DNA from: Fidelibacterota bacterium
GTDB taxonomy: Bacteria > Pseudomonadota > Alphaproteobacteria > Rhodospirillales > Rhodospirillaceae
Assembly (NCBI GenBank): GCA_947476895.1
Contig: CANJRX010000014.1
Location: 1-49,973 of the forward strand
Direction: 5' to 3'
DNA length: 49,973 nt
A program made the position numbers and the translations under genes. The notes beneath the pieces were generated by a model that saw only the letters and a program-made list of their open reading frames with translations, did no database searches and was not told the DNA's origin. Shown here one piece after another: positions 1-49,973 of the stretch (within the stretch, counting starts at the first letter, position 1; each line of letters begins with the position of its first letter).

Positions 1-81
1 AGACTTGCCCTGCGCCATCAGCACCTCGATCTGCCTTAACTTGGAAACAATCTGCTCCGCGCCTAATCCACGTCTCGCCAT
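1..81 (-). CDS. IS3-family transposase OrfA, N-terminal part only
   Basis: The gene starts at the ATG complementary to 79-81 and runs off the left edge, so only 27 residues are visible, beginning MARRGLGAEQIVSKLRQIEV. This is the usual start of the helix-turn-helix OrfA protein of IS3-family elements, which binds the element ends and is normally fused to the OrfB integrase by frameshifting. A strong ribosome binding site (AGGAGGAG) lies at 88-95. The end of the element is not defined. A possible terminal TG dinucleotide on the minus strand lies near 128, but without the other end this cannot be confirmed. Family assignment is from recognition of the N-terminus; the element's completeness is unknown. 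Confidence 0.75.
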   Translation of the reverse strand, partial: MARRGLGAEQIVSKLRQIEVLMAQGKS

Positions 82-203
82 GTTCAGCTCCTCCTGTTGG
101 GGTCAATTCTCTCAAATCAACCGGTACAAAAAAAGCCGTCAGGTCACTACGACATCGCGCGCATGGCGCGGGCGTTCGCTGAAGCAACGCTTGGGGAAAT
201 GCC

Positions 204-3200
204 TTAGACCGTTCCGTACGAACTCAGCTGTATATCGCTCGAACCTAAGACAACGTTATTCATGCTCGTGACGATAACCGTGTACGAGTTAGATGCATTA
301 CCGTCGGCATCATAGAACAGCGTCCCGTTGCCAGTGGGGTCGTAGATCAAAGTCGCGTGACCGCTATCCCACGCCGTGTTCGCGACACTGAGGTTGCTGC
401 CATTAAAGGGTGAGCCGGACATAACGGCAAAATTCGAGGCGTCGATCATGGTGAAATCGAACGTGTCCGAATTCAGGACGATCTTGTCGGTGCCGACCTG
501 GAAATCTTGGATGTAGTCATTACCTTCCGAATAGTCGGTCGTCAGGTAAACGAACTGATCGATGCCGGCGCCGCCATACAGCTCATCGCCGCTTTCGCCG
601 CCAATGATGGTGTCATTGCCTTGACCGCCGCGGATTGTGTCCTGGCCATCACCGCCATAAATAGTGTCATTGCCGCTGAAGGTATCGGCAAAATCGTCGC
701 CCCAAAGTGCATCGGCGCCCGCCGATCCGTAAATGATATCATTGCCGTCGCCGCCATAAATGGTGTCGTGACCCGCGGCGCCATTGAGGTAATCGTTGCC
801 GGCACCGCCGTCGATGCCGTCGTCGCGCCAGCCCGTGATGATAGAGTCGTTGTAATTGGTGCCGATGATCTTCTCGATACCGATCAACACATCGTTGCCG
901 CTCGAACCTCCACTAGATAATCCATTCTCAATAGTAATCGAGCTGCTTTCATTACTGAAGTCCGCAGTATCGATACCGCCGAGTCCGCCGACGAGCACAT
1001 CGTTGCCGGCGTCACCATAGAAGACATCGTTACCCAAACCGCCGATCAATAGATCGTTGCCCGAGTCGCCCATAAGATTGTCGGGATTGTCGGAGCCAAT
1101 CATAACATCGTTACCCGATGTGCCGGTCAAATCCGAACCCACGAGATCAGCTTCAGTATGCGTGACGTTCACGGCCGTCAACGTCAGGTCGTACGCACCA
1201 AACTCAGGGAGCCAAGCCTTCAGGCCGCTCGATGACACAATGCCGTTGATATCATCGAACATATCAAGGCGGTCGCCGGTCCAGCTCAGCGGCGTATAAC
1301 TGTCGCCCACAGTAGGAGCGGTGTAGCCGGAACCGGACAGCACCAGAACGCCGGTCAGGTGTGCATCGCCGTGAATGGCTAATCGGCCGTAGTCCGACGT
1401 GCTATTGGCGACCAGGTCGATGGAGCCTAAATTCGTGTTCTGATTATTATAAAATGCGCCGCCGCTTTGAATATCGATCACGGCTTGGTGCGGGGCAGCT
1501 TCGACACGGAGAAAGCCGCGGTTCAGGAACTTGGTGTCTTGCACAATCAGCTTGGCATCAGCCGCAATGGTGGCCACGCCCGAAGTGTCGGCAATGGTCG
1601 CGTTGCCGGTAACGCCGGTGAGAAGAACGCTGAAACTTTCTGCACTTTCGCCGGTGCTGTCGTCAAAAATATCGATAGCGACACTGACGTGTATAACGCC
1701 CGGCGCGAAATGGATGGTGCCGCTTTGCGTACCGAAATCCGTTCCGGCGGTGGCGCTGCCCTGCACCGTTGTATAGGTGACGTCTACAGCGCCTGACGTA
1801 TCCCCGCTTCGCGTGACGGTAAATGTCGCTGTGCCAGGACTGGCGTCGCTGACGGAGACGTCGTTGATCGTGATGGTGGCCGGATCTGGATCGGGTTCTG
1901 GCACGACAACAACGACCGGCGGGGTGTCTGCCGAAATTGTGACGGTGCCGGTGCCGCTGGCGATGGTTCCGCCGTCAGGATTGCTCAAAGAGACCGTGAA
2001 GGTCTCAGCGCCTTCCACAGGTGAATTGCCGTCGTTGGCGATACCAAATGAAATGGTCTTAGAGACTTCGCCGGCCGCGAACACCAAGGTGCCGCCGCCG
2101 CCGCTGTAATCTGATCCCCCGGCACTGCCATCGGCGGTCGAATAATCGACCGAAACTTCGCCTTGGGTATCACCGCCGCGCGTAATCGTGACGCTGGCCG
2201 AGCCGCCCTCGCCGCCCCCGCCATCCGAAACGCTGAACGTCGCCTGGCCGACAACCGGGTCGGCCGCGATCGTCACGGTGCCGACGCCATTGGTAATGGT
2301 GGCGTCCGTAGCGCCGGTGAGAGTCACCGTGAAGGTTTCAACGCCTTCTTGGTTTGAGAACTTCAGCGGCGTGGTGTTCGCCAAGATCGGAATGCTGATG
2401 CTTGCGGTCGTCTGATTGGCGGCAAAGCTGATGGTGCCGGTCACACCCGAGTAATCGCTGCCCGCGTTCGCGGAACCATTGCCGGATGAAAAGCTCACGG
2501 TGGACGGCGCGTACACCGCGCCGCTGCGCGTCACGGTCAGCGTTGCGGTGCCGGGCGAAGTATCGGAGACGGTCACGCTGTTGATCGACAAGGTCGGCAA
2601 CGGCGGATCGGCAGAGATCACAACAGCGGCTGCACCGCCGGTAATAATAGTGCCGGCGCTATTGCCTGAGAGCGTCACCGTGAAATTTTCTTCGCCTTCG
2701 CTGCGTCCGTTAGCCAGGATCGGCACGATGATTGTCTTGCTGGTTTCGCCCGGCAAGAAATCAACAGAGCCCGAAACCGCGCCATAGTCGGTGCCCGACG
2801 TGGCCGAGCCGCCACCGGCGGTGTAGCTCACGCTACCTGCAACGGTCGTGTTGCCTGCGCGTACAATCGTGAACTCGACGACGCCTGCAGACTGGTCCGT
2901 GACGGTTCCGCCGCCTGTAATACTGAACTCTGCCGGCAGAATGACCGGAGGTGGTGGCGGAGGCACAACAGCGGGCGGCGGTGGCGTTGTTGTCGGCTGA
3001 ACGGCCGTGCCGGTATCGGTCGCCGGCGTATTGTTGACAACCTGCACCGGACCAACATTGAACGTCGTCTGTACCGGTGTCGGCGCGGTTATCGTGCCCG
3101 TCGTGGCAGTGGTTGTTGTGCCGTCGGCAGCGGTTGTGGTCGTGGTGACTGTGCCATCACCGGCCTGTGGCGTCGGGGTGGTCGTACCATCCGCAGCCAC

Positions 3201-4208
3201 CGTCGTTCCGGGCGCGCCGGGTGTTCCGGGAATCGCGCCGGTTTGAACCGGCGGAGGATTGGCCTGCAAATCCTGCTGCATTTGATTGACGGAATTTTCG
3301 ACACCGGCGGCGATAGCGTTCACTTGCGCTTCGGAGAGCTGCACCGCGACAGGTGCGCCGCCTTGCGTCGGATTCCACTGCCAGCCGCCGTTGCCCGCGG
3401 TCATGCTGCCGATGACTTGGCCGTTCGGCAGGGTCAGGAAAATTTCGCCAGCGGTAATGTTGCCTTGCGCATCAACGCCCGTGGGGCGGTTGAGGATGGT
3501 AACGTCGCCCGTCGCTGGATCGAGTTGCAGGAAGACCTTCGTGCCGCGAATACCAATGGTGCCCACCGGCATCTTGAAGGTCATGTTGTCCTGGCCGGAC
3601 TTTGCGATCGTGCCGCTGACGAATGCCGCAGCACCCGAGATCAGTTGCAATGTCGCCTTGCCGCCTTTTGTGGCGGGGTTGTAGACCATCTCGTCCAGCA
3701 GCATTTCGCCGTTTTCGCTTAAGGCCAGCGTTGTGCCGTCGACGAATACGAGGCCGCAGTTGGCGCCAGCCGCTGTTTCGACGACGTCATCCTGATAAAC
3801 CAGATCGCCGACTTTGAGGATCACCGTCGAGCCGTCGGCGTGTGTGACCATGACGGTCCCGCTCACAGAACGCACTTGTCCTACGACTAACCCTGCGGCC
3901 GCCGCTTGGCCTGCGTACTGCATGGGCGCGATGGGACCCGCAAACTGCGCGGTGATCTCGCCGCTGATGTGAGTCTCAGATCCGTCCGTCAGCGACGGCG
4001 GCGGGTCGGTGAGGAAGAAACCTTTGACGACAAATTTGCCGTCTTCGGGCGTCGTGATGACGAGGTCACTGCCCGCGCGGGAGTACATGCCTTGAAGCAT
4101 GATCTCGCGGCTGGGAAGGTGAACGACACCCGCCTCGGCGTGCAGAATGTGAAGATCCAGACCCGAAGAGCCTTCGGGTGAGTCGCCGGCTGTGAAAAAT
4201 GTGCGCAT
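204..4208 (-). CDS. FecR-domain / Calx-beta / RTX repeat secreted protein
   Basis: A 1334-residue multidomain protein. A FecR-like domain lies at about residues 105-260 (KVGDLVYQDDVVETAAGA, followed by a GTIGIRGTKV segment). A Pro/Thr/Gly-rich linker spans about 290-425. Four Calx-beta repeats, each ending in a VVISAD/VTIAAD-type strand, span about 425-875. Hemolysin-type RTX nonapeptide repeats (GGxGNDxxx, for example GGLGNDVFYG and GGDGNDIIYG) span about 1040-1240, followed by a C-terminal tail without Cys. There is no Sec signal peptide; RTX proteins usually leave through a type I exporter that reads the C-terminus. Calx-beta and RTX units bind calcium. No type I secretion genes are in the window. 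The start has no clear Shine-Dalgarno sequence. Likely a cell-surface adhesin or secreted structural protein; the ligand is unknown. Confidence 0.85.
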   Translation of the reverse strand: MRTFFTAGDSPEGSSGLDLHILHAEAGVVHLPSREIMLQGMYSRAGSDLVITTPEDGKFVVKGFFLTDPPPSLTDGSETHISGEITAQFAGPIAPMQYAGQAAAAGLVVGQVRSVSGTVMVTHADGSTVILKVGDLVYQDDVVETAAGANCGLVFVDGTTLALSENGEMLLDEMVYNPATKGGKATLQLISGAAAFVSGTIAKSGQDNMTFKMPVGTIGIRGTKVFLQLDPATGDVTILNRPTGVDAQGNITAGEIFLTLPNGQVIGSMTAGNGGWQWNPTQGGAPVAVQLSEAQVNAIAAGVENSVNQMQQDLQANPPPVQTGAIPGTPGAPGTTVAADGTTTPTPQAGDGTVTTTTTAADGTTTTATTGTITAPTPVQTTFNVGPVQVVNNTPATDTGTAVQPTTTPPPPAVVPPPPPPVILPAEFSITGGGTVTDQSAGVVEFTIVRAGNTTVAGSVSYTAGGGSATSGTDYGAVSGSVDFLPGETSKTIIVPILANGRSEGEENFTVTLSGNSAGTIITGGAAAVVISADPPLPTLSINSVTVSDTSPGTATLTVTRSGAVYAPSTVSFSSGNGSANAGSDYSGVTGTISFAANQTTASISIPILANTTPLKFSNQEGVETFTVTLTGATDATITNGVGTVTIAADPVVGQATFSVSDGGGGEGGSASVTITRGGDTQGEVSVDYSTADGSAGGSDYSGGGGTLVFAAGEVSKTISFGIANDGNSPVEGAETFTVSLSNPDGGTIASGTGTVTISADTPPVVVVVPEPDPDPATITINDVSVSDASPGTATFTVTRSGDTSGAVDVTYTTVQGSATAGTDFGTQSGTIHFAPGVIHVSVAIDIFDDSTGESAESFSVLLTGVTGNATIADTSGVATIAADAKLIVQDTKFLNRGFLRVEAAPHQAVIDIQSGGAFYNNQNTNLGSIDLVANSTSDYGRLAIHGDAHLTGVLVLSGSGYTAPTVGDSYTPLSWTGDRLDMFDDINGIVSSSGLKAWLPEFGAYDLTLTAVNVTHTEADLVGSDLTGTSGNDVMIGSDNPDNLMGDSGNDLLIGGLGNDVFYGDAGNDVLVGGLGGIDTADFSNESSSITIENGLSSGGSSGNDVLIGIEKIIGTNYNDSIITGWRDDGIDGGAGNDYLNGAAGHDTIYGGDGNDIIYGSAGADALWGDDFADTFSGNDTIYGGDGQDTIRGGQGNDTIIGGESGDELYGGAGIDQFVYLTTDYSEGNDYIQDFQVGTDKIVLNSDTFDFTMIDASNFAVMSGSPFNGSNLSVANTAWDSGHATLIYDPTGNGTLFYDADGNASNSYTVIVTSMNNVVLGSSDIQLSSYGTV

Positions 4209-4343
4209 GCGTAAAAATTAGCATGAGCTTCGAGAAAAGCTACTGCGAAGCACTTAAGCGGCGACCAAAAATAGCCCCAAGATAGACCCTTGGTTGCAGT
4301 GGCCTTTGGAACCTAAGCGCTAATTAGTAGCGACGCGAAATTT

Positions 4344-5762
4344 TTAACGCGGGAGGTCTGTCGTACACATCAGGTATTCGTCGACGGCGCGGGCCGCTTG
4401 GCGGCCTTCGCGGATGGCCCAAACCACCAAGCTCTGCCCGCGGCGCATATCGCCTGCGGCAAAGACCTTGGGGATCGAGGTTTGGTACTTGGTCGTATCG
4501 GCCTGAACGTTACCGCGCGCATCCAGCTTTACGCCCAGGTTATTCAATAACCCTTCGTGGATCGGGTGCACGAAACCCATCGCCAGCAGAACCAAGTCCG
4601 CTTTGAGTTCGAATTCCGAACCCAGGACTTCTTTGCCGCCTTCCAAGCGCACGACCTTTTGCGAGGTCACATGGCCTTGGGCATTGCCGCCGAAGGATTT
4701 TGTGCCCACGGCAAAATCGCGCGAGCAGCCTTCGGCTTGCGACGACGAGGTGCGGAACTTCAGCGGCCAATAGGGCCAGACCAGCGGTTTGTTTTCCTGT
4801 TCGGGCGGACGCGGCATGATTTCGAGCTGCGTGATGGACGCCGCACCGTGGCGGATAGACGTACCAATGCAGTCTGAACCAGTATCACCGCCACCGATGA
4901 CGATGACGTGTTTGTCTTTAGCGGTGAGTGCGGTGTCGGCGGGAATGCTATCGCCGGCGACACGCTTGTTGTTCTGACTGAGGAAATCCATGGCGAAATG
5001 GATGCCCTTCAGGTCGCGACCCGGCACAGGTAGGTCGCGCGGAGCCTGCGCGCCGCCGGTCAGGATCACCGCGTCAAAATCTTTCAACAGCTGTTCGACT
5101 TTGATGTCGGCGCCGATATGGCTGTTAGGTTTGAATTGCACGCCTTCGGCTTCCATCTGCTTGATGCGCCGATCAATGAGGTGCTTTTCCATTTTAAAAT
5201 CGGGGATGCCGTAACGCAGCAAGCCGCCGATACGATCATCTTTCTCGAACAGCGTGACAGCGTGACCGGTACGCGCGAGCTGCTGCGCTGCGGACATACC
5301 GGCAGGACCCGATCCAACAACTGCGATCTTCTTGCCGGTTTTGCGGGGCGGAAATTCGGGTTGAATCCAGCCTTCGGTCCAGCCGCGATCAATGATCGAG
5401 CATTCAATCGATTTAATCGTCACCGCATCGTCGTTGATGTTCAACGTGCACGCCGCTTCACAAGGTGCGGGGCAGATGCGGCCGGTGAATTCCGGGAAAT
5501 TGTTGGTGGAGTGAAGCACGTTGAGGGCTTCGCGCCAGCGGCCTTTGAAAACCAGATGGTTCCAATCGGGGATCAGGTTATTGACCGGGCAGCCGTTGTG
5601 GCAAAACGGAATGCCGCAATCCATGCAGCGTGAACCTTGTGCCTTCGCATCGCCTTCGGCGAAGGGTTTCACGAACTCACGGTAATTGCCGACGCGCTCC
5701 GCTACTTTTTCATAAGTGCGGTCTTCACGGCCAATTTCCAAGAAACCTGTGGGCTTACCCAT
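4344..5762 (-). CDS. gltD: Glutamate synthase (NADPH) small subunit
   Basis: The beta subunit of bacterial GOGAT passes electrons from NADPH through FAD and [4Fe-4S] clusters to GltB for glutamate synthesis from glutamine and 2-oxoglutarate. The N-terminal cysteine clusters are clear ([15 protein letters not shown] and CPAPCEAAC). They are followed by a FAD-binding GSGPAG loop and a second dinucleotide fold with [10 protein letters not shown] chose the ATG at 5762, which gives [10 protein letters not shown] and 472 residues, normal for the family. An upstream in-frame start at 5816 would only add a non-homologous extension inside gltB. The start codon lies inside the last codons of gltB (8-nt overlap), consistent with translational coupling and equal subunit production. 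Confidence 0.95.
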
Positions 5763-8700
5763 GGGTGTTGCCCTGAATCTTAAAGCTGGTCCCGGTTTCC
5801 TCGAGCTCGCGCGCACGCGAGGCGGCTAAGGTCTTGAGCGAGCGGCCGTAGTCGACCGGCATGATTTTCAAGAACTTCGGCAGATAGAAATCCCAACGGT
5901 CGAGGATCAATTTGGCGCGCGCACTGCCGGTATAGTGGCGATGGCGCTCGATCAGGCGATGAAGCCTGGCTGCATCTTGCTCTAAATGGTTCGACATCAG
6001 CGCACGCAGGCCGCCATCATCGGTTTGACCGACGGGCTCAACCTTGAGGGGCTCGAGACCAACCATCGACATGTTGCAGTGTTTCTGGAAGGTGCCTTCT
6101 TCGTCGAGCACATAAGCGATACCGCCCGACATGCCGGCAGCGAAGTTGCGGCCCGTGGGACCGATGACAACGACTACGCCGCCCGTCATGTACTCGCAGC
6201 CATGATCGCCGACACCTTCAACAACGGCGAAGGCGCCCGAATTGCGCACGGCGAAACGCTCACCGGCGACACCAGAGAAATAGCATTCGCCGGCGATAGC
6301 ACCGTAGAGAACCGTATTGCCGACGATGATGTTTTCAGACGGCACAGCCGGGCATTCCGGCGGCGGATAAATCGCGATACGTCCACCTGAAAGGCCCTTG
6401 CCGACATAGTCGTTGCCCGCGCCAGACAGTTCAAACGAAATGCCATGCGCAAGGAACGCACCGAAGCTTTGACCTGCGATGCCTTTGAACTTCACCGAGA
6501 TGGTGTCTTCGGGCAGTCCCGCATGGCCGTAACGTTTGGCGACTTCACCGGCAAGCATGGCGCCGACGGTGCGGTTCACGTTTCTGATGCCGGATTCAAT
6601 ATTGACCGCTTGGCCATTGTTCAGCGCCGGGGCAGCTTTGGCGATCAGCGTGTGATCGAGGGCCTTATCAAGCCCGTGATCCTGGTTCATGCGGTGGCTG
6701 GTCATGATCTCGCGGCCGACTTGCGGCTTGTAAAGAAGACGCGAGAAATCGAGGCCCTTGGCCTTGTAGTGGCTTACAGCGCGGCGCGTATCGATCAGTT
6801 CGACGCGGCCAATCAAATCCACCATGTTGCGCACGCCCATCTGCGCCATGATCTTGCGGGCTTCCTCGGCAATGAAAAACATGTAGTTGATGACGTGCTC
6901 GGGCTGGCCGGCGAAACGTTTACGCAGGATCGGATCTTGCGTGGCCACGCCCACCGGGCAGGTGTTGAGGTGACACTTGCGCATCATGATGCAGCCCAGC
7001 GCAATCAAGGGTGCGGTGGCAAAGCCAAACTCGTCCGCGCCCAGAAGTGCGCCGACGATAACGTCACGGCCCGTGCGCAGGCCGCCGTCAACCTGAACGG
7101 CGATACGGCCACGCAAATTGTTCAGCACCAACGTCTGATGGGTTTCGGCGAGGCCGATTTCCCACGGTGAGCCGGCATGGGTGAGTGACGTCAGCGGAGA
7201 TGCGCCTGTGCCACCCTCGTAACCGGAAATCGTCACGTGATCGGCGCGCGCCTTGGCGACGCCCGCGGCAACCGTGCCGACGCCGATTTCCGAAACCAGC
7301 TTCACACTGATACGCGCTTTGGGATTCACGTTCTTCAAATCGTGAATCAGCTGCGCCAAGTCTTCGATCGAATAAATGTCGTGGTGCGGCGGCGGCGAGA
7401 TCAGACCCACACCCGGCGTAGAGTGACGCACCTTGGCGATCAGGCCGTTGACCTTATCACCCGGCAGCTGCCCACCCTCGCCCGGCTTCGCACCTTGGGC
7501 CATCTTGATCTGGATATCGTCGGCGTTCACGAGGTATTCAGCGGTGACGCCGAAACGTCCCGAAGCCACTTGCTTGATAGCCGAGCGCATTGAATCGCCG
7601 TTGGCCATCGGCTTGAAACGGTCGGCTTCTTCGCCGCCCTCGCCGGTGTTCGAACGTCCACCAATGCGGTTCATGGCAATCGCGAGCGATGTATGCGCTT
7701 CGCGGCTGATAGATCCGAAAGACATAGCACCCGACGAAAAGCGTTTGACGATGGAGGCTGCGGATTCAACTTCCGCAAGCGGCACCGGTGCGCCCGCCGA
7801 TTTGAATTCGAATAAACCGCGCAGCGTCATCAAACGCTCGGACTGATTGTTCATCAGCTGCGCGTATTCGTCGTAGGTTTCGGCACTGTTGGAACGCGCC
7901 GCGTGCTGCAGCTTGGCCACCGTATCGGGCGTCCACATGTGATCTTCGCCGCGCAGACGCAGCTGGTATTGCCCGCCCGGCTCAAGCGCGTCTTTCAAAT
8001 GGAAAGCGTTGCCGAACGCCAGGCGGTGACGTTCGACGGTTTCCTTGGCGACTTCGATCAGGTCGACACCTTCCACAGGCGACGACGTGCCGGTGAAATA
8101 CTTGTCGATGAATTTGCTCGAGAGCCCAACAGCATCGAAAATCTGCGCGCCGCAATAAGACTGCAGCGTCGAGATGCCCATTTTGGACATCACCTTCAAC
8201 ATGCCCTTGCCGATGGCCTTGATGAAATAGGTCTGGAGCTTGTCTTCGGCGGCGTCGGCGGGAATTTGCTCGCCGCGCATGGCCGACATGGTCTCGAACG
8301 CGAGATACGGATTGATCGCCTCGGCGCCGTAGCCGGCCAAGGTGCAGAAATGATGCACTTCGCGGGCTTCGCCGGTTTCCAGCACCAGGCCGGTTTCCGT
8401 GCGCAGGCCTTTGCGGATCAAATGGTGATGCACGGCAGCCGTGGCCAGCAAAGCCGGAATTGCAATGCGGTTACGGCTCATGCGGCGGTCTGAAAGGATC
8501 AGGATGTTATAGCCATCCAGCACCGATTTATGGGCGGCAGCGCACAGGCTATCGAGCGCCGGTTCCATGCCTTCAACACCGCGCTCGACCGGATAGGTCA
8601 AATCGAGCGTGCAGGTACGGAACGCATCGCCGAGAATCTTATTCAGGTGGCGGATCTTTTCGAGGTCGCCGTCGGTCAGGATCGGCTGGCGCACTTCGAG

Positions 8701-10392
8701 GCGCACATGACTATCTTCAGCTTCCAGACCCAGCAGGTTGGGGCGCGGCCCCACCAACGAGACCAGCGACATCACCAGTTCTTCACGGATCGGATCGATC
8801 GGCGGATTGGTGACTTGCGCGAAGCATTGTTTGAAATAGTTATAGAGTAGCTTCGATTTGCGCGAGAGCACCGCGAGCGCCGTATCCGTGCCCATGGAAC
8901 CCACCGGGTCATCGCCCGTGCGCGACATCGGCTCAAGGAAGCTGTTGAGATCTTCCTGCGTGTAGCCGAAGGCCTGCTGGCGATCGAGCAGCGTTTCATT
9001 GGAAACCTGACGTTCACCGCTGGGCGCCGCTTCCAGATCTTCCAGCACAAACTGAGTCTTTTCGAGCCAGGCTTTATAGGGCTTGGCGGCCGCGAGTGAC
9101 GCCTTCAGTTCGGCATCGTCGATGATGCGGCCCTGCTCCAGGTCGATCAGGAACATCTTGCCCGGCTGCAGACGCCACTTTTTGACGATCTTCTCTTCGG
9201 GAATGTTGAGCACGCCGGCTTCCGACGCCATGACCACCAAGTTATCGCTGGTGATGAGATAGCGCGCAGGCCGTAGGCCGTTGCGGTCGAGGGTTGCGCC
9301 GATCTGGCGGCCGTCGGTGAAAGCCAAGGCCGCGGGGCCGTCCCACGGCTCCATCAAAGCCGCGTGATATTCGTAGAAGGCACGGCGCTGTTCATCCATC
9401 AACGGGTTGCCGGCCCAAGCTTCGGGGATCAGCATCATGACGGCGTGGGCCAGCGAGTAGCCGCCCTGCACCAGCAGCTCTAACGCGTTGTCGAGGCTGG
9501 CTGTGTCGGACTGGCCAGCTGCGATGAGCGGCCAAAGCTTTTCCATGTCAGGGCCGAACAGCTTCGACTTCATGGCATGGCGGCGCGCTTCCATCCAATT
9601 GAGGTTGCCGCGTAACGTGTTGATTTCGCCGTTGTGAGCGACCATGCGGTACGGATGCGCGAGACGCCACGACGGGAAGGTGTTGGTCGAGAAGCGCTGG
9701 TGAACGAGCGCCAAAGCCGACACAACGCGCGCATCATGTAGATCAAGGAAGTAGGTGCCGATCTGCGGCGCCAGCAACATGCCCTTGTAGACAACAACAC
9801 GGGCGGAGAAACTGCAGATGTAAAAGTCATTCCGTTGCGCGGTCTTGTGCGCGAGCACAATGTTCTCGATCAGCTTGCGGATCACGAACAGCTTGCGCTC
9901 AAACTCATCGCCGGCGGGCGTAGTCGCGCTGCGGCCGATGAGGACCTGGCGGATCCACGGCTCGCTGGCTTTGACGCTTTCACCCAGGCCGGAAGAATCC
10001 ACCGGCACGTCGCGCCAACCGAGAACCGTCTGGCCCTCTTCGACGATGGTTTTTTCAACCAGCTTGATGGCGTCGCGCGCGGCCAAAGGTGCTTTGGGCA
10101 GGAAGATCATGCCAACGCCGTAGTCGCCGACGGCGGGCAGCTTGATGCCCTGTTGATCTTTGAACACGCCGCGCAAAAAGGCGTCGGGAATTTGAATGAG
10201 AATGCCGGCGCCGTCGCCGGCCAACGGATCAGCGCCCACAGCTCCACGGTGCTCGAGGTTAACGAGAATCTGCAGACCCTGACGCACGATGTTGTGGGAC
10301 TTCTCACCCTTGCTATGCGCAACAAAGGCGACGCCGCAGCTATCGTGCTCGTTCTTCGGATCGTATAGCCCTTGTTTCGGCAGCGTACTCAT
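5755..10392 (-). CDS. gltB: Glutamate synthase (NADPH) large subunit
   Basis: The alpha subunit of GOGAT, about 1545 residues and full length. The N-terminal class II glutaminase domain begins after a short propeptide at the nucleophilic Cys in [11 protein letters not shown]. The central and FMN-binding synthase domains follow ([13 protein letters not shown]). The 3Fe-4S cysteine pattern is [15 protein letters not shown], and the C-terminal GXGXG beta-helix domain contains the [10 protein letters not shown] segment. The start at 10392 ([12 protein letters not shown]) has a GGAG upstream and gives a normal-length propeptide; an ATG at 10443 would add 17 residues and has no ribosome binding site. 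It forms an operon with gltD through an 8-nt overlap. The sequence type ([23 protein letters not shown]) is that of alphaproteobacteria. Confidence 0.96.
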
Positions 10393-10655
10393 TAACGCGT
10401 CGTCTCCAATTTCTCGTCTCAGGCGGGCCGTTACAGTCATCACTTTGGGTCGCTGCGTGCGGGCAGCGCGGGCGCGCTGTCACACTGCCACGCGAGGCCG
10501 AGCACATTGATACACAATGAGAAACGGCCGTCCCCAAGGCCGGCAAAAGTATCAATAAACGACTTCAGGGGGCCGTCAAGGGGGCCGTCCCGACGCAGCC
10601 TGAGGGTATTCGCGGGGTATTCCCAAAGGGTTGGGAAGATAGACTTTTTTGGATT

Positions 10656-10688
10656 GAAAAAGACCGCCCGGGAGACCCGGTGCCGGGT
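10656..10688 (-). terminator. Possible intrinsic terminator after the FMN-binding protein gene
   Basis: Just after the stop codon at 10689, the minus strand carries nested GC-rich inverted repeats (ACCCGG at 10675-10680 against CCGGGT at 10683-10688, plus an alternative CCGGG/CCCGG stem) followed by a TCTTTTT run at about 10656-10662. The geometry is imperfect because alternative stems compete. Confidence 0.4.
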
Positions 10689-11207
10689 TTAGCCCGTCAG
10701 CTGCGACAGGATCAGGGCGTGGGTGGAAAGGATGCGCTTAACGCCCGAGACCATCTGGCCACAAGACAATGTGGAACCCGAGATAATCACGACATTTTCG
10801 AACTGGGCTCCCCGCTTGCCGCCGTAAAACTGGGCACGCCAGTCGGGGTTCGTAATACCGGCATAGTTCTCAAGGCATTCGAGGATTTCGACCCGCAGGA
10901 CCTTACCTTCGGGGCTGAGCGAGATGGCATAGCTGATCCAGTCGTCCTTGCCGCGCACCTGATCGATGATGAACCAACCGCCCGTAGAGACTTTCCAGGC
11001 TTTGACCTCGCGGTTGTAAACGTTGACGTTAGAATCTTTGATGATGGCGTTGAACTGCGTCTGATCGAGCGTCAGGAAATGCTGCTCGAACGTCGCGCCC
11101 GGGAACATGAGCTGCTGCGCCTGCGCGATATCCATGAAGATCTTGGCTTGAGCAGCGGGAGCACTGGCGATAATCGCCGCGGGTATAAGCATGAACCGAA
11201 ATTTCAT
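10689..11207 (-). CDS. Exported FMN-binding-domain protein with flavinylation-like motif
   Basis: 172 residues from the start MKFRFMLIPA, followed by a cleavable signal peptide ending ASAPAAQA. The body resembles the FMN_bind domain, which carries FMN covalently linked to a Thr by the transferase ApbE. The motif SGSTLS at residues 143-148 matches the SGAT-type flavinylation site, with Thr146 as candidate. Such domains occur in RnfG/NqrC and in periplasmic or extracellular electron-transfer proteins. No apbE is in the window. The start at 11207 is chosen because the extra N-terminal residues from 11243 would precede a normal signal peptide. It is downstream of, and in the same direction as, the DUF3604 operon, separated by about 130 bases. 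Specific electron partners are unknown. Confidence 0.65.
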   Translation of the reverse strand: MKFRFMLIPAAIIASAPAAQAKIFMDIAQAQQLMFPGATFEQHFLTLDQTQFNAIIKDSNVNVYNREVKAWKVSTGGWFIIDQVRGKDDWISYAISLSPEGKVLRVEILECLENYAGITNPDWRAQFYGGKRGAQFENVVIISGSTLSCGQMVSGVKRILSTHALILSQLTG

Positions 11208-11299
11208 AGGCTTCTCACGCGGGGCTATGCCCCTCCTCCGCAAACGTCACGCTGCGCCTTATATCATATTATAACGCGCGCGTTTATTGGCAGGTTACC

Positions 11300-11322
11300 G
11301 AGAAATAATATCTTTATTTCTC
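11300..11322 (-). terminator. AT-rich perfect inverted repeat after the DUF3604 operon
   Basis: GAGAAATAA at 11300-11308 and TTATTTCTC at 11314-11322 form a perfect 9-bp stem with a 5-nt loop, starting 18 bases beyond the stop of the last operon gene. It has no GC-rich core and no T-run, so it may be a 3-prime end stabiliser, an operator for the gene at 11207, or a weak terminator. Confidence 0.35.
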
Positions 11323-11339
11323 AATAGCTTATGCGGCTG

Positions 11340-13661
11340 TTACTTGCCGTTCAGACGTTGCGGCTGAAGGATCGCGCCTTCGTAGGCTGAATCCCAGGCG
11401 GCGAAACGCACCCACTTCTTGCCCTTTGCATCAAAGGGAATTTCGAAGTGATGCGAACCGAGCGCCGGCAGGTCTTTTGTTGAGACAACTTGGCGGCCGG
11501 TTTTTTTGCCGTCGCCCCATACGATTTCAACTTCATCCAGCGGGAATGTGTAGCTGACATCTGCAACGATAGTACGTTTGTCGCCCGTGCCACGCACTTC
11601 AAAGTTCGAAACCAGAACTTCCCCGGTGGTGACGAACATTTCGCCCTTCTTCAGCGCATCGATGATCGGCGTTTGGTCGTTCGTCATCGGCAAGTCGTTC
11701 AGCTTCACGTAGGTGACCGGCGAGCTTGAATAGATGTCGTCGCCGGCTTGCTGGTGACGCACTTCCGAAATCGAGATGGCGTATTTCAGCGGGATCGTCT
11801 TATCGACAGTCCAGTTGGCCAAATCATCAATCAGCGGCAAGCAACGGTATTCGCAGGTTTTGCGTTCCGAGCCGTCGATGCCCATGCCCCAGCGCAAGCC
11901 AAAGCCGAGGTAGTGCGGATCGCTAAAGAAAGCCTGATCTTTAACCGCATCGGGGAATCCTGTGGACCCCTTGGTACGCGGATGCGGCATGGAAATGAGT
12001 GCGTTTTCCGCCTGCACCATCTTCATGAAGTCGGCCGCGCTGCCGACGTGATAGACCTTGCCGTACTTCGGATTATTTTCCTCGAAAGGCTGACCTTCGA
12101 AGCGTTGATCCCAATAGACCGGGTGCGAGAACAAGAGGTCGGTATGGCCGCCCAAGGGGCTGCCATAGACTTCCTGGCTCGGCATAATGACGAAGCCCTT
12201 GTCGGCGCTTTGGCGTGCACCGCTCACGGCAGCCGCAGTGATCGGGAACTGATCGCGGCGACGTTTTGTCGTGGCGGGCGGCAGCTTCGGATTTTCGGCA
12301 GCAACGTTATCGGCAAAGCCGTCCAGCATGACCGAGTCAATCTGGCTGACGATATTGACACCTAAAGCTTTGATCGCTTCAAGGTCAGGCAGGAACGTAG
12401 CCGTGTTTTTGGCGTCGAGCATGCGCTGGCCCAAATCCATGTGATAGTGATGCTGCATCACCTGATAGCCCGGTAGCGGCGCGTACTTATCATCATGGGT
12501 GAAGGCGAGGACTTTCTTCGCGTTGTCTTCCGCCGATCCCAGCGACGGATAGAGGAATACCGTCATCAGCTGCTGGGTATTCGGACGCGCGCTATAGAGC
12601 GCCCAGTTGGCCGGGTTTTCGCTTTCGTGCTCGTGTTCGTTCTGGCGCACGCCGATGGCATATGTGGTGTCGCTGTCTTTGCGATACCAGTTGTAGGCCA
12701 TGTTGATGGCGATTTCGCGCGCCCAGAAAAACTTATGCGGCGGCGGGAAAGCGGAGATCGAACCACCCTTGCCCTCTGCCACGACGACGCGGTTGGCCGC
12801 CGTAAGGTTGACGCGGCCCTCATTGACCTGACCGCCGAAGCGGTAGCTCTGCCAAGTGCTGGAGATATCGCGCCAGGCGGCGCGGCTATCGGCGCTGATG
12901 GGCAGGCCCTTCAGACCTGCGTCGTACTTATAGGCAACCCAATTGGCTTTCGTCGAGGCGACCACTTCCTGTTTAACCAGGTTAGTGCCCTTGAAAACCG
13001 TGTACTGCAGGCTGCCGTCGAATAGGCCCAGTTTGACGCCGGGATAGGTGACGGTTAGGCGGCCGCCTTCGCTGGCTACAGCGCAGTTTTTTACAGCGTA
13101 TACGGCGTTGGCGTTCTGAACTTCTTCCGCTTTGCGCGGCAGGCCCGGTTGATCCGTTCCAGGTAAGCCATCGGCAGGCGGCGGATTGCCGGAGCTGCCG
13201 CCGTTGGGGTTGCGGCGGGGCTCAGCGAAGTCCAGCGGGGCATCCCAGAAGGGATCCCAGCGGTACTGGTTCAGAACGTCTTGGGTGACCTTTACGCCCA
13301 AGCCGTACAGCGGCTGAAGCTGCTGGTTGGACATGCGGCGCATGCCAGTGGTGACGGAGAAGTCCGGCGTTACGTTGGTGCCCAACGACGTCCAGGCGCC
13401 CGCGCCGTGGCGGAGCGAGATGTCTTCAAAGGTCGGGGTGCCGCCGTTGACGGACAAACGCAAGCGCACTTCCTGGTCGCCCTCGCCATTCCAAGTCACG
13501 ACCAAAGCCTGCCCATCGGCCGCGGCGGTCAAACCGGATTGGGCCTTATAGCCGGAGAGATTGCAGCTGATCTGGTCAGCCGCCCAGCTCGCAGACGACA
13601 TACAAAGGACTGAGGTTCCAAGAAGTGCAAACCTCAATGTGTTCGAAGCGCGCATAGTCAT
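11340..13661 (-). CDS. Exported DUF3604 protein (PHP-like metallohydrolase), copy A
   Basis: 773 residues from the ATG at 13661, which has a strong GGGGGAGGGGC ribosome binding site; the longer reading frame to 13883 would run into the upstream gene. A signal peptide ends near SSASWA. The C-terminal half has DUF3604 (PHP/CehA-McbA-like) features: HHYHMDLGQ, MPSQEVYGSPLGGHTDLLF, ISMPHPRTKGS and a final VEIVWGDGKKTGRQ segment. These His/Asp motifs suggest a metal-dependent hydrolase, but no DUF3604 substrate can be inferred from sequence. It is a close paralogue of the gene at 15833-18172, sharing most residues across the whole length. It is the last gene of a minus-strand operon and lies 46 bases after the beta-helix gene. 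Its location is likely periplasmic. Confidence 0.85.
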   Translation of the reverse strand: MTMRASNTLRFALLGTSVLCMSSASWAADQISCNLSGYKAQSGLTAAADGQALVVTWNGEGDQEVRLRLSVNGGTPTFEDISLRHGAGAWTSLGTNVTPDFSVTTGMRRMSNQQLQPLYGLGVKVTQDVLNQYRWDPFWDAPLDFAEPRRNPNGGSSGNPPPADGLPGTDQPGLPRKAEEVQNANAVYAVKNCAVASEGGRLTVTYPGVKLGLFDGSLQYTVFKGTNLVKQEVVASTKANWVAYKYDAGLKGLPISADSRAAWRDISSTWQSYRFGGQVNEGRVNLTAANRVVVAEGKGGSISAFPPPHKFFWAREIAINMAYNWYRKDSDTTYAIGVRQNEHEHESENPANWALYSARPNTQQLMTVFLYPSLGSAEDNAKKVLAFTHDDKYAPLPGYQVMQHHYHMDLGQRMLDAKNTATFLPDLEAIKALGVNIVSQIDSVMLDGFADNVAAENPKLPPATTKRRRDQFPITAAAVSGARQSADKGFVIMPSQEVYGSPLGGHTDLLFSHPVYWDQRFEGQPFEENNPKYGKVYHVGSAADFMKMVQAENALISMPHPRTKGSTGFPDAVKDQAFFSDPHYLGFGLRWGMGIDGSERKTCEYRCLPLIDDLANWTVDKTIPLKYAISISEVRHQQAGDDIYSSSPVTYVKLNDLPMTNDQTPIIDALKKGEMFVTTGEVLVSNFEVRGTGDKRTIVADVSYTFPLDEVEIVWGDGKKTGRQVVSTKDLPALGSHHFEIPFDAKGKKWVRFAAWDSAYEGAILQPQRLNGK

Positions 13662-13707
13662 TAGCCCCTCCCCCTTGTTGTGAGTTTCTCGTCGCGTCCG
13701 CCGAAGT

Positions 13708-15777
13708 TTACTTGCCGGCTGGCGGACCAGCGAGTGAACGAATGGTGACATCACCCCACGGTTTGCCGGGCACGGGCGTGCGCGGACCGTAATGCGGAAG
13801 CGGTTGCCCGCTTTCATAAGCGCCAAGGTCCGGCGCCTTGCCGGTGAAACCGTCGTTGATGTTAGGTATAACCGCACCCGCATCGATCGCCACAGAACCC
13901 CGCTTCAGCGTGAAGTCGAAGTCTTCCGGCGCATATACCTTTTCGACGTCTTTGCGGTCGGCCGGCGACGCTTTGGTGAAGATGTTGTAGTCAACGATGA
14001 CGCTGTTCTTATCGCGGCCCGACGCTGCGGAATATTCCTGCAAGGTTTTGTAGGTGCGTTTGACGACCTTCTCCGGATCTTTCTCATACGCCACTTCGGC
14101 CGGCGGCACGCTCCACTCGAAGGATGTCGCGGCACCGTCATTAGGCCGGAAGCCATTGTGGTCAGACATAGAATAGTTCGTCTGCGACGTGATGGCGTAA
14201 ATCGCGCCCTGGGTATTGCTGAGGATCAGGTTGTTGTGGAAATACAGGCCAGGTGCATTGGCGCGCACATCGCCGATCAGCGTGTTCTGGAACGTCAGCG
14301 TGTTCACCGACGAGCTGTACTTAGTCGCAGCTCCGGTGCTCACGTTGTAGACGACGTTCTGGAAGAAATAGACCGGGCCACCTGCCAGAGGTGTCGCGCT
14401 GAGCGCACCACCCACCGAGTTGTAGCAACGGTTGCGGAAGGCGCGGATGTTATGAGCGCCGCCATCGGTTTCAATGCAGTTGTCGCCCATGTTGAAAAAG
14501 TCGTTGTTGTAGAAATCGATCGAGACCGGAACGCGGTCGCGGATTTCATTGGGCGTGCCGTCCGGATCGCCGTAGGTAGTGATGTCGAGGCCGTCATGCC
14601 AATTGGCAAAGTAGTTGTAAGCCACGACGTGACCTTGGCCGTAAACCTTCACGCCGTATTCAGAGCCGTCCGGTCCGCCGAGCATTTCGTAGCCTTGCGG
14701 ACGCTTGAGCCATTGGCCGTTCCAGCCGACAACGTTTTTCGGGTCGTGACGCCCAATGAAGCTGTTATCTAGAATGGTGATGTACTTGGAGCCCGACCAA
14801 TCGGCCTGCACGCCGCGACCGATGTCGTAGAGACGGGAATTCTTCAGGGTGAAGCCGCTAGACCCAATGATGTCCTTATAGCCGATCAAGAACACCAGGT
14901 TCGCGTTGCGGAAAGTGATGCCCTCGAAATAATTGTAATCGGCGCCCATGAGGTTGAAAAAGGTTTGCGCGTCGTCGCCGTCGAAAATCACCTCGCCGTC
15001 GCCGGCGGCCTTGATGACGATGGGCTTATCGGCCGTACCGTCGGCCGTGAGGTAATAAGTGCCGTCGAACAAGGTCGACAGCGCGTTGTATCCGGGATGC
15101 GGTAGGCCGTTGAGATAGCGCGTCCGATCCGATTTATACTCGCCCGCATGCACCAGGATGATGTCGCCCGCGACAACGCGCGGCGGAAAGGTGCCTTGAA
15201 AGTCTGAGCTAGCGGCGCCTTGGTAATAGGCTTCCATCAAACCAGTAAAGGCCGGCTCCTGCTTGGGGCCCTCCCAGCCGATGGGATAGACGTGATAGAC
15301 CTTTCCGCCCGTGGCCGGCGCCGGTTCCTTGCGCGTGCGCACGTTCACTGTCTTGACGGCCTCGCCCGTTACGCCATCGGCGTCCGCCAGCGTAAAGCGA
15401 GCTTCATATTCAGTGCCGGGTTCGAGATTAAACAGGCTGCCCGCGAACATATTAGGTGCTGTGTAGTCCATGGGATCGGGATGGAAATCCTCGCGCTGCG
15501 GGCCAATGGGGCCGATGTATTCGCCCGACGAGCGCACCAAGGGCATGCCCTTGCGCCACGCAGTTTCACCCTTCTTGCGGAAGTCGACATCAACTTTGGC
15601 GTTGCGATTGTCATCGCCGTCGATGCGCCATTCAAAACCAAGGGAAATCAACGTGGGCGGCTCGGCCCAAAAGTCGCCGGGGGTGGTGCTGTTCGCAGCC
15701 TGAGCAAGAACGGGCGTTCCAAACAGAGCGACGGTCAGCAAGCTGGCGGCGGCCAGCCTTCCATACTTGGTGGCCAT
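13708..15777 (-). CDS. Exported right-handed parallel beta-helix protein
   Basis: 689 residues with a signal peptide (about residues 1-28, ending VLAQAA). An N-terminal beta-sandwich-like region (about 30-150, LEPGTEYEARFTLADADG) resembles a fibronectin type III fold. It is followed by a long beta-helix of short Asn-rich coils (for example ITILDNSFIGRHD and FQNTLIG) and a terminal SVAIDAGAVIP...PDLGAYESG motif. Such proteins are often polysaccharide lyases or carbohydrate-binding proteins; I cannot identify a lyase family or catalytic residues. The start at 15777 has GAGGTGATGCC upstream. It sits between two DUF3604 paralogues, 46 and 55 bases away, so all three are probably made together and act on the same extracellular or periplasmic substrate. 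Confidence 0.8.
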   Translation of the reverse strand: MATKYGRLAAASLLTVALFGTPVLAQAANSTTPGDFWAEPPTLISLGFEWRIDGDDNRNAKVDVDFRKKGETAWRKGMPLVRSSGEYIGPIGPQREDFHPDPMDYTAPNMFAGSLFNLEPGTEYEARFTLADADGVTGEAVKTVNVRTRKEPAPATGGKVYHVYPIGWEGPKQEPAFTGLMEAYYQGAASSDFQGTFPPRVVAGDIILVHAGEYKSDRTRYLNGLPHPGYNALSTLFDGTYYLTADGTADKPIVIKAAGDGEVIFDGDDAQTFFNLMGADYNYFEGITFRNANLVFLIGYKDIIGSSGFTLKNSRLYDIGRGVQADWSGSKYITILDNSFIGRHDPKNVVGWNGQWLKRPQGYEMLGGPDGSEYGVKVYGQGHVVAYNYFANWHDGLDITTYGDPDGTPNEIRDRVPVSIDFYNNDFFNMGDNCIETDGGAHNIRAFRNRCYNSVGGALSATPLAGGPVYFFQNVVYNVSTGAATKYSSSVNTLTFQNTLIGDVRANAPGLYFHNNLILSNTQGAIYAITSQTNYSMSDHNGFRPNDGAATSFEWSVPPAEVAYEKDPEKVVKRTYKTLQEYSAASGRDKNSVIVDYNIFTKASPADRKDVEKVYAPEDFDFTLKRGSVAIDAGAVIPNINDGFTGKAPDLGAYESGQPLPHYGPRTPVPGKPWGDVTIRSLAGPPAGK

Positions 15778-15832
15778 GGCATCACCTCATTCAGCGTTAC
15801 AGGTACCGTCGCCCAAGCAGGGGCGCCCGGCC

Positions 15833-18172
15833 TTACTTTTTGGTCGGCATCGGGCCCAGGCGGACCGGCTGCAGGATCGCGCCTTGATAGGCGGAATCCC
15901 AGGCCGCGAAGCGCACCCACTTCTTGCCCTTTGCATCAAAGGGAATTTCGAAGTGATGCGTGCCAAACGGCGGCAGGTCTTTCGTGGAGATGCTTTGGCG
16001 GCCGGTCTTCTTGCCGTCGCCCCAGACGATTTCCACTTCATCCAACGGGAAGGTCCACTCGATGTCCGCAACGATGGTGCGGTTGTTACCCGTACCGCGC
16101 ACTTCGTAGTTGGTGACGAGCACTTCACCGGTGGTGATGTACATGTCGCCCTTCATCAGCGCGTCGATGACCGGCTTCGGATTCGTCGGCGGCGGCAGTT
16201 CGGCGAGCTTCACGTAAGTGATCGGCGAGCTGCCGTAGATGTCGTCGCCCGGCTGCTGCCAGCGGACTTCCGAAATCGAGATTGCGTACTTCAACGGGAT
16301 CGCCTTATCGACAGTCCAGTTGGACAGATCATCGATCAAAGGCAGGCAGCGGTATTGGCAGGTCTTGCGTTCCGAGCCGTCGATGCCCATGCCCCAGCGT
16401 AGGCCGAAGCCGTGATAGTTCGGGCTTTGGAAGTAGTCTTTGTCTTTGATCGCGTCCGGAAAGCCCGTCGAACCTTTGGTGCGCGGATGCGGCATGGAGA
16501 TCAGCACGTCTTCGGCTTCAGCCATCTTGATGAAGTCGTTGGCGCTGCCGACATGATAAACCTTGCCGTAGGGCGCGATGGTTTCTTCGAAGGGCTGACC
16601 GGCTTTGGCCTGATCCCAGAACACGGGCTTCGAGAACAACAGATCGGTGTGGCCGCCCAAGGGGCTGCCGAACACTTCCTGGTTAGCAAGCACGAGGAAG
16701 TTTTTATCCGAGCTGCGCTTGGCGCCTTCGATTGACGCCTGCGTGATCGGCAGGATATCGCGGCGCGGCGGTCCATTCGGATTGGCATTGGCCGGCGGCG
16801 GCGTCAGTTCACCCGTCATCGAGAAACCGGCGATCTGAACCGAGTCAATCTGGCTGACGATGTTGATGCCCAAAGCCTTGAACGCTTCGATATCGGGCAA
16901 TAACGCGCTCATGTTCTTGGCTTCGATCAGACGCTGGCCCAAGTCGGTATGATAGTGGTGCTGCATGACCTGATAGCCGGGCACATGCTTGTATTTGTCG
17001 CCGTGCGTGAAGGCCAACACTTGGTTGGCAGCTTCTTCACTGGCAGCCAGTGTCGGATAGAGGAACACCGTCATCAGCTGCTCGGTACCGGGACGCGCGC
17101 TATAGAGCGTCCAGTTGGCCTGATATTCTTCTTCGGCCAGATCTTCGTGTTCGCTTTGACGAACACCGATGCCGTAGGTGTTGTTCGCGTCTTTGCGATA
17201 CCAGTTGTAACCTACGTTGGTCGCGACTTCGCGCGACCAGAAGAACTTATGCGGCGGTGGGAAGGCGCCGATCGAACCGGCATTGCCCTGCTCCGCCAAA
17301 ACCAAGCGGTTAGAGGCCATGAGCGGCACGCGGTCTTCGTTGCGCTGGCCGCCGAAGCGGTAGCTCTGCCAGGTGTTCGAGATATCACGCCACGTCGCGC
17401 GTGAATCATCAGCGATTTTGAAACCCTTCAAGCCGCCGTCGTATTTATAGGCAACCCAATTCTGCTTGGTCGTAGCAACCACTTCCTGTTTGACCAGGTT
17501 GGTGCCCTTGTAAACCGTGTATTGCAGAGCGCCGTCGAACACGCCGAGCTTCACACCCGGATACGAAACGGTGAGACGTCCGCCTTCGCTGGTCACGCTG
17601 CAATTCGAAACAGCAAACACCGCTTCGGCGCGTTGAACTTCCGACGGCTTACGACCCAGACCGGGTTGATCGGTGCCGGGCAGGCCGTCTACGGGCGGCG
17701 GGTTACCCTGGAAGCCATTGGGTCCACGGCGCGGTTCGCGCATATCCAAGGGAGCGTCCCAGAAGGGGTCCCAGCGATACTTGTTGAGTTCTTCTTGGGT
17801 GATTTTGACGCCAAGGCCATACAACGGCTGCAGCTGCTGATTTGAAATGCGGCGCAAGCCCGTGGTGACAGCGAAATCGGGGGTGAGATTGGTACCCAGC
17901 GCGCTCCACGCGCCGGATCCGCGACGCATCGCGAGTTCGTCAATCGTCGGGGTGCCGCCGTTGATCGACATACGCAGGCGTAGTTCCTGGTCGCCTTCGC
18001 CGTTCCAGGTCACGACCAGAGCAGAACCGTCGGCCGCGGCCGTCAGGCCCGTCTGCGCCTTATAGGCGGACAAATTGCAAACGGCCGGGGCAGCGGCCCA
18101 GGCCGTGGAGGACAGGAGGAGTAAGCAGGCCGTAGTGACCGAGAAGTGAAGTTTTTTGGGATACAATTTCAT
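15833..18172 (-). CDS. Exported DUF3604 protein (PHP-like metallohydrolase), copy B
   Basis: 779 residues, with a signal peptide ending SSTAWAAAP. It is the paralogue of the protein encoded at 11340-13661 and is colinear with it from CNLSAYKAQTGLTAAADG through to the C-terminus. The putative metal-site segments are present: HHYHTDLGQ, LANQEVFGSPLGGHTDLLF, ISMPHPRTKGS. Differences concentrate in the linker after QIDSV, around residues 490-525, suggesting altered specificity around a loop near the active site. The start has AGGGACGTC upstream. It follows the TonB receptor by 66 bases, with a strong stem-loop between the two. An internal duplication around the beta-helix gene is the simplest explanation for the arrangement. 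Confidence 0.85.
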   Translation of the reverse strand: MKLYPKKLHFSVTTACLLLLSSTAWAAAPAVCNLSAYKAQTGLTAAADGSALVVTWNGEGDQELRLRMSINGGTPTIDELAMRRGSGAWSALGTNLTPDFAVTTGLRRISNQQLQPLYGLGVKITQEELNKYRWDPFWDAPLDMREPRRGPNGFQGNPPPVDGLPGTDQPGLGRKPSEVQRAEAVFAVSNCSVTSEGGRLTVSYPGVKLGVFDGALQYTVYKGTNLVKQEVVATTKQNWVAYKYDGGLKGFKIADDSRATWRDISNTWQSYRFGGQRNEDRVPLMASNRLVLAEQGNAGSIGAFPPPHKFFWSREVATNVGYNWYRKDANNTYGIGVRQSEHEDLAEEEYQANWTLYSARPGTEQLMTVFLYPTLAASEEAANQVLAFTHGDKYKHVPGYQVMQHHYHTDLGQRLIEAKNMSALLPDIEAFKALGINIVSQIDSVQIAGFSMTGELTPPPANANPNGPPRRDILPITQASIEGAKRSSDKNFLVLANQEVFGSPLGGHTDLLFSKPVFWDQAKAGQPFEETIAPYGKVYHVGSANDFIKMAEAEDVLISMPHPRTKGSTGFPDAIKDKDYFQSPNYHGFGLRWGMGIDGSERKTCQYRCLPLIDDLSNWTVDKAIPLKYAISISEVRWQQPGDDIYGSSPITYVKLAELPPPTNPKPVIDALMKGDMYITTGEVLVTNYEVRGTGNNRTIVADIEWTFPLDEVEIVWGDGKKTGRQSISTKDLPPFGTHHFEIPFDAKGKKWVRFAAWDSAYQGAILQPVRLGPMPTKK

Positions 18173-18198
18173 GACGTCCCTACCCCTTAAAAATAAAT

Positions 18199-18224
18199 CC
18201 GCCGGCCCCGTGAGGGGCCGGCGG
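18199..18224 (-). terminator. Strong stem-loop between TonB receptor and DUF3604 gene
   Basis: A perfect 11-bp GC-rich stem (CCGCCGGCCCC at 18199-18209, GGGGCCGGCGG at 18214-18224) with loop GTGA. On the minus strand it is followed by ATTTATTTTTAA. It starts 15 bases after the receptor stop codon and lies 27 bases before the next start. It may terminate part of transcription, or protect the receptor mRNA, lowering downstream expression. Confidence 0.75.
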
Positions 18225-18238
18225 TTCGACTTTAGACT

Positions 18239-21202
18239 TTAGAACTTAAAGCGGACGCCCATGTTGAAGAACTGACCAATGCCGTCATAGACGGAACGGT
18301 TGGTCGGTTGCGAGAACGTAGTGGGCGGGCTCAAATCAACTGGCGGCTGGCGATTGAACAGGTTGTTAACCGTCAGGTACAGCTGGTTGCCCGAACCGAG
18401 ACTGTCGAAGCTGTTCGACAGATCATAGGTCACGCTCAGATCCGAGAGGTAGTAAGCCGGGATATCGTTCTCGTTGGTGCCGGTCGGCTCCAACACCGTC
18501 GCGCTCATCAAAGACTTCGAGATGAAGCGTTCGGTGAACTGGATGCCCCATCCGGCCACGGAGTACTGAATAGATCCATTCAGGCGCCATGTCGGGCTGG
18601 AGTCCGTACCCACCGCGCTCTCGGGAGCAGCCAACGGAGCCTGGCTGTAGTCCTTGAGAAGGTGGTTGGCCAACAGGTGGAAACCTAGCGGATTACCGAG
18701 GAGTTCGGTTTTGTAGGTGGCTTCCAAATCCAGACCTCCGACAACCGAGGTGCTGTAGTTAACCGACTGATTGATGATGATCAAAGAGCCCGGGTTCGCC
18801 GCGGAACGCGCCACGCCGCCCGGCGGAGGCGTATAGATTGCCGAGGGGCAGAACGACTGCAGATTTTCCTGGTAGCAGTTTCTGAGAATGGTCGCCGTAC
18901 CCGGAGCTTGGATCGCACCATCGATCTTGATTTTATAGTAGTCGACCGACAGCTGGAGGCCCGGCACGAAGGACGGGGTGAACACCGCACCGTAGGTCTG
19001 TGTCAGCGCCTTTTCCGGAACCAGGTTCAGGTTGCCGATGTTGGAGACGACCAGGGTCGGTGTGGTGATGACACCCGTGCCGCCTGCAACGGTGACGTTG
19101 GTGCAGGTCGTGCAGGGGAACGGGTTGGTGTTGTTGGCCTGTGTGGAGCTGTTGTAGAGATCCAACAGGGTAGGTGCGCGAATGTCACGCGACACGGTGC
19201 CGCGGAAGCGAACATCGTCGACCACCTGGTAATCAAGACCGGTTTTCCAGGTTACCACTGTGCCCGAGACGCTGTAATCGGTGTAACGCGCAGCGAGCTG
19301 AGCGGACAGAGAGCGGGCGAAGGACAGATCCTTCAAGATCGGCACGCCTAACTCGAGGTAGGCTTCCTTCACGTTGAAGTCGCCGCTGAAGGGCTTCGGA
19401 TTGTAGAAGCGATAAGGTCCGAGACCGGTGCCGATACGAGCGGACGGAATACCACGCACGCCGACGACGTCTGTGTTGGTCGCAAGAACGCTCGTGGGCG
19501 AGAGCGGATCTGTGGTCTGTGCCGCGGACTCGGTGTGGTATTCAAAGCCTGTCGCGACACCGATCGGACCGGCGCCGAGCTGGAGGCTTTCGCCGAGGTC
19601 GCCGCGGATGTTGACCTGGAACAGATGCTGTTTCAGGACCAGACGCTTCCATGAGTCGCCGACGACGTAATCTTCGGCTTGTTTCGAAATCGATCCTTCA
19701 CCGAAAAGGTTCATCGGTACGCAGCCAGGGCTTGTGCCCGTGCCGGCCGCCACGAAGTTTCCGGCGGCATCGTAGAAGTTAGAACGGCAAACGAAGTTGC
19801 CGGTCGTCGGGTGCACTACCACATCGGCCGCGGAGAACCAGTTCGGCGTGATCGGCAGGTTGGTTTCGGGCGCGTACTGGCTGGTACGGCCGTTGGAGAA
19901 GGACGCATCCCAGCTCCAGTTATCCGCACCGAACAGCGAAGTACCTTGGAGGCCAGCGGCTTGACGGAAGACGCGAGTCTTCAGATCGATGCCGATCAGA
20001 TCGAACTCTTTCGTATACCGTCCGAGGGTGAACGACTTGATGCCTTGCGCGGTCATTTGGGCTTGGATCGCCGCCGGGATGTAAGGGTTTCCGGAGAAGA
20101 TCGTGGCGGCAAAGGCACCGCTCTGAGCAGATACTTCGTTGCCGCTGTGGGTGAAGGCATAAGAATAACCCGCTTCGGCAAAGGCGCTGACGGTATCGGT
20201 GACGGTCAACTCCGCATGCACGAAGTTGGCGCTGCGGCGTTCATCAGGCGCGAAGCTGATGTTCGGGCGCGGGCCCTCGCCGCCACTCATGTAGGTCGAA
20301 CCGATGTTGGTGCCGTACACGAAGGGTCGCGGCGTGCCATCGGGGTTGAAGGTGATGCCCTTCAAAATGTTGGCAGTGCCACCCGAGCTGGCGGTGATCA
20401 AACCACCGTAGGCGCTGACCGCGTTGCGCACGCTGTCGACGATGAGGTTGGTGGACTGGCCTGCGACCGCAGGCGCGCGCGGGATCAAACCCTTAGCGTT
20501 GTCAAACCATTTTCTGCCCGTCGTTTCTTTGGCGTCGATACCCTGACGACGGTACCACTGGGTGCTGGCGATGACGTGCAGACGATTGTCGAACATGCCG
20601 AAGCCCGTGGCGAGCGAGGCCTTCATGATCGGCAAGTCGCCGATGCGCGAGATGCCACCGCCGACGTCGCCTTTGGTGCCGGTGAACTGCTTATCGAGCA
20701 CCAAGTTGACCACGCCGGCCACGGCGTCTGAACCGTAGGAGGCGGACGCACCACCGGTCACCACGTCAACGCGGCTGACCAGGTTCTGCGGCAGCGTGTT
20801 CAAGTCGACAGTGCCTGACTGGTTGCTGGCGACGGTACGACGACCATCGAGCAGGACCAGGTTGCGGTTGGCGCCGAGGTTGCGCAAGTTCAGGATCGAC
20901 TGACCGTTATTGCCGGTGGCCGACGTGCTCGGCGTGCTGCTGAGCAGCGATGTCGACAAGGCCGGCGTCTGCGCCAGTGCGTCGGCGATGCCGTTCGGAT
21001 TGCTCGCGAGAAGGGCCTCAGAGCTCATCACAGTGACAGGCGTAGGGGTTTCAAAGCCAGTGGTCAGGCGCGAACCCGTCACGATGACTTCTTCAACGTC
21101 CTGGGCGTAAGCCCCAGCCGCGATTCCGCATTGCAGAGCCAGGCTAAGAGCCATCAGGCTCGATCCGGACAGCAGGCCGGACATATTTCTCTTGGAATTC
21201 AT
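18239..21202 (-). CDS. TonB-dependent outer membrane receptor (operon with CapA and DUF3604 genes)
   Basis: 987 residues from the ATG at 21202 (MNSKRNMSGL), preceded by AAAGGGGGAACT; the longer frame from 21280 lacks a convincing ribosome site. A signal peptide ends near AGAYAQ and is followed by a TonB-box-like EEVIVTGSRL. The plug domain contains LNLRNLGANRNLVLLDGRR, VDVVTGGASASYGSDAVAG and VNLVLDKQFTG. A 22-strand-type barrel ends in FFNMGVRFKF with the terminal Phe typical of outer-membrane proteins. It imports a large or scarce substrate using TonB energy. The neighbours (CapA-like, DUF3604, beta-helix) suggest a non-siderophore organic substrate, but this is inference. No secretin-like signalling N-domain is seen. 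Confidence 0.93.
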   Translation of the reverse strand: MNSKRNMSGLLSGSSLMALSLALQCGIAAGAYAQDVEEVIVTGSRLTTGFETPTPVTVMSSEALLASNPNGIADALAQTPALSTSLLSSTPSTSATGNNGQSILNLRNLGANRNLVLLDGRRTVASNQSGTVDLNTLPQNLVSRVDVVTGGASASYGSDAVAGVVNLVLDKQFTGTKGDVGGGISRIGDLPIMKASLATGFGMFDNRLHVIASTQWYRRQGIDAKETTGRKWFDNAKGLIPRAPAVAGQSTNLIVDSVRNAVSAYGGLITASSGGTANILKGITFNPDGTPRPFVYGTNIGSTYMSGGEGPRPNISFAPDERRSANFVHAELTVTDTVSAFAEAGYSYAFTHSGNEVSAQSGAFAATIFSGNPYIPAAIQAQMTAQGIKSFTLGRYTKEFDLIGIDLKTRVFRQAAGLQGTSLFGADNWSWDASFSNGRTSQYAPETNLPITPNWFSAADVVVHPTTGNFVCRSNFYDAAGNFVAAGTGTSPGCVPMNLFGEGSISKQAEDYVVGDSWKRLVLKQHLFQVNIRGDLGESLQLGAGPIGVATGFEYHTESAAQTTDPLSPTSVLATNTDVVGVRGIPSARIGTGLGPYRFYNPKPFSGDFNVKEAYLELGVPILKDLSFARSLSAQLAARYTDYSVSGTVVTWKTGLDYQVVDDVRFRGTVSRDIRAPTLLDLYNSSTQANNTNPFPCTTCTNVTVAGGTGVITTPTLVVSNIGNLNLVPEKALTQTYGAVFTPSFVPGLQLSVDYYKIKIDGAIQAPGTATILRNCYQENLQSFCPSAIYTPPPGGVARSAANPGSLIIINQSVNYSTSVVGGLDLEATYKTELLGNPLGFHLLANHLLKDYSQAPLAAPESAVGTDSSPTWRLNGSIQYSVAGWGIQFTERFISKSLMSATVLEPTGTNENDIPAYYLSDLSVTYDLSNSFDSLGSGNQLYLTVNNLFNRQPPVDLSPPTTFSQPTNRSVYDGIGQFFNMGVRFKF

Positions 21203-21288
21203 AGTTCCCCCTTTAATAAACGACATGGTGTTGCTCCTCAAAAAAATTAGCAGGCCAGGACTGACCTGTTTGTGTCTCATTCAGTAGC

Positions 21289-21315
21289 GGGCTGCTCGCA
21301 TTTTTTGAGCAGCCC
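21289..21315 (-). terminator. Stem-loop between CapA-like gene and TonB receptor
   Basis: GGGCTGCTC at 21289-21297 and GAGCAGCCC at 21307-21315 form a perfect 9-bp stem with a 9-nt loop, 11 bases beyond the CapA-like stop codon. No T-run follows on the minus strand, so RNA-end protection or partial termination is more likely than full termination. Confidence 0.5.
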
Positions 21316-21326
21316 TCCTGATTTCT

Positions 21327-22808
21327 CTACGGGATGGCGATGTAGCCAATCCCGCCTTTGATCGTGATGACCGTGCCGAACGGCTTGCTCATTTCCTGCA
21401 TGCGGGCAAGGATTCGGGCAGCCGAAACCGAGTCAGCCATTTCAGGAACGCCGAAGCGGCCTTCATTGCCGGCAATCTTGCGGCGCATGATGATCGGTGT
21501 GAGCTTCACTTCCACGGGCTTGCCGTTCCTAAACAGCGTACGTGCCACCACCGACTCGTACTGACCGACTTGGTCGTAGCCGCCGCGCTTGGCGAAGCCT
21601 TCGGACACGTAGGCGTCGTTGGTCAGTTCATAACGGTTGAAGAATTCCGTCGGCATGACGCGCACGAGATCGTTCTGCATCGAAAGGTTGCCGAGGCTGT
21701 AGAGGATCGGCTTACCCTTGTAGATTTCAATGCCGCGCAGCACGTGCGGGCCGGTGCCCGAATAGATGTCGGCGCCGGCATCGATCGCTTTTTTCGCGAA
21801 TTCGATGATGAAGTCGGCCGGCGTATACATGTCGCCGAGTTCCGGTTTCGGTGTCGGCCAACGTTCGCCGTGTTCGTGGTTGTGCAAGCTGACCAGCACG
21901 TAAGGCGCGCGAGACTTGCCGTCTTTAATGCTGCGTTCGTATTCTTGCATGTCATGCTGGAATACGCGGCGCACGGCGCCCGGCGTGCCACCCAGCTCAT
22001 AGGTGCGGCCGCCAACGCTCACGTGTTTCGCCGGATCGCGTACCGGCGCGCCGCGCGAACCCCACCAACCCACAGCACCGGTGCCCTGCTCGAAGTTTCC
22101 GGTCATGCCGGGCTTGCCGGAGAGCGACTTCAAGACATCAAAGGTCGCCTGGTCGACGTAATAGGTGGTCGTAAAACGAAGCGGATTTTGGCCAACGCGC
22201 CCAATCAAATCGCCGCGCGGGTCGCCCGCAACAGAGTCTTCGTTGAACGACGATGCGCCGTCGATCAAAGCGATGCGGCCACCGCGCGTATCAAGATAAA
22301 CCGGCGCGCGCGCATCACGCAGCGTGCGGCCGATACCGGCGCAAGCGATGTTGTGACCTTCGGAAATAATCTTCTCGCATTCTTCGAGGGTATCGAGCGC
22401 GCCCTGCGGGCCGTAATCGTACACGTGGTTGTTGGCCTGGCCGAACAGGTTGATGCCCATGCCGACGAGATCTCTGAAGTGAGCGGGCGTCGTCGCCATG
22501 TAGGTGTCACCGCTCAAAGCGGCCGGCGAGGTGGTCTTCTTGGGCGTCACCATTTCGAAGTTGGAGAACGTGGCGTGGCCTTCTTTCAGAACTTTCACGA
22601 GAGCCTGGAAGCGCGGATTGTCATCTTCGAGCGCGGTGCGCGTGCTGATGATGCTGTCGCCAGCCGTCACCAGGGAAAACTCCCCGAGCGGTGTGGGAAG
22701 GCTCGCGGGTTCCGGAGCTGCCGCGGCCAAAGCGACAGTCGCTGTGGAAAGCAGCATCGCGGCCGTCAACAGCGCGACAACCGGCTTAGACTTCGAAGTG
22801 AACTGCAT
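21327..22808 (-). CDS. CapA-family metallophosphatase-like exported protein
   Basis: 493 residues from the ATG at 22808, with AGGGGAGGCTCT upstream, and a signal peptide ending near ATVALAA. It carries the CapA/PgsA-type pattern: AGDSIISTR near the start, ATFSNFEMVTP, ANNHVYDYGPQGALDTLEE, VSLHNHEHGERW and a GTGPHVLRGIEIYKGKPILYSLGNL block. In CapA proteins this fold is a calcineurin-like phosphoesterase associated with poly-gamma-glutamate capsule. Here the usual GHHPH is GTGPH, and no capB/capC genes are near, so capsule synthesis is doubtful. It heads the operon containing a TonB receptor and DUF3604 proteins, and is preceded by a structured leader shared with another receptor gene. Confidence 0.85.
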   Translation of the reverse strand: MQFTSKSKPVVALLTAAMLLSTATVALAAAAPEPASLPTPLGEFSLVTAGDSIISTRTALEDDNPRFQALVKVLKEGHATFSNFEMVTPKKTTSPAALSGDTYMATTPAHFRDLVGMGINLFGQANNHVYDYGPQGALDTLEECEKIISEGHNIACAGIGRTLRDARAPVYLDTRGGRIALIDGASSFNEDSVAGDPRGDLIGRVGQNPLRFTTTYYVDQATFDVLKSLSGKPGMTGNFEQGTGAVGWWGSRGAPVRDPAKHVSVGGRTYELGGTPGAVRRVFQHDMQEYERSIKDGKSRAPYVLVSLHNHEHGERWPTPKPELGDMYTPADFIIEFAKKAIDAGADIYSGTGPHVLRGIEIYKGKPILYSLGNLSMQNDLVRVMPTEFFNRYELTNDAYVSEGFAKRGGYDQVGQYESVVARTLFRNGKPVEVKLTPIIMRRKIAGNEGRFGVPEMADSVSAARILARMQEMSKPFGTVITIKGGIGYIAIP

Positions 22809-22846
22809 AGAGCCTCCCCTAATATTTAAAATAGACTTTGATCCCA

Positions 22847-23018
22847 CACGGCATGGAAGATGAGTGCTTCCCGCCGTCTCTATTCAAGACAACGCGCAGA
22901 AAAATTCTCCACTCGATGAGTTGGTAGCCCTCCCCGTAGCGTTGTCGCGAAGCGGATTTTGTTCGCCCTATCCAAGACAACCTGTTGAGTTGTCTTGCCT
23001 CGTGATAGACACCGCTCC
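22847..23018 (-). promoter_or_regulatory. Candidate structured leader RNA A, upstream of the CapA-headed operon
   Basis: About 170 bases homologous to 26553-26720. In minus-strand RNA order: an outer stem (GATAG 23004-23008 with CTATC 22968-22972) encloses an 8-bp hairpin (GTTGTCTT 22989-22996 with AAGACAAC 22974-22981, 7-nt loop) and an unpaired ACGAGGC bulge. A CGC/GCG mini-hairpin follows, then the hairpin GTCTT/GAGAC (22876-22890), then GGAAG/CTTCC (22855-22871). It ends about 40 bases before the start codon. No known riboswitch class was recognised. Confidence 0.55.
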
Positions 23019-23069
23019 CTTAACTTCGGTGCGGAAGCTTGCTCCACACCGCATATCTTAGATAACGGA

Positions 23070-23090
23070 TGTTACACTACAAGTGTCACA
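23070..23090. promoter_or_regulatory. Operator-like 21-bp near-palindrome
   Basis: TGTTACACT-ACA-AGTGTCACA: two 9-base arms with one mismatch and a 3-base spacer, about 50 bases upstream of leader RNA A. This is the geometry expected for a dimeric repressor or activator. A related CACACTACACT element occurs at 23108-23118 and again upstream of the second receptor at 26788-26798. Confidence 0.45.
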
Positions 23091-23192
23091 CCTAGACATC
23101 AAGCTGCCACACTACACTAACCTTAAACTTGTGGGCAAGGCGTTAGCCCCCCGCAGCAGACCAATAAGTAAGCGCGCGTGGCAAAAAGATCA

Positions 23193-23230
23193 CTGCATAG
23201 AAACCTGCATGAAAACTGCATTTCTTGCAT
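23193..23230. repeat. Phased CTGCAT repeat array
   Basis: CTGCAT at 23193-23198, 23205-23210 and 23216-23221, and TTGCAT at 23225-23230, give start-to-start spacings of 12, 11 and 9 bases. They therefore lie roughly on one face of the helix. This is typical of cooperative transcription factor binding. It is immediately adjacent to the TTTGACCGGACT element. Confidence 0.5.
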
Positions 23231-23310
23231 TTGACCGGACTAAGGTTTGGATCAGAACGACTGCAGCGCACCCAAACTAGAGGCTCCGCCGCAGTGCAGC
23301 AAAGGGCAAA

Positions 23311-23349
23311 AAAAGGCCGGCCATCGCATGAACGATGACCGGCTTTTTT
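23311..23349 (-). terminator. Intrinsic terminator of the TonB receptor gene at 23393-26512
   Basis: On the minus strand an 11-bp stem (GCCGGTCATCG/CGATGGCCGGC, one G-U pair) with a 6-nt loop is followed by CTTTTTTT. It lies about 50 bases after the receptor stop codon. Confidence 0.85.
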
Positions 23350-23392
23350 AGCTGCTGCGACCAGGCCGAAACCTGGCCGCAGGGTATCTAGA

Positions 23393-26300
23393 CTACATCT
23401 TGAAGCGAATGCCCGTGCGGAACACGCGACCGAACACGTCGTACAGGCTCGAGTTAACCGAGTGCGAGCTGTGCGGCGTTCCGGTTTGGATCGGGATCAC
23501 AACCGGATCGGAGTTGGCAATGTTCTTCACGTTGAAGAACGCTTCGCCTTCGGCACTTTCACCAATCGCAAACTTATAGGAGGTGTTCAAGTCGAAGTAG
23601 AAGCGGCCAGGAACGTGGTTAGCCGTACCACCGAGCGTGCCACCCAAGATCGTGCTGAGGGTGCGGTTGTCCGCCGTCGAAATCGGGCAGGTACCGGGCG
23701 CGCAGACGATATAGCTGTTGTTAAGAGTGCCCGAGGACACACCGCGCGCCGTGAAGCCGACTTTGAACGGATCCAGATTGTAAGACGCATTCAAAGTCAT
23801 GCGCCAATCGGGCTGACCCCCACCACCGGAATCGCCGTTTTGGCCAGCAACATCAACCGGTTTGTTGATGGTGTTGTTCTGATAGCTCTTCAGGTACAGC
23901 GTGGCGTTACCCGTGAAGCTCAACGTACCGGCCCAATCCGAGACCAGTTCATCGAGGCCCAAACGATAGGTGGCATCGAGGTCGATACCGCGGTCAAGGG
24001 TCTTCGAGATGTTGTAACCGCTTGTCGTTACGCCGATCACAAAGTTGCTCGATCCCGGGCCCGCGAAGGGGTTTTGGAAATCGATCGCGCTGCAATACGC
24101 GGTTTTACCATCATAGCAATACTGCATGATGTTCGTGCTGCTGACGTTGCCGATGGCGTCTTTAATCTTGATGTTCCAGTAATCGACCGAGAAGGTCAGG
24201 CCCGGAACAAAGCTGGGTTGCACCACCACGCCGATACCGGTCGTGTCGCCCTTTTCAGGCTTCAAAGCCGAGTTACCCGTGGCGTTACCGTTGATCTGGT
24301 GAGTCGTGCCGCTGAACGGATCGAAGTTGTTACCACGGCTGAAGGTGCCGGGCAGATACAGTTCCGAAAGGTTCGGCGCACGAATGTCACGCGAACGCGT
24401 CACGCGGAATTTCACGTCCGGGATCGGGGTGTAGGTCGTGCCCGCTTTCCAGGTCGTGACATAGCCCGAGGTCGAGTAGTCGGTCGCGCGTGCGGCCAAG
24501 CTCAGATCCCAGTTGTCAGCCCAGCTTTCGCCTTTGGCCAACGGCACGATGAATTCCAACGCGGCTTCAGACACGTTGTACTTACCAGACGTCGGCTTGT
24601 AGTTGCCCGAGAACACGTTGTTGAACTTGTCGTCGTTTTCGTTACGACCACCGACCTTTTCGGTACGGTGTTCGACGCTCAAAGCCGTGGAGACTGGACC
24701 AGCCCAGAGCGAGAACGGCTCGCCGGTGAGTGAGCCCGAGAACACGTTCTGGGTCAGTTTCTGGTACATGTGGCCAGGCGTGGTCACGTAGTCGATGGCA
24801 GCAGCGCTGTTTACGCCGATACCGACGACGTTGAAGGGTACGCAACCGTCGTTGGCGTTCGTAAGCGTCGAACGGCAAACGATGCGGCCGGTGTTCGGAT
24901 CGCGGACCGCATCAACGGCCTGGGCCCACTTGAGTTCGTCGGTGATGGCGCCGCCCGTGGTGATCGAGTTACGGCTGTAGCCGTTCTGGAAGTACAGATC
25001 CCAACCCCACGACTTGTCGAAGGCATCGAAATTGCCGGTGGCGCCGAGGACGTTACGGTTGACGAAGTGTTCGTTCTCGGTGGTGACGGCACCCAAATCC
25101 GCGGTCCAGGCGCCGAATTGCAGGACGGTGGTGCTGGCCGGGATCTTGGCGCGCACTTCGGCCGGGATGAAGGGGTTATCCGCACGCAAGCCGAGGTTGA
25201 TGACGTTGCTCGATCCAGTACGGCCGGTGGTGGCGTTGTAGGTGCCGTCGCCGACCTGATTGCTAACCGCCGAGATCGGGAACGGGAACGGGACGCCCTG
25301 AGCGAGACCGCTCGGCGCACCGCCGTTAACGTACGGCTGCAAGGCGTTGGTGATATAGGTGGCGGAGTTAGCCGACGCGCCGCCCTGACGCAGGCGGGGC
25401 AGACCATAACCAAGTGTAAAGGCATGGTTCCACGAAGCCTGAGCGTAAACGTTCACGTTGTCGCTGACATCGTAAGCGACGCGCAAGAAAGCCGACTGGC
25501 GCGATTCTTTGTTGTCGAGTGAGACATAAATCGGCGCCGTATTTTGCTGGGCCCAATCGCCGCCGATCATTTCCGGAGCGGAATAGACCGAGCCGTAGTT
25601 GAACTGGTACGGAACGCCGCCCGGACCGAAGGCTGTGCCTTTCAACGTACCGGAGGTGATGAGACCGCCGGCTGCCGTGTTGGCCATGCCAACGTGGTTG
25701 GAAGAGATGTAGAACGGCTGACAGGTGCCGGCCGTGCAAGTCGAGAGATAGGCGGGGTTGGTGATGGTGCGTGCGCCAGTTTGATCCCAGGCGCGGCCGT
25801 TGGAGCCGTTCAAGATACCCGTCTTTCTGACCTGCTCACCGCTGATCAGCACGTGGCCACGACCGCCACCAAAGCCGAAGCCGGCTGCGAGGCCGACCTT
25901 GTAGTTTTTGTCGTCGCCGTAAGACGTGATACCGCCGGATACTTCGCCCTTCACGCCGGTATAGGTCTTATCGAGAATGAAGTTCGCAACACCGGCCACG
26001 GCGTCCGAGCCGTACACGGCCGACACACCGCCGGTCACGATATCGACTCGGGCGACGAGCATCTGCGGGAAGGTGTTGATGTCGACGGCGCCGACCGAGT
26101 TGCTGCCGACGGTGCGGTGACCATCGAGGAGCATCAGCGAGCGCGTGGCACCGATACCGCGCAGGTTCAACACGTTCAAGCCGGCGTTGCCGCTGCTGAT
26201 GCCGGTTTGACCGTTGGTCGGAGTAGCGCTGCCGGAGAAGATCGGCATGTCTTTCATGGCTTCAGCGAGGTTCGACGTGGCCGAATTTTCGATGGCTTCG

Positions 26301-26512
26301 ACGTTCATGACGGTCAACGGGGTCGGCGCTTCATAGCCTTCACGGGCGATGCGCGAACCGGTGACCACGATTTCTTCAACTGCGCCGGCAGCTTGCTCGG
26401 CGGCGAACGCGACATGTCCGCTCAGCAGCGAAGTGGCAACGGCGAGCGAGCTAACGGTCGTCAGCGCACGAGCGCGAACGGAAGACTTAGAATGCAAAGA
26501 GCCGAACAACAT
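23393..26512 (-). CDS. TonB-dependent outer membrane receptor (leader-RNA controlled)
   Basis: 1039 residues from the ATG at 26512 (MLFGSLHSKSSVRAR), preceded by AGGGGGTATCATT. A signal peptide ends at about AFAAEQ, followed by the TonB-box-like EEIVVTGSRIAREGYEAP. The plug has LNLRGIGATRSLMLLDGHR, VDIVTGGVSAVYGSDAVAG and VANFILDKTYTG, and the barrel ends VFRTGIRFKM. It is the same subfamily as the receptors at 18239-21202 and 46322-49201, and closest in its plug to the latter (both have GYEAPTPLTV). It is a single cistron, with its own leader RNA upstream and a strong terminator downstream. Its neighbours suggest an organic acid or related compound as substrate, but this is inference. Confidence 0.93.
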   Translation of the reverse strand: MLFGSLHSKSSVRARALTTVSSLAVATSLLSGHVAFAAEQAAGAVEEIVVTGSRIAREGYEAPTPLTVMNVEAIENSATSNLAEAMKDMPIFSGSATPTNGQTGISSGNAGLNVLNLRGIGATRSLMLLDGHRTVGSNSVGAVDINTFPQMLVARVDIVTGGVSAVYGSDAVAGVANFILDKTYTGVKGEVSGGITSYGDDKNYKVGLAAGFGFGGGRGHVLISGEQVRKTGILNGSNGRAWDQTGARTITNPAYLSTCTAGTCQPFYISSNHVGMANTAAGGLITSGTLKGTAFGPGGVPYQFNYGSVYSAPEMIGGDWAQQNTAPIYVSLDNKESRQSAFLRVAYDVSDNVNVYAQASWNHAFTLGYGLPRLRQGGASANSATYITNALQPYVNGGAPSGLAQGVPFPFPISAVSNQVGDGTYNATTGRTGSSNVINLGLRADNPFIPAEVRAKIPASTTVLQFGAWTADLGAVTTENEHFVNRNVLGATGNFDAFDKSWGWDLYFQNGYSRNSITTGGAITDELKWAQAVDAVRDPNTGRIVCRSTLTNANDGCVPFNVVGIGVNSAAAIDYVTTPGHMYQKLTQNVFSGSLTGEPFSLWAGPVSTALSVEHRTEKVGGRNENDDKFNNVFSGNYKPTSGKYNVSEAALEFIVPLAKGESWADNWDLSLAARATDYSTSGYVTTWKAGTTYTPIPDVKFRVTRSRDIRAPNLSELYLPGTFSRGNNFDPFSGTTHQINGNATGNSALKPEKGDTTGIGVVVQPSFVPGLTFSVDYWNIKIKDAIGNVSSTNIMQYCYDGKTAYCSAIDFQNPFAGPGSSNFVIGVTTSGYNISKTLDRGIDLDATYRLGLDELVSDWAGTLSFTGNATLYLKSYQNNTINKPVDVAGQNGDSGGGGQPDWRMTLNASYNLDPFKVGFTARGVSSGTLNNSYIVCAPGTCPISTADNRTLSTILGGTLGGTANHVPGRFYFDLNTSYKFAIGESAEGEAFFNVKNIANSDPVVIPIQTGTPHSSHSVNSSLYDVFGRVFRTGIRFKM

Positions 26513-26552
26513 AATGATACCCCCTAAAAGGATGAAATAGATCAAAGTCCCT

Positions 26553-26720
26553 TCGGCATGGAAGATAAGCGCTCCAGGCCGTCTCTTTCCGAGACAACGC
26601 GCGGGTCACCGCATTTAAGCGATTGAAGAACCCCCCTGTTATCTCGACGCGAAAGCGTGGCTTCCGCGCTGTCTATCCAGAACAACCCGCGGGTCGCTCT
26701 GCCTCGTGATAGACATCGAA
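26553..26720 (-). promoter_or_regulatory. Candidate structured leader RNA B, upstream of TonB receptor
   Basis: Homologue of leader A. The outer stem is a perfect 8 bp (TGTCTATC 26670-26677, GATAGACA 26708-26715). The inner stem (AGAACAACCC 26679-26688, GGGTCGCTCT 26691-26700) pairs completely only in minus-strand RNA, through two G-U pairs. The ACGAGGC bulge is kept. The GTCTC/GAGAC hairpin (26581-26595) is perfect, and GGAAG/CTCC (26560-26575) is again G-U paired only on the minus strand. The leader ends about 40 bases from the receptor start codon. Confidence 0.55.
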
Positions 26721-26859
26721 TTCTCTATCCAGCTTTTATCCGGCGAAGAAAAACGTTTCCCCGCCTCCTTCTTTTCGAAATCGCGCTCACACTACACTGG
26801 CGAGAAAGTTAGAAGCAAGGTGGGGAGACCCCCTCACTTCCCCGAATAATCCCGCGCGT

Positions 26860-26899
26860 TGCAAAAAGAACACAGCGCGGAAGTGAAACTTCCGCGCTG
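26860..26899 (-). terminator. Intrinsic terminator of the heme-c/propeller gene
   Basis: CAGCGCGGAAG at 26873-26883 and CTTCCGCGCTG at 26889-26899 form a perfect 11-bp stem with a 5-nt loop. On the minus strand TGTTCTTTTTGC follows. It lies 29 bases beyond the stop codon at 26929. Confidence 0.85.
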
Positions 26900-26928
26900 C
26901 ATCATTGTAACAGTAAAGTGTGTGTGAA

Positions 26929-29220
26929 TTAGAACGCGAGCGGGTCGGGCCTGATCTGGAACTTAACCATTTGCGGGCCAGAGGCGCCGTCGTCGCCGCC
27001 CTCTTGATGCCAAACTGGCTGCGAAGAATAAGTGGCGTAGAGGCCCTTACCTTTCCAGCCCGCCTTTGGATCATCGATACGGCCATCCAAACCACGGGTG
27101 TGGAAGCCAAGCGGATAGGGAACGCGCAAGATGTTGTACTTCTCGGTCTTTTGGTCGAATGCCAATAGTGAGTCAGAGTTCGAACCCGCGATGATCGGCG
27201 TATCCTTACCCAAACCGAAGGTATCGTGCAGATCGACCCAGAGCAGGTAGTGATAGTCGGCAGTGCCAACCTTCACGCCGGGCATTTTCGGGCCCGGGGC
27301 ATCGAAGAACGTCCAACCCTCGGGGCAATGCTGGCCTTCCGCAACGCTGGGTCCGCTCAGCACCTTACATTTGCTGCGCATGATGCGTCCGAGCTGGCCG
27401 CTGCTGTAAGCAACGAACGCGGTACCTTTTGAGTCAACGCTGACACCGCGCCCACCGAACGCCGCCGAGGTTTTGCCATCGGCGAGTTTTGGCGTAGCGA
27501 AGTATTCGGCGCGGCAAGTTTCCGGCGGATTGGTGCCGCGTTCAAAGCGGATCGCACCGCTTGGGATCGTCGGCGAAGACTTGGCAAACCACATGCTGCC
27601 GTCGCTGATGTCGGCGTCGATGCCGTAAAGGAAGCCCACAACCGGGGTGTCCTTCTTGGCATCGAACGGTTTCGGAGCGGGCTTGTCCTTCACTTCATCA
27701 CCGCCGCCTTCTTCACCGCTTTGGCCGGCCGGACCAATGGGATCGTTCCATTGCGTACGGTCAGGCGTGATCGGCACTTCGTTCTTGGCAGAGACTTTGG
27801 ACGGCGTGGTCGAGTTGGTGTCGAGCATCAAGGGGCACCAACCGACACTCTTCTGCGGATCTTTAGTCTCATCCCAGACTTTGGTATCGACCCAGCTGGC
27901 GACGCGGCTGTCGCCACCGCTGAAGTAAAGTGTCTGGCGATCTACGTTGAACTGAAGATGGTGCATACCGTTACACATCGGCACGCCTTCCATCTTGTTG
28001 GCCTTGGCGTCATAGACGACGGCTGTGTTCGAAAGTCTTCCGGACTGCGGATAGTACTTCGCGAATTTGTTCAGCGTGCCGTCGTTGCAATACTTCGGCT
28101 TATCCATGATCGGCGGATTGGGCGTCGGACGGTGATCAAGATCGGTGATCCAAAGCCGGCCCTTGGCGTCCACCATCGGATTATGCGGGAACTGTGTGGG
28201 CTGAGTTTCTTCCGGCAACACGTCGACTTGCGTCGTTCCCTTATGAACTTTGTAGCCGACTTCTTTGTGCTCCATCGTTACGGGATTAAGCGTTTCGATG
28301 TAGCCCCAGGTGCTGTTGATGGCGTAGATCAGGCCGTTGGCGTTCACAGTCGGTTCGTGGCGGTCGCTGACCACAAGATCATGCATGAAGCGGCCGTTGC
28401 CCCAGTCAATCGACGTCAGAACGATATTACGCTCGAGGCCTTGCGGACGCGGCGGCGCTTCGCTCGGCACTTCACCCTTGGCGATACGCTGTGTCCAATC
28501 GGCATACATGTTAAGTCCGCGTGTGCGACCGAACGATGTCATCGCATTGATCATGCGCTGCGTGTAGCCGTTGCCGCCGTCGCTCAAGGCTTGGTCGCCT
28601 ACGGGACGTACTTTTGACGTGCGCTCGGACCAGCCTTCCGGCGTATTGTTATCAATCTTGCGCGTGTATTGATTGCCGACCTGATGGCACATGATGCACT
28701 GGTCTTTCATGACCGTCATCCAGCTTTCCTGAGTCTGCATGCGCGGCGCAATGCCGTTGCCTTTCGCGCCGGTGCCCGGGAATTCACTTTCGGCCGGCAC
28801 CTTCACCAGCGAGAACCAATAGTTGGCGGGGAAAATTTCCGCGGCGGCTTTTGGATCGGCGGCCAGCACGGCTTTGAGATTCATATTTTTGCCCGGCGCG
28901 CCTTGCACGCGCTCGGAGTCAACCAAGCCATAGCCGCGCACCCAGATGTCGTATTTCGCTTTGGGTAGATCCGGCAGCATGAAGCGCCCTTGATCGTCGG
29001 TGACAACGATCTTGATGGTGCGCGACGACAGTTCCAACGTTTCCGCGATGACCCAGACGCCGGCTTCGGGACCGTGTGAGCTGGTCACAACACCGCCGAT
29101 GCCGTTCGGATTAACAGGAACGGCCGGCGCTGCGGCGGCCAGGCTCGTTCCAATAGAGGCTACATTCGCTGCGACCAGACAGGTCGTCGCAAACAGCACT
29201 TCGCGGAATTGCGTTTTCAT
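26929..29220 (-). CDS. Exported carboxypeptidase-regulatory-like / heme c / beta-propeller protein
   Basis: 763 residues from the ATG at 29220, with AGGGAG upstream, and a signal peptide ending near GTSLAAAA. Residues of about 40-125 form a carboxypeptidase regulatory-like Ig fold (TDDQGRFMLPDLPKAKYDIWVRGYG). A single c-type heme motif CIMCH follows at about residues 175-179. The remainder is a beta-propeller of the Vgb-lyase/SMP-30-like kind (NGLIYAINSTWGYIETLNP, GRLWITDLDH, GSMWFAKSSPTIPSGAIRFE). It is probably periplasmic. Propellers of this type bind or cleave small organic molecules, and the heme suggests electron transfer. It is divergent from the CMD-family gene at 29484 and lies upstream of, and in the same direction as, a TonB receptor. 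The reaction cannot be assigned. Confidence 0.75.
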   Translation of the reverse strand: MKTQFREVLFATTCLVAANVASIGTSLAAAAPAVPVNPNGIGGVVTSSHGPEAGVWVIAETLELSSRTIKIVVTDDQGRFMLPDLPKAKYDIWVRGYGLVDSERVQGAPGKNMNLKAVLAADPKAAAEIFPANYWFSLVKVPAESEFPGTGAKGNGIAPRMQTQESWMTVMKDQCIMCHQVGNQYTRKIDNNTPEGWSERTSKVRPVGDQALSDGGNGYTQRMINAMTSFGRTRGLNMYADWTQRIAKGEVPSEAPPRPQGLERNIVLTSIDWGNGRFMHDLVVSDRHEPTVNANGLIYAINSTWGYIETLNPVTMEHKEVGYKVHKGTTQVDVLPEETQPTQFPHNPMVDAKGRLWITDLDHRPTPNPPIMDKPKYCNDGTLNKFAKYYPQSGRLSNTAVVYDAKANKMEGVPMCNGMHHLQFNVDRQTLYFSGGDSRVASWVDTKVWDETKDPQKSVGWCPLMLDTNSTTPSKVSAKNEVPITPDRTQWNDPIGPAGQSGEEGGGDEVKDKPAPKPFDAKKDTPVVGFLYGIDADISDGSMWFAKSSPTIPSGAIRFERGTNPPETCRAEYFATPKLADGKTSAAFGGRGVSVDSKGTAFVAYSSGQLGRIMRSKCKVLSGPSVAEGQHCPEGWTFFDAPGPKMPGVKVGTADYHYLLWVDLHDTFGLGKDTPIIAGSNSDSLLAFDQKTEKYNILRVPYPLGFHTRGLDGRIDDPKAGWKGKGLYATYSSQPVWHQEGGDDGASGPQMVKFQIRPDPLAF

Positions 29221-29338
29221 ATTCTGATTCTCCCTAAAGTCGGTGCCGACTGATGCACAACTACCCAATCCCACCCCGAGTAGAAGTAAGGGGAAAGCAT
29301 ATCCCTCCCCCCTAGCTGCCGCAATCCTGAGACCAGCC

Positions 29339-29354
29339 TTTGACCGGACTTAGG
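29339..29354. promoter_or_regulatory. TTTGACCGGACTTAGG element in divergent promoter region
   Basis: This 16-mer differs by one base from 23230-23245 in the control region of the CapA operon; a shorter relative, TTTGTCCGGAC, is at 33871-33881. It lies between two divergent genes (starts at 29220 and 29484), so it could act on both. It is a possible regulator site. Confidence 0.35.
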
Positions 29355-29420
29355 AAGCGCCGCGCCTCATTTTCATGCTGCGCCCGCTAAGGCGCGGGAT
29401 CAAGCGGCTAAATCCTTGCT

Positions 29421-29448
29421 TTGACCGCTCCGGCAGGACGGGTATCGT
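29421..29448 (+). promoter_or_regulatory. Possible promoter of the CMD-family gene
   Basis: TTGACC (29421-29426), a 16-base spacer and TATCGT (29443-29448) resemble a sigma-70 promoter. They lie 36 bases before the start codon, leaving room for the GGGAGG ribosome site. Confidence 0.4.
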
Positions 29449-29483
29449 TTCGGCGCGTTTTCAAAAATTGGGAGGTAATAACC

Positions 29484-30107
29484 ATGCGCAAACAACTCTT
29501 AAGCGTTGCCCTCGGATTGTCGATGCTAGCCGCCACCGGCGTTCAAGCGGCTGAAACCCGCTTGGCGCCCATCCCGCCGGAAAAGTACGACGCGGACCAA
29601 AAGAAAGCGGTCGCGGAGTTTGAGGCTGTGCGCAAAACCGGCATTTCCGGCCCTTGGATTCCGTTGTTGCGCAACCCGGAGATCATGAACGGCGCGCGCA
29701 CCATGGGCGACTATCTGCGCTACAGGGCCAGCATCGGCCCGCGTTTGACGGAATTCACGATTCTTACGATCGCGCGCGAATGGACGATTGATTTCGAATG
29801 GGCCACTCATGCGCCCAACGCGCTGAAGCTGGGTGTGCCGCAAGAAACCTTGGACGCTCTGTCCGACGGCCGCCGCCCGACCACTATGACTGACGACGAA
29901 GCGATCTGTTACGACTTCACGATGGAGCTGCTCCGCAATAAGCGCGTATCTGACGCAACCTACGACCGCGCCCTGAAGAAGTTTGGCGAAAAAGGTGTCG
30001 TCGATCTCATCGGCTTCAACGGTTATTACGCGTTGCTGGCCATGACGTTCAACACCGCGCGTATCGCCGCGACGGACGGCAAGAAGATGCCGCGCTTCCC
30101 GGATTAA
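29484..30107 (+). CDS. Exported carboxymuconolactone decarboxylase (CMD)-family protein
   Basis: 207 residues from the ATG at 29484, with GGGAGGTAATAACC upstream; a signal peptide ends near ATGVQAAE. The core has the CMD/AhpD-fold pattern AREWTIDFEWATHAPNALKL, with a conserved Trp/His, and a C-terminal GFNGYYALLAMTFN helix. There is no CxxC pair, so it is not an AhpD-type peroxidase partner. Family members include gamma-carboxymuconolactone decarboxylase, but many are of unknown function, and export is unusual for a catabolic decarboxylase. It is convergent with the alpha-hydroxy-acid oxidase gene and shares a terminator with it; it probably belongs to the same local catabolic function. Confidence 0.8.
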   Translation: MRKQLLSVALGLSMLAATGVQAAETRLAPIPPEKYDADQKKAVAEFEAVRKTGISGPWIPLLRNPEIMNGARTMGDYLRYRASIGPRLTEFTILTIAREWTIDFEWATHAPNALKLGVPQETLDALSDGRRPTTMTDDEAICYDFTMELLRNKRVSDATYDRALKKFGEKGVVDLIGFNGYYALLAMTFNTARIAATDGKKMPRFPD

Positions 30108-30114
30108 CAAGACT

Positions 30115-30150
30115 GCGGAGGGTAGAAATCGCTACCCTCCGCTATTTTTT
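30115..30150 (+). terminator. Intrinsic terminator after the CMD-family gene
   Basis: GCGGAGGGTAG at 30115-30125 and CTACCCTCCGC at 30132-30142 form an 11-bp perfect stem with a 6-nt loop, followed by TATTTTTT. It overlaps the stop codon of the convergent gene ending at 30149. Confidence 0.9.
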
Positions 30151-31384
30151 AGGCGGGCTTGCGCATAATATTAGCGGGGGAAATTTCTTTCAGCGTACGC
30201 GCGCCGACGCCGCCCATAGCTAGGCGCAGCTCGGCATTCATAATTTCGAGCACGCGATTGACGCCGGCTTCGCCGAAAGCACCAAGGCCCCAAAGATAGG
30301 GACGGCCGATGCCCACGGCCGTTGCGCCGAGCGCCATGGCTTTCAGCACATCGGAGCCGCGGCGCACGCCACCGTCCACGATGACAGGGATACGGCCTTT
30401 AACCTCAGGCACGATTTCAGCGAGACCTTCGAGCGTACCTCGGCCCGAATCTTGCGAACGGCCGCCGTGATTGGAAACGATGATGCCGTCGGCGCCATAT
30501 TTAATGGCAAGGGCTGCGTCCTCGCGGGTCTCAAGACCCTTGATGAGAATTTTCATCTTGGTCACGTCGCGCAGACGGTTGATGAATTCCCAGGTGAGGC
30601 GCGGCGAGGTCAGTTCATTGGTATCGAGTTCGATTTCCGAGAACATCGGACGGCCGGCGCGGTCGGAACCTGTGGGACCATGGCAGCTAGTGCACACGCG
30701 GCGATCGACACGTAAGAACCGCGTCGCAGTTTCCATATTTCTGCCGGCGGCGCGGTCGATCGTCACGCACACAACCGACGAGCCAGATTGTTCAGCACGC
30801 TGCACAAGCTTGGTGGTGAATTCAAATTTGTCGGTGGTGTAAAGCTGGAACCACACAGGCTGCCCACGCGCTTCGTTGACGTGTTCGATGGGATGCGAGG
30901 TGGATGTGGACAGCATCATCACATGATTTCTGGCTTTCACCGCGCGGGCGACGGCGATTTCGCCTTCGGGATGATAAGCCCCCTGCCCGCCCACGGCGGA
31001 CACGATGATCGGGCTCGCGTAATTCGCACCGAACAGTGTGCAGCTTAAATCCATTTTGCTGACATCGACGAAACGGCGCACGCGCAGCTGATAGCGCTGG
31101 TAGGCTTCTTCGTTGGCGCGCAGCGAGGTCTCGCCGTCGACGCCACTCATCATGTAGCCCCAGTGGGCCGGCGGCACGACGCTGCTGGCGACCGCGCGCA
31201 TATCGAATACGTCCAAAGCTTCGGCTGCATTGACGGGCGGCCGGCTGAAGGCAAGGCTTGTGGCGCTCTGGCCAAACGCGCTCTGTTCCAGGGCGCTCTG
31301 TCCAAAGGCGTTTGAACTCAACGCGGCGTTCGCCAAAAGCGGGCTGCCTGCCAGAAACTTCAGAAATTCGCGCCGATAGAGCAT
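30149..31384 (-). CDS. Tat-exported FMN-dependent alpha-hydroxy-acid oxidase with CxxCH motif
   Basis: 411 residues from the ATG at 31384, with GGGGGACGAC upstream; a TTG at 31399 is less likely. The N-terminus has a Tat-like signal (YRREFLKFLAGSPLLANAA) and then a repetitive AFGQSALEQSAFGQSA linker. The domain is the LldD/glycolate-oxidase TIM barrel: SAVGGQGAYHPEGE, VWFQLYTTDK, IVSNHGGRSQDSGRG with the catalytic His/Arg region, and VIVDGGVRRGSDVLKAMALG. It oxidises 2-hydroxyacids, passing electrons from FMN. Unusually, CTSCHGPTG at residues 231-239 gives a c-type heme motif within the loop region. With export this suggests a periplasmic flavocytochrome feeding the respiratory chain, which is inference. 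The substrate is unknown. Confidence 0.85.
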   Translation of the reverse strand: MLYRREFLKFLAGSPLLANAALSSNAFGQSALEQSAFGQSATSLAFSRPPVNAAEALDVFDMRAVASSVVPPAHWGYMMSGVDGETSLRANEEAYQRYQLRVRRFVDVSKMDLSCTLFGANYASPIIVSAVGGQGAYHPEGEIAVARAVKARNHVMMLSTSTSHPIEHVNEARGQPVWFQLYTTDKFEFTTKLVQRAEQSGSSVVCVTIDRAAGRNMETATRFLRVDRRVCTSCHGPTGSDRAGRPMFSEIELDTNELTSPRLTWEFINRLRDVTKMKILIKGLETREDAALAIKYGADGIIVSNHGGRSQDSGRGTLEGLAEIVPEVKGRIPVIVDGGVRRGSDVLKAMALGATAVGIGRPYLWGLGAFGEAGVNRVLEIMNAELRLAMGGVGARTLKEISPANIMRKPA

Positions 31385-31464
31385 GTCGTCCCCCAACAAA
31401 AAATGGCCGCCAAAGGTATAAGTGAGCCGCGCTGATTTGTTAAGGGCTTCAAAAAATAACTACT

Positions 31465-32625
31465 TCAAAAAGACTTGGGCAAACCAAGGACATGCGTTGC
31501 CACATGCGAAAGAATGAGATTGGTCGAGATCGGCGCCACTTGATAAAGCCGCGTTTCGCGAAACTTACGCTCGATGTCGTATTCCTCGGCAAAGCCAAAA
31601 CCGCCGTGTGTCTGCACGGCCATATCCGCCGCAAACCACGAGGCCTCAGACGCAAGAAGCTTCGCCATGTTGGCCTCAGTGCCGCACGGCTGCCCGCCAT
31701 CGAACATGGCGGCGGCCTTATTCACCATCTCGGCGGCGGCAGTGATCTGCACATAAGCGCGTGCGATGGGAAATTGTATGCCTTGGTTTTCGCCGATGGG
31801 TTTTCCAAAGACGACACGTTCTTTGGCGTAAGCAGATGCACGGTCGATGAAGAAGCGTCCGTCGCCGATACATTCAGAGGCTATGAGAATCCGCTCGGCG
31901 TTCATGCCGTCGAGAATATATTTGAAGCCTTTGCCTTCTTCACCAATGAGATTGGCGGTAGGCACTTCGAGATCGTCGAAGAAAAGTTCCGTGGTGGCGT
32001 GATTGATCATGGTGCGAATAGGACGAATGGTAAGTCCGTTGCCAACTGCTTGCTTCATGTCCACCAGCAGCACGCTCATACCGTCTGAAGGCTTGGCAAC
32101 ATCATCGCGGGCCGTGGTTCTAACCAGCAGCACCATAAGATCAGAATATTCTGCGCGACTGATCCAGATTTTTTGCCCGTTGACGATATAGCGGTCGCCT
32201 TGTTTGCGCGCGAAGGTCGTGATGCGTGTCGTATCTGTGCCAGATGTCGGCTCGGTCACGCCAAAGGCCTGCAGCCGCAATTCGCCCGAGGCGACGCGCG
32301 GCAGATAGGTTTTTTTTTGCGCCGCTGTGCCGTGCTTGAGAAGCGTTCCCATGGTGTACATCTGTGCGTGACACGCGCCGCCGTTGCATCCCGAACGGTG
32401 GATTTCCTCCAGCACGGCGATGGCCGCGCCCAGGCCCAAGCCTGAGCCGCCATATTCTTCCGGGATCAGGACCGACAGAAACCCTGCCTTGGTCAGGGCC
32501 TCGACAAATTCCTTGGGGTAGACCCGCTCGCTGTCCAGCTTTTGCCAGTACTTTCCGGGAAATTCGGCGCAGAGGCGGCGTACGGATTCGCGAATTTCAG
32601 GAAAGCTTTCCGGCGCAGCGTTCAT
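31465..32625 (-). CDS. Acyl-CoA dehydrogenase family protein
   Basis: 386 residues from the ATG at 32625, with GGGGGAGCCTGGA upstream. The fold is complete: an N-terminal helical region, a middle domain with GVTEPTSGTDTTRITT and NGQKIWISRAEYSD, and the C-terminal bundle with GKPIGENQGIQFPIA and QTHGGFGFAEEYDIERKFRE. It oxidises an acyl-CoA at C2-C3 using FAD. The canonical YEGTSE-type catalytic Glu is absent (QVAPISTNLI is there instead). A Glu in GMNAERILIA occupies the position used by isovaleryl-CoA and long-chain dehydrogenases. It is divergent from a CaiB-type CoA transferase, so the pair probably activates and oxidises the same acid. It is cytoplasmic; the substrate is unknown. Confidence 0.9.
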   Translation of the reverse strand: MNAAPESFPEIRESVRRLCAEFPGKYWQKLDSERVYPKEFVEALTKAGFLSVLIPEEYGGSGLGLGAAIAVLEEIHRSGCNGGACHAQMYTMGTLLKHGTAAQKKTYLPRVASGELRLQAFGVTEPTSGTDTTRITTFARKQGDRYIVNGQKIWISRAEYSDLMVLLVRTTARDDVAKPSDGMSVLLVDMKQAVGNGLTIRPIRTMINHATTELFFDDLEVPTANLIGEEGKGFKYILDGMNAERILIASECIGDGRFFIDRASAYAKERVVFGKPIGENQGIQFPIARAYVQITAAAEMVNKAAAMFDGGQPCGTEANMAKLLASEASWFAADMAVQTHGGFGFAEEYDIERKFRETRLYQVAPISTNLILSHVATHVLGLPKSF

Positions 32626-32679
32626 TCCAGGCTCCCCCTCTGAGGTGGATGCGGGCCAACATTTGACTTTCTCACAATA

Positions 32680-32707
32680 TATATAACACTTCCGCTTCAG
32701 AGTGTAA
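32680..32707 (-). promoter_or_regulatory. Possible promoter of the acyl-CoA dehydrogenase gene
   Basis: On the minus strand TTACAC (32702-32707), a 16-base spacer and TATATA (32680-32685) form a plausible sigma-70 promoter, 55 bases before the start codon. It lies in the 109-base divergent region shared with the CoA transferase gene. Confidence 0.4.
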
Positions 32708-32734
32708 TGCAACCCCATAAGTACGGAAATTTTC

Positions 32735-33856
32735 GTGACTCAGCCTCTCGCCGGCCTGTTGATCGTAACCCTGGAACAGGCGGTCGCCGCCCCGTTTTGC
32801 ACGTCGCGGCTGGCCGATGCCGGCGCGCGGGTGATCAAAATTGAGCGCCGCGAAGGCGACTTCGGACGCGGCTATGACAACGTCGTGCGCGGCGAAAGTT
32901 CCTATTTCGTATGGCTGAACCGCGGCAAAGAATCCCTGGTTCTCGACATCAAGGATGCCAGCGACGCCGCCCTTTTGCATCGCATCATCGCGCGTGCCGA
33001 TATCTTTGTGCAGAACCTGCTGCCGGGTGCCGCGGGCCGGGCGGGTTTTGGCTCCGACGATTTGCGCGCCAAGCATCCCCGGCTGATCACCTGCGACATC
33101 AGCGGCTACGGCGACGAAGGCCCGCTCAAGGACATGAAGGCCTATGACCTCTTAATCCAATGCGAAGCCGGGCTCGCGGGCATTTCGGGTTCTCCTGAAG
33201 GTCCCGGCCGCGTCGGTGTGTCCATTGCCGATATCTGCTGCGGCATTAGCTCTCACGGCGCGATTTTACAGGCGCTGTATGAACGCGAGCGCACAGGCAA
33301 AGGCAAAGGTGTGGCGACATCCTTGTTCGAAGTATTGGCTGATGCCATGGCGGTGCCGCTGCTGCATTTCGACTACGCCGGCACCGAACAAAAACGCGTC
33401 GGCCTCAATCACCCTACCATCGCACCTTACGGGGCCTTCACGACCAGCGACGGCAAGCAGGTTGTGATCTCGATCCAGAACGAACGTGAATGGGTGCGGT
33501 TGTGCGAGAAGGTATTGCAAAGCCCCGGCATGGCGACAGATACGCGCTACGCTTCAAACGTAGCGCGCTGTCAGAACCGCCAAGGGTTGGATAGCGAGAT
33601 CGGCGTCACCGTCGGCAAACTGACCCGCGAAGACTTCATCGCCCGCCTGCAAGAGTCCGACATTGCTTTCGGCTCGGTGAATTCAATCGGCGACCTTTCA
33701 CGCCATCCTCAGCTACGCCGCATGAACGTAGAGACCGAAGTCGGCACCGTCGCCATCCCGGCAGCGCCATGGCGCTGGCGCGGCGAGACTTTAAGCCCCC
33801 GCCCCGTACCGTCACTTGGCGAACATAGCGATGCCATCCGGGCAGAGTTTGCTTAA
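32735..33856 (+). CDS. CaiB/BaiF-type CoA transferase (family III)
   Basis: 373 residues from a GTG start (VTQPLAGLLIVTLEQ). Typical features are APFCTSRLADAGARVIKIERREGD, FVWLNRGKESLVLDIKD, the YDLLIQCEAGLAGISG segment with the likely catalytic Asp, and GVSIADICCGISSHGAILQAL. Family III enzymes move CoA between carboxylic acids through an aspartyl-CoA thioester. The ribosome site is weak (ACGGAAATTTTC). It is divergent from the acyl-CoA dehydrogenase, with which it would form an acid activation and oxidation step. Identity of the donor and acceptor acids cannot be read from sequence. Confidence 0.9.
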   Translation: MTQPLAGLLIVTLEQAVAAPFCTSRLADAGARVIKIERREGDFGRGYDNVVRGESSYFVWLNRGKESLVLDIKDASDAALLHRIIARADIFVQNLLPGAAGRAGFGSDDLRAKHPRLITCDISGYGDEGPLKDMKAYDLLIQCEAGLAGISGSPEGPGRVGVSIADICCGISSHGAILQALYERERTGKGKGVATSLFEVLADAMAVPLLHFDYAGTEQKRVGLNHPTIAPYGAFTTSDGKQVVISIQNEREWVRLCEKVLQSPGMATDTRYASNVARCQNRQGLDSEIGVTVGKLTREDFIARLQESDIAFGSVNSIGDLSRHPQLRRMNVETEVGTVAIPAAPWRWRGETLSPRPVPSLGEHSDAIRAEFA

Positions 33857-33871
33857 AACCATCATTGGCCT

Positions 33872-33899
33872 TTGTCCGGACACGACATCCTCCTAAGAT
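33872..33899 (+). promoter_or_regulatory. Possible promoter of the exported protein gene at 33924
   Basis: TTGTCC (33872-33877), a 16-base spacer and TAAGAT (33894-33899) make a plausible promoter. The start codon is 25 bases downstream, with GGGAG in between. The -35 region overlaps the TTTGTCCGGAC element. Confidence 0.4.
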
Positions 33900-33923
33900 A
33901 CTTTCATCATTAGGGAGAGTGTC

Positions 33924-34697
33924 ATGCATCGCGGGATCTTGCCGGCTCTTGGCTTAGCTGCTGTTTGCTTTTCGTTCGGCGCACAGGCGCAGACCCCCAT
34001 CGAGGAAAGCATCGAGAGCCGCTTTCAACTCGACTTCCAGGTGCCCGATGTGGCGCTCAAGAAATTCCTCCCGGCCGGCTGGGACTTGCAGGTCGCAACC
34101 AGCGGCCCAGCAAAGGACTGCAACCTGCGTGTGATTTTCATTGACCGCATCAGCATCAACGGCGCTGACGGTAAACCCGCCGGCAAAGGCGCTAATCAGG
34201 TTGTCTATCTCACTGTGCCGATGAAAGACGCCGCAAGCGGCAAAACTGCGCAGGTCGTCATCGCCGGTTTAACGGCCGATGCCGCCGATGTGCCGGGACC
34301 TTTCGCTGTTTATCAGCAAGCCACCGATCATCAGATGACGCGTTCAACTGCCGTGGGCAAAGACGGCGTCATGCTCGAAGATCAAACCTGGGCCTTCACG
34401 ACAGCCGACGGCGAACACATCGAATCTCATGTGAAGTATGAACGCGTCGCCGCCGGCCGCGCCCGGCGCGATACGACCTATGTGTCCGGTGCGAACCCGA
34501 AACTTGTGCAGATCGCCAAAGGCGACAACGGCATCAACATCGCGCGCAACGCCAGAGTCGAGATGCCCGACCGCGTGAAAGAATTCCGCTATAAAATCAG
34601 CGGCGGCCGCTTCAAGACGCTGTTTGACGGCACTGAGAAAGTGCTCAGCATTGATTTCTTCCCGTGGAATAATCTGGCGATAACGGCGGGAGAATAG
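33924..34697 (+). CDS. Exported protein, possibly acetoacetate-decarboxylase-like fold
   Basis: 257 residues, with a signal peptide ending near FGAQAQ. The visible pattern FQVPDVALKKFLPAGWD, then CNLRVIFIDRI and a long run of beta strands, faintly recalls acetoacetate-decarboxylase-like domains; no catalytic Lys is identifiable with confidence. The start has GGGAGAGTGTC upstream. It directly follows the CoA transferase in the same direction (67-base gap, own putative promoter), so it may act on the same compound, but its role is unknown. Confidence 0.6.
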   Translation: MHRGILPALGLAAVCFSFGAQAQTPIEESIESRFQLDFQVPDVALKKFLPAGWDLQVATSGPAKDCNLRVIFIDRISINGADGKPAGKGANQVVYLTVPMKDAASGKTAQVVIAGLTADAADVPGPFAVYQQATDHQMTRSTAVGKDGVMLEDQTWAFTTADGEHIESHVKYERVAAGRARRDTTYVSGANPKLVQIAKGDNGINIARNARVEMPDRVKEFRYKISGGRFKTLFDGTEKVLSIDFFPWNNLAITAGE

Positions 34698-34872
34698 AGA
34701 GGGCGCGCACCGACCACGACCATACGCCCCCATCACATAGAATGACGCCACTCTGTTGCCGCGCTGAGGGGGATTTCACCGCCCGCGAACTTCGTGGCCC
34801 GGCCTAGCTGATATGCAACGAATCTTCCCGCTCACCGTTATGATGTCAGTTGACCTAAAATCGCGCGGGAAA

Positions 34873-35784
34873 ATGCGGCGATCAATTTTTGTTATCATTA
34901 ACGCCACGTCTGGGGCCGGAAAACGCCAGGATGAGCTGCAGCAAGCCATGGAGATTCTTCGCAATAGTAATAGCGAAGTTGACCTAACCGTTTCCAACAC
35001 TGGAAAAGAAGTTATCACCGCTGCGAAACGTGCAATCTCGAAAGAGGCAACCGTCATCGTGGTGGGAGGGGGAGACGGCACCGTTAGTTCAGTTGCTGCG
35101 CTACTTGTGGGAACGGACATTCACTTAGGCGTGCTTCCGCTCGGTACACTTAATCACTTTGCGAAGGACACCGGCATACCCACCAATATTGCCGAGGCAG
35201 CGGCGCTCATCATCAGTGGCGAGGCACGCGCAATCGATGTCGGTGAAGTTAACGGTCGGTATTTTATTAACAATGCAAGCCTTGGGATTTACCCCCGTAT
35301 CGCACGCAAACGACTTAACCAACAAAGCGAGTTCGGTTGGGGAAAGTGGACCTCCTTTACACACGCCGCGCTCGCCGTTTTGTTTGTCTACCGCCTCCTC
35401 AAGGTAAGACTACGATTTGGCGACGAAGACATCAGTTCACGCGTGCCGTTCCTATTTGTCGGTAACAATCAATATATTATGGAAGGCTTCCGCGTCGGCG
35501 CGCGAGATCGGCTTGATGGGGGCGTTTTGAGTTTATATTTCGTACGTCACAGCGGCCGTTTTCGCCTGTTTGTTTTAGCCTTTCGGGCCCTTGTTGGACG
35601 CCTGTCTCAAGCCAAGGACTTCGAAACCCGGCTGGTTGAGGAGCTCATGGTAGAATCGCATCGAAATTCTATCCACGTTGGCTGTGATGGAGAGGTATGC
35701 GAGATGACGCCGCCATTGAATTTCCGTACACACCCAAAATCGCTATGGATTATTTCACCGCCTCCGACGGCCAACGCGGTTTAG
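34873..35784 (+). CDS. Diacylglycerol kinase-family lipid kinase
   Basis: About 303 residues. The DAGK catalytic domain is clear: IINATSGAGKRQDEL, VVGGGDGTVSSVAALL (nucleotide-binding GGGDGT), LPLGTLNHFAKD and the later DGGVLSLYFV and GCDGEV motifs. It phosphorylates a lipid such as diacylglycerol or a related acceptor at the membrane. I place the start at 34873 (MRRSIFVI), where homology begins; 34813 is an alternative, and neither has a strong ribosome site. Only 4 bases separate it from the metallophosphoesterase gene, so they form an operon. By eye the segment is less GC-rich than its neighbours, which may reflect acquisition. Confidence 0.88.
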   Translation: MRRSIFVIINATSGAGKRQDELQQAMEILRNSNSEVDLTVSNTGKEVITAAKRAISKEATVIVVGGGDGTVSSVAALLVGTDIHLGVLPLGTLNHFAKDTGIPTNIAEAAALIISGEARAIDVGEVNGRYFINNASLGIYPRIARKRLNQQSEFGWGKWTSFTHAALAVLFVYRLLKVRLRFGDEDISSRVPFLFVGNNQYIMEGFRVGARDRLDGGVLSLYFVRHSGRFRLFVLAFRALVGRLSQAKDFETRLVEELMVESHRNSIHVGCDGEVCEMTPPLNFRTHPKSLWIISPPPTANAV

Positions 35785-35788
35785 ATAC

Positions 35789-36598
35789 ATGCGCACTTTA
35801 GTACACATCTCCGATCTCCACTTTGGCCGCACTGATGACCAGGTCGTCGCGACATTATTGGAGACCATAAAAGATATTAAACCTGATCTCCTCGTTGTAT
35901 CAGGCGACCTCACGCAAAGGGCAAAGGAAGAGCAGTTCGTCGCGGCGCGAGAATTTCTTGATTCCCTGCCTTACGAACGGATAGTTGTCCCCGGCAACCA
36001 TGATGTTCCGCTTTATAATATTTTTTCGCGCTTCTTCCGGCCGCTCACGAAGTACCGTCGCCTTATCTCTGAGAATTTGGAGCCTACCTACATTGACAGT
36101 GAGATTGCCGTCATCGGTTTGTCCACGGCTAGATCTCTCGTCGTCAAAAACGGCCGCATAAACGAAAAGCAAATTGCACGTGTACGTGAGAAATTGAAGG
36201 ACGTTTCACCTGACGTCGTTCGCGTCATCGTGACTCATCACCCTTTTGATCTCGACATGGAGGCATCTGAGGGCGAGCTGGTCGGACGTGCCGCGTGCGC
36301 TATGCAGGCTTTCGCGGCTATGAAGGTTGACCTGCTTCTCGCCGGCCACGTCCATACAAGTGGGTCTAGCACGACTGCCAGTCGATATCAGCTTGGCGAC
36401 TACAGCGCCGTCTTTGTTCAAGCCGGCACTGCGACGTCAACGCGCCTGCGTCACGAAGCGAATACGTTTAACGTTATTCAAATATCCTCCGCACAAATAA
36501 CCGTGCAAAAGATGGAATGGCGAGCAGATCAACGGTCATTTCAGCGGTCTGAGGCGACGGGCTTCGTACGGACTGAAGATCGATGGATAGCGGGCTAA
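35789..36598 (+). CDS. Calcineurin-like metallophosphoesterase (CpdA-like)
   Basis: 269 residues with all five metallophosphoesterase motifs: ISDLHFG, VVSGDLTQ, VPGNHDVP, VTHHPFD and LLAGHVHTS. The arrangement matches cytosolic cyclic-nucleotide phosphodiesterases of the CpdA class, but related enzymes act on lipid or nucleotide phosphates. It is coupled to the lipid kinase gene 4 bases upstream, which could mean that the two act on the same phospholipid pathway (inference). Its stop codon region overlaps by 4 bases with that of the convergent DUF1993 gene. Confidence 0.88.
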   Translation: MRTLVHISDLHFGRTDDQVVATLLETIKDIKPDLLVVSGDLTQRAKEEQFVAAREFLDSLPYERIVVPGNHDVPLYNIFSRFFRPLTKYRRLISENLEPTYIDSEIAVIGLSTARSLVVKNGRINEKQIARVREKLKDVSPDVVRVIVTHHPFDLDMEASEGELVGRAACAMQAFAAMKVDLLLAGHVHTSGSSTTASRYQLGDYSAVFVQAGTATSTRLRHEANTFNVIQISSAQITVQKMEWRADQRSFQRSEATGFVRTEDRWIAG

Positions 36599-37101
36599 GG
36601 GTTGCCCAAAAAATCCCGCTTGCCGATCTCAATGCCGTTATGACGCAGGATGTTATAAGCGGTGGTGATATGAAAATAGAAATTCGGTATCGCATGGCCG
36701 AGTAGAAACTGCATTCCCTTATAGTGCGTTTCTTTGTCACCGCGCTTGGTGATGATTTCCTTGTCTTCTGTACCGTCTATTTGCGCCGGCGTAACAGTCT
36801 GGATAAACGCTATGGTCTTTGCGACGCGGGCTTTCAGATCGGCCAAAGTCTTTTCATTGTCCTCGTAAACCGGGATTTCTATTCCAGCGAGGCGCGCCAC
36901 GACCCCCTTAGCTGCATCACACGCAATCAGCACCTGGGTAGTCATAGGCAGCATGTCTGGAAACAGGCGATATCTAGGCAGCGTTTCAGCGTCGATCTTT
37001 TTCGCATCGACATGGGCCTGCGCCTTGTCGAGGATGTTCATTAAATTGCCGAGGATATTGACGAAGCGCGGAACGCTCGCTTGGTACATGGAGATGGTCA
37101 T
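36595..37101 (-). CDS. DUF1993 protein (DinB-like helical bundle)
   Basis: 168 residues starting MTISMYQASVPRFVNILGNL, with AGGATTTCCC upstream. It matches the DUF1993 pattern: LIDKAQAH-type helix (here LDKAQAHVDA), LFPDMLPMTTQV and the C-terminal FYFHITTAYNILRHNGIEIGK with conserved His residues. This family has a DinB-like four-helix fold that may bind metal; no reaction is established. It is a single gene, convergent with the phosphoesterase gene, the two overlapping by 4 bases at their 3-prime ends. Confidence 0.85.
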   Translation of the reverse strand: MTISMYQASVPRFVNILGNLMNILDKAQAHVDAKKIDAETLPRYRLFPDMLPMTTQVLIACDAAKGVVARLAGIEIPVYEDNEKTLADLKARVAKTIAFIQTVTPAQIDGTEDKEIITKRGDKETHYKGMQFLLGHAIPNFYFHITTAYNILRHNGIEIGKRDFLGNP

Positions 37102-37306
37102 GGGAAATCCTACAAGTTAAAACGAATGTATCGACAACGCCGTTCAATACCTTTGGTATCAATAATATATGCGTAGGGCAATTGCGCGAGGCGAGCAGAT
37201 AGCTGTCCTGGCCACACAGGCAATCTCTTGTCCCGTAGACTTAAAATCCGCCTGCCTAGAGCTATGACCTATGTGATATATCGTTCCCGTCTTGAGTTGA
37301 CCTGCA

Positions 37307-37981
37307 ATGAACCAAACAACGTGTTGGTCACGATCCCAGATGGGCAATGACTCCATGACTGAACCAGCGGGAGGAAGCGGTGCACGAGGTCTCGTCCTTG
37401 ATTTCGTAGGCGGTCCTGTCGGCCACAGAAGCCGATTTGGCGGAGGACGTGGTCAACATCTGCCCAGGGCCGCAGGCTTCATCAACGGAAACACTCCGAC
37501 CGTTATTGATGCCACGGCCGGATTAGGCCGAGATGCGTTTCTACTCGCATCCCTGGGAGGACATATTACGCTCTTGGAAAGGTCTCCCGAGGTCCATCAA
37601 CTTTTGAAGGATGGGCTTTCAGCCGCCCGCGCAGCGGGGCCAGACGTGGCAGAGGTCGTCGCCCGTATGACACTTATACATGGTGACGCGAAGTTTCTGT
37701 TATCAAGCCTGAAAGCGGATGTCGTGATTGTTGACCCAATGCATCCACCTCGTAAGAAGTCTTCTCTCGTAAAAAAGGAGATGAGATTGCTACGACAGTT
37801 GGTCGGAGAAGATTCCGATTCATTAGAATTGATGCACGCCGCTTTAGCGGCGGCGCGGAAACGGGTTGTTTTGAAATGGCCCATGCACGCAGACGCTTTA
37901 GCTGGCTTGCCTAAGCCCTCTCATCAAATCCTCGGAAGAACGACACGCTATGATGTCTTCATGTGCCATGGGCACAGCTGA
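37307..37981 (+). CDS. rsmJ: 16S rRNA (guanine1516-N2)-methyltransferase, N-terminal region damaged
   Basis: 224 residues. The methyltransferase core is intact: LVLDFVGGPVGHRSRFGGGR, DATAGLGRDAFLLASLGG (SAM site), LLERSPEV, VIVDPMHPPRKKSS followed by LVKKEMRLLRQLVG. Together these identify RsmJ, which modifies G1516 of 16S rRNA. The family's first 45-50 residues are missing from this frame. Pieces that resemble them occur upstream in other readings: EQIAVLATQAISCPVD from an ATG at 37169 in the same frame but ended by a TGA at 37265, and YVIYRSRLELTCNEP in another frame at about 37270-37320. Either two indels have damaged the gene or the sequence has errors. The start used here is only the first ATG of the open part. 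Confidence 0.75.
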   Translation: MNQTTCWSRSQMGNDSMTEPAGGSGARGLVLDFVGGPVGHRSRFGGGRGQHLPRAAGFINGNTPTVIDATAGLGRDAFLLASLGGHITLLERSPEVHQLLKDGLSAARAAGPDVAEVVARMTLIHGDAKFLLSSLKADVVIVDPMHPPRKKSSLVKKEMRLLRQLVGEDSDSLELMHAALAAARKRVVLKWPMHADALAGLPKPSHQILGRTTRYDVFMCHGHS

Positions 37982-38049
37982 CGTAGAAGACTATTGCCGC
38001 ACGGAGACGCACGGAGTCTGACAACGCCGCAGCATGTGTCGTTATCAAT

Positions 38050-38841
38050 TTACCAGCTGACCGCATCGCCTGTGTTGCGATAGAACTTTCCTGTATTTTC
38101 CATCGTGTATTTTTCAATCAAAGGCATCAACAGGCCAACGCTTTTCTCAGGCGTGATAGCCTGCGGCAATGGCCCCGCGGCTGCGGCCATATCGGTGGCA
38201 ACCACACCCGGTGTCAGCATGACGACAGTGATGCCCTTATCCGCGACATCCTTGGCCACATTCACCAGGGCCATGTTCAAGGCCGACTTGCTGGCACGGT
38301 AGAAGATAGCGCCTTTACCCGGGCGCTTCTCGACGCCCGAAAGCGAACCATCCCCGGAACTGATTGTGATCATCTTCTTCTGTTTACTGGCGGCGACATG
38401 AGGCGTGAAGGCCTCGGTTACCTTGATGGGCCCCAGCACGTTGGTTCGCATGATCTCATCGAATAAAGCGTAATCGATGTTACCAAAAATCTGTTTGTCC
38501 GGCGTCGGATCGATGCCGGCATTGTTGAGCAACAGGTCGATCGGCGTGCCCTTGAGCTTAGCGGCGAGCGCATCGACGCTCTTAAGATCGGTGACGTCGA
38601 GCTTCTCGAGACGCACGTTCTTGTGCGCTTTAGCTAGCGCCTTAAGCTGATCGGATTTATCCGGATCGCGCGCCGTGGCGATCACGGACCAGCCGGTCTC
38701 GGCGTATTTCGTGGCGAACGCGAAGCCAATGCCGCGGCTGGAGCCGGTGATCAAAACCGTGCCTGGGCTATCGGCAGCGGACGCAAGCGAGGATATCGCA
38801 ACGCAAGCAAAAAACAGCAAACTCAGTCCAATGTGACGCAT
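38050..38841 (-). CDS. Short-chain dehydrogenase/reductase with N-terminal signal sequence
   Basis: 263 residues from the ATG at 38841 (MRHIGLSLLFFACVAISSLASA), with GAGGCGGGG upstream. The SDR fold is complete: TGSSRGIGFA (cofactor loop), LLNNAGID, the catalytic SSGDGS Ser region, and the YRASKSALN Tyr-Lys motif. SDRs use NAD(P)H, normally in the cytoplasm, so the clear hydrophobic leader is odd. It could anchor the enzyme to the membrane, or the true protein could start later at a non-ATG codon. It is a single gene on the minus strand. The substrate is unknown; the carbonyl-reductase subgroup is plausible. Confidence 0.85.
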   Translation of the reverse strand: MRHIGLSLLFFACVAISSLASAADSPGTVLITGSSRGIGFAFATKYAETGWSVIATARDPDKSDQLKALAKAHKNVRLEKLDVTDLKSVDALAAKLKGTPIDLLLNNAGIDPTPDKQIFGNIDYALFDEIMRTNVLGPIKVTEAFTPHVAASKQKKMITISSGDGSLSGVEKRPGKGAIFYRASKSALNMALVNVAKDVADKGITVVMLTPGVVATDMAAAAGPLPQAITPEKSVGLLMPLIEKYTMENTGKFYRNTGDAVSW

Positions 38842-39120
38842 GGTCCCCGCCTCAGGAATTATACCGATTGTCGGCCTTCTATAACAGATGATGACCTTAG
38901 AACCATCGGATTTACGGTCTTCGATCAGAGCGGGGGCGACTGACAATTGGTTGCTCGGGCCTATAACCAGCGTTGGTTAGGCCTCTATGAACTTGGCCGT
39001 GGTGGGCGCTCGTAAGCGGCCGTCCTGGCATAAGAGCGTGGGCGCTAGGACAGTTAGCATTCTGCCAACTCAAGCCCTATCGCTATCGCGCCCGTCAAAC
39101 CGAGAGCACAATACCCCACC

Positions 39121-40206
39121 TTACGGGAGAGCAGCCGCCGCCTGCGATGGAGAGCCGAGAGGTTCCGATGAAGCGGTTGCCAGAACTTTTCCATCTACAT
39201 TGGCGAGGAACGCCGGAACCGCCTGCATACGCCAGGTCGTCGAAATGCGGCGATTCTGTCCAGTGGCCGGATCGGGATCAGCATCCGCCAGCTTCCTTAA
39301 GGCCCAATAGAAGCCAACCGGATCGGAAGCCGCCGGGCGGGCCGTATAGAGGTACATCCAAGCATGCCAATCCGCGTGACCTCCCCAGTAACCTTCGAGG
39401 CTACCGTCGTTATCTGAGTTCATTCGAATGTGCGCATTTGCCAAATCGACCTGCGTATAAAAGGGCAAGTCAGCAACCATAAAGATAACGCCGGATGTAA
39501 TATTTAAGACGCCACGTTTGATTTCGCCCGACAACTCATTGTGCGAGCGGGTAGCTGGATCAATTATATATGTAACGTTGTTACGCACGCCGCCGCGGGC
39601 GTCTCGTTCGACGTGGCGCAGCGCGCGATCCAAAGTGACGGTCACAGGGCCGTCATGGCTGAGATCGGCGCCTGATATCTGCATGACCCAGCCTGGAGCG
39701 CTATCCAGCATCGCGTTCCATCCTAGAGCCTCGCTGTAGGGCATTTCCGGCGGTGGACGACGCGCAAAGTTGCTGTGACAGCCGATCGCACGCCAAAGCT
39801 GATTGTCAACTTTTCCGCCCGTGTCCGGATCTACGAATTTGTTCTTTGCCGGGCCGCCAAGATCGAAGCCGTAGGCGAATTTTCCCTTGATTGTTTCGAT
39901 GTCGGGATCTTTTTGCACGGCTGCCGGATAGCTGCTGGTCGGAACGGGTTTTCCGTCAACCATCGCCGTATCTTTTCGTGCCGGACCAAGCGCGTCGGCC
40001 GCCGTCTTATTGTCTTTAGCGGCCAACGGACAATCAGTGGCGAAGTCCCGTGTGTTCACTGCCGTCGCAAACCAGCTAATGACATACCCGCGCGTTTCAG
40101 CTGCCGCGGGCGTAGCGCTCAATACAGACGGGAGTACAACCGCGGCAAGAAGTGCGACACGCGATAAAATGCGTGCTGCGGGTCCATAGGTACGATCAGA
40201 TCTCAT
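39121..40206 (-). CDS. Exported protein of unknown function next to COG4315/DUF1552/DUF1592 genes
   Basis: 361 residues from the ATG at 40206, with AGAGGAGTTTTCA upstream, and a signal peptide ending near TPAAAE. I recognise no domain. Visible features are PSSYPAAVQKDPDIE-like and QLWRAIGCHSNFARRPPPEM segments, a central VMQISGADLSHDGPVTVTLD strand-rich part, and VDLANAHIRMNSDNDGSLEGYWGGH, where many Asp/His/Trp residues suggest a metal or ligand site. It is the last gene of a minus-strand run with the COG4315-type gene, 55 bases downstream of it, and so probably shares its function in the cell envelope. Confidence 0.75.
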   Translation of the reverse strand: MRSDRTYGPAARILSRVALLAAVVLPSVLSATPAAAETRGYVISWFATAVNTRDFATDCPLAAKDNKTAADALGPARKDTAMVDGKPVPTSSYPAAVQKDPDIETIKGKFAYGFDLGGPAKNKFVDPDTGGKVDNQLWRAIGCHSNFARRPPPEMPYSEALGWNAMLDSAPGWVMQISGADLSHDGPVTVTLDRALRHVERDARGGVRNNVTYIIDPATRSHNELSGEIKRGVLNITSGVIFMVADLPFYTQVDLANAHIRMNSDNDGSLEGYWGGHADWHAWMYLYTARPAASDPVGFYWALRKLADADPDPATGQNRRISTTWRMQAVPAFLANVDGKVLATASSEPLGSPSQAAAALP

Positions 40207-40261
40207 TGAAAACTCCTCTGTATCTTTAAACAGGCGGCCACCAATTTGGCGACGGTATGGG

Positions 40262-41755
40262 CTAATAGTGCACAATCGCGGTGTGCCAATAGAAACCAGG
40301 AGAATGGAAGCTATTCCGGTTTGCATCATCCTGACCTGTGGCTAGGGCTACTGTGGGTTTTGCCTGTGGGCCTTCTTTTGGAGCGGCATTGGCCTGAGCA
40401 GCAGCCGGAGCAGCGGCGTTTCCTCTGCCGGCGCCGCGACCGCGACCTTCCTCTACGTCGTGCATAGCCAGCTTTCCGAGCTCCGCTTTTGGGCTTCTCG
40501 GATCGTTACCAGGATTTGCGTAAACGATCTCGCCCTGCGCGCCGCCGTACACGACCACATGCCGATTGTTGCCCGTAGCGTCTCCCGGTTGTGTGTCACC
40601 TGCGTAGGTGTAAAGCGGACTTCCTTTAAAGCTCCATTGCTTCGTGCCATCGGGGCGCACATACACTTCCCAGAATCCCCTCGCCTGCGCATTTTGTGGC
40701 GCAAGCAGAGGTTTCCACGTCATCATACATTCACCGTCGCATCCGACCGTGCCCTGCGACTTGGCCTCGTTATATGACACGCCATAGCTGGTGCGCGTCT
40801 CTGTGCCTCCGTAAAGCGTTTGATAGCGAGCTTGGGTGTACAACGTTTGCCCGCTTGTGGTTGTGAGCAGCGGACCTTTTAGATATTGGCCGACGGTCAC
40901 TTCCGCGGGTATGAAGTTTTGGTACGCCAGAGCGGTGTGAACTTCCTTATCTACAACAGCACCCAACGCTTCGCCCGACGTCAAGTCGCCGGCATATGTG
41001 AAAAGCGGCTCGCGTTTATAGGCCCACTGACGAGAACCATCATCGGCGCGCTTTATGATTGTAAAGTCGCCGACAGGTAGCGCTAAGGCGGAGGCCCGCA
41101 AGGGCTGCCAATCGCGTGAAAGCTTGTGCGAAGCGGGCGCTGCATAAATCGTCATCTGCGTTGACGCCTGTACGAAGGCAAACCCATTCGCGACTGCCAG
41201 CGCCACAAGTTCTACATCCGGCGGCATTGAAGCAGTCTTTTCCGGCGTGAATGACGCCCGTCGCCAGCCCTGCTTAGGCGTATAAACCGCGCTAGCAGGG
41301 TCTGCCCAAGTAGGATCTTCCTTCAATTGAAAGCGTTGCCCAACCGGCTCGCCGCCCGGATCTTTACCCGAGTAGCGGTAGAGCGGCTTGCCTTGATAAG
41401 CCCACTGCCGGCTCTTGTCTTTGCGTGTAATGACTGAGAAATCACCCTCTGTCTTTGCTTCGGCTGCGGGCGCAAACGGCGGGAACTCCACGGCGCATTG
41501 ATCGTAACAGCTGGAGCTTCCCTTTTGGTCCGCATCAAAGGTGTAAAGCGGTTTCCCATCGGCATCACCTAAACGCCGCCATAAAAACTGTGGAATTGCG
41601 TCATCCATAAGCTTCGAGACATTGATCAGCATTATGCCCGCCGGGGTCGAGTACGGCGCTGAAGACGCGGTCAATGACGCAGCATCAACGCTATAGGCCG
41701 TCGTCAACAACAGGCCCATGAGGGGGGCAACACATGTCGCTTTAATTTTGTTCAT
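40262..41755 (-). CDS. Exported COG4315 (Lipoprotein_15-type) repeat protein
   Basis: 497 residues from the ATG at 41755, with GGAGCTCCGT upstream; a longer open frame to 42175 only overlaps the next gene. A signal peptide ends near SVDAAS. Three copies of the secreted repeat are visible, each a block ending in a version of RQWAYQGKPLYRYSGKDPGG: GKPLYTFDAD...CYDQCAVEFPPF, RQWAYKREPLFTYAGD, and CDGECMMTWKPL...KQWSFKGSPLYTYAGD. Paired cysteines (CxxxC) recur in two of the repeats. The tail is Ala/Gly/Arg-rich and ends SFHSPGFYWHTAIVHY. This repeat family is secreted and of unknown function. It lies between the DUF1552 gene and an unknown exported protein. Confidence 0.85.
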   Translation of the reverse strand: MNKIKATCVAPLMGLLLTTAYSVDAASLTASSAPYSTPAGIMLINVSKLMDDAIPQFLWRRLGDADGKPLYTFDADQKGSSSCYDQCAVEFPPFAPAAEAKTEGDFSVITRKDKSRQWAYQGKPLYRYSGKDPGGEPVGQRFQLKEDPTWADPASAVYTPKQGWRRASFTPEKTASMPPDVELVALAVANGFAFVQASTQMTIYAAPASHKLSRDWQPLRASALALPVGDFTIIKRADDGSRQWAYKREPLFTYAGDLTSGEALGAVVDKEVHTALAYQNFIPAEVTVGQYLKGPLLTTTSGQTLYTQARYQTLYGGTETRTSYGVSYNEAKSQGTVGCDGECMMTWKPLLAPQNAQARGFWEVYVRPDGTKQWSFKGSPLYTYAGDTQPGDATGNNRHVVVYGGAQGEIVYANPGNDPRSPKAELGKLAMHDVEEGRGRGAGRGNAAAPAAAQANAAPKEGPQAKPTVALATGQDDANRNSFHSPGFYWHTAIVHY

Positions 41756-41838
41756 ACGGAGCTCCAATCGGGCATTTAAAAAACACTGCCGAGATTTAGT
41801 TGAAAAAATCTTCGTTACGGAAGACTTGCCAAGATGCA

Positions 41839-43182
41839 CTAAGCAAGCACTCCGCTCACCGGCACGGTCGCCTGATTGACGCCCGCACCCCACTTGCTGA
41901 CCGGAACACCCATCGCCTGCTGAATCGTCAACGTGACACGGGTCGCAGATTCCCCTGGCGTAGCTAAGTGATTGCCAGTCTTGATCTGCCCATTGGCGCC
42001 GCCGATGGTGATCATTGGATAATTGAGGAGTGAGTGAATTCGCGGTGCACCGTGATCTGTATATGCAAAAACCATCATGTGATCGAGAAGTGTACCGTCG
42101 CCCTCTTGAATTGAATCGAGCGTTGTCGCGAAGTCGTGCAGTCCTTTGAAATACAACTGCTGGAACCAGGCGCATTTGACTTGATAGCCGAGCTTTTGAT
42201 CGATTGGCTCTTCGTGCGTAAGAGAGTGATGCGACGTTGTATCACCTTCGCGTCTCAGCTCGGTCATGCCTTGCGAAATATTAATGTTTGCTACGCGAGT
42301 CTGATCACACGCCAATGCATGGGCGAATAGCGCGGCGAAGAGGTCATGCCGTGCCATGGCTTCACTTGCCAAGGACACGGGGTGTCCATCATCCGTCAAT
42401 GCATCCGGTCGTTTGCAAGACGGAAGAGGCGTCGGCTTCTCCAGCTGAATGTCCAACTTTTGCTCCAAAGAGCGCAGGGCTGTGAAGTAGTAATCGAGCT
42501 TCTGCTTGTCACCAGCACCCAACCACTTATCCAGGCTCTTACGGTCTTCAGACACCGATGACAGCACGCTGCGGCGGACCATTGTCTCCGGGTCCGGTAC
42601 GAACGTCGCAGAATTCGGGTCGGCAAACTCCGGTCCAAAAAGGCGCGTGTACATCGCCATTGGCGAGGTTTCAGCAGGCACTTTCCCGCCCGCAAATGCG
42701 GTCCAAGACGCCTTCGGATCTCCGTTACACGAGGCAACCAGCGACTTGAAACGGTTCCGCGAACTAATACGATCCGCGATCACGCCGTCGACACTATTAA
42801 AGTAATCACCAGAGGCCGTGGTCTTCCCCGTCATCAAGCCTTGCATACCGGTGAAGTGAGTTTGATTGGCAACACCATCTAGGAAAACTTGACTGCCACT
42901 AAACAAATTCATTCGCTTCTGAAATGGCTTGAGCGGCTCTAGTCCGGTCGGCATTTCATAGTTTGCGCCAGTTGTCGTAGGCCGCCATTCTGCCTCGCCT
43001 AGGCCGAGAGGCCAGAACCAGGAAGCGAAACGGGTCGGTAGCGGAGCTCCAGTCGCCGCGAAAGCGTTGCCATTTTCGTTGAGCATGCAGTCGAGAACCG
43101 GCAACCCTACAGTCACCGCACTGCCCGCCAAAACGCCCTTCAGGACACGCCGGCGCGTCAGCATATTCACTTTGGAATTCAT
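41839..43182 (-). CDS. Tat-exported DUF1552 protein
   Basis: 447 residues, with a Tat signal (LTRRRVLKGVLAGSA) and a GGAGG ribosome site. DUF1552 features include RFASWFWPLGLGEAEWRP, GMQGLMTGKT, CDQTRVANINISQG, TSHHSLTHEE and VVFAYTDHGAPRIHSLLNYP-type segments (here MMVFAYTDHGAPRIHSLLNY). The His/Asp residues in the last blocks resemble alkaline-phosphatase-like or DUF1501-type folds. DUF1552 is regularly encoded next to DUF1592-type proteins, as it is here 31 bases downstream; the two are thought to act together but no activity is known. Confidence 0.88.
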   Translation of the reverse strand: MNSKVNMLTRRRVLKGVLAGSAVTVGLPVLDCMLNENGNAFAATGAPLPTRFASWFWPLGLGEAEWRPTTTGANYEMPTGLEPLKPFQKRMNLFSGSQVFLDGVANQTHFTGMQGLMTGKTTASGDYFNSVDGVIADRISSRNRFKSLVASCNGDPKASWTAFAGGKVPAETSPMAMYTRLFGPEFADPNSATFVPDPETMVRRSVLSSVSEDRKSLDKWLGAGDKQKLDYYFTALRSLEQKLDIQLEKPTPLPSCKRPDALTDDGHPVSLASEAMARHDLFAALFAHALACDQTRVANINISQGMTELRREGDTTSHHSLTHEEPIDQKLGYQVKCAWFQQLYFKGLHDFATTLDSIQEGDGTLLDHMMVFAYTDHGAPRIHSLLNYPMITIGGANGQIKTGNHLATPGESATRVTLTIQQAMGVPVSKWGAGVNQATVPVSGVLA

Positions 43183-43213
43183 GACTTAATCCTCCACTTC
43201 AAATTGGCTTGGC

Positions 43214-44875
43214 TTACCGGCTCGCTGTTGTCGTTTTCGATGGCGAGCTATACGACAAATCGCTCAGTGCAATCTGACGCAACAATTCTAGAACGTCATA
43301 TTTGCTCGCGGCGAAGCTTTCTTGAACCTTCGTCCACCGGGGATCATTTCGGGGCGGCGTATAGCCCGTTTCATACTCAAATGCGCGTTGCGCGACGCAA
43401 GTTGTCACCTGCTTATGATTCCGCACGGCTTGCAGAAACTCGTACGTGCCGCTGAATTTGACGCCATCGAATTCTCCGCTCGCGTCAATTGCCACGCCAT
43501 TTTCCTTCGAGCGCAGCTGGCCTGAAGAGTCGAAATTCTCGAGTGCTAGCCCCTGAGGATCAGTCAATTTATGACAGCCGGCACACATCGCTTCGCTACG
43601 ATGAGCGGTGATGCGGTCACGTGTCGTCTTCAGTTTGGGATTGGTCGTGTCTTCGACAAATTTAAATTCTACGTTTCCAGGCGGCGCCGGCACGATTTGG
43701 CAAAGAAGCAGCTCACGCAGCGCCTTACCGCGGCTGGTCGGCGAAGTGCGTCCGGAAGGTGACCAAAGCGATGTAAAGCTCGCCTGCGACAAAATTCCCG
43801 AGCGCGCATCGCCTTGGGGATATGTGTATTTTATCCAACGCTGAGGCTGCCCGTTATCCGTTGTATCCACGAGCGGCACGCCATAAAGCGATGCCAGGTC
43901 AAGCGTCAGGAACGTGTTAGGGGTCGTAAAGAGATCGCGATAATCGCCATGTTGATTGACGACGTGATCCGAAATCGTCCGCAGCGTCTGCTCCTGAGCC
44001 TGCTGCTTGATTGTCGCCGTGTAGTTCGGAAAAAACGCCGCTTCTTTCGAAACGTGTTCGAATTCGCTGAAGCCAAGAAAATCTGCGAAGAATGCTCTGA
44101 CGCCATCGGCCGCTCTGGGCGACGCGAGCAGTCGATTGACCTGGAGTTCTAGCCCAGCGCGGTTGTTTAGTGAGCCGTTCTTAGCTGCTTCCAGCAGGTC
44201 CTGGTCGGGTGTGCTATTCCACAGGAAATAGCTCAGGGCTGCTGCTTTTGAATACGCGTTAATACGTTCCTGGCCGGGGTTGGCGGGATCCGGCTCCATT
44301 TTCTTGAAACGCAGCAAAAATTCTGGCGATATTAACATCCCCTCAAGGGACAAACGAACGCCCGCGTAAAAGTCTTTAAGTTTGTCCGCGCCCAAACCGG
44401 CCGCCTGGACCGCATTCCCAATCTCGTCGCGAGTCAGCGGGCGACGGTAAAGCAAAGGACCGACGCGCGTAAAAAATGCACGTGCGCAGCTATCATCCCG
44501 GCGATTGTCCGACTTCGGCGTGCATCCGATGATAGCCGAGCGATGCTTAAGGTCCACGACCTGCGCGGTTACTTCTCGCGCGATTTCATCGTAAGCCTGG
44601 AAGCCGCTGTCGGTGACGTTAGTCGTGCGTGCGCCCACCGCCAAAAGACCGCGATCACGCTGCTCCGGCTCGAACCGACCACTCACCTTGATCGACTCAC
44701 CGAAAATGTCTGCAATGGTCTGCTTATACTGGCTGGGGCTCAAACGCTGAGACGTCGGAAACGGGGGATCGGTCGCTGCCGGCTCGGATGCACCCAGCGA
44801 CGGAATTGCTGTGTAAGCAATCGCGCTGGCGCCAATAATCAAACTATACAACGTTTTGCGGCCGATAAATTTCAT
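43214..44875 (-). CDS. Exported DUF1592/DUF1588/DUF1585-type protein with CxxCH motif
   Basis: About 553 residues; the second ATG at 44875 has the better spacing from GAGG, although 44878 is possible. The signal peptide ends near PSLGAS. Modules in order: DUF1587-like RLSPSQYKQTIADIFG, DUF1595-like YRRPLTRDEIGNAV, DUF1592-like ALSYFLWNSTPDQDLL, DUF1588-like GILSQASFTSLWSPSGRTSP, and DUF1585-like SGEFDGVKFSGTYEFLQAV. The motif CAGCH at about residues 431-435 may bind heme c. Export and heme agree with a periplasmic electron-transfer or oxidoreductase role, but none is established. It is the first gene of the DUF1592-DUF1552-COG4315 run. Confidence 0.88.
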   Translation of the reverse strand: MKFIGRKTLYSLIIGASAIAYTAIPSLGASEPAATDPPFPTSQRLSPSQYKQTIADIFGESIKVSGRFEPEQRDRGLLAVGARTTNVTDSGFQAYDEIAREVTAQVVDLKHRSAIIGCTPKSDNRRDDSCARAFFTRVGPLLYRRPLTRDEIGNAVQAAGLGADKLKDFYAGVRLSLEGMLISPEFLLRFKKMEPDPANPGQERINAYSKAAALSYFLWNSTPDQDLLEAAKNGSLNNRAGLELQVNRLLASPRAADGVRAFFADFLGFSEFEHVSKEAAFFPNYTATIKQQAQEQTLRTISDHVVNQHGDYRDLFTTPNTFLTLDLASLYGVPLVDTTDNGQPQRWIKYTYPQGDARSGILSQASFTSLWSPSGRTSPTSRGKALRELLLCQIVPAPPGNVEFKFVEDTTNPKLKTTRDRITAHRSEAMCAGCHKLTDPQGLALENFDSSGQLRSKENGVAIDASGEFDGVKFSGTYEFLQAVRNHKQVTTCVAQRAFEYETGYTPPRNDPRWTKVQESFAASKYDVLELLRQIALSDLSYSSPSKTTTASR

Positions 44876-44973
44876 CATAGTCCTCTATTGCTGCGGCTGT
44901 TGCTGCGTGCATTTTTAGTTAGAGCTAGCTCGTTGACGACTTCTCGAATGGCGGCATGAACACTGGCGCCGAT

Positions 44974-45008
44974 GCGGCCCCGACGTGCGACTAAACAGTC
45001 GGGGCCGC
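44974..45008 (-). terminator. Terminator-like stem-loop after the first cupin-like gene
   Basis: GCGGCCCCGAC at 44974-44984 and GTCGGGGCCGC at 44998-45008 form an 11-bp perfect stem with a 13-nt loop, 26 bases beyond the stop at 45035. No T-run follows. Confidence 0.6.
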
Positions 45009-45034
45009 TATGTTACCGGCGCTAACCTAATGCG

Positions 45035-45565
45035 CTACTTTTTCATCTCAACGAACAGAACGCGGTAATCCTCGTCGATACGCGATTCTGAAACGATGCT
45101 GCCACGATGGTGGAATACCGAGCTGCCTGGCAGAAGGCGCTGCGAGTTTGGCTTTTCCATCGGCGTATTGTTACCTGTCTTTGTGAGCGTGAACTGACCT
45201 TCATCGAGATACACGAGCAGCTGAGCGTTCTTGCGCATCATGCCACCCGGACGGACGAAGCCTTTCTTGAAGGACACCAGGTTAACGCGAACCACGTCGT
45301 TATCGACGAGCACTTTTTGTTCAGCGCCGCCGCCACCGACCTTGGCGTCATCTTCGTATTTGGTAACGCCCAGTGTTTTAGCTTTGGCCAACGCTTCGGG
45401 GGTTTCACCGCTTGAAGAGTAAATGCCCGCACGGTCGTTATTTGATTTTGTGGTCGCCATCTTGTCGATCACATCCGCGGCCACGGCCGTGAGACATGCT
45501 CCGCCGATGGCGCCAGCCAGAGCCACCGCCGTATAGCTGCCGATCTTTCCAAAGCTCTTCAACAT
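45035..45565 (-). CDS. Exported cupin-like protein, paralogue 1
   Basis: 176 residues with an N-terminal hydrophobic segment (YTAVALAGAIGGACLTAVAA) that may anchor it in the membrane. The core VLVDNDVVRVNLVSFKKGFV, then MMRKNAQLLVYLDEGQFTL and the final DYRVLFVEMKK form a small beta-barrel of cupin type. It lacks the classic HxH metal motif, so a binding rather than catalytic role is likely. The start has AAGGGGACTCAG upstream. It is a paralogue of the protein encoded at 45747-46250, with the same strand order and C-terminus but a shorter insert. It lies upstream of the DUF1592 operon and downstream of a TonB receptor, all on the minus strand. Confidence 0.65.
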   Translation of the reverse strand: MLKSFGKIGSYTAVALAGAIGGACLTAVAADVIDKMATTKSNNDRAGIYSSSGETPEALAKAKTLGVTKYEDDAKVGGGGAEQKVLVDNDVVRVNLVSFKKGFVRPGGMMRKNAQLLVYLDEGQFTLTKTGNNTPMEKPNSQRLLPGSSVFHHRGSIVSESRIDEDYRVLFVEMKK

Positions 45566-45663
45566 CTGAGTCCCCTTAATAAATTAGTGTTTCTGTACTT
45601 TTTCTAACGCGCGAACAGCTAGATGTGCTGCCGGTTCTCACTCTTAAAACGCACCTCAAAGAA

Positions 45664-45697
45664 GGCCGGTCACCAGGGAGTATTTTGGTGACCGGCC
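45664..45697 (-). terminator. Terminator-like stem-loop after the second cupin-like gene
   Basis: GGCCGGTCACCA at 45664-45675 and TGGTGACCGGCC at 45686-45697 form a 12-bp perfect stem with a 10-nt loop. On the minus strand TTCTTTG follows. It lies 49 bases beyond the stop at 45747. Confidence 0.7.
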
Positions 45698-45746
45698 GTC
45701 GGGTTGTCAGTGGGAGTTCGACAACCCACGACTCCATGAGAGAGGT

Positions 45747-46250
45747 CTATTTCTTCAGCTCGATATAAAGTGCGCGGTAGGTGTTGTTGACCTGTAGCGT
45801 GCCCGTCAGCGTGCCCTCCGGATGCCAGGCAATGGTGCCGAGCCCATGCGGATTTTGGCTGGGCATGCCATCGAGACGGATCGGGCCGCAATCTTTGATC
45901 GGATCACAGGTGACCGGGCCAGACGGACGCGGACCTGCGTTCGCGGGGCGTGGGGCCGCGCCGGGACGCGGCATCATGGTGAAGTCACCGTCCTCGAGAT
46001 AGACGATCAACTGATCTGCACGGCGCTTCATGTCGCCCTGACGCATCGTACCTTTTTGGAAGGTGACAAGGGTGACGCGCATCTTGCTGTTGTCCAGCAG
46101 GACTTTGGTTGGCGCGCCGCCGCCCAAATCCTTCTCGACCATCGCTTCAGCGGCTAAAGCGGGCATGTTCTGATTCAGCACAAAACCCGAGCCGAGGCCC
46201 CCGACAAATGCGGCGGCAACCAAGGCACTCACGACGATCTTCTTAGACAT
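45747..46250 (-). CDS. Exported cupin-like protein, paralogue 2
   Basis: 167 residues, with an N-terminal hydrophobic segment (VVSALVAAAFVGGLGSGFVL) and an AGGAACGTAAT ribosome site. The core VLLDNSKMRVTLVTFQKGTM, then RADQLIVYLEDGDFTM and the C-terminal NTYRALYIELKK match paralogue 1. The extra loop contains CDPIKDC, a possible disulfide or metal-binding pair absent from paralogue 1. It lies directly downstream of the TonB receptor gene, separated by that gene's terminator, and has its own terminator. A periplasmic ligand-binding or sensing role linked to the receptor is plausible, but unproven. Confidence 0.65.
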   Translation of the reverse strand: MSKKIVVSALVAAAFVGGLGSGFVLNQNMPALAAEAMVEKDLGGGAPTKVLLDNSKMRVTLVTFQKGTMRQGDMKRRADQLIVYLEDGDFTMMPRPGAAPRPANAGPRPSGPVTCDPIKDCGPIRLDGMPSQNPHGLGTIAWHPEGTLTGTLQVNNTYRALYIELKK

Positions 46251-46285
46251 ATTACGTTCCTGTTTTTATGACGTTTCAGAAGAAG

Positions 46286-46314
46286 AATGGCCCCGGCATA
46301 ATGCCGGGGCCATT
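46286..46314 (-). terminator. Terminator of the third TonB receptor gene
   Basis: AATGGCCCCGGCA at 46286-46298 and TGCCGGGGCCATT at 46302-46314 form a 13-bp perfect stem with loop TAA. On the minus strand CTTCTTCT follows. It lies 7 bases beyond the stop at 46322. Confidence 0.8.
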
Positions 46315-46321
46315 GTCGACG

Positions 46322-49201
46322 TTACATCTTGAAGCGAACACCGGCCCGGAAGCGGCGGCCGAGTGTGTCGTACATAGCCGCGTTGGTGGCCAAGCCGTAG
46401 GTCGCACCGGCGACCTGGTTTGGCGCAACCGGCGGGTCTTTATCGAACACGTTGTCGATATTGAAGAACGCTTCCGCGTTATCAGAACCGTCTTGATAGA
46501 AGCGATACGTGACGCTCATATTGTGCAGGAAGTAAGACGGAATCTCGTTGTTATCAACGGTCTGGAATCCGCTGACCGTCGGGCACGCGCTTGTGCATTG
46601 CAGGAGTGTGCTTTGCGCACGGCTTCTGCTGGTAAAGCGCGTGGTCCAGGTGAATCGCACCGGATCAAGGCTATACGAAGCAGCCGCGTTCACGCCCCAG
46701 CGAGGCGATGAACCAACACCCGCTGCATCGAGGACCTGCGTCGGACCCGGAATGCCGCTATCGGTGATACGGTTAAGCACGTTTGTTGCTACCAAACGAA
46801 GCGCGAGATCGCCTTTGAACGAAGGAACAACATCAGCCAAGGCCGTGCGGTAGCTCAGTTCGTAGTCCACGCCCTTCGCGGTGACAGAGGCCTGGTTCTG
46901 CGCAAACGTCGTGACGACCAACTCCGGCGCTCCGCCCTGCCCCGTGCTGGCGCGGTTCTGCACTTGATTACAGTACTGCTGTACGCCGGCAAAACACTGG
47001 GCCAGCACGTAGGCAAACGACGGTGATGCCACCGCACCATTGTTCTTGATGCGATAGTAGTCGATGGACATGCTGAAGCCGGACAGCCACTCCGGCTGAT
47101 AGACGATACCGAGCCCCGTGGTATCAGCCTTTTCAGGCTTCAGATTGCCGTTACCCTGGGTAATCTGGGTGTAGGGAACGCTCTGGTTGTTGGGCAAAAA
47201 CGGGTTAGCGATCGTGTTGTGATTGACGACCGGCGGCGAGAACAGATCCTGAAGGTTCGGCGCACGGATATCACGCGACTGCGTCACACGTAACCGCACT
47301 TCATCAATCGGCGTGTAGCTCAAGCCCGCTTTCCAAGTCGAGACGAAGCCGGCGACGCTGTAATCGGTGGCGCGCACCGCCAAGGACAGGTCCAAAGCCC
47401 GAACCCAATTCATGTCCTTCGCCAATGGTACGAGCGTTTCGACAGCGGCTTCCTTCACGGTCTGCGATGCGTTGAAGCCGGTCATCTGGGTTGAGAACCA
47501 GCCCAGAACAGCTGAGACCGGATCGTTGAAGCCCTTCACCGTGTCCTTGCGGAACTCGGTGCTGACGGCGACCGATACCGGACCCGCCCACGTCGAGAAA
47601 GGTTCGCCGGTGATGCTGCCGCCGTAAATGTTCTGTCCGATCGACTGGCTCAGACGCGGACCGTCAAAGGAGTAGTTAAACGCGCTTTGTGACGCGACGC
47701 CGAGTCCAAAGACGTTATAGGGCACGCAGCCGTTGGTCGGGTTGGTGAGCGTCGAGCGGCAGACAATCGAACCGTTTGACGCTCTGACAGCATCAATCGC
47801 CAAAGCGAATTTGGCTTTGTCGGCCTGGTAGGGCACCCAGAAGGACTGCTTGGTAAGGCCGCGCTGCGCGTAGACATCCCACTTCCAGCCAATATCGGCG
47901 GCATCGAACTTGCCTTTTGCGCCACCCGTATAGACGAACGACATGCGGTCGTTGATCATACCGAAGCCATGCGGGTTATCACGGTTGGTCATGCCGATTG
48001 GGATGGTTGCAAGATTACGCGCCGTCATCTCCGCTTGGACCGAAGCAGGAATGAAGGGATTGCCCGAATTAATGGTCAGGTTGCCTGTGAGGTAGTAGTT
48101 GTAGCAGCAGCGGGCATTGGTGTGGACGTTGCCGTTGTTGAACTGGAAGAACAACTCAACGTCATCCGTAATATCGTAGCTGACCCGGCTGAACAGGTGG
48201 GTGCTGTGGCTGCCGATCATGATGCTCTGGGCGCCCATCTGCGAAGACTGCTGCCAGTCGCCGCCGACGTGATACTGCCCCGAGGTATAATCGCCGTAGT
48301 TATAGTTGAACGGGACGCCGTTCTCACCGAAGGCGATGCCTTTCAACGCGCCACTGTAGATGATGCCGCCCGGATAACCGCCCGACAGGCCAACCCTGTC
48401 AGTCAGGATCAACTGCGGCAGACCGTTTGTGGCCGTGCGTTTGGGGTTCTGAATGTAGTACCAGCCGTTCATGTTCCATTGGCGCTCGGTGCCATCGATC
48501 GCGTCCTGGAAGTCATGATTGGCATCAATCAAGAAATGGCCGCGGTCATTGGCGAAGGCAGTTCCGGCGCTCATGGAAACTTTGTACTGGCGACCGTCGC
48601 CTTGCTGCGTCACACCGCCCTGAACCGACCCCTTGACGCCCGTAAAGTTGGTATCGAGAACGAAGTTTACGACGCCGGTAAGAGCGTCGGAGCCGTAAAT
48701 CGCGGAGGCGCCGCCGGTCACAACGTCAACACGTTGGATCAGTGAATCCGGCAGCAGGTTGGTATCCACGCTGCTATCCGCCGATGACGGCGGAATACGA
48801 CGACCGTCGAACAGCACCAAGGTCCGGTTGGAGCCCAGGGCACGCAAGTTAAGGTTGTTGCCGCCCGACGTACCGCCGTTGCCGGTGCCGGTCGATGCCG
48901 GCGTGCTGCTGCCTTGGAACACGGGCATGAGATTAAGCGTATCGGCGATGTTCTGCTTGCCGGCGTCTTGCAACTGTTCGACGCCAATAACCGTTAGCGG
49001 CGTGGGAGCTTCGTAACCATCGCGAATAATGCGCGAGCCGGTGACGATAACTTCTTCGACCTGCGCCGCTTGCTGCTCAGCAGCGTATGCATTGGCCGCT
49101 GGTAACGCCGCCATCAGCGCGAGAACACTTCTCGCAGCCGTAGCATTCAACGCGCGCTTGAAACTAATAACGCTCTTTTGACTAGAATTAAAATTTGACA
49201 T
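46322..49201 (-). CDS. TonB-dependent outer membrane receptor (DUF1592 cluster)
   Basis: 959 residues from the ATG at 49201, with GGAGGGTATAG upstream. The signal peptide ends at about ANAYAAE, and a TonB-box-like EEVIVTGSRIIRDGYEAP follows. The plug has LNLRALGSNRTLVLFDGRR, VDVVTGGASAIYGSDALTG and VNFVLDTNFTG, and the barrel ends RFRAGVRFKM. It is paralogous to the receptor at 23393-26512. Its leader has no similarity to the structured RNAs found at the other two loci, so regulation probably differs. The cluster downstream (cupin-like pair, DUF1592, DUF1552, COG4315) points to uptake linked with an envelope oxidation system; the substrate is unknown. Confidence 0.93.
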   Translation of the reverse strand: MSNFNSSQKSVISFKRALNATAARSVLALMAALPAANAYAAEQQAAQVEEVIVTGSRIIRDGYEAPTPLTVIGVEQLQDAGKQNIADTLNLMPVFQGSSTPASTGTGNGGTSGGNNLNLRALGSNRTLVLFDGRRIPPSSADSSVDTNLLPDSLIQRVDVVTGGASAIYGSDALTGVVNFVLDTNFTGVKGSVQGGVTQQGDGRQYKVSMSAGTAFANDRGHFLIDANHDFQDAIDGTERQWNMNGWYYIQNPKRTATNGLPQLILTDRVGLSGGYPGGIIYSGALKGIAFGENGVPFNYNYGDYTSGQYHVGGDWQQSSQMGAQSIMIGSHSTHLFSRVSYDITDDVELFFQFNNGNVHTNARCCYNYYLTGNLTINSGNPFIPASVQAEMTARNLATIPIGMTNRDNPHGFGMINDRMSFVYTGGAKGKFDAADIGWKWDVYAQRGLTKQSFWVPYQADKAKFALAIDAVRASNGSIVCRSTLTNPTNGCVPYNVFGLGVASQSAFNYSFDGPRLSQSIGQNIYGGSITGEPFSTWAGPVSVAVSTEFRKDTVKGFNDPVSAVLGWFSTQMTGFNASQTVKEAAVETLVPLAKDMNWVRALDLSLAVRATDYSVAGFVSTWKAGLSYTPIDEVRLRVTQSRDIRAPNLQDLFSPPVVNHNTIANPFLPNNQSVPYTQITQGNGNLKPEKADTTGLGIVYQPEWLSGFSMSIDYYRIKNNGAVASPSFAYVLAQCFAGVQQYCNQVQNRASTGQGGAPELVVTTFAQNQASVTAKGVDYELSYRTALADVVPSFKGDLALRLVATNVLNRITDSGIPGPTQVLDAAGVGSSPRWGVNAAASYSLDPVRFTWTTRFTSRSRAQSTLLQCTSACPTVSGFQTVDNNEIPSYFLHNMSVTYRFYQDGSDNAEAFFNIDNVFDKDPPVAPNQVAGATYGLATNAAMYDTLGRRFRAGVRFKM

Positions 49202-49406
49202 CTATACCCTCCGGAGGTTTTGAAAAAATATGAACACTAAGATCTGCGTAGCGATAAATAAAAAGGCGTCGTGCGTGCTAACAACCTCTCTCCCTCTTTG
49301 TATTTTTTGGCTCTGTGCGTCGTCAGATCATTTGGGACAGATGCGAGCGTGATTTAGCGGAGTGTTGGCCTCATCTGGTTGATCGATCTTAGGCTGCGAG
49401 CTTGCG

Positions 49407-49658
49407 GTGAAGCAAGCGACGATGCTCGATGGTTTTCTGTTTGATGCGATGTCGTTTGCGCAAATAAGCCTTGGGTATATGTATATGTCCGGGCAAGGCG
49501 TTCCTAAAGACAATTTACGCGCTCACATGTGGCTAAACTTAGCGCGCAACTCTAAGGGCTTAGCTAACTTAGCCCCACTCATGCCTCCCGCCCAAATTAC
49601 CCAAGCACAGGAGTTGGCACTCAAGTGTCAGGCTTCGAACTACAAGCAGTGTGAGTAG
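49407..49658 (+). pseudogene. Truncated Sel1-repeat protein
   Basis: The reading frame has 83 residues, but family similarity starts only at about residue 18 (AQISLGYMYMSGQGVPKDN), followed by LRAHMWLNLARNS and a final PPAQITQAQELALKC tail. Sel1-repeat proteins normally begin with a signal peptide and several repeats, all absent here. The preceding bases show no homologous continuation, so this is most likely the 3-prime remnant of a gene cut by a rearrangement near 49440-49460. It is probably not functional. Confidence 0.6.
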
Positions 49659-49692
49659 TTCCTGCCCGATTCCCCGCCGCACCCCTCCGTGA

Positions 49693-49704
49693 TATAATCC
49701 ACGG
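49693..49704 (+). promoter_or_regulatory. Possible -10 element of a leaderless gene
   Basis: A perfect TATAAT at 49693-49698 lies only 6 bases before the ATG at 49705, so transcription from it would start at about the A of the ATG. There is no ribosome binding site in between, which agrees with a leaderless mRNA. No good -35 sequence is seen. Confidence 0.35.
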
Positions 49705-49973
49705 ATGCCCAGCACCGCACTAAAGCCCAAGCACCCAGGTGGTCGTCCAACCGCGTATCGCCATGAATTTGGCGAGATGATTATTGAGGCCATGGCAACC
49801 GGCCTATCTGCGGAAGCGGCTGCGGCCAAGATCGGTATTTCCGCGCGGTCTTTATTTAATTGGCAAAAAGAACACCCCGAGTTCCTGCAGTCCGTCCAGG
49901 AAGGGCGGCACAGGGCGCTGCTGTGGTGGGAGACGCGTGCGCTGGAGATGGCGCGTGGTGAACCCGGCAATGC
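49705..49973 (+). CDS. Terminase-small-subunit-like helix-turn-helix protein, C-terminus cut by window
   Basis: 89 residues are visible, open at the right edge. The sequence starts MPSTALKPKHPGGRPTAYRH, then a helix-turn-helix segment with LSAEAAAAKIGISARSLFNW and KEHPEFLQSVQEGR, and then a WWETRALEMARGEPG stretch. This is the layout of phage DNA-packaging (terminase small subunit) or related HTH proteins. It suggests a prophage or phage-derived element continuing beyond the window. It follows a truncated Sel1 gene, consistent with a genome-island boundary. Confidence 0.6.
   Translation, partial: MPSTALKPKHPGGRPTAYRHEFGEMIIEAMATGLSAEAAAAKIGISARSLFNWQKEHPEFLQSVQEGRHRALLWWETRALEMARGEPGN

Follow-up and report, generated by a model that had tools for sequence, protein, structure and literature searches.

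Genes and features of the locus

The window analysed here, a single stretch of 49,973 nucleotides, carries on its minus strand a CapA-like gene located between two TonB-dependent receptor genes, one 3' of it and the other, receptor gene B, on its 5' side (Table 1). The CapA-like gene is preceded by leader A (22806-23051, minus strand), and receptor gene B by a homologous leader, B (26510-26765, minus strand). An initial annotation proposed an operon of CapA, TonB receptor and DUF3604 genes. Pfam searches bear out the CapA domain (PF09587) and the TonB receptors, but not DUF3604: the supposed gene at 15833-18172 has no Pfam match at an E-value of 0.001, and its NCBIfam match, to a CehA/McbA metallohydrolase, lies below the cut-off (21.6 bits versus 80). 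The sole NCBIfam match of the CapA-like protein (21327-22808) is the lasso-peptide tryptophan epimerase MslH, at 206.5 bits where the cut-off is 700. Elsewhere in the window, positions 204-4208 encode a large protein with FecR, Calx-beta and RTX-type calcium-binding repeats, and 11340-13883 has no Pfam match.

Terminator-like hairpins are found upstream of both the A and the B regions, and therefore each region is probably a separate transcription unit. Near A, two such sites occur in 601 bases, versus 0.7 expected.

Table 1. Features of the A and B regions (positions in the window)
Feature	Position	Strand	Basis or details
TonB-dependent receptor gene 3' of CapA	18239-21280	-	PF00593, PF07715
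CapA-like gene (PGA_cap)	21327-22808	-	PF09587, 134 bits; start codon 22806-22808
TonB-dependent receptor gene B	23393-26512	-	PF00593, PF07715
A: duplicated intergenic region (promoter region and leader) before CapA-like gene	22806-23190	-	global alignment with 26510-26870
A: Shine-Dalgarno-like AGGGGAGG	22813-22820	-	sequence; start codon 22806-22808
A: module 2 (GCGUUGUCUUGAAUAGAGAC and hairpin P5, 22850-22875)	22849-22895	-	folding, repeat comparison
A: strand GCGUUGUC, used in both P3 and P4	22888-22895	-	invariant in A-D
A: G-rich GGGGAGGG between modules	22928-22935	-	read from sequence
A: 5' strand of P3 (GACAACGC)	22939-22946	-	predicted pairing with 22888-22895, probability at least 0.99
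A: module 1 (GUUGUCUUGGAUAG and hairpin 22947-22966)	22943-22983	-	internal repeat
A: P1 (UCUAUC/GAUAGG), 6-7-nt ACGAGG(C) bulge, inner 10-bp helix P1b	22967-23009	-	folding z -3.49
A: hairpin P0	23027-23051	-	10 bp, z -3.35
Terminator-like hairpin 3' of receptor gene B	23316-23343	-	12-pair stem, then CTTTTTTTGC
B: homologous intergenic region before receptor gene B	26510-26870	-	global alignment
B: module 2 (P4 26581-26595, P5 26555-26580)	26554-26600	-	folding
B: 5' strand of P3 (GAGAUAAC)	26638-26645	-	predicted partner 26591-26598, pair probability 1.0
B: module 1	26647-26687	-	internal repeat
B: P1 with bulge and inner helix P1b	26671-26714	-	z -4.57
B: hairpin P0	26742-26765	-	10 bp, z -2.9; shares little sequence with P0 of A
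Terminator-like hairpin upstream of B	26869-26903	-	1 site versus 0.8 expected
AGTGTAGTGTG, common to A and B, presumed promoter region	A 23108-23118, B 26788-26798	-	motif scan

Architecture of the leaders

In each leader, a hairpin, P0, precedes a module that occurs twice in tandem, with imperfect repetition; the limits of the modules, as well as the registers of P1b and P3, were set by eye or by hand. The second module ends in the predicted hairpin P5, about 30 nucleotides ahead of the Shine-Dalgarno sequence. The common segments named in the initial annotation are all present on the minus strand: GTCTATCACGAGGC at 23010-22997 in A and 26714-26701 in B, TTGTCTTGGATAG in A versus TTGTTCTGGATAG in B, AGAGACGGC at 22873-22881 and 26578-26586, and ATCTTCCATGCC in both leaders. 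The homology is real, but its extents had been drawn too short, because the tract continues through the P0 hairpins and then along the DNA to 23190 and 26870.

The module repeat is clearest when halves of different leaders are compared, including leaders C and D, which are described below. None of 1000 shuffles reaches the score of half 1 of B against half 2 of C (45) or of D (40), or that of half 1 of A against half 2 of C (31). Half 1 of B is matched by 9 of 1000 shuffles against half 2 of A and by 4 of 1000 against its own half 2. The other 11 of 16 half comparisons, among them A, C and D against their own second halves, are not significant (at least 54 of 1000 shuffles, the figure for A against itself being 54). 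From these sequence comparisons, we read the repeat as a probable old tandem duplication of a module composed of a GUUGUC strand, GGAUAGAC and then a hairpin. When the modules are folded alone, a local hairpin with the GUUGUC strand is formed by module 2 of all four leaders and, among the first modules, only by that of B.

Duplication of the whole intergenic region

The homology between A and B begins at the start codons and extends as far as the T-run of the terminator-like site that lies upstream of B. Even the part upstream of the leaders (23056-23190 versus 26766-26870) aligns with a score of 51.5, where shuffles give 2.6 +/- 8.1 and none of 500 reaches it. This DNA includes AGTGTAGTGTG, whose only matches in the window at no more than one mismatch are these two (0.34 expected; two or more in 4 of 100 shuffles), and also a run of 16 nucleotides that differs at one position (4 of 1000 shuffles). 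At the beginning of its coding sequence, the CapA-like gene resembles receptor gene B (17 of 2000 shuffles for 30 bases, 9 of 2000 for 36), but not the paralogous receptor gene downstream of C (290 and 287 of 2000). Perhaps a receptor copy was lost and its control region left on the CapA-like gene.

The initial annotation pointed to homology before unrelated genes. As an argument for RNA function this falls, since the whole receptor intergenic region was duplicated; with the promoter region copied too, homology before an unrelated gene is no proof, on its own, of an RNA. It is conceivable, if somewhat improbable in our judgment, that plain duplication accounts for the leaders, such that promoter, ribosome binding site and some chance survivals are what is conserved and the RNA fold is without function in itself. 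The continuation of the homology through the promoter region, including AGTGTAGTGTG, favors this explanation. Were the leaders only duplicated DNA, they would be a warning against calling similar leaders before unrelated genes regulatory RNAs.

Distribution of homologous leaders

Leaders A and B are homologous although they precede unrelated genes, as the initial annotation had it; alignment and BLAST agree on this point. A BLAST search of the 2.7-Mb source genome (G000) with leader A finds the 3' block of B at an E-value of 4e-8, and the similarity is thus not due to chance. The same search reveals a third copy, C (G000:C13:217-261, E 0.003), upstream of a paralogous TonB receptor gene. The C and B receptors are 82% identical over 1026 aligned residues, and fourfold sites of their genes are 65% identical (466 sites). 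The contig that carries C starts with twenty C residues just upstream of the leader (L010:1-20), which resembles an assembly artefact.

A covariance model built from the 3' parts of A, B and C (R1) detects a fourth, diverged copy, D, in a sister species (G009) at 22.8 bits and an E-value of 0.17. It was accepted because it ends exactly at the start codon and because the encoded protein, a relative of the receptor whose gene is cut by the contig end, begins like those of B and C. Homologues were sought by BLAST with leader A in 61 genomes, with R1 in 99, and with a model of all four copies (R2) in 73 genomes of the family, 317 of the order, 19 of the genus (with laxer filters) and a class-wide sample of 385; these sets overlap. 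In all these searches, convincing copies are confined to G000 (three R2 matches) and G009 (one), which are 2 of the 317 order genomes, and the matches of the four copies themselves are true by construction. In the class sample, G000 is the sole genome with a match. The restriction to two species in the searches made is a further point in favor of plain duplication.

As judged by open frames, none of the 16 weaker model matches (L037-L039, L078-L083, L095-L101) precedes a receptor gene, and 14 of them lie inside a long open frame on either strand. A long frame opens within 250 nucleotides downstream of L079, L083, L098 and L100, and by eye its start is not receptor-like. The genus match L102, obtained with laxer filters, is module 1 of B itself. 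Unfiltered scoring was applied to 10 stretches near receptor genes (7 of which include the receptor N-terminus), 6 receptor loci on named metagenome-assembled contigs, and the leader of the G009 CapA orthologue (L073); apart from D, the best match among these receptor-gene stretches and loci has an E-value of only 0.22. A phrase scan of viral contigs and a search of plasmids with leader B gave no matches, and searches of open-access PMC literature listed no paper whose title or first abstract lines describe such a leader. The receptor family is common: 17 of the 19 genus genomes match receptor B at an E-value of 1e-60.

The CapA orthologue of G009 is 68% identical to the CapA-like protein, and it is preceded not by this leader but by an unrelated one. 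Thus, the leader probably belonged originally to the receptor and was acquired by CapA. The G009 leader contains another dyad, ATATCAGCACG...CGTGATAT, at L073:3117-3093 on the minus strand. In G009, a receptor gene likewise follows CapA.

Evidence for constraint on RNA structure

In the sense orientation, leaders A, B and C (199 to 209 nucleotides) fold better than shuffled sequences, with z-scores of -2.91, -4.50 and -2.85, respectively. D folds no better than its shuffles (-0.15, or -0.02 with P0 included). Among the leaders of 19 other receptor genes, one (L024, -4.52) is below -2.85 and three are below -2.2, some of these 206-nucleotide control stretches being partly coding (L020 is the end of a CapA gene). 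The control, with 80 shuffles each and start codons chosen by hand, comprised 13 of 17 receptor loci from this and related genomes and 6 from named metagenome-assembled contigs; it excluded L027 (which is C), L028 (which is B), L023 with its in-frame stop and the truncated L033. At L023 (G000:C3:69234-69530), a TonB receptor plug domain continues across one in-frame TAA, suggestive of a pseudogene. The L024 leader (G000:C19), at a z-score of -4.5, is itself far below its shuffles.

The initial annotation reasoned from strand asymmetry that the leaders function as RNA. B and C do fold better in the sense than in the antisense orientation (antisense z-scores of -1.2 and -1.5), but A folds about as well in both (-2.9 versus -2.8; antisense -2.77). 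The G-U change on which that reasoning drew, GTCTT/GAGAC in A versus GTCTC/GAGAC in B, is real but concerns one pair only, and the inner helix of P1 carries more changes.

In that inner helix, P1b, 10 of 10 pairs are kept in A and in B, 9 in C and 7 in D, with registers set by hand. Between A and B, two pairs are changed on both sides and three on one side, and none is broken; relative to A, four pairs are changed on both sides in C, and one in D. All 7 A-B changes are transitions, and the chance of keeping 10 of 10 pairs is 21% if only transitions occur and 0.12% if changes are uniform. P1 as a whole has z-scores of -3.5, -4.6, -2.6 and 0.57 in A, B, C and D, and P0 has -3.35, -2.9, -2.4 and -0.9. 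The module-1 hairpin is stable beyond shuffles in B, C and D and weak in A (-0.74 to -0.8). D lacks the CUAUC/GAUAG helix.

Conservation between A and B is uneven. Measured by length, identity is 78% in module 1 and 84% in module 2. Elsewhere it is lower: 62% for the upstream DNA, 55% for the middle, 48% for P0 and 67% for the segment running from P5 down to the start codon. The contrast is smaller per aligned column (0.83 and 0.84 in the modules, versus 0.72, 0.65, 0.71 and 0.76 in the same order), the global alignment being generous with gaps. In the B-C comparison, higher identity is limited to module 2 (77%) and to the bases leading down to the start codon (76%), and module 1 (60%) is no better than the rest.

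Several of these observations argue against plain duplication: A-B identity is highest within the two modules and not in the promoter region, P0 and P1b remain hairpins in A, B and C despite changed sequence, the sense z-scores lie below those of most other receptor leaders, and an internal repeat is present. In its favor, D is unstructured and module-2 covariation does not exceed shuffles. The initial annotation had suggested a covariance-model search for homologues with covariation; two more copies (C and D) came to light, but the module-2 covariation among the four sequences is reached by 126 of 500 relatedness-preserving shuffles. RNAalifold applied to all eight modules gave no meaningful fold.

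Constraint at the RNA level is therefore likely, not proven. The evidence for it is of three kinds, namely folding, retained hairpins and conserved modules, and comes from three copies in one genome. As to the proposal of an undescribed structured RNA, the leaders fold well on the coding strand, are absent from Rfam and show compensatory changes in the inner P1 helix, but D folds no better than shuffles and the distribution covers 2 of 317 genomes of the order; overall, the first interpretation is partly supported.

Alternative pairing and access to the ribosome binding site

The invariant strand GCGUUGUC has two possible partners in A, B and C: one lies upstream and gives P3, the other is the adjoining downstream segment and gives P4. 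The two predicted folds are mutually exclusive, and a choice of partners for one invariant strand is what a toggle would require. Folds of the full leaders prefer P3 in A and B (probability 0.99-1.0) and P4 in C. With P3 or P4 forced, the predicted energies are -68.0 and -62.8 kcal/mol for A, -85.8 and -80.7 for B, and -59.7 and -67.3 for C, so that forcing the non-preferred helix costs 5.2, 5.1 and 7.6 kcal/mol, respectively. No P3 partner of the A/B kind was seen in D.

A switch that hides the ribosome binding site by means of P3 and P4 was considered and rejected, because predicted access to the Shine-Dalgarno sequence hardly changes: mean values with P3 and P4 forced are 0.31 and 0.31 in A, 0.63 and 0.55 in B, and 0.42 and 0.54 in C. 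Since the choice of fold leaves access about the same, an outside factor is the likelier agent. This near-equality gives more weight to plain duplication, and less to each of the interpretations below that invoke a switch in folding. A long-range pairing of the 3' strand of P1 with the start region was found in A only and was dropped.

Known RNA families and regulators

No known riboswitch had been recognized in the initial annotation, and no Rfam family matches the leaders. At the gathering threshold, Rfam 15 gives no matches in the window. A relaxed E-value reveals nothing in the leaders and one chance-level match upstream of A; in the E-value scan of other loci, L036 has four matches outside its leader, L003 none, and the surroundings of B none. 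The positive control, RF00174, was found in L019.

A scan of leaders A and B detects terminator-like sites upstream only and none inside, so attenuation and transcriptional riboswitch mechanisms were rejected, and control would be translational or by stability. Control by CsrA through GGA in hairpin loops was also rejected: the best match to PF02599 has 12.8 bits against a cut-off of 27, in a genome that is 97.7% complete.

An undescribed class of metabolite riboswitch, with the modules as tandem aptamers, would suit the two modules and the alternative helix, and a cobalamin riboswitch precedes a receptor gene in the same genome. Against it, the four copies have no invariant unpaired core besides the module strand, the leaders occur in two species only, and no effect at the ribosome binding site is predicted. 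The near-equal access noted above lowers its standing further, and we regard such a riboswitch as very unlikely. The initial annotation suggested that a fixed 7-nucleotide ACGAGGC bulge might be a ligand or protein site. The bulge is identical in A and B, but it measures 6 to 7 nucleotides, reads ACGAATT in C and is missing from D, and nothing points to a ligand.

The same segment could in principle encode a leader peptide, since (A/G)TG TCT ATC ACG AGG CA, common to A and B, would be translated as MSITRQ from an in-frame GTG in A or ATG in B. The two peptides are of unequal length and have different sequences beyond the Q, a start codon is missing at this place in C, and D lacks the segment. 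A leader peptide was therefore rejected as extremely improbable.

Possible functions and comparison with known systems

The interpretation that we favor, at about even confidence, is that the RNAs are narrowly distributed cis-acting leaders that control translation or stability of receptor mRNAs, perhaps as targets of an sRNA. They would be structured mRNA leaders of about 250 nucleotides belonging to a small TonB-receptor gene family, and copying of the receptor's whole intergenic region would have brought one to CapA. Ribosome loading on the receptor and CapA mRNAs, or the lifetime of these mRNAs, might then be set by an sRNA or protein bound to the repeated modules, or by which fold is adopted. 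The nearly unchanged Shine-Dalgarno access reduces the weight of this interpretation as well, and the lack of a predicted effect of the P3/P4 choice at the ribosome binding site is a point for plain duplication. If the RNA function is real, the leaders form a recent small family whose origin is still legible in the duplicated region, the module repeat and the new operon; they would offer a test case for the origin of cis-regulatory RNAs and place more receptor genes under post-transcriptional control.

A landing site for a trans-acting sRNA overlaps with the favored interpretation. Here, an sRNA would pair with the G/A-rich segments, both the intermodular ones and those of the Shine-Dalgarno sequence, and with the unpaired module loops. 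The genome encodes hfq (PF17209, 107.9 bits), and GGGGAGG occurs twice in A, inside 22928-22935 and 22813-22820. However, G-rich segments near start codons are ordinary, and we hold this specific form to be rather doubtful. Receptor mRNAs in Caulobacter are regulated by sRNAs according to excerpts of two reports (PMC6237742, PMC12559287). The ChvR sRNA pairs, independently of Hfq, with two sites in the 5' UTR of the chvT receptor mRNA, and SisA, whose family has a UUUCCUCCCU core, represses several receptor mRNAs (PMC6237742 and PMC12559287, respectively). As far as that description goes, chvT resembles the present leaders as a structured TonB-receptor leader subject to post-transcriptional control at two sites; the likeness is one of description, and the excerpt mentions no tandem module repeat (PMC6237742). 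SisA and CrfA in Caulobacter offer the parallel of one post-transcriptional regulator for several receptor mRNAs, with 5' UTR pairing described in the excerpt for one (PMC12559287).

The hairpins might simply protect the mRNA, a reading that also overlaps with the favored one. The 5' UTR of E. coli ompA is a stabilizer composed of stacked hairpins in the long leader of an outer-membrane-protein mRNA, which the present leaders resemble in both their stacked hairpins and their length. By analogy, P0 and the hairpins after it would shield the mRNA from RNase attack and have no sensing role. A row of hairpins, P0, P1 and P5, is predicted in A, B and C, and a module-1 hairpin in B, C and D (weakly in A). 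P0 and the module-1 hairpin share little sequence among the copies, which would fit a role in stability alone. This reading leaves unexplained why GCGUUGUC is invariant, why module 2 is 84% identical and why the module is repeated, and to our knowledge the ompA 5' UTR has no counterpart of the repeat or the invariant strand. We consider a purely stabilizing role unlikely.

Quite unlikely is a young leader RNA that arose by tandem duplication of a module and has already been copied to an unrelated operon. The modules would act jointly through the strand common to the alternative helices and may serve as paired sites for a protein, an sRNA or a ligand; this reading, too, loses weight from the near-equal access. 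If it is true, the leaders are a cis-regulatory RNA at birth, spreading within one genus.

The cobalamin riboswitch resembles these RNAs as a structured leader ahead of TonB-receptor genes, and it does so within the same genome, but neither RF00174 nor any other Rfam family matches A, B, C or D. The cobalamin riboswitch of the source genome (RF00174, 126 bits) is located at L019:1022-1213 (G000:C6), before another TonB receptor gene.
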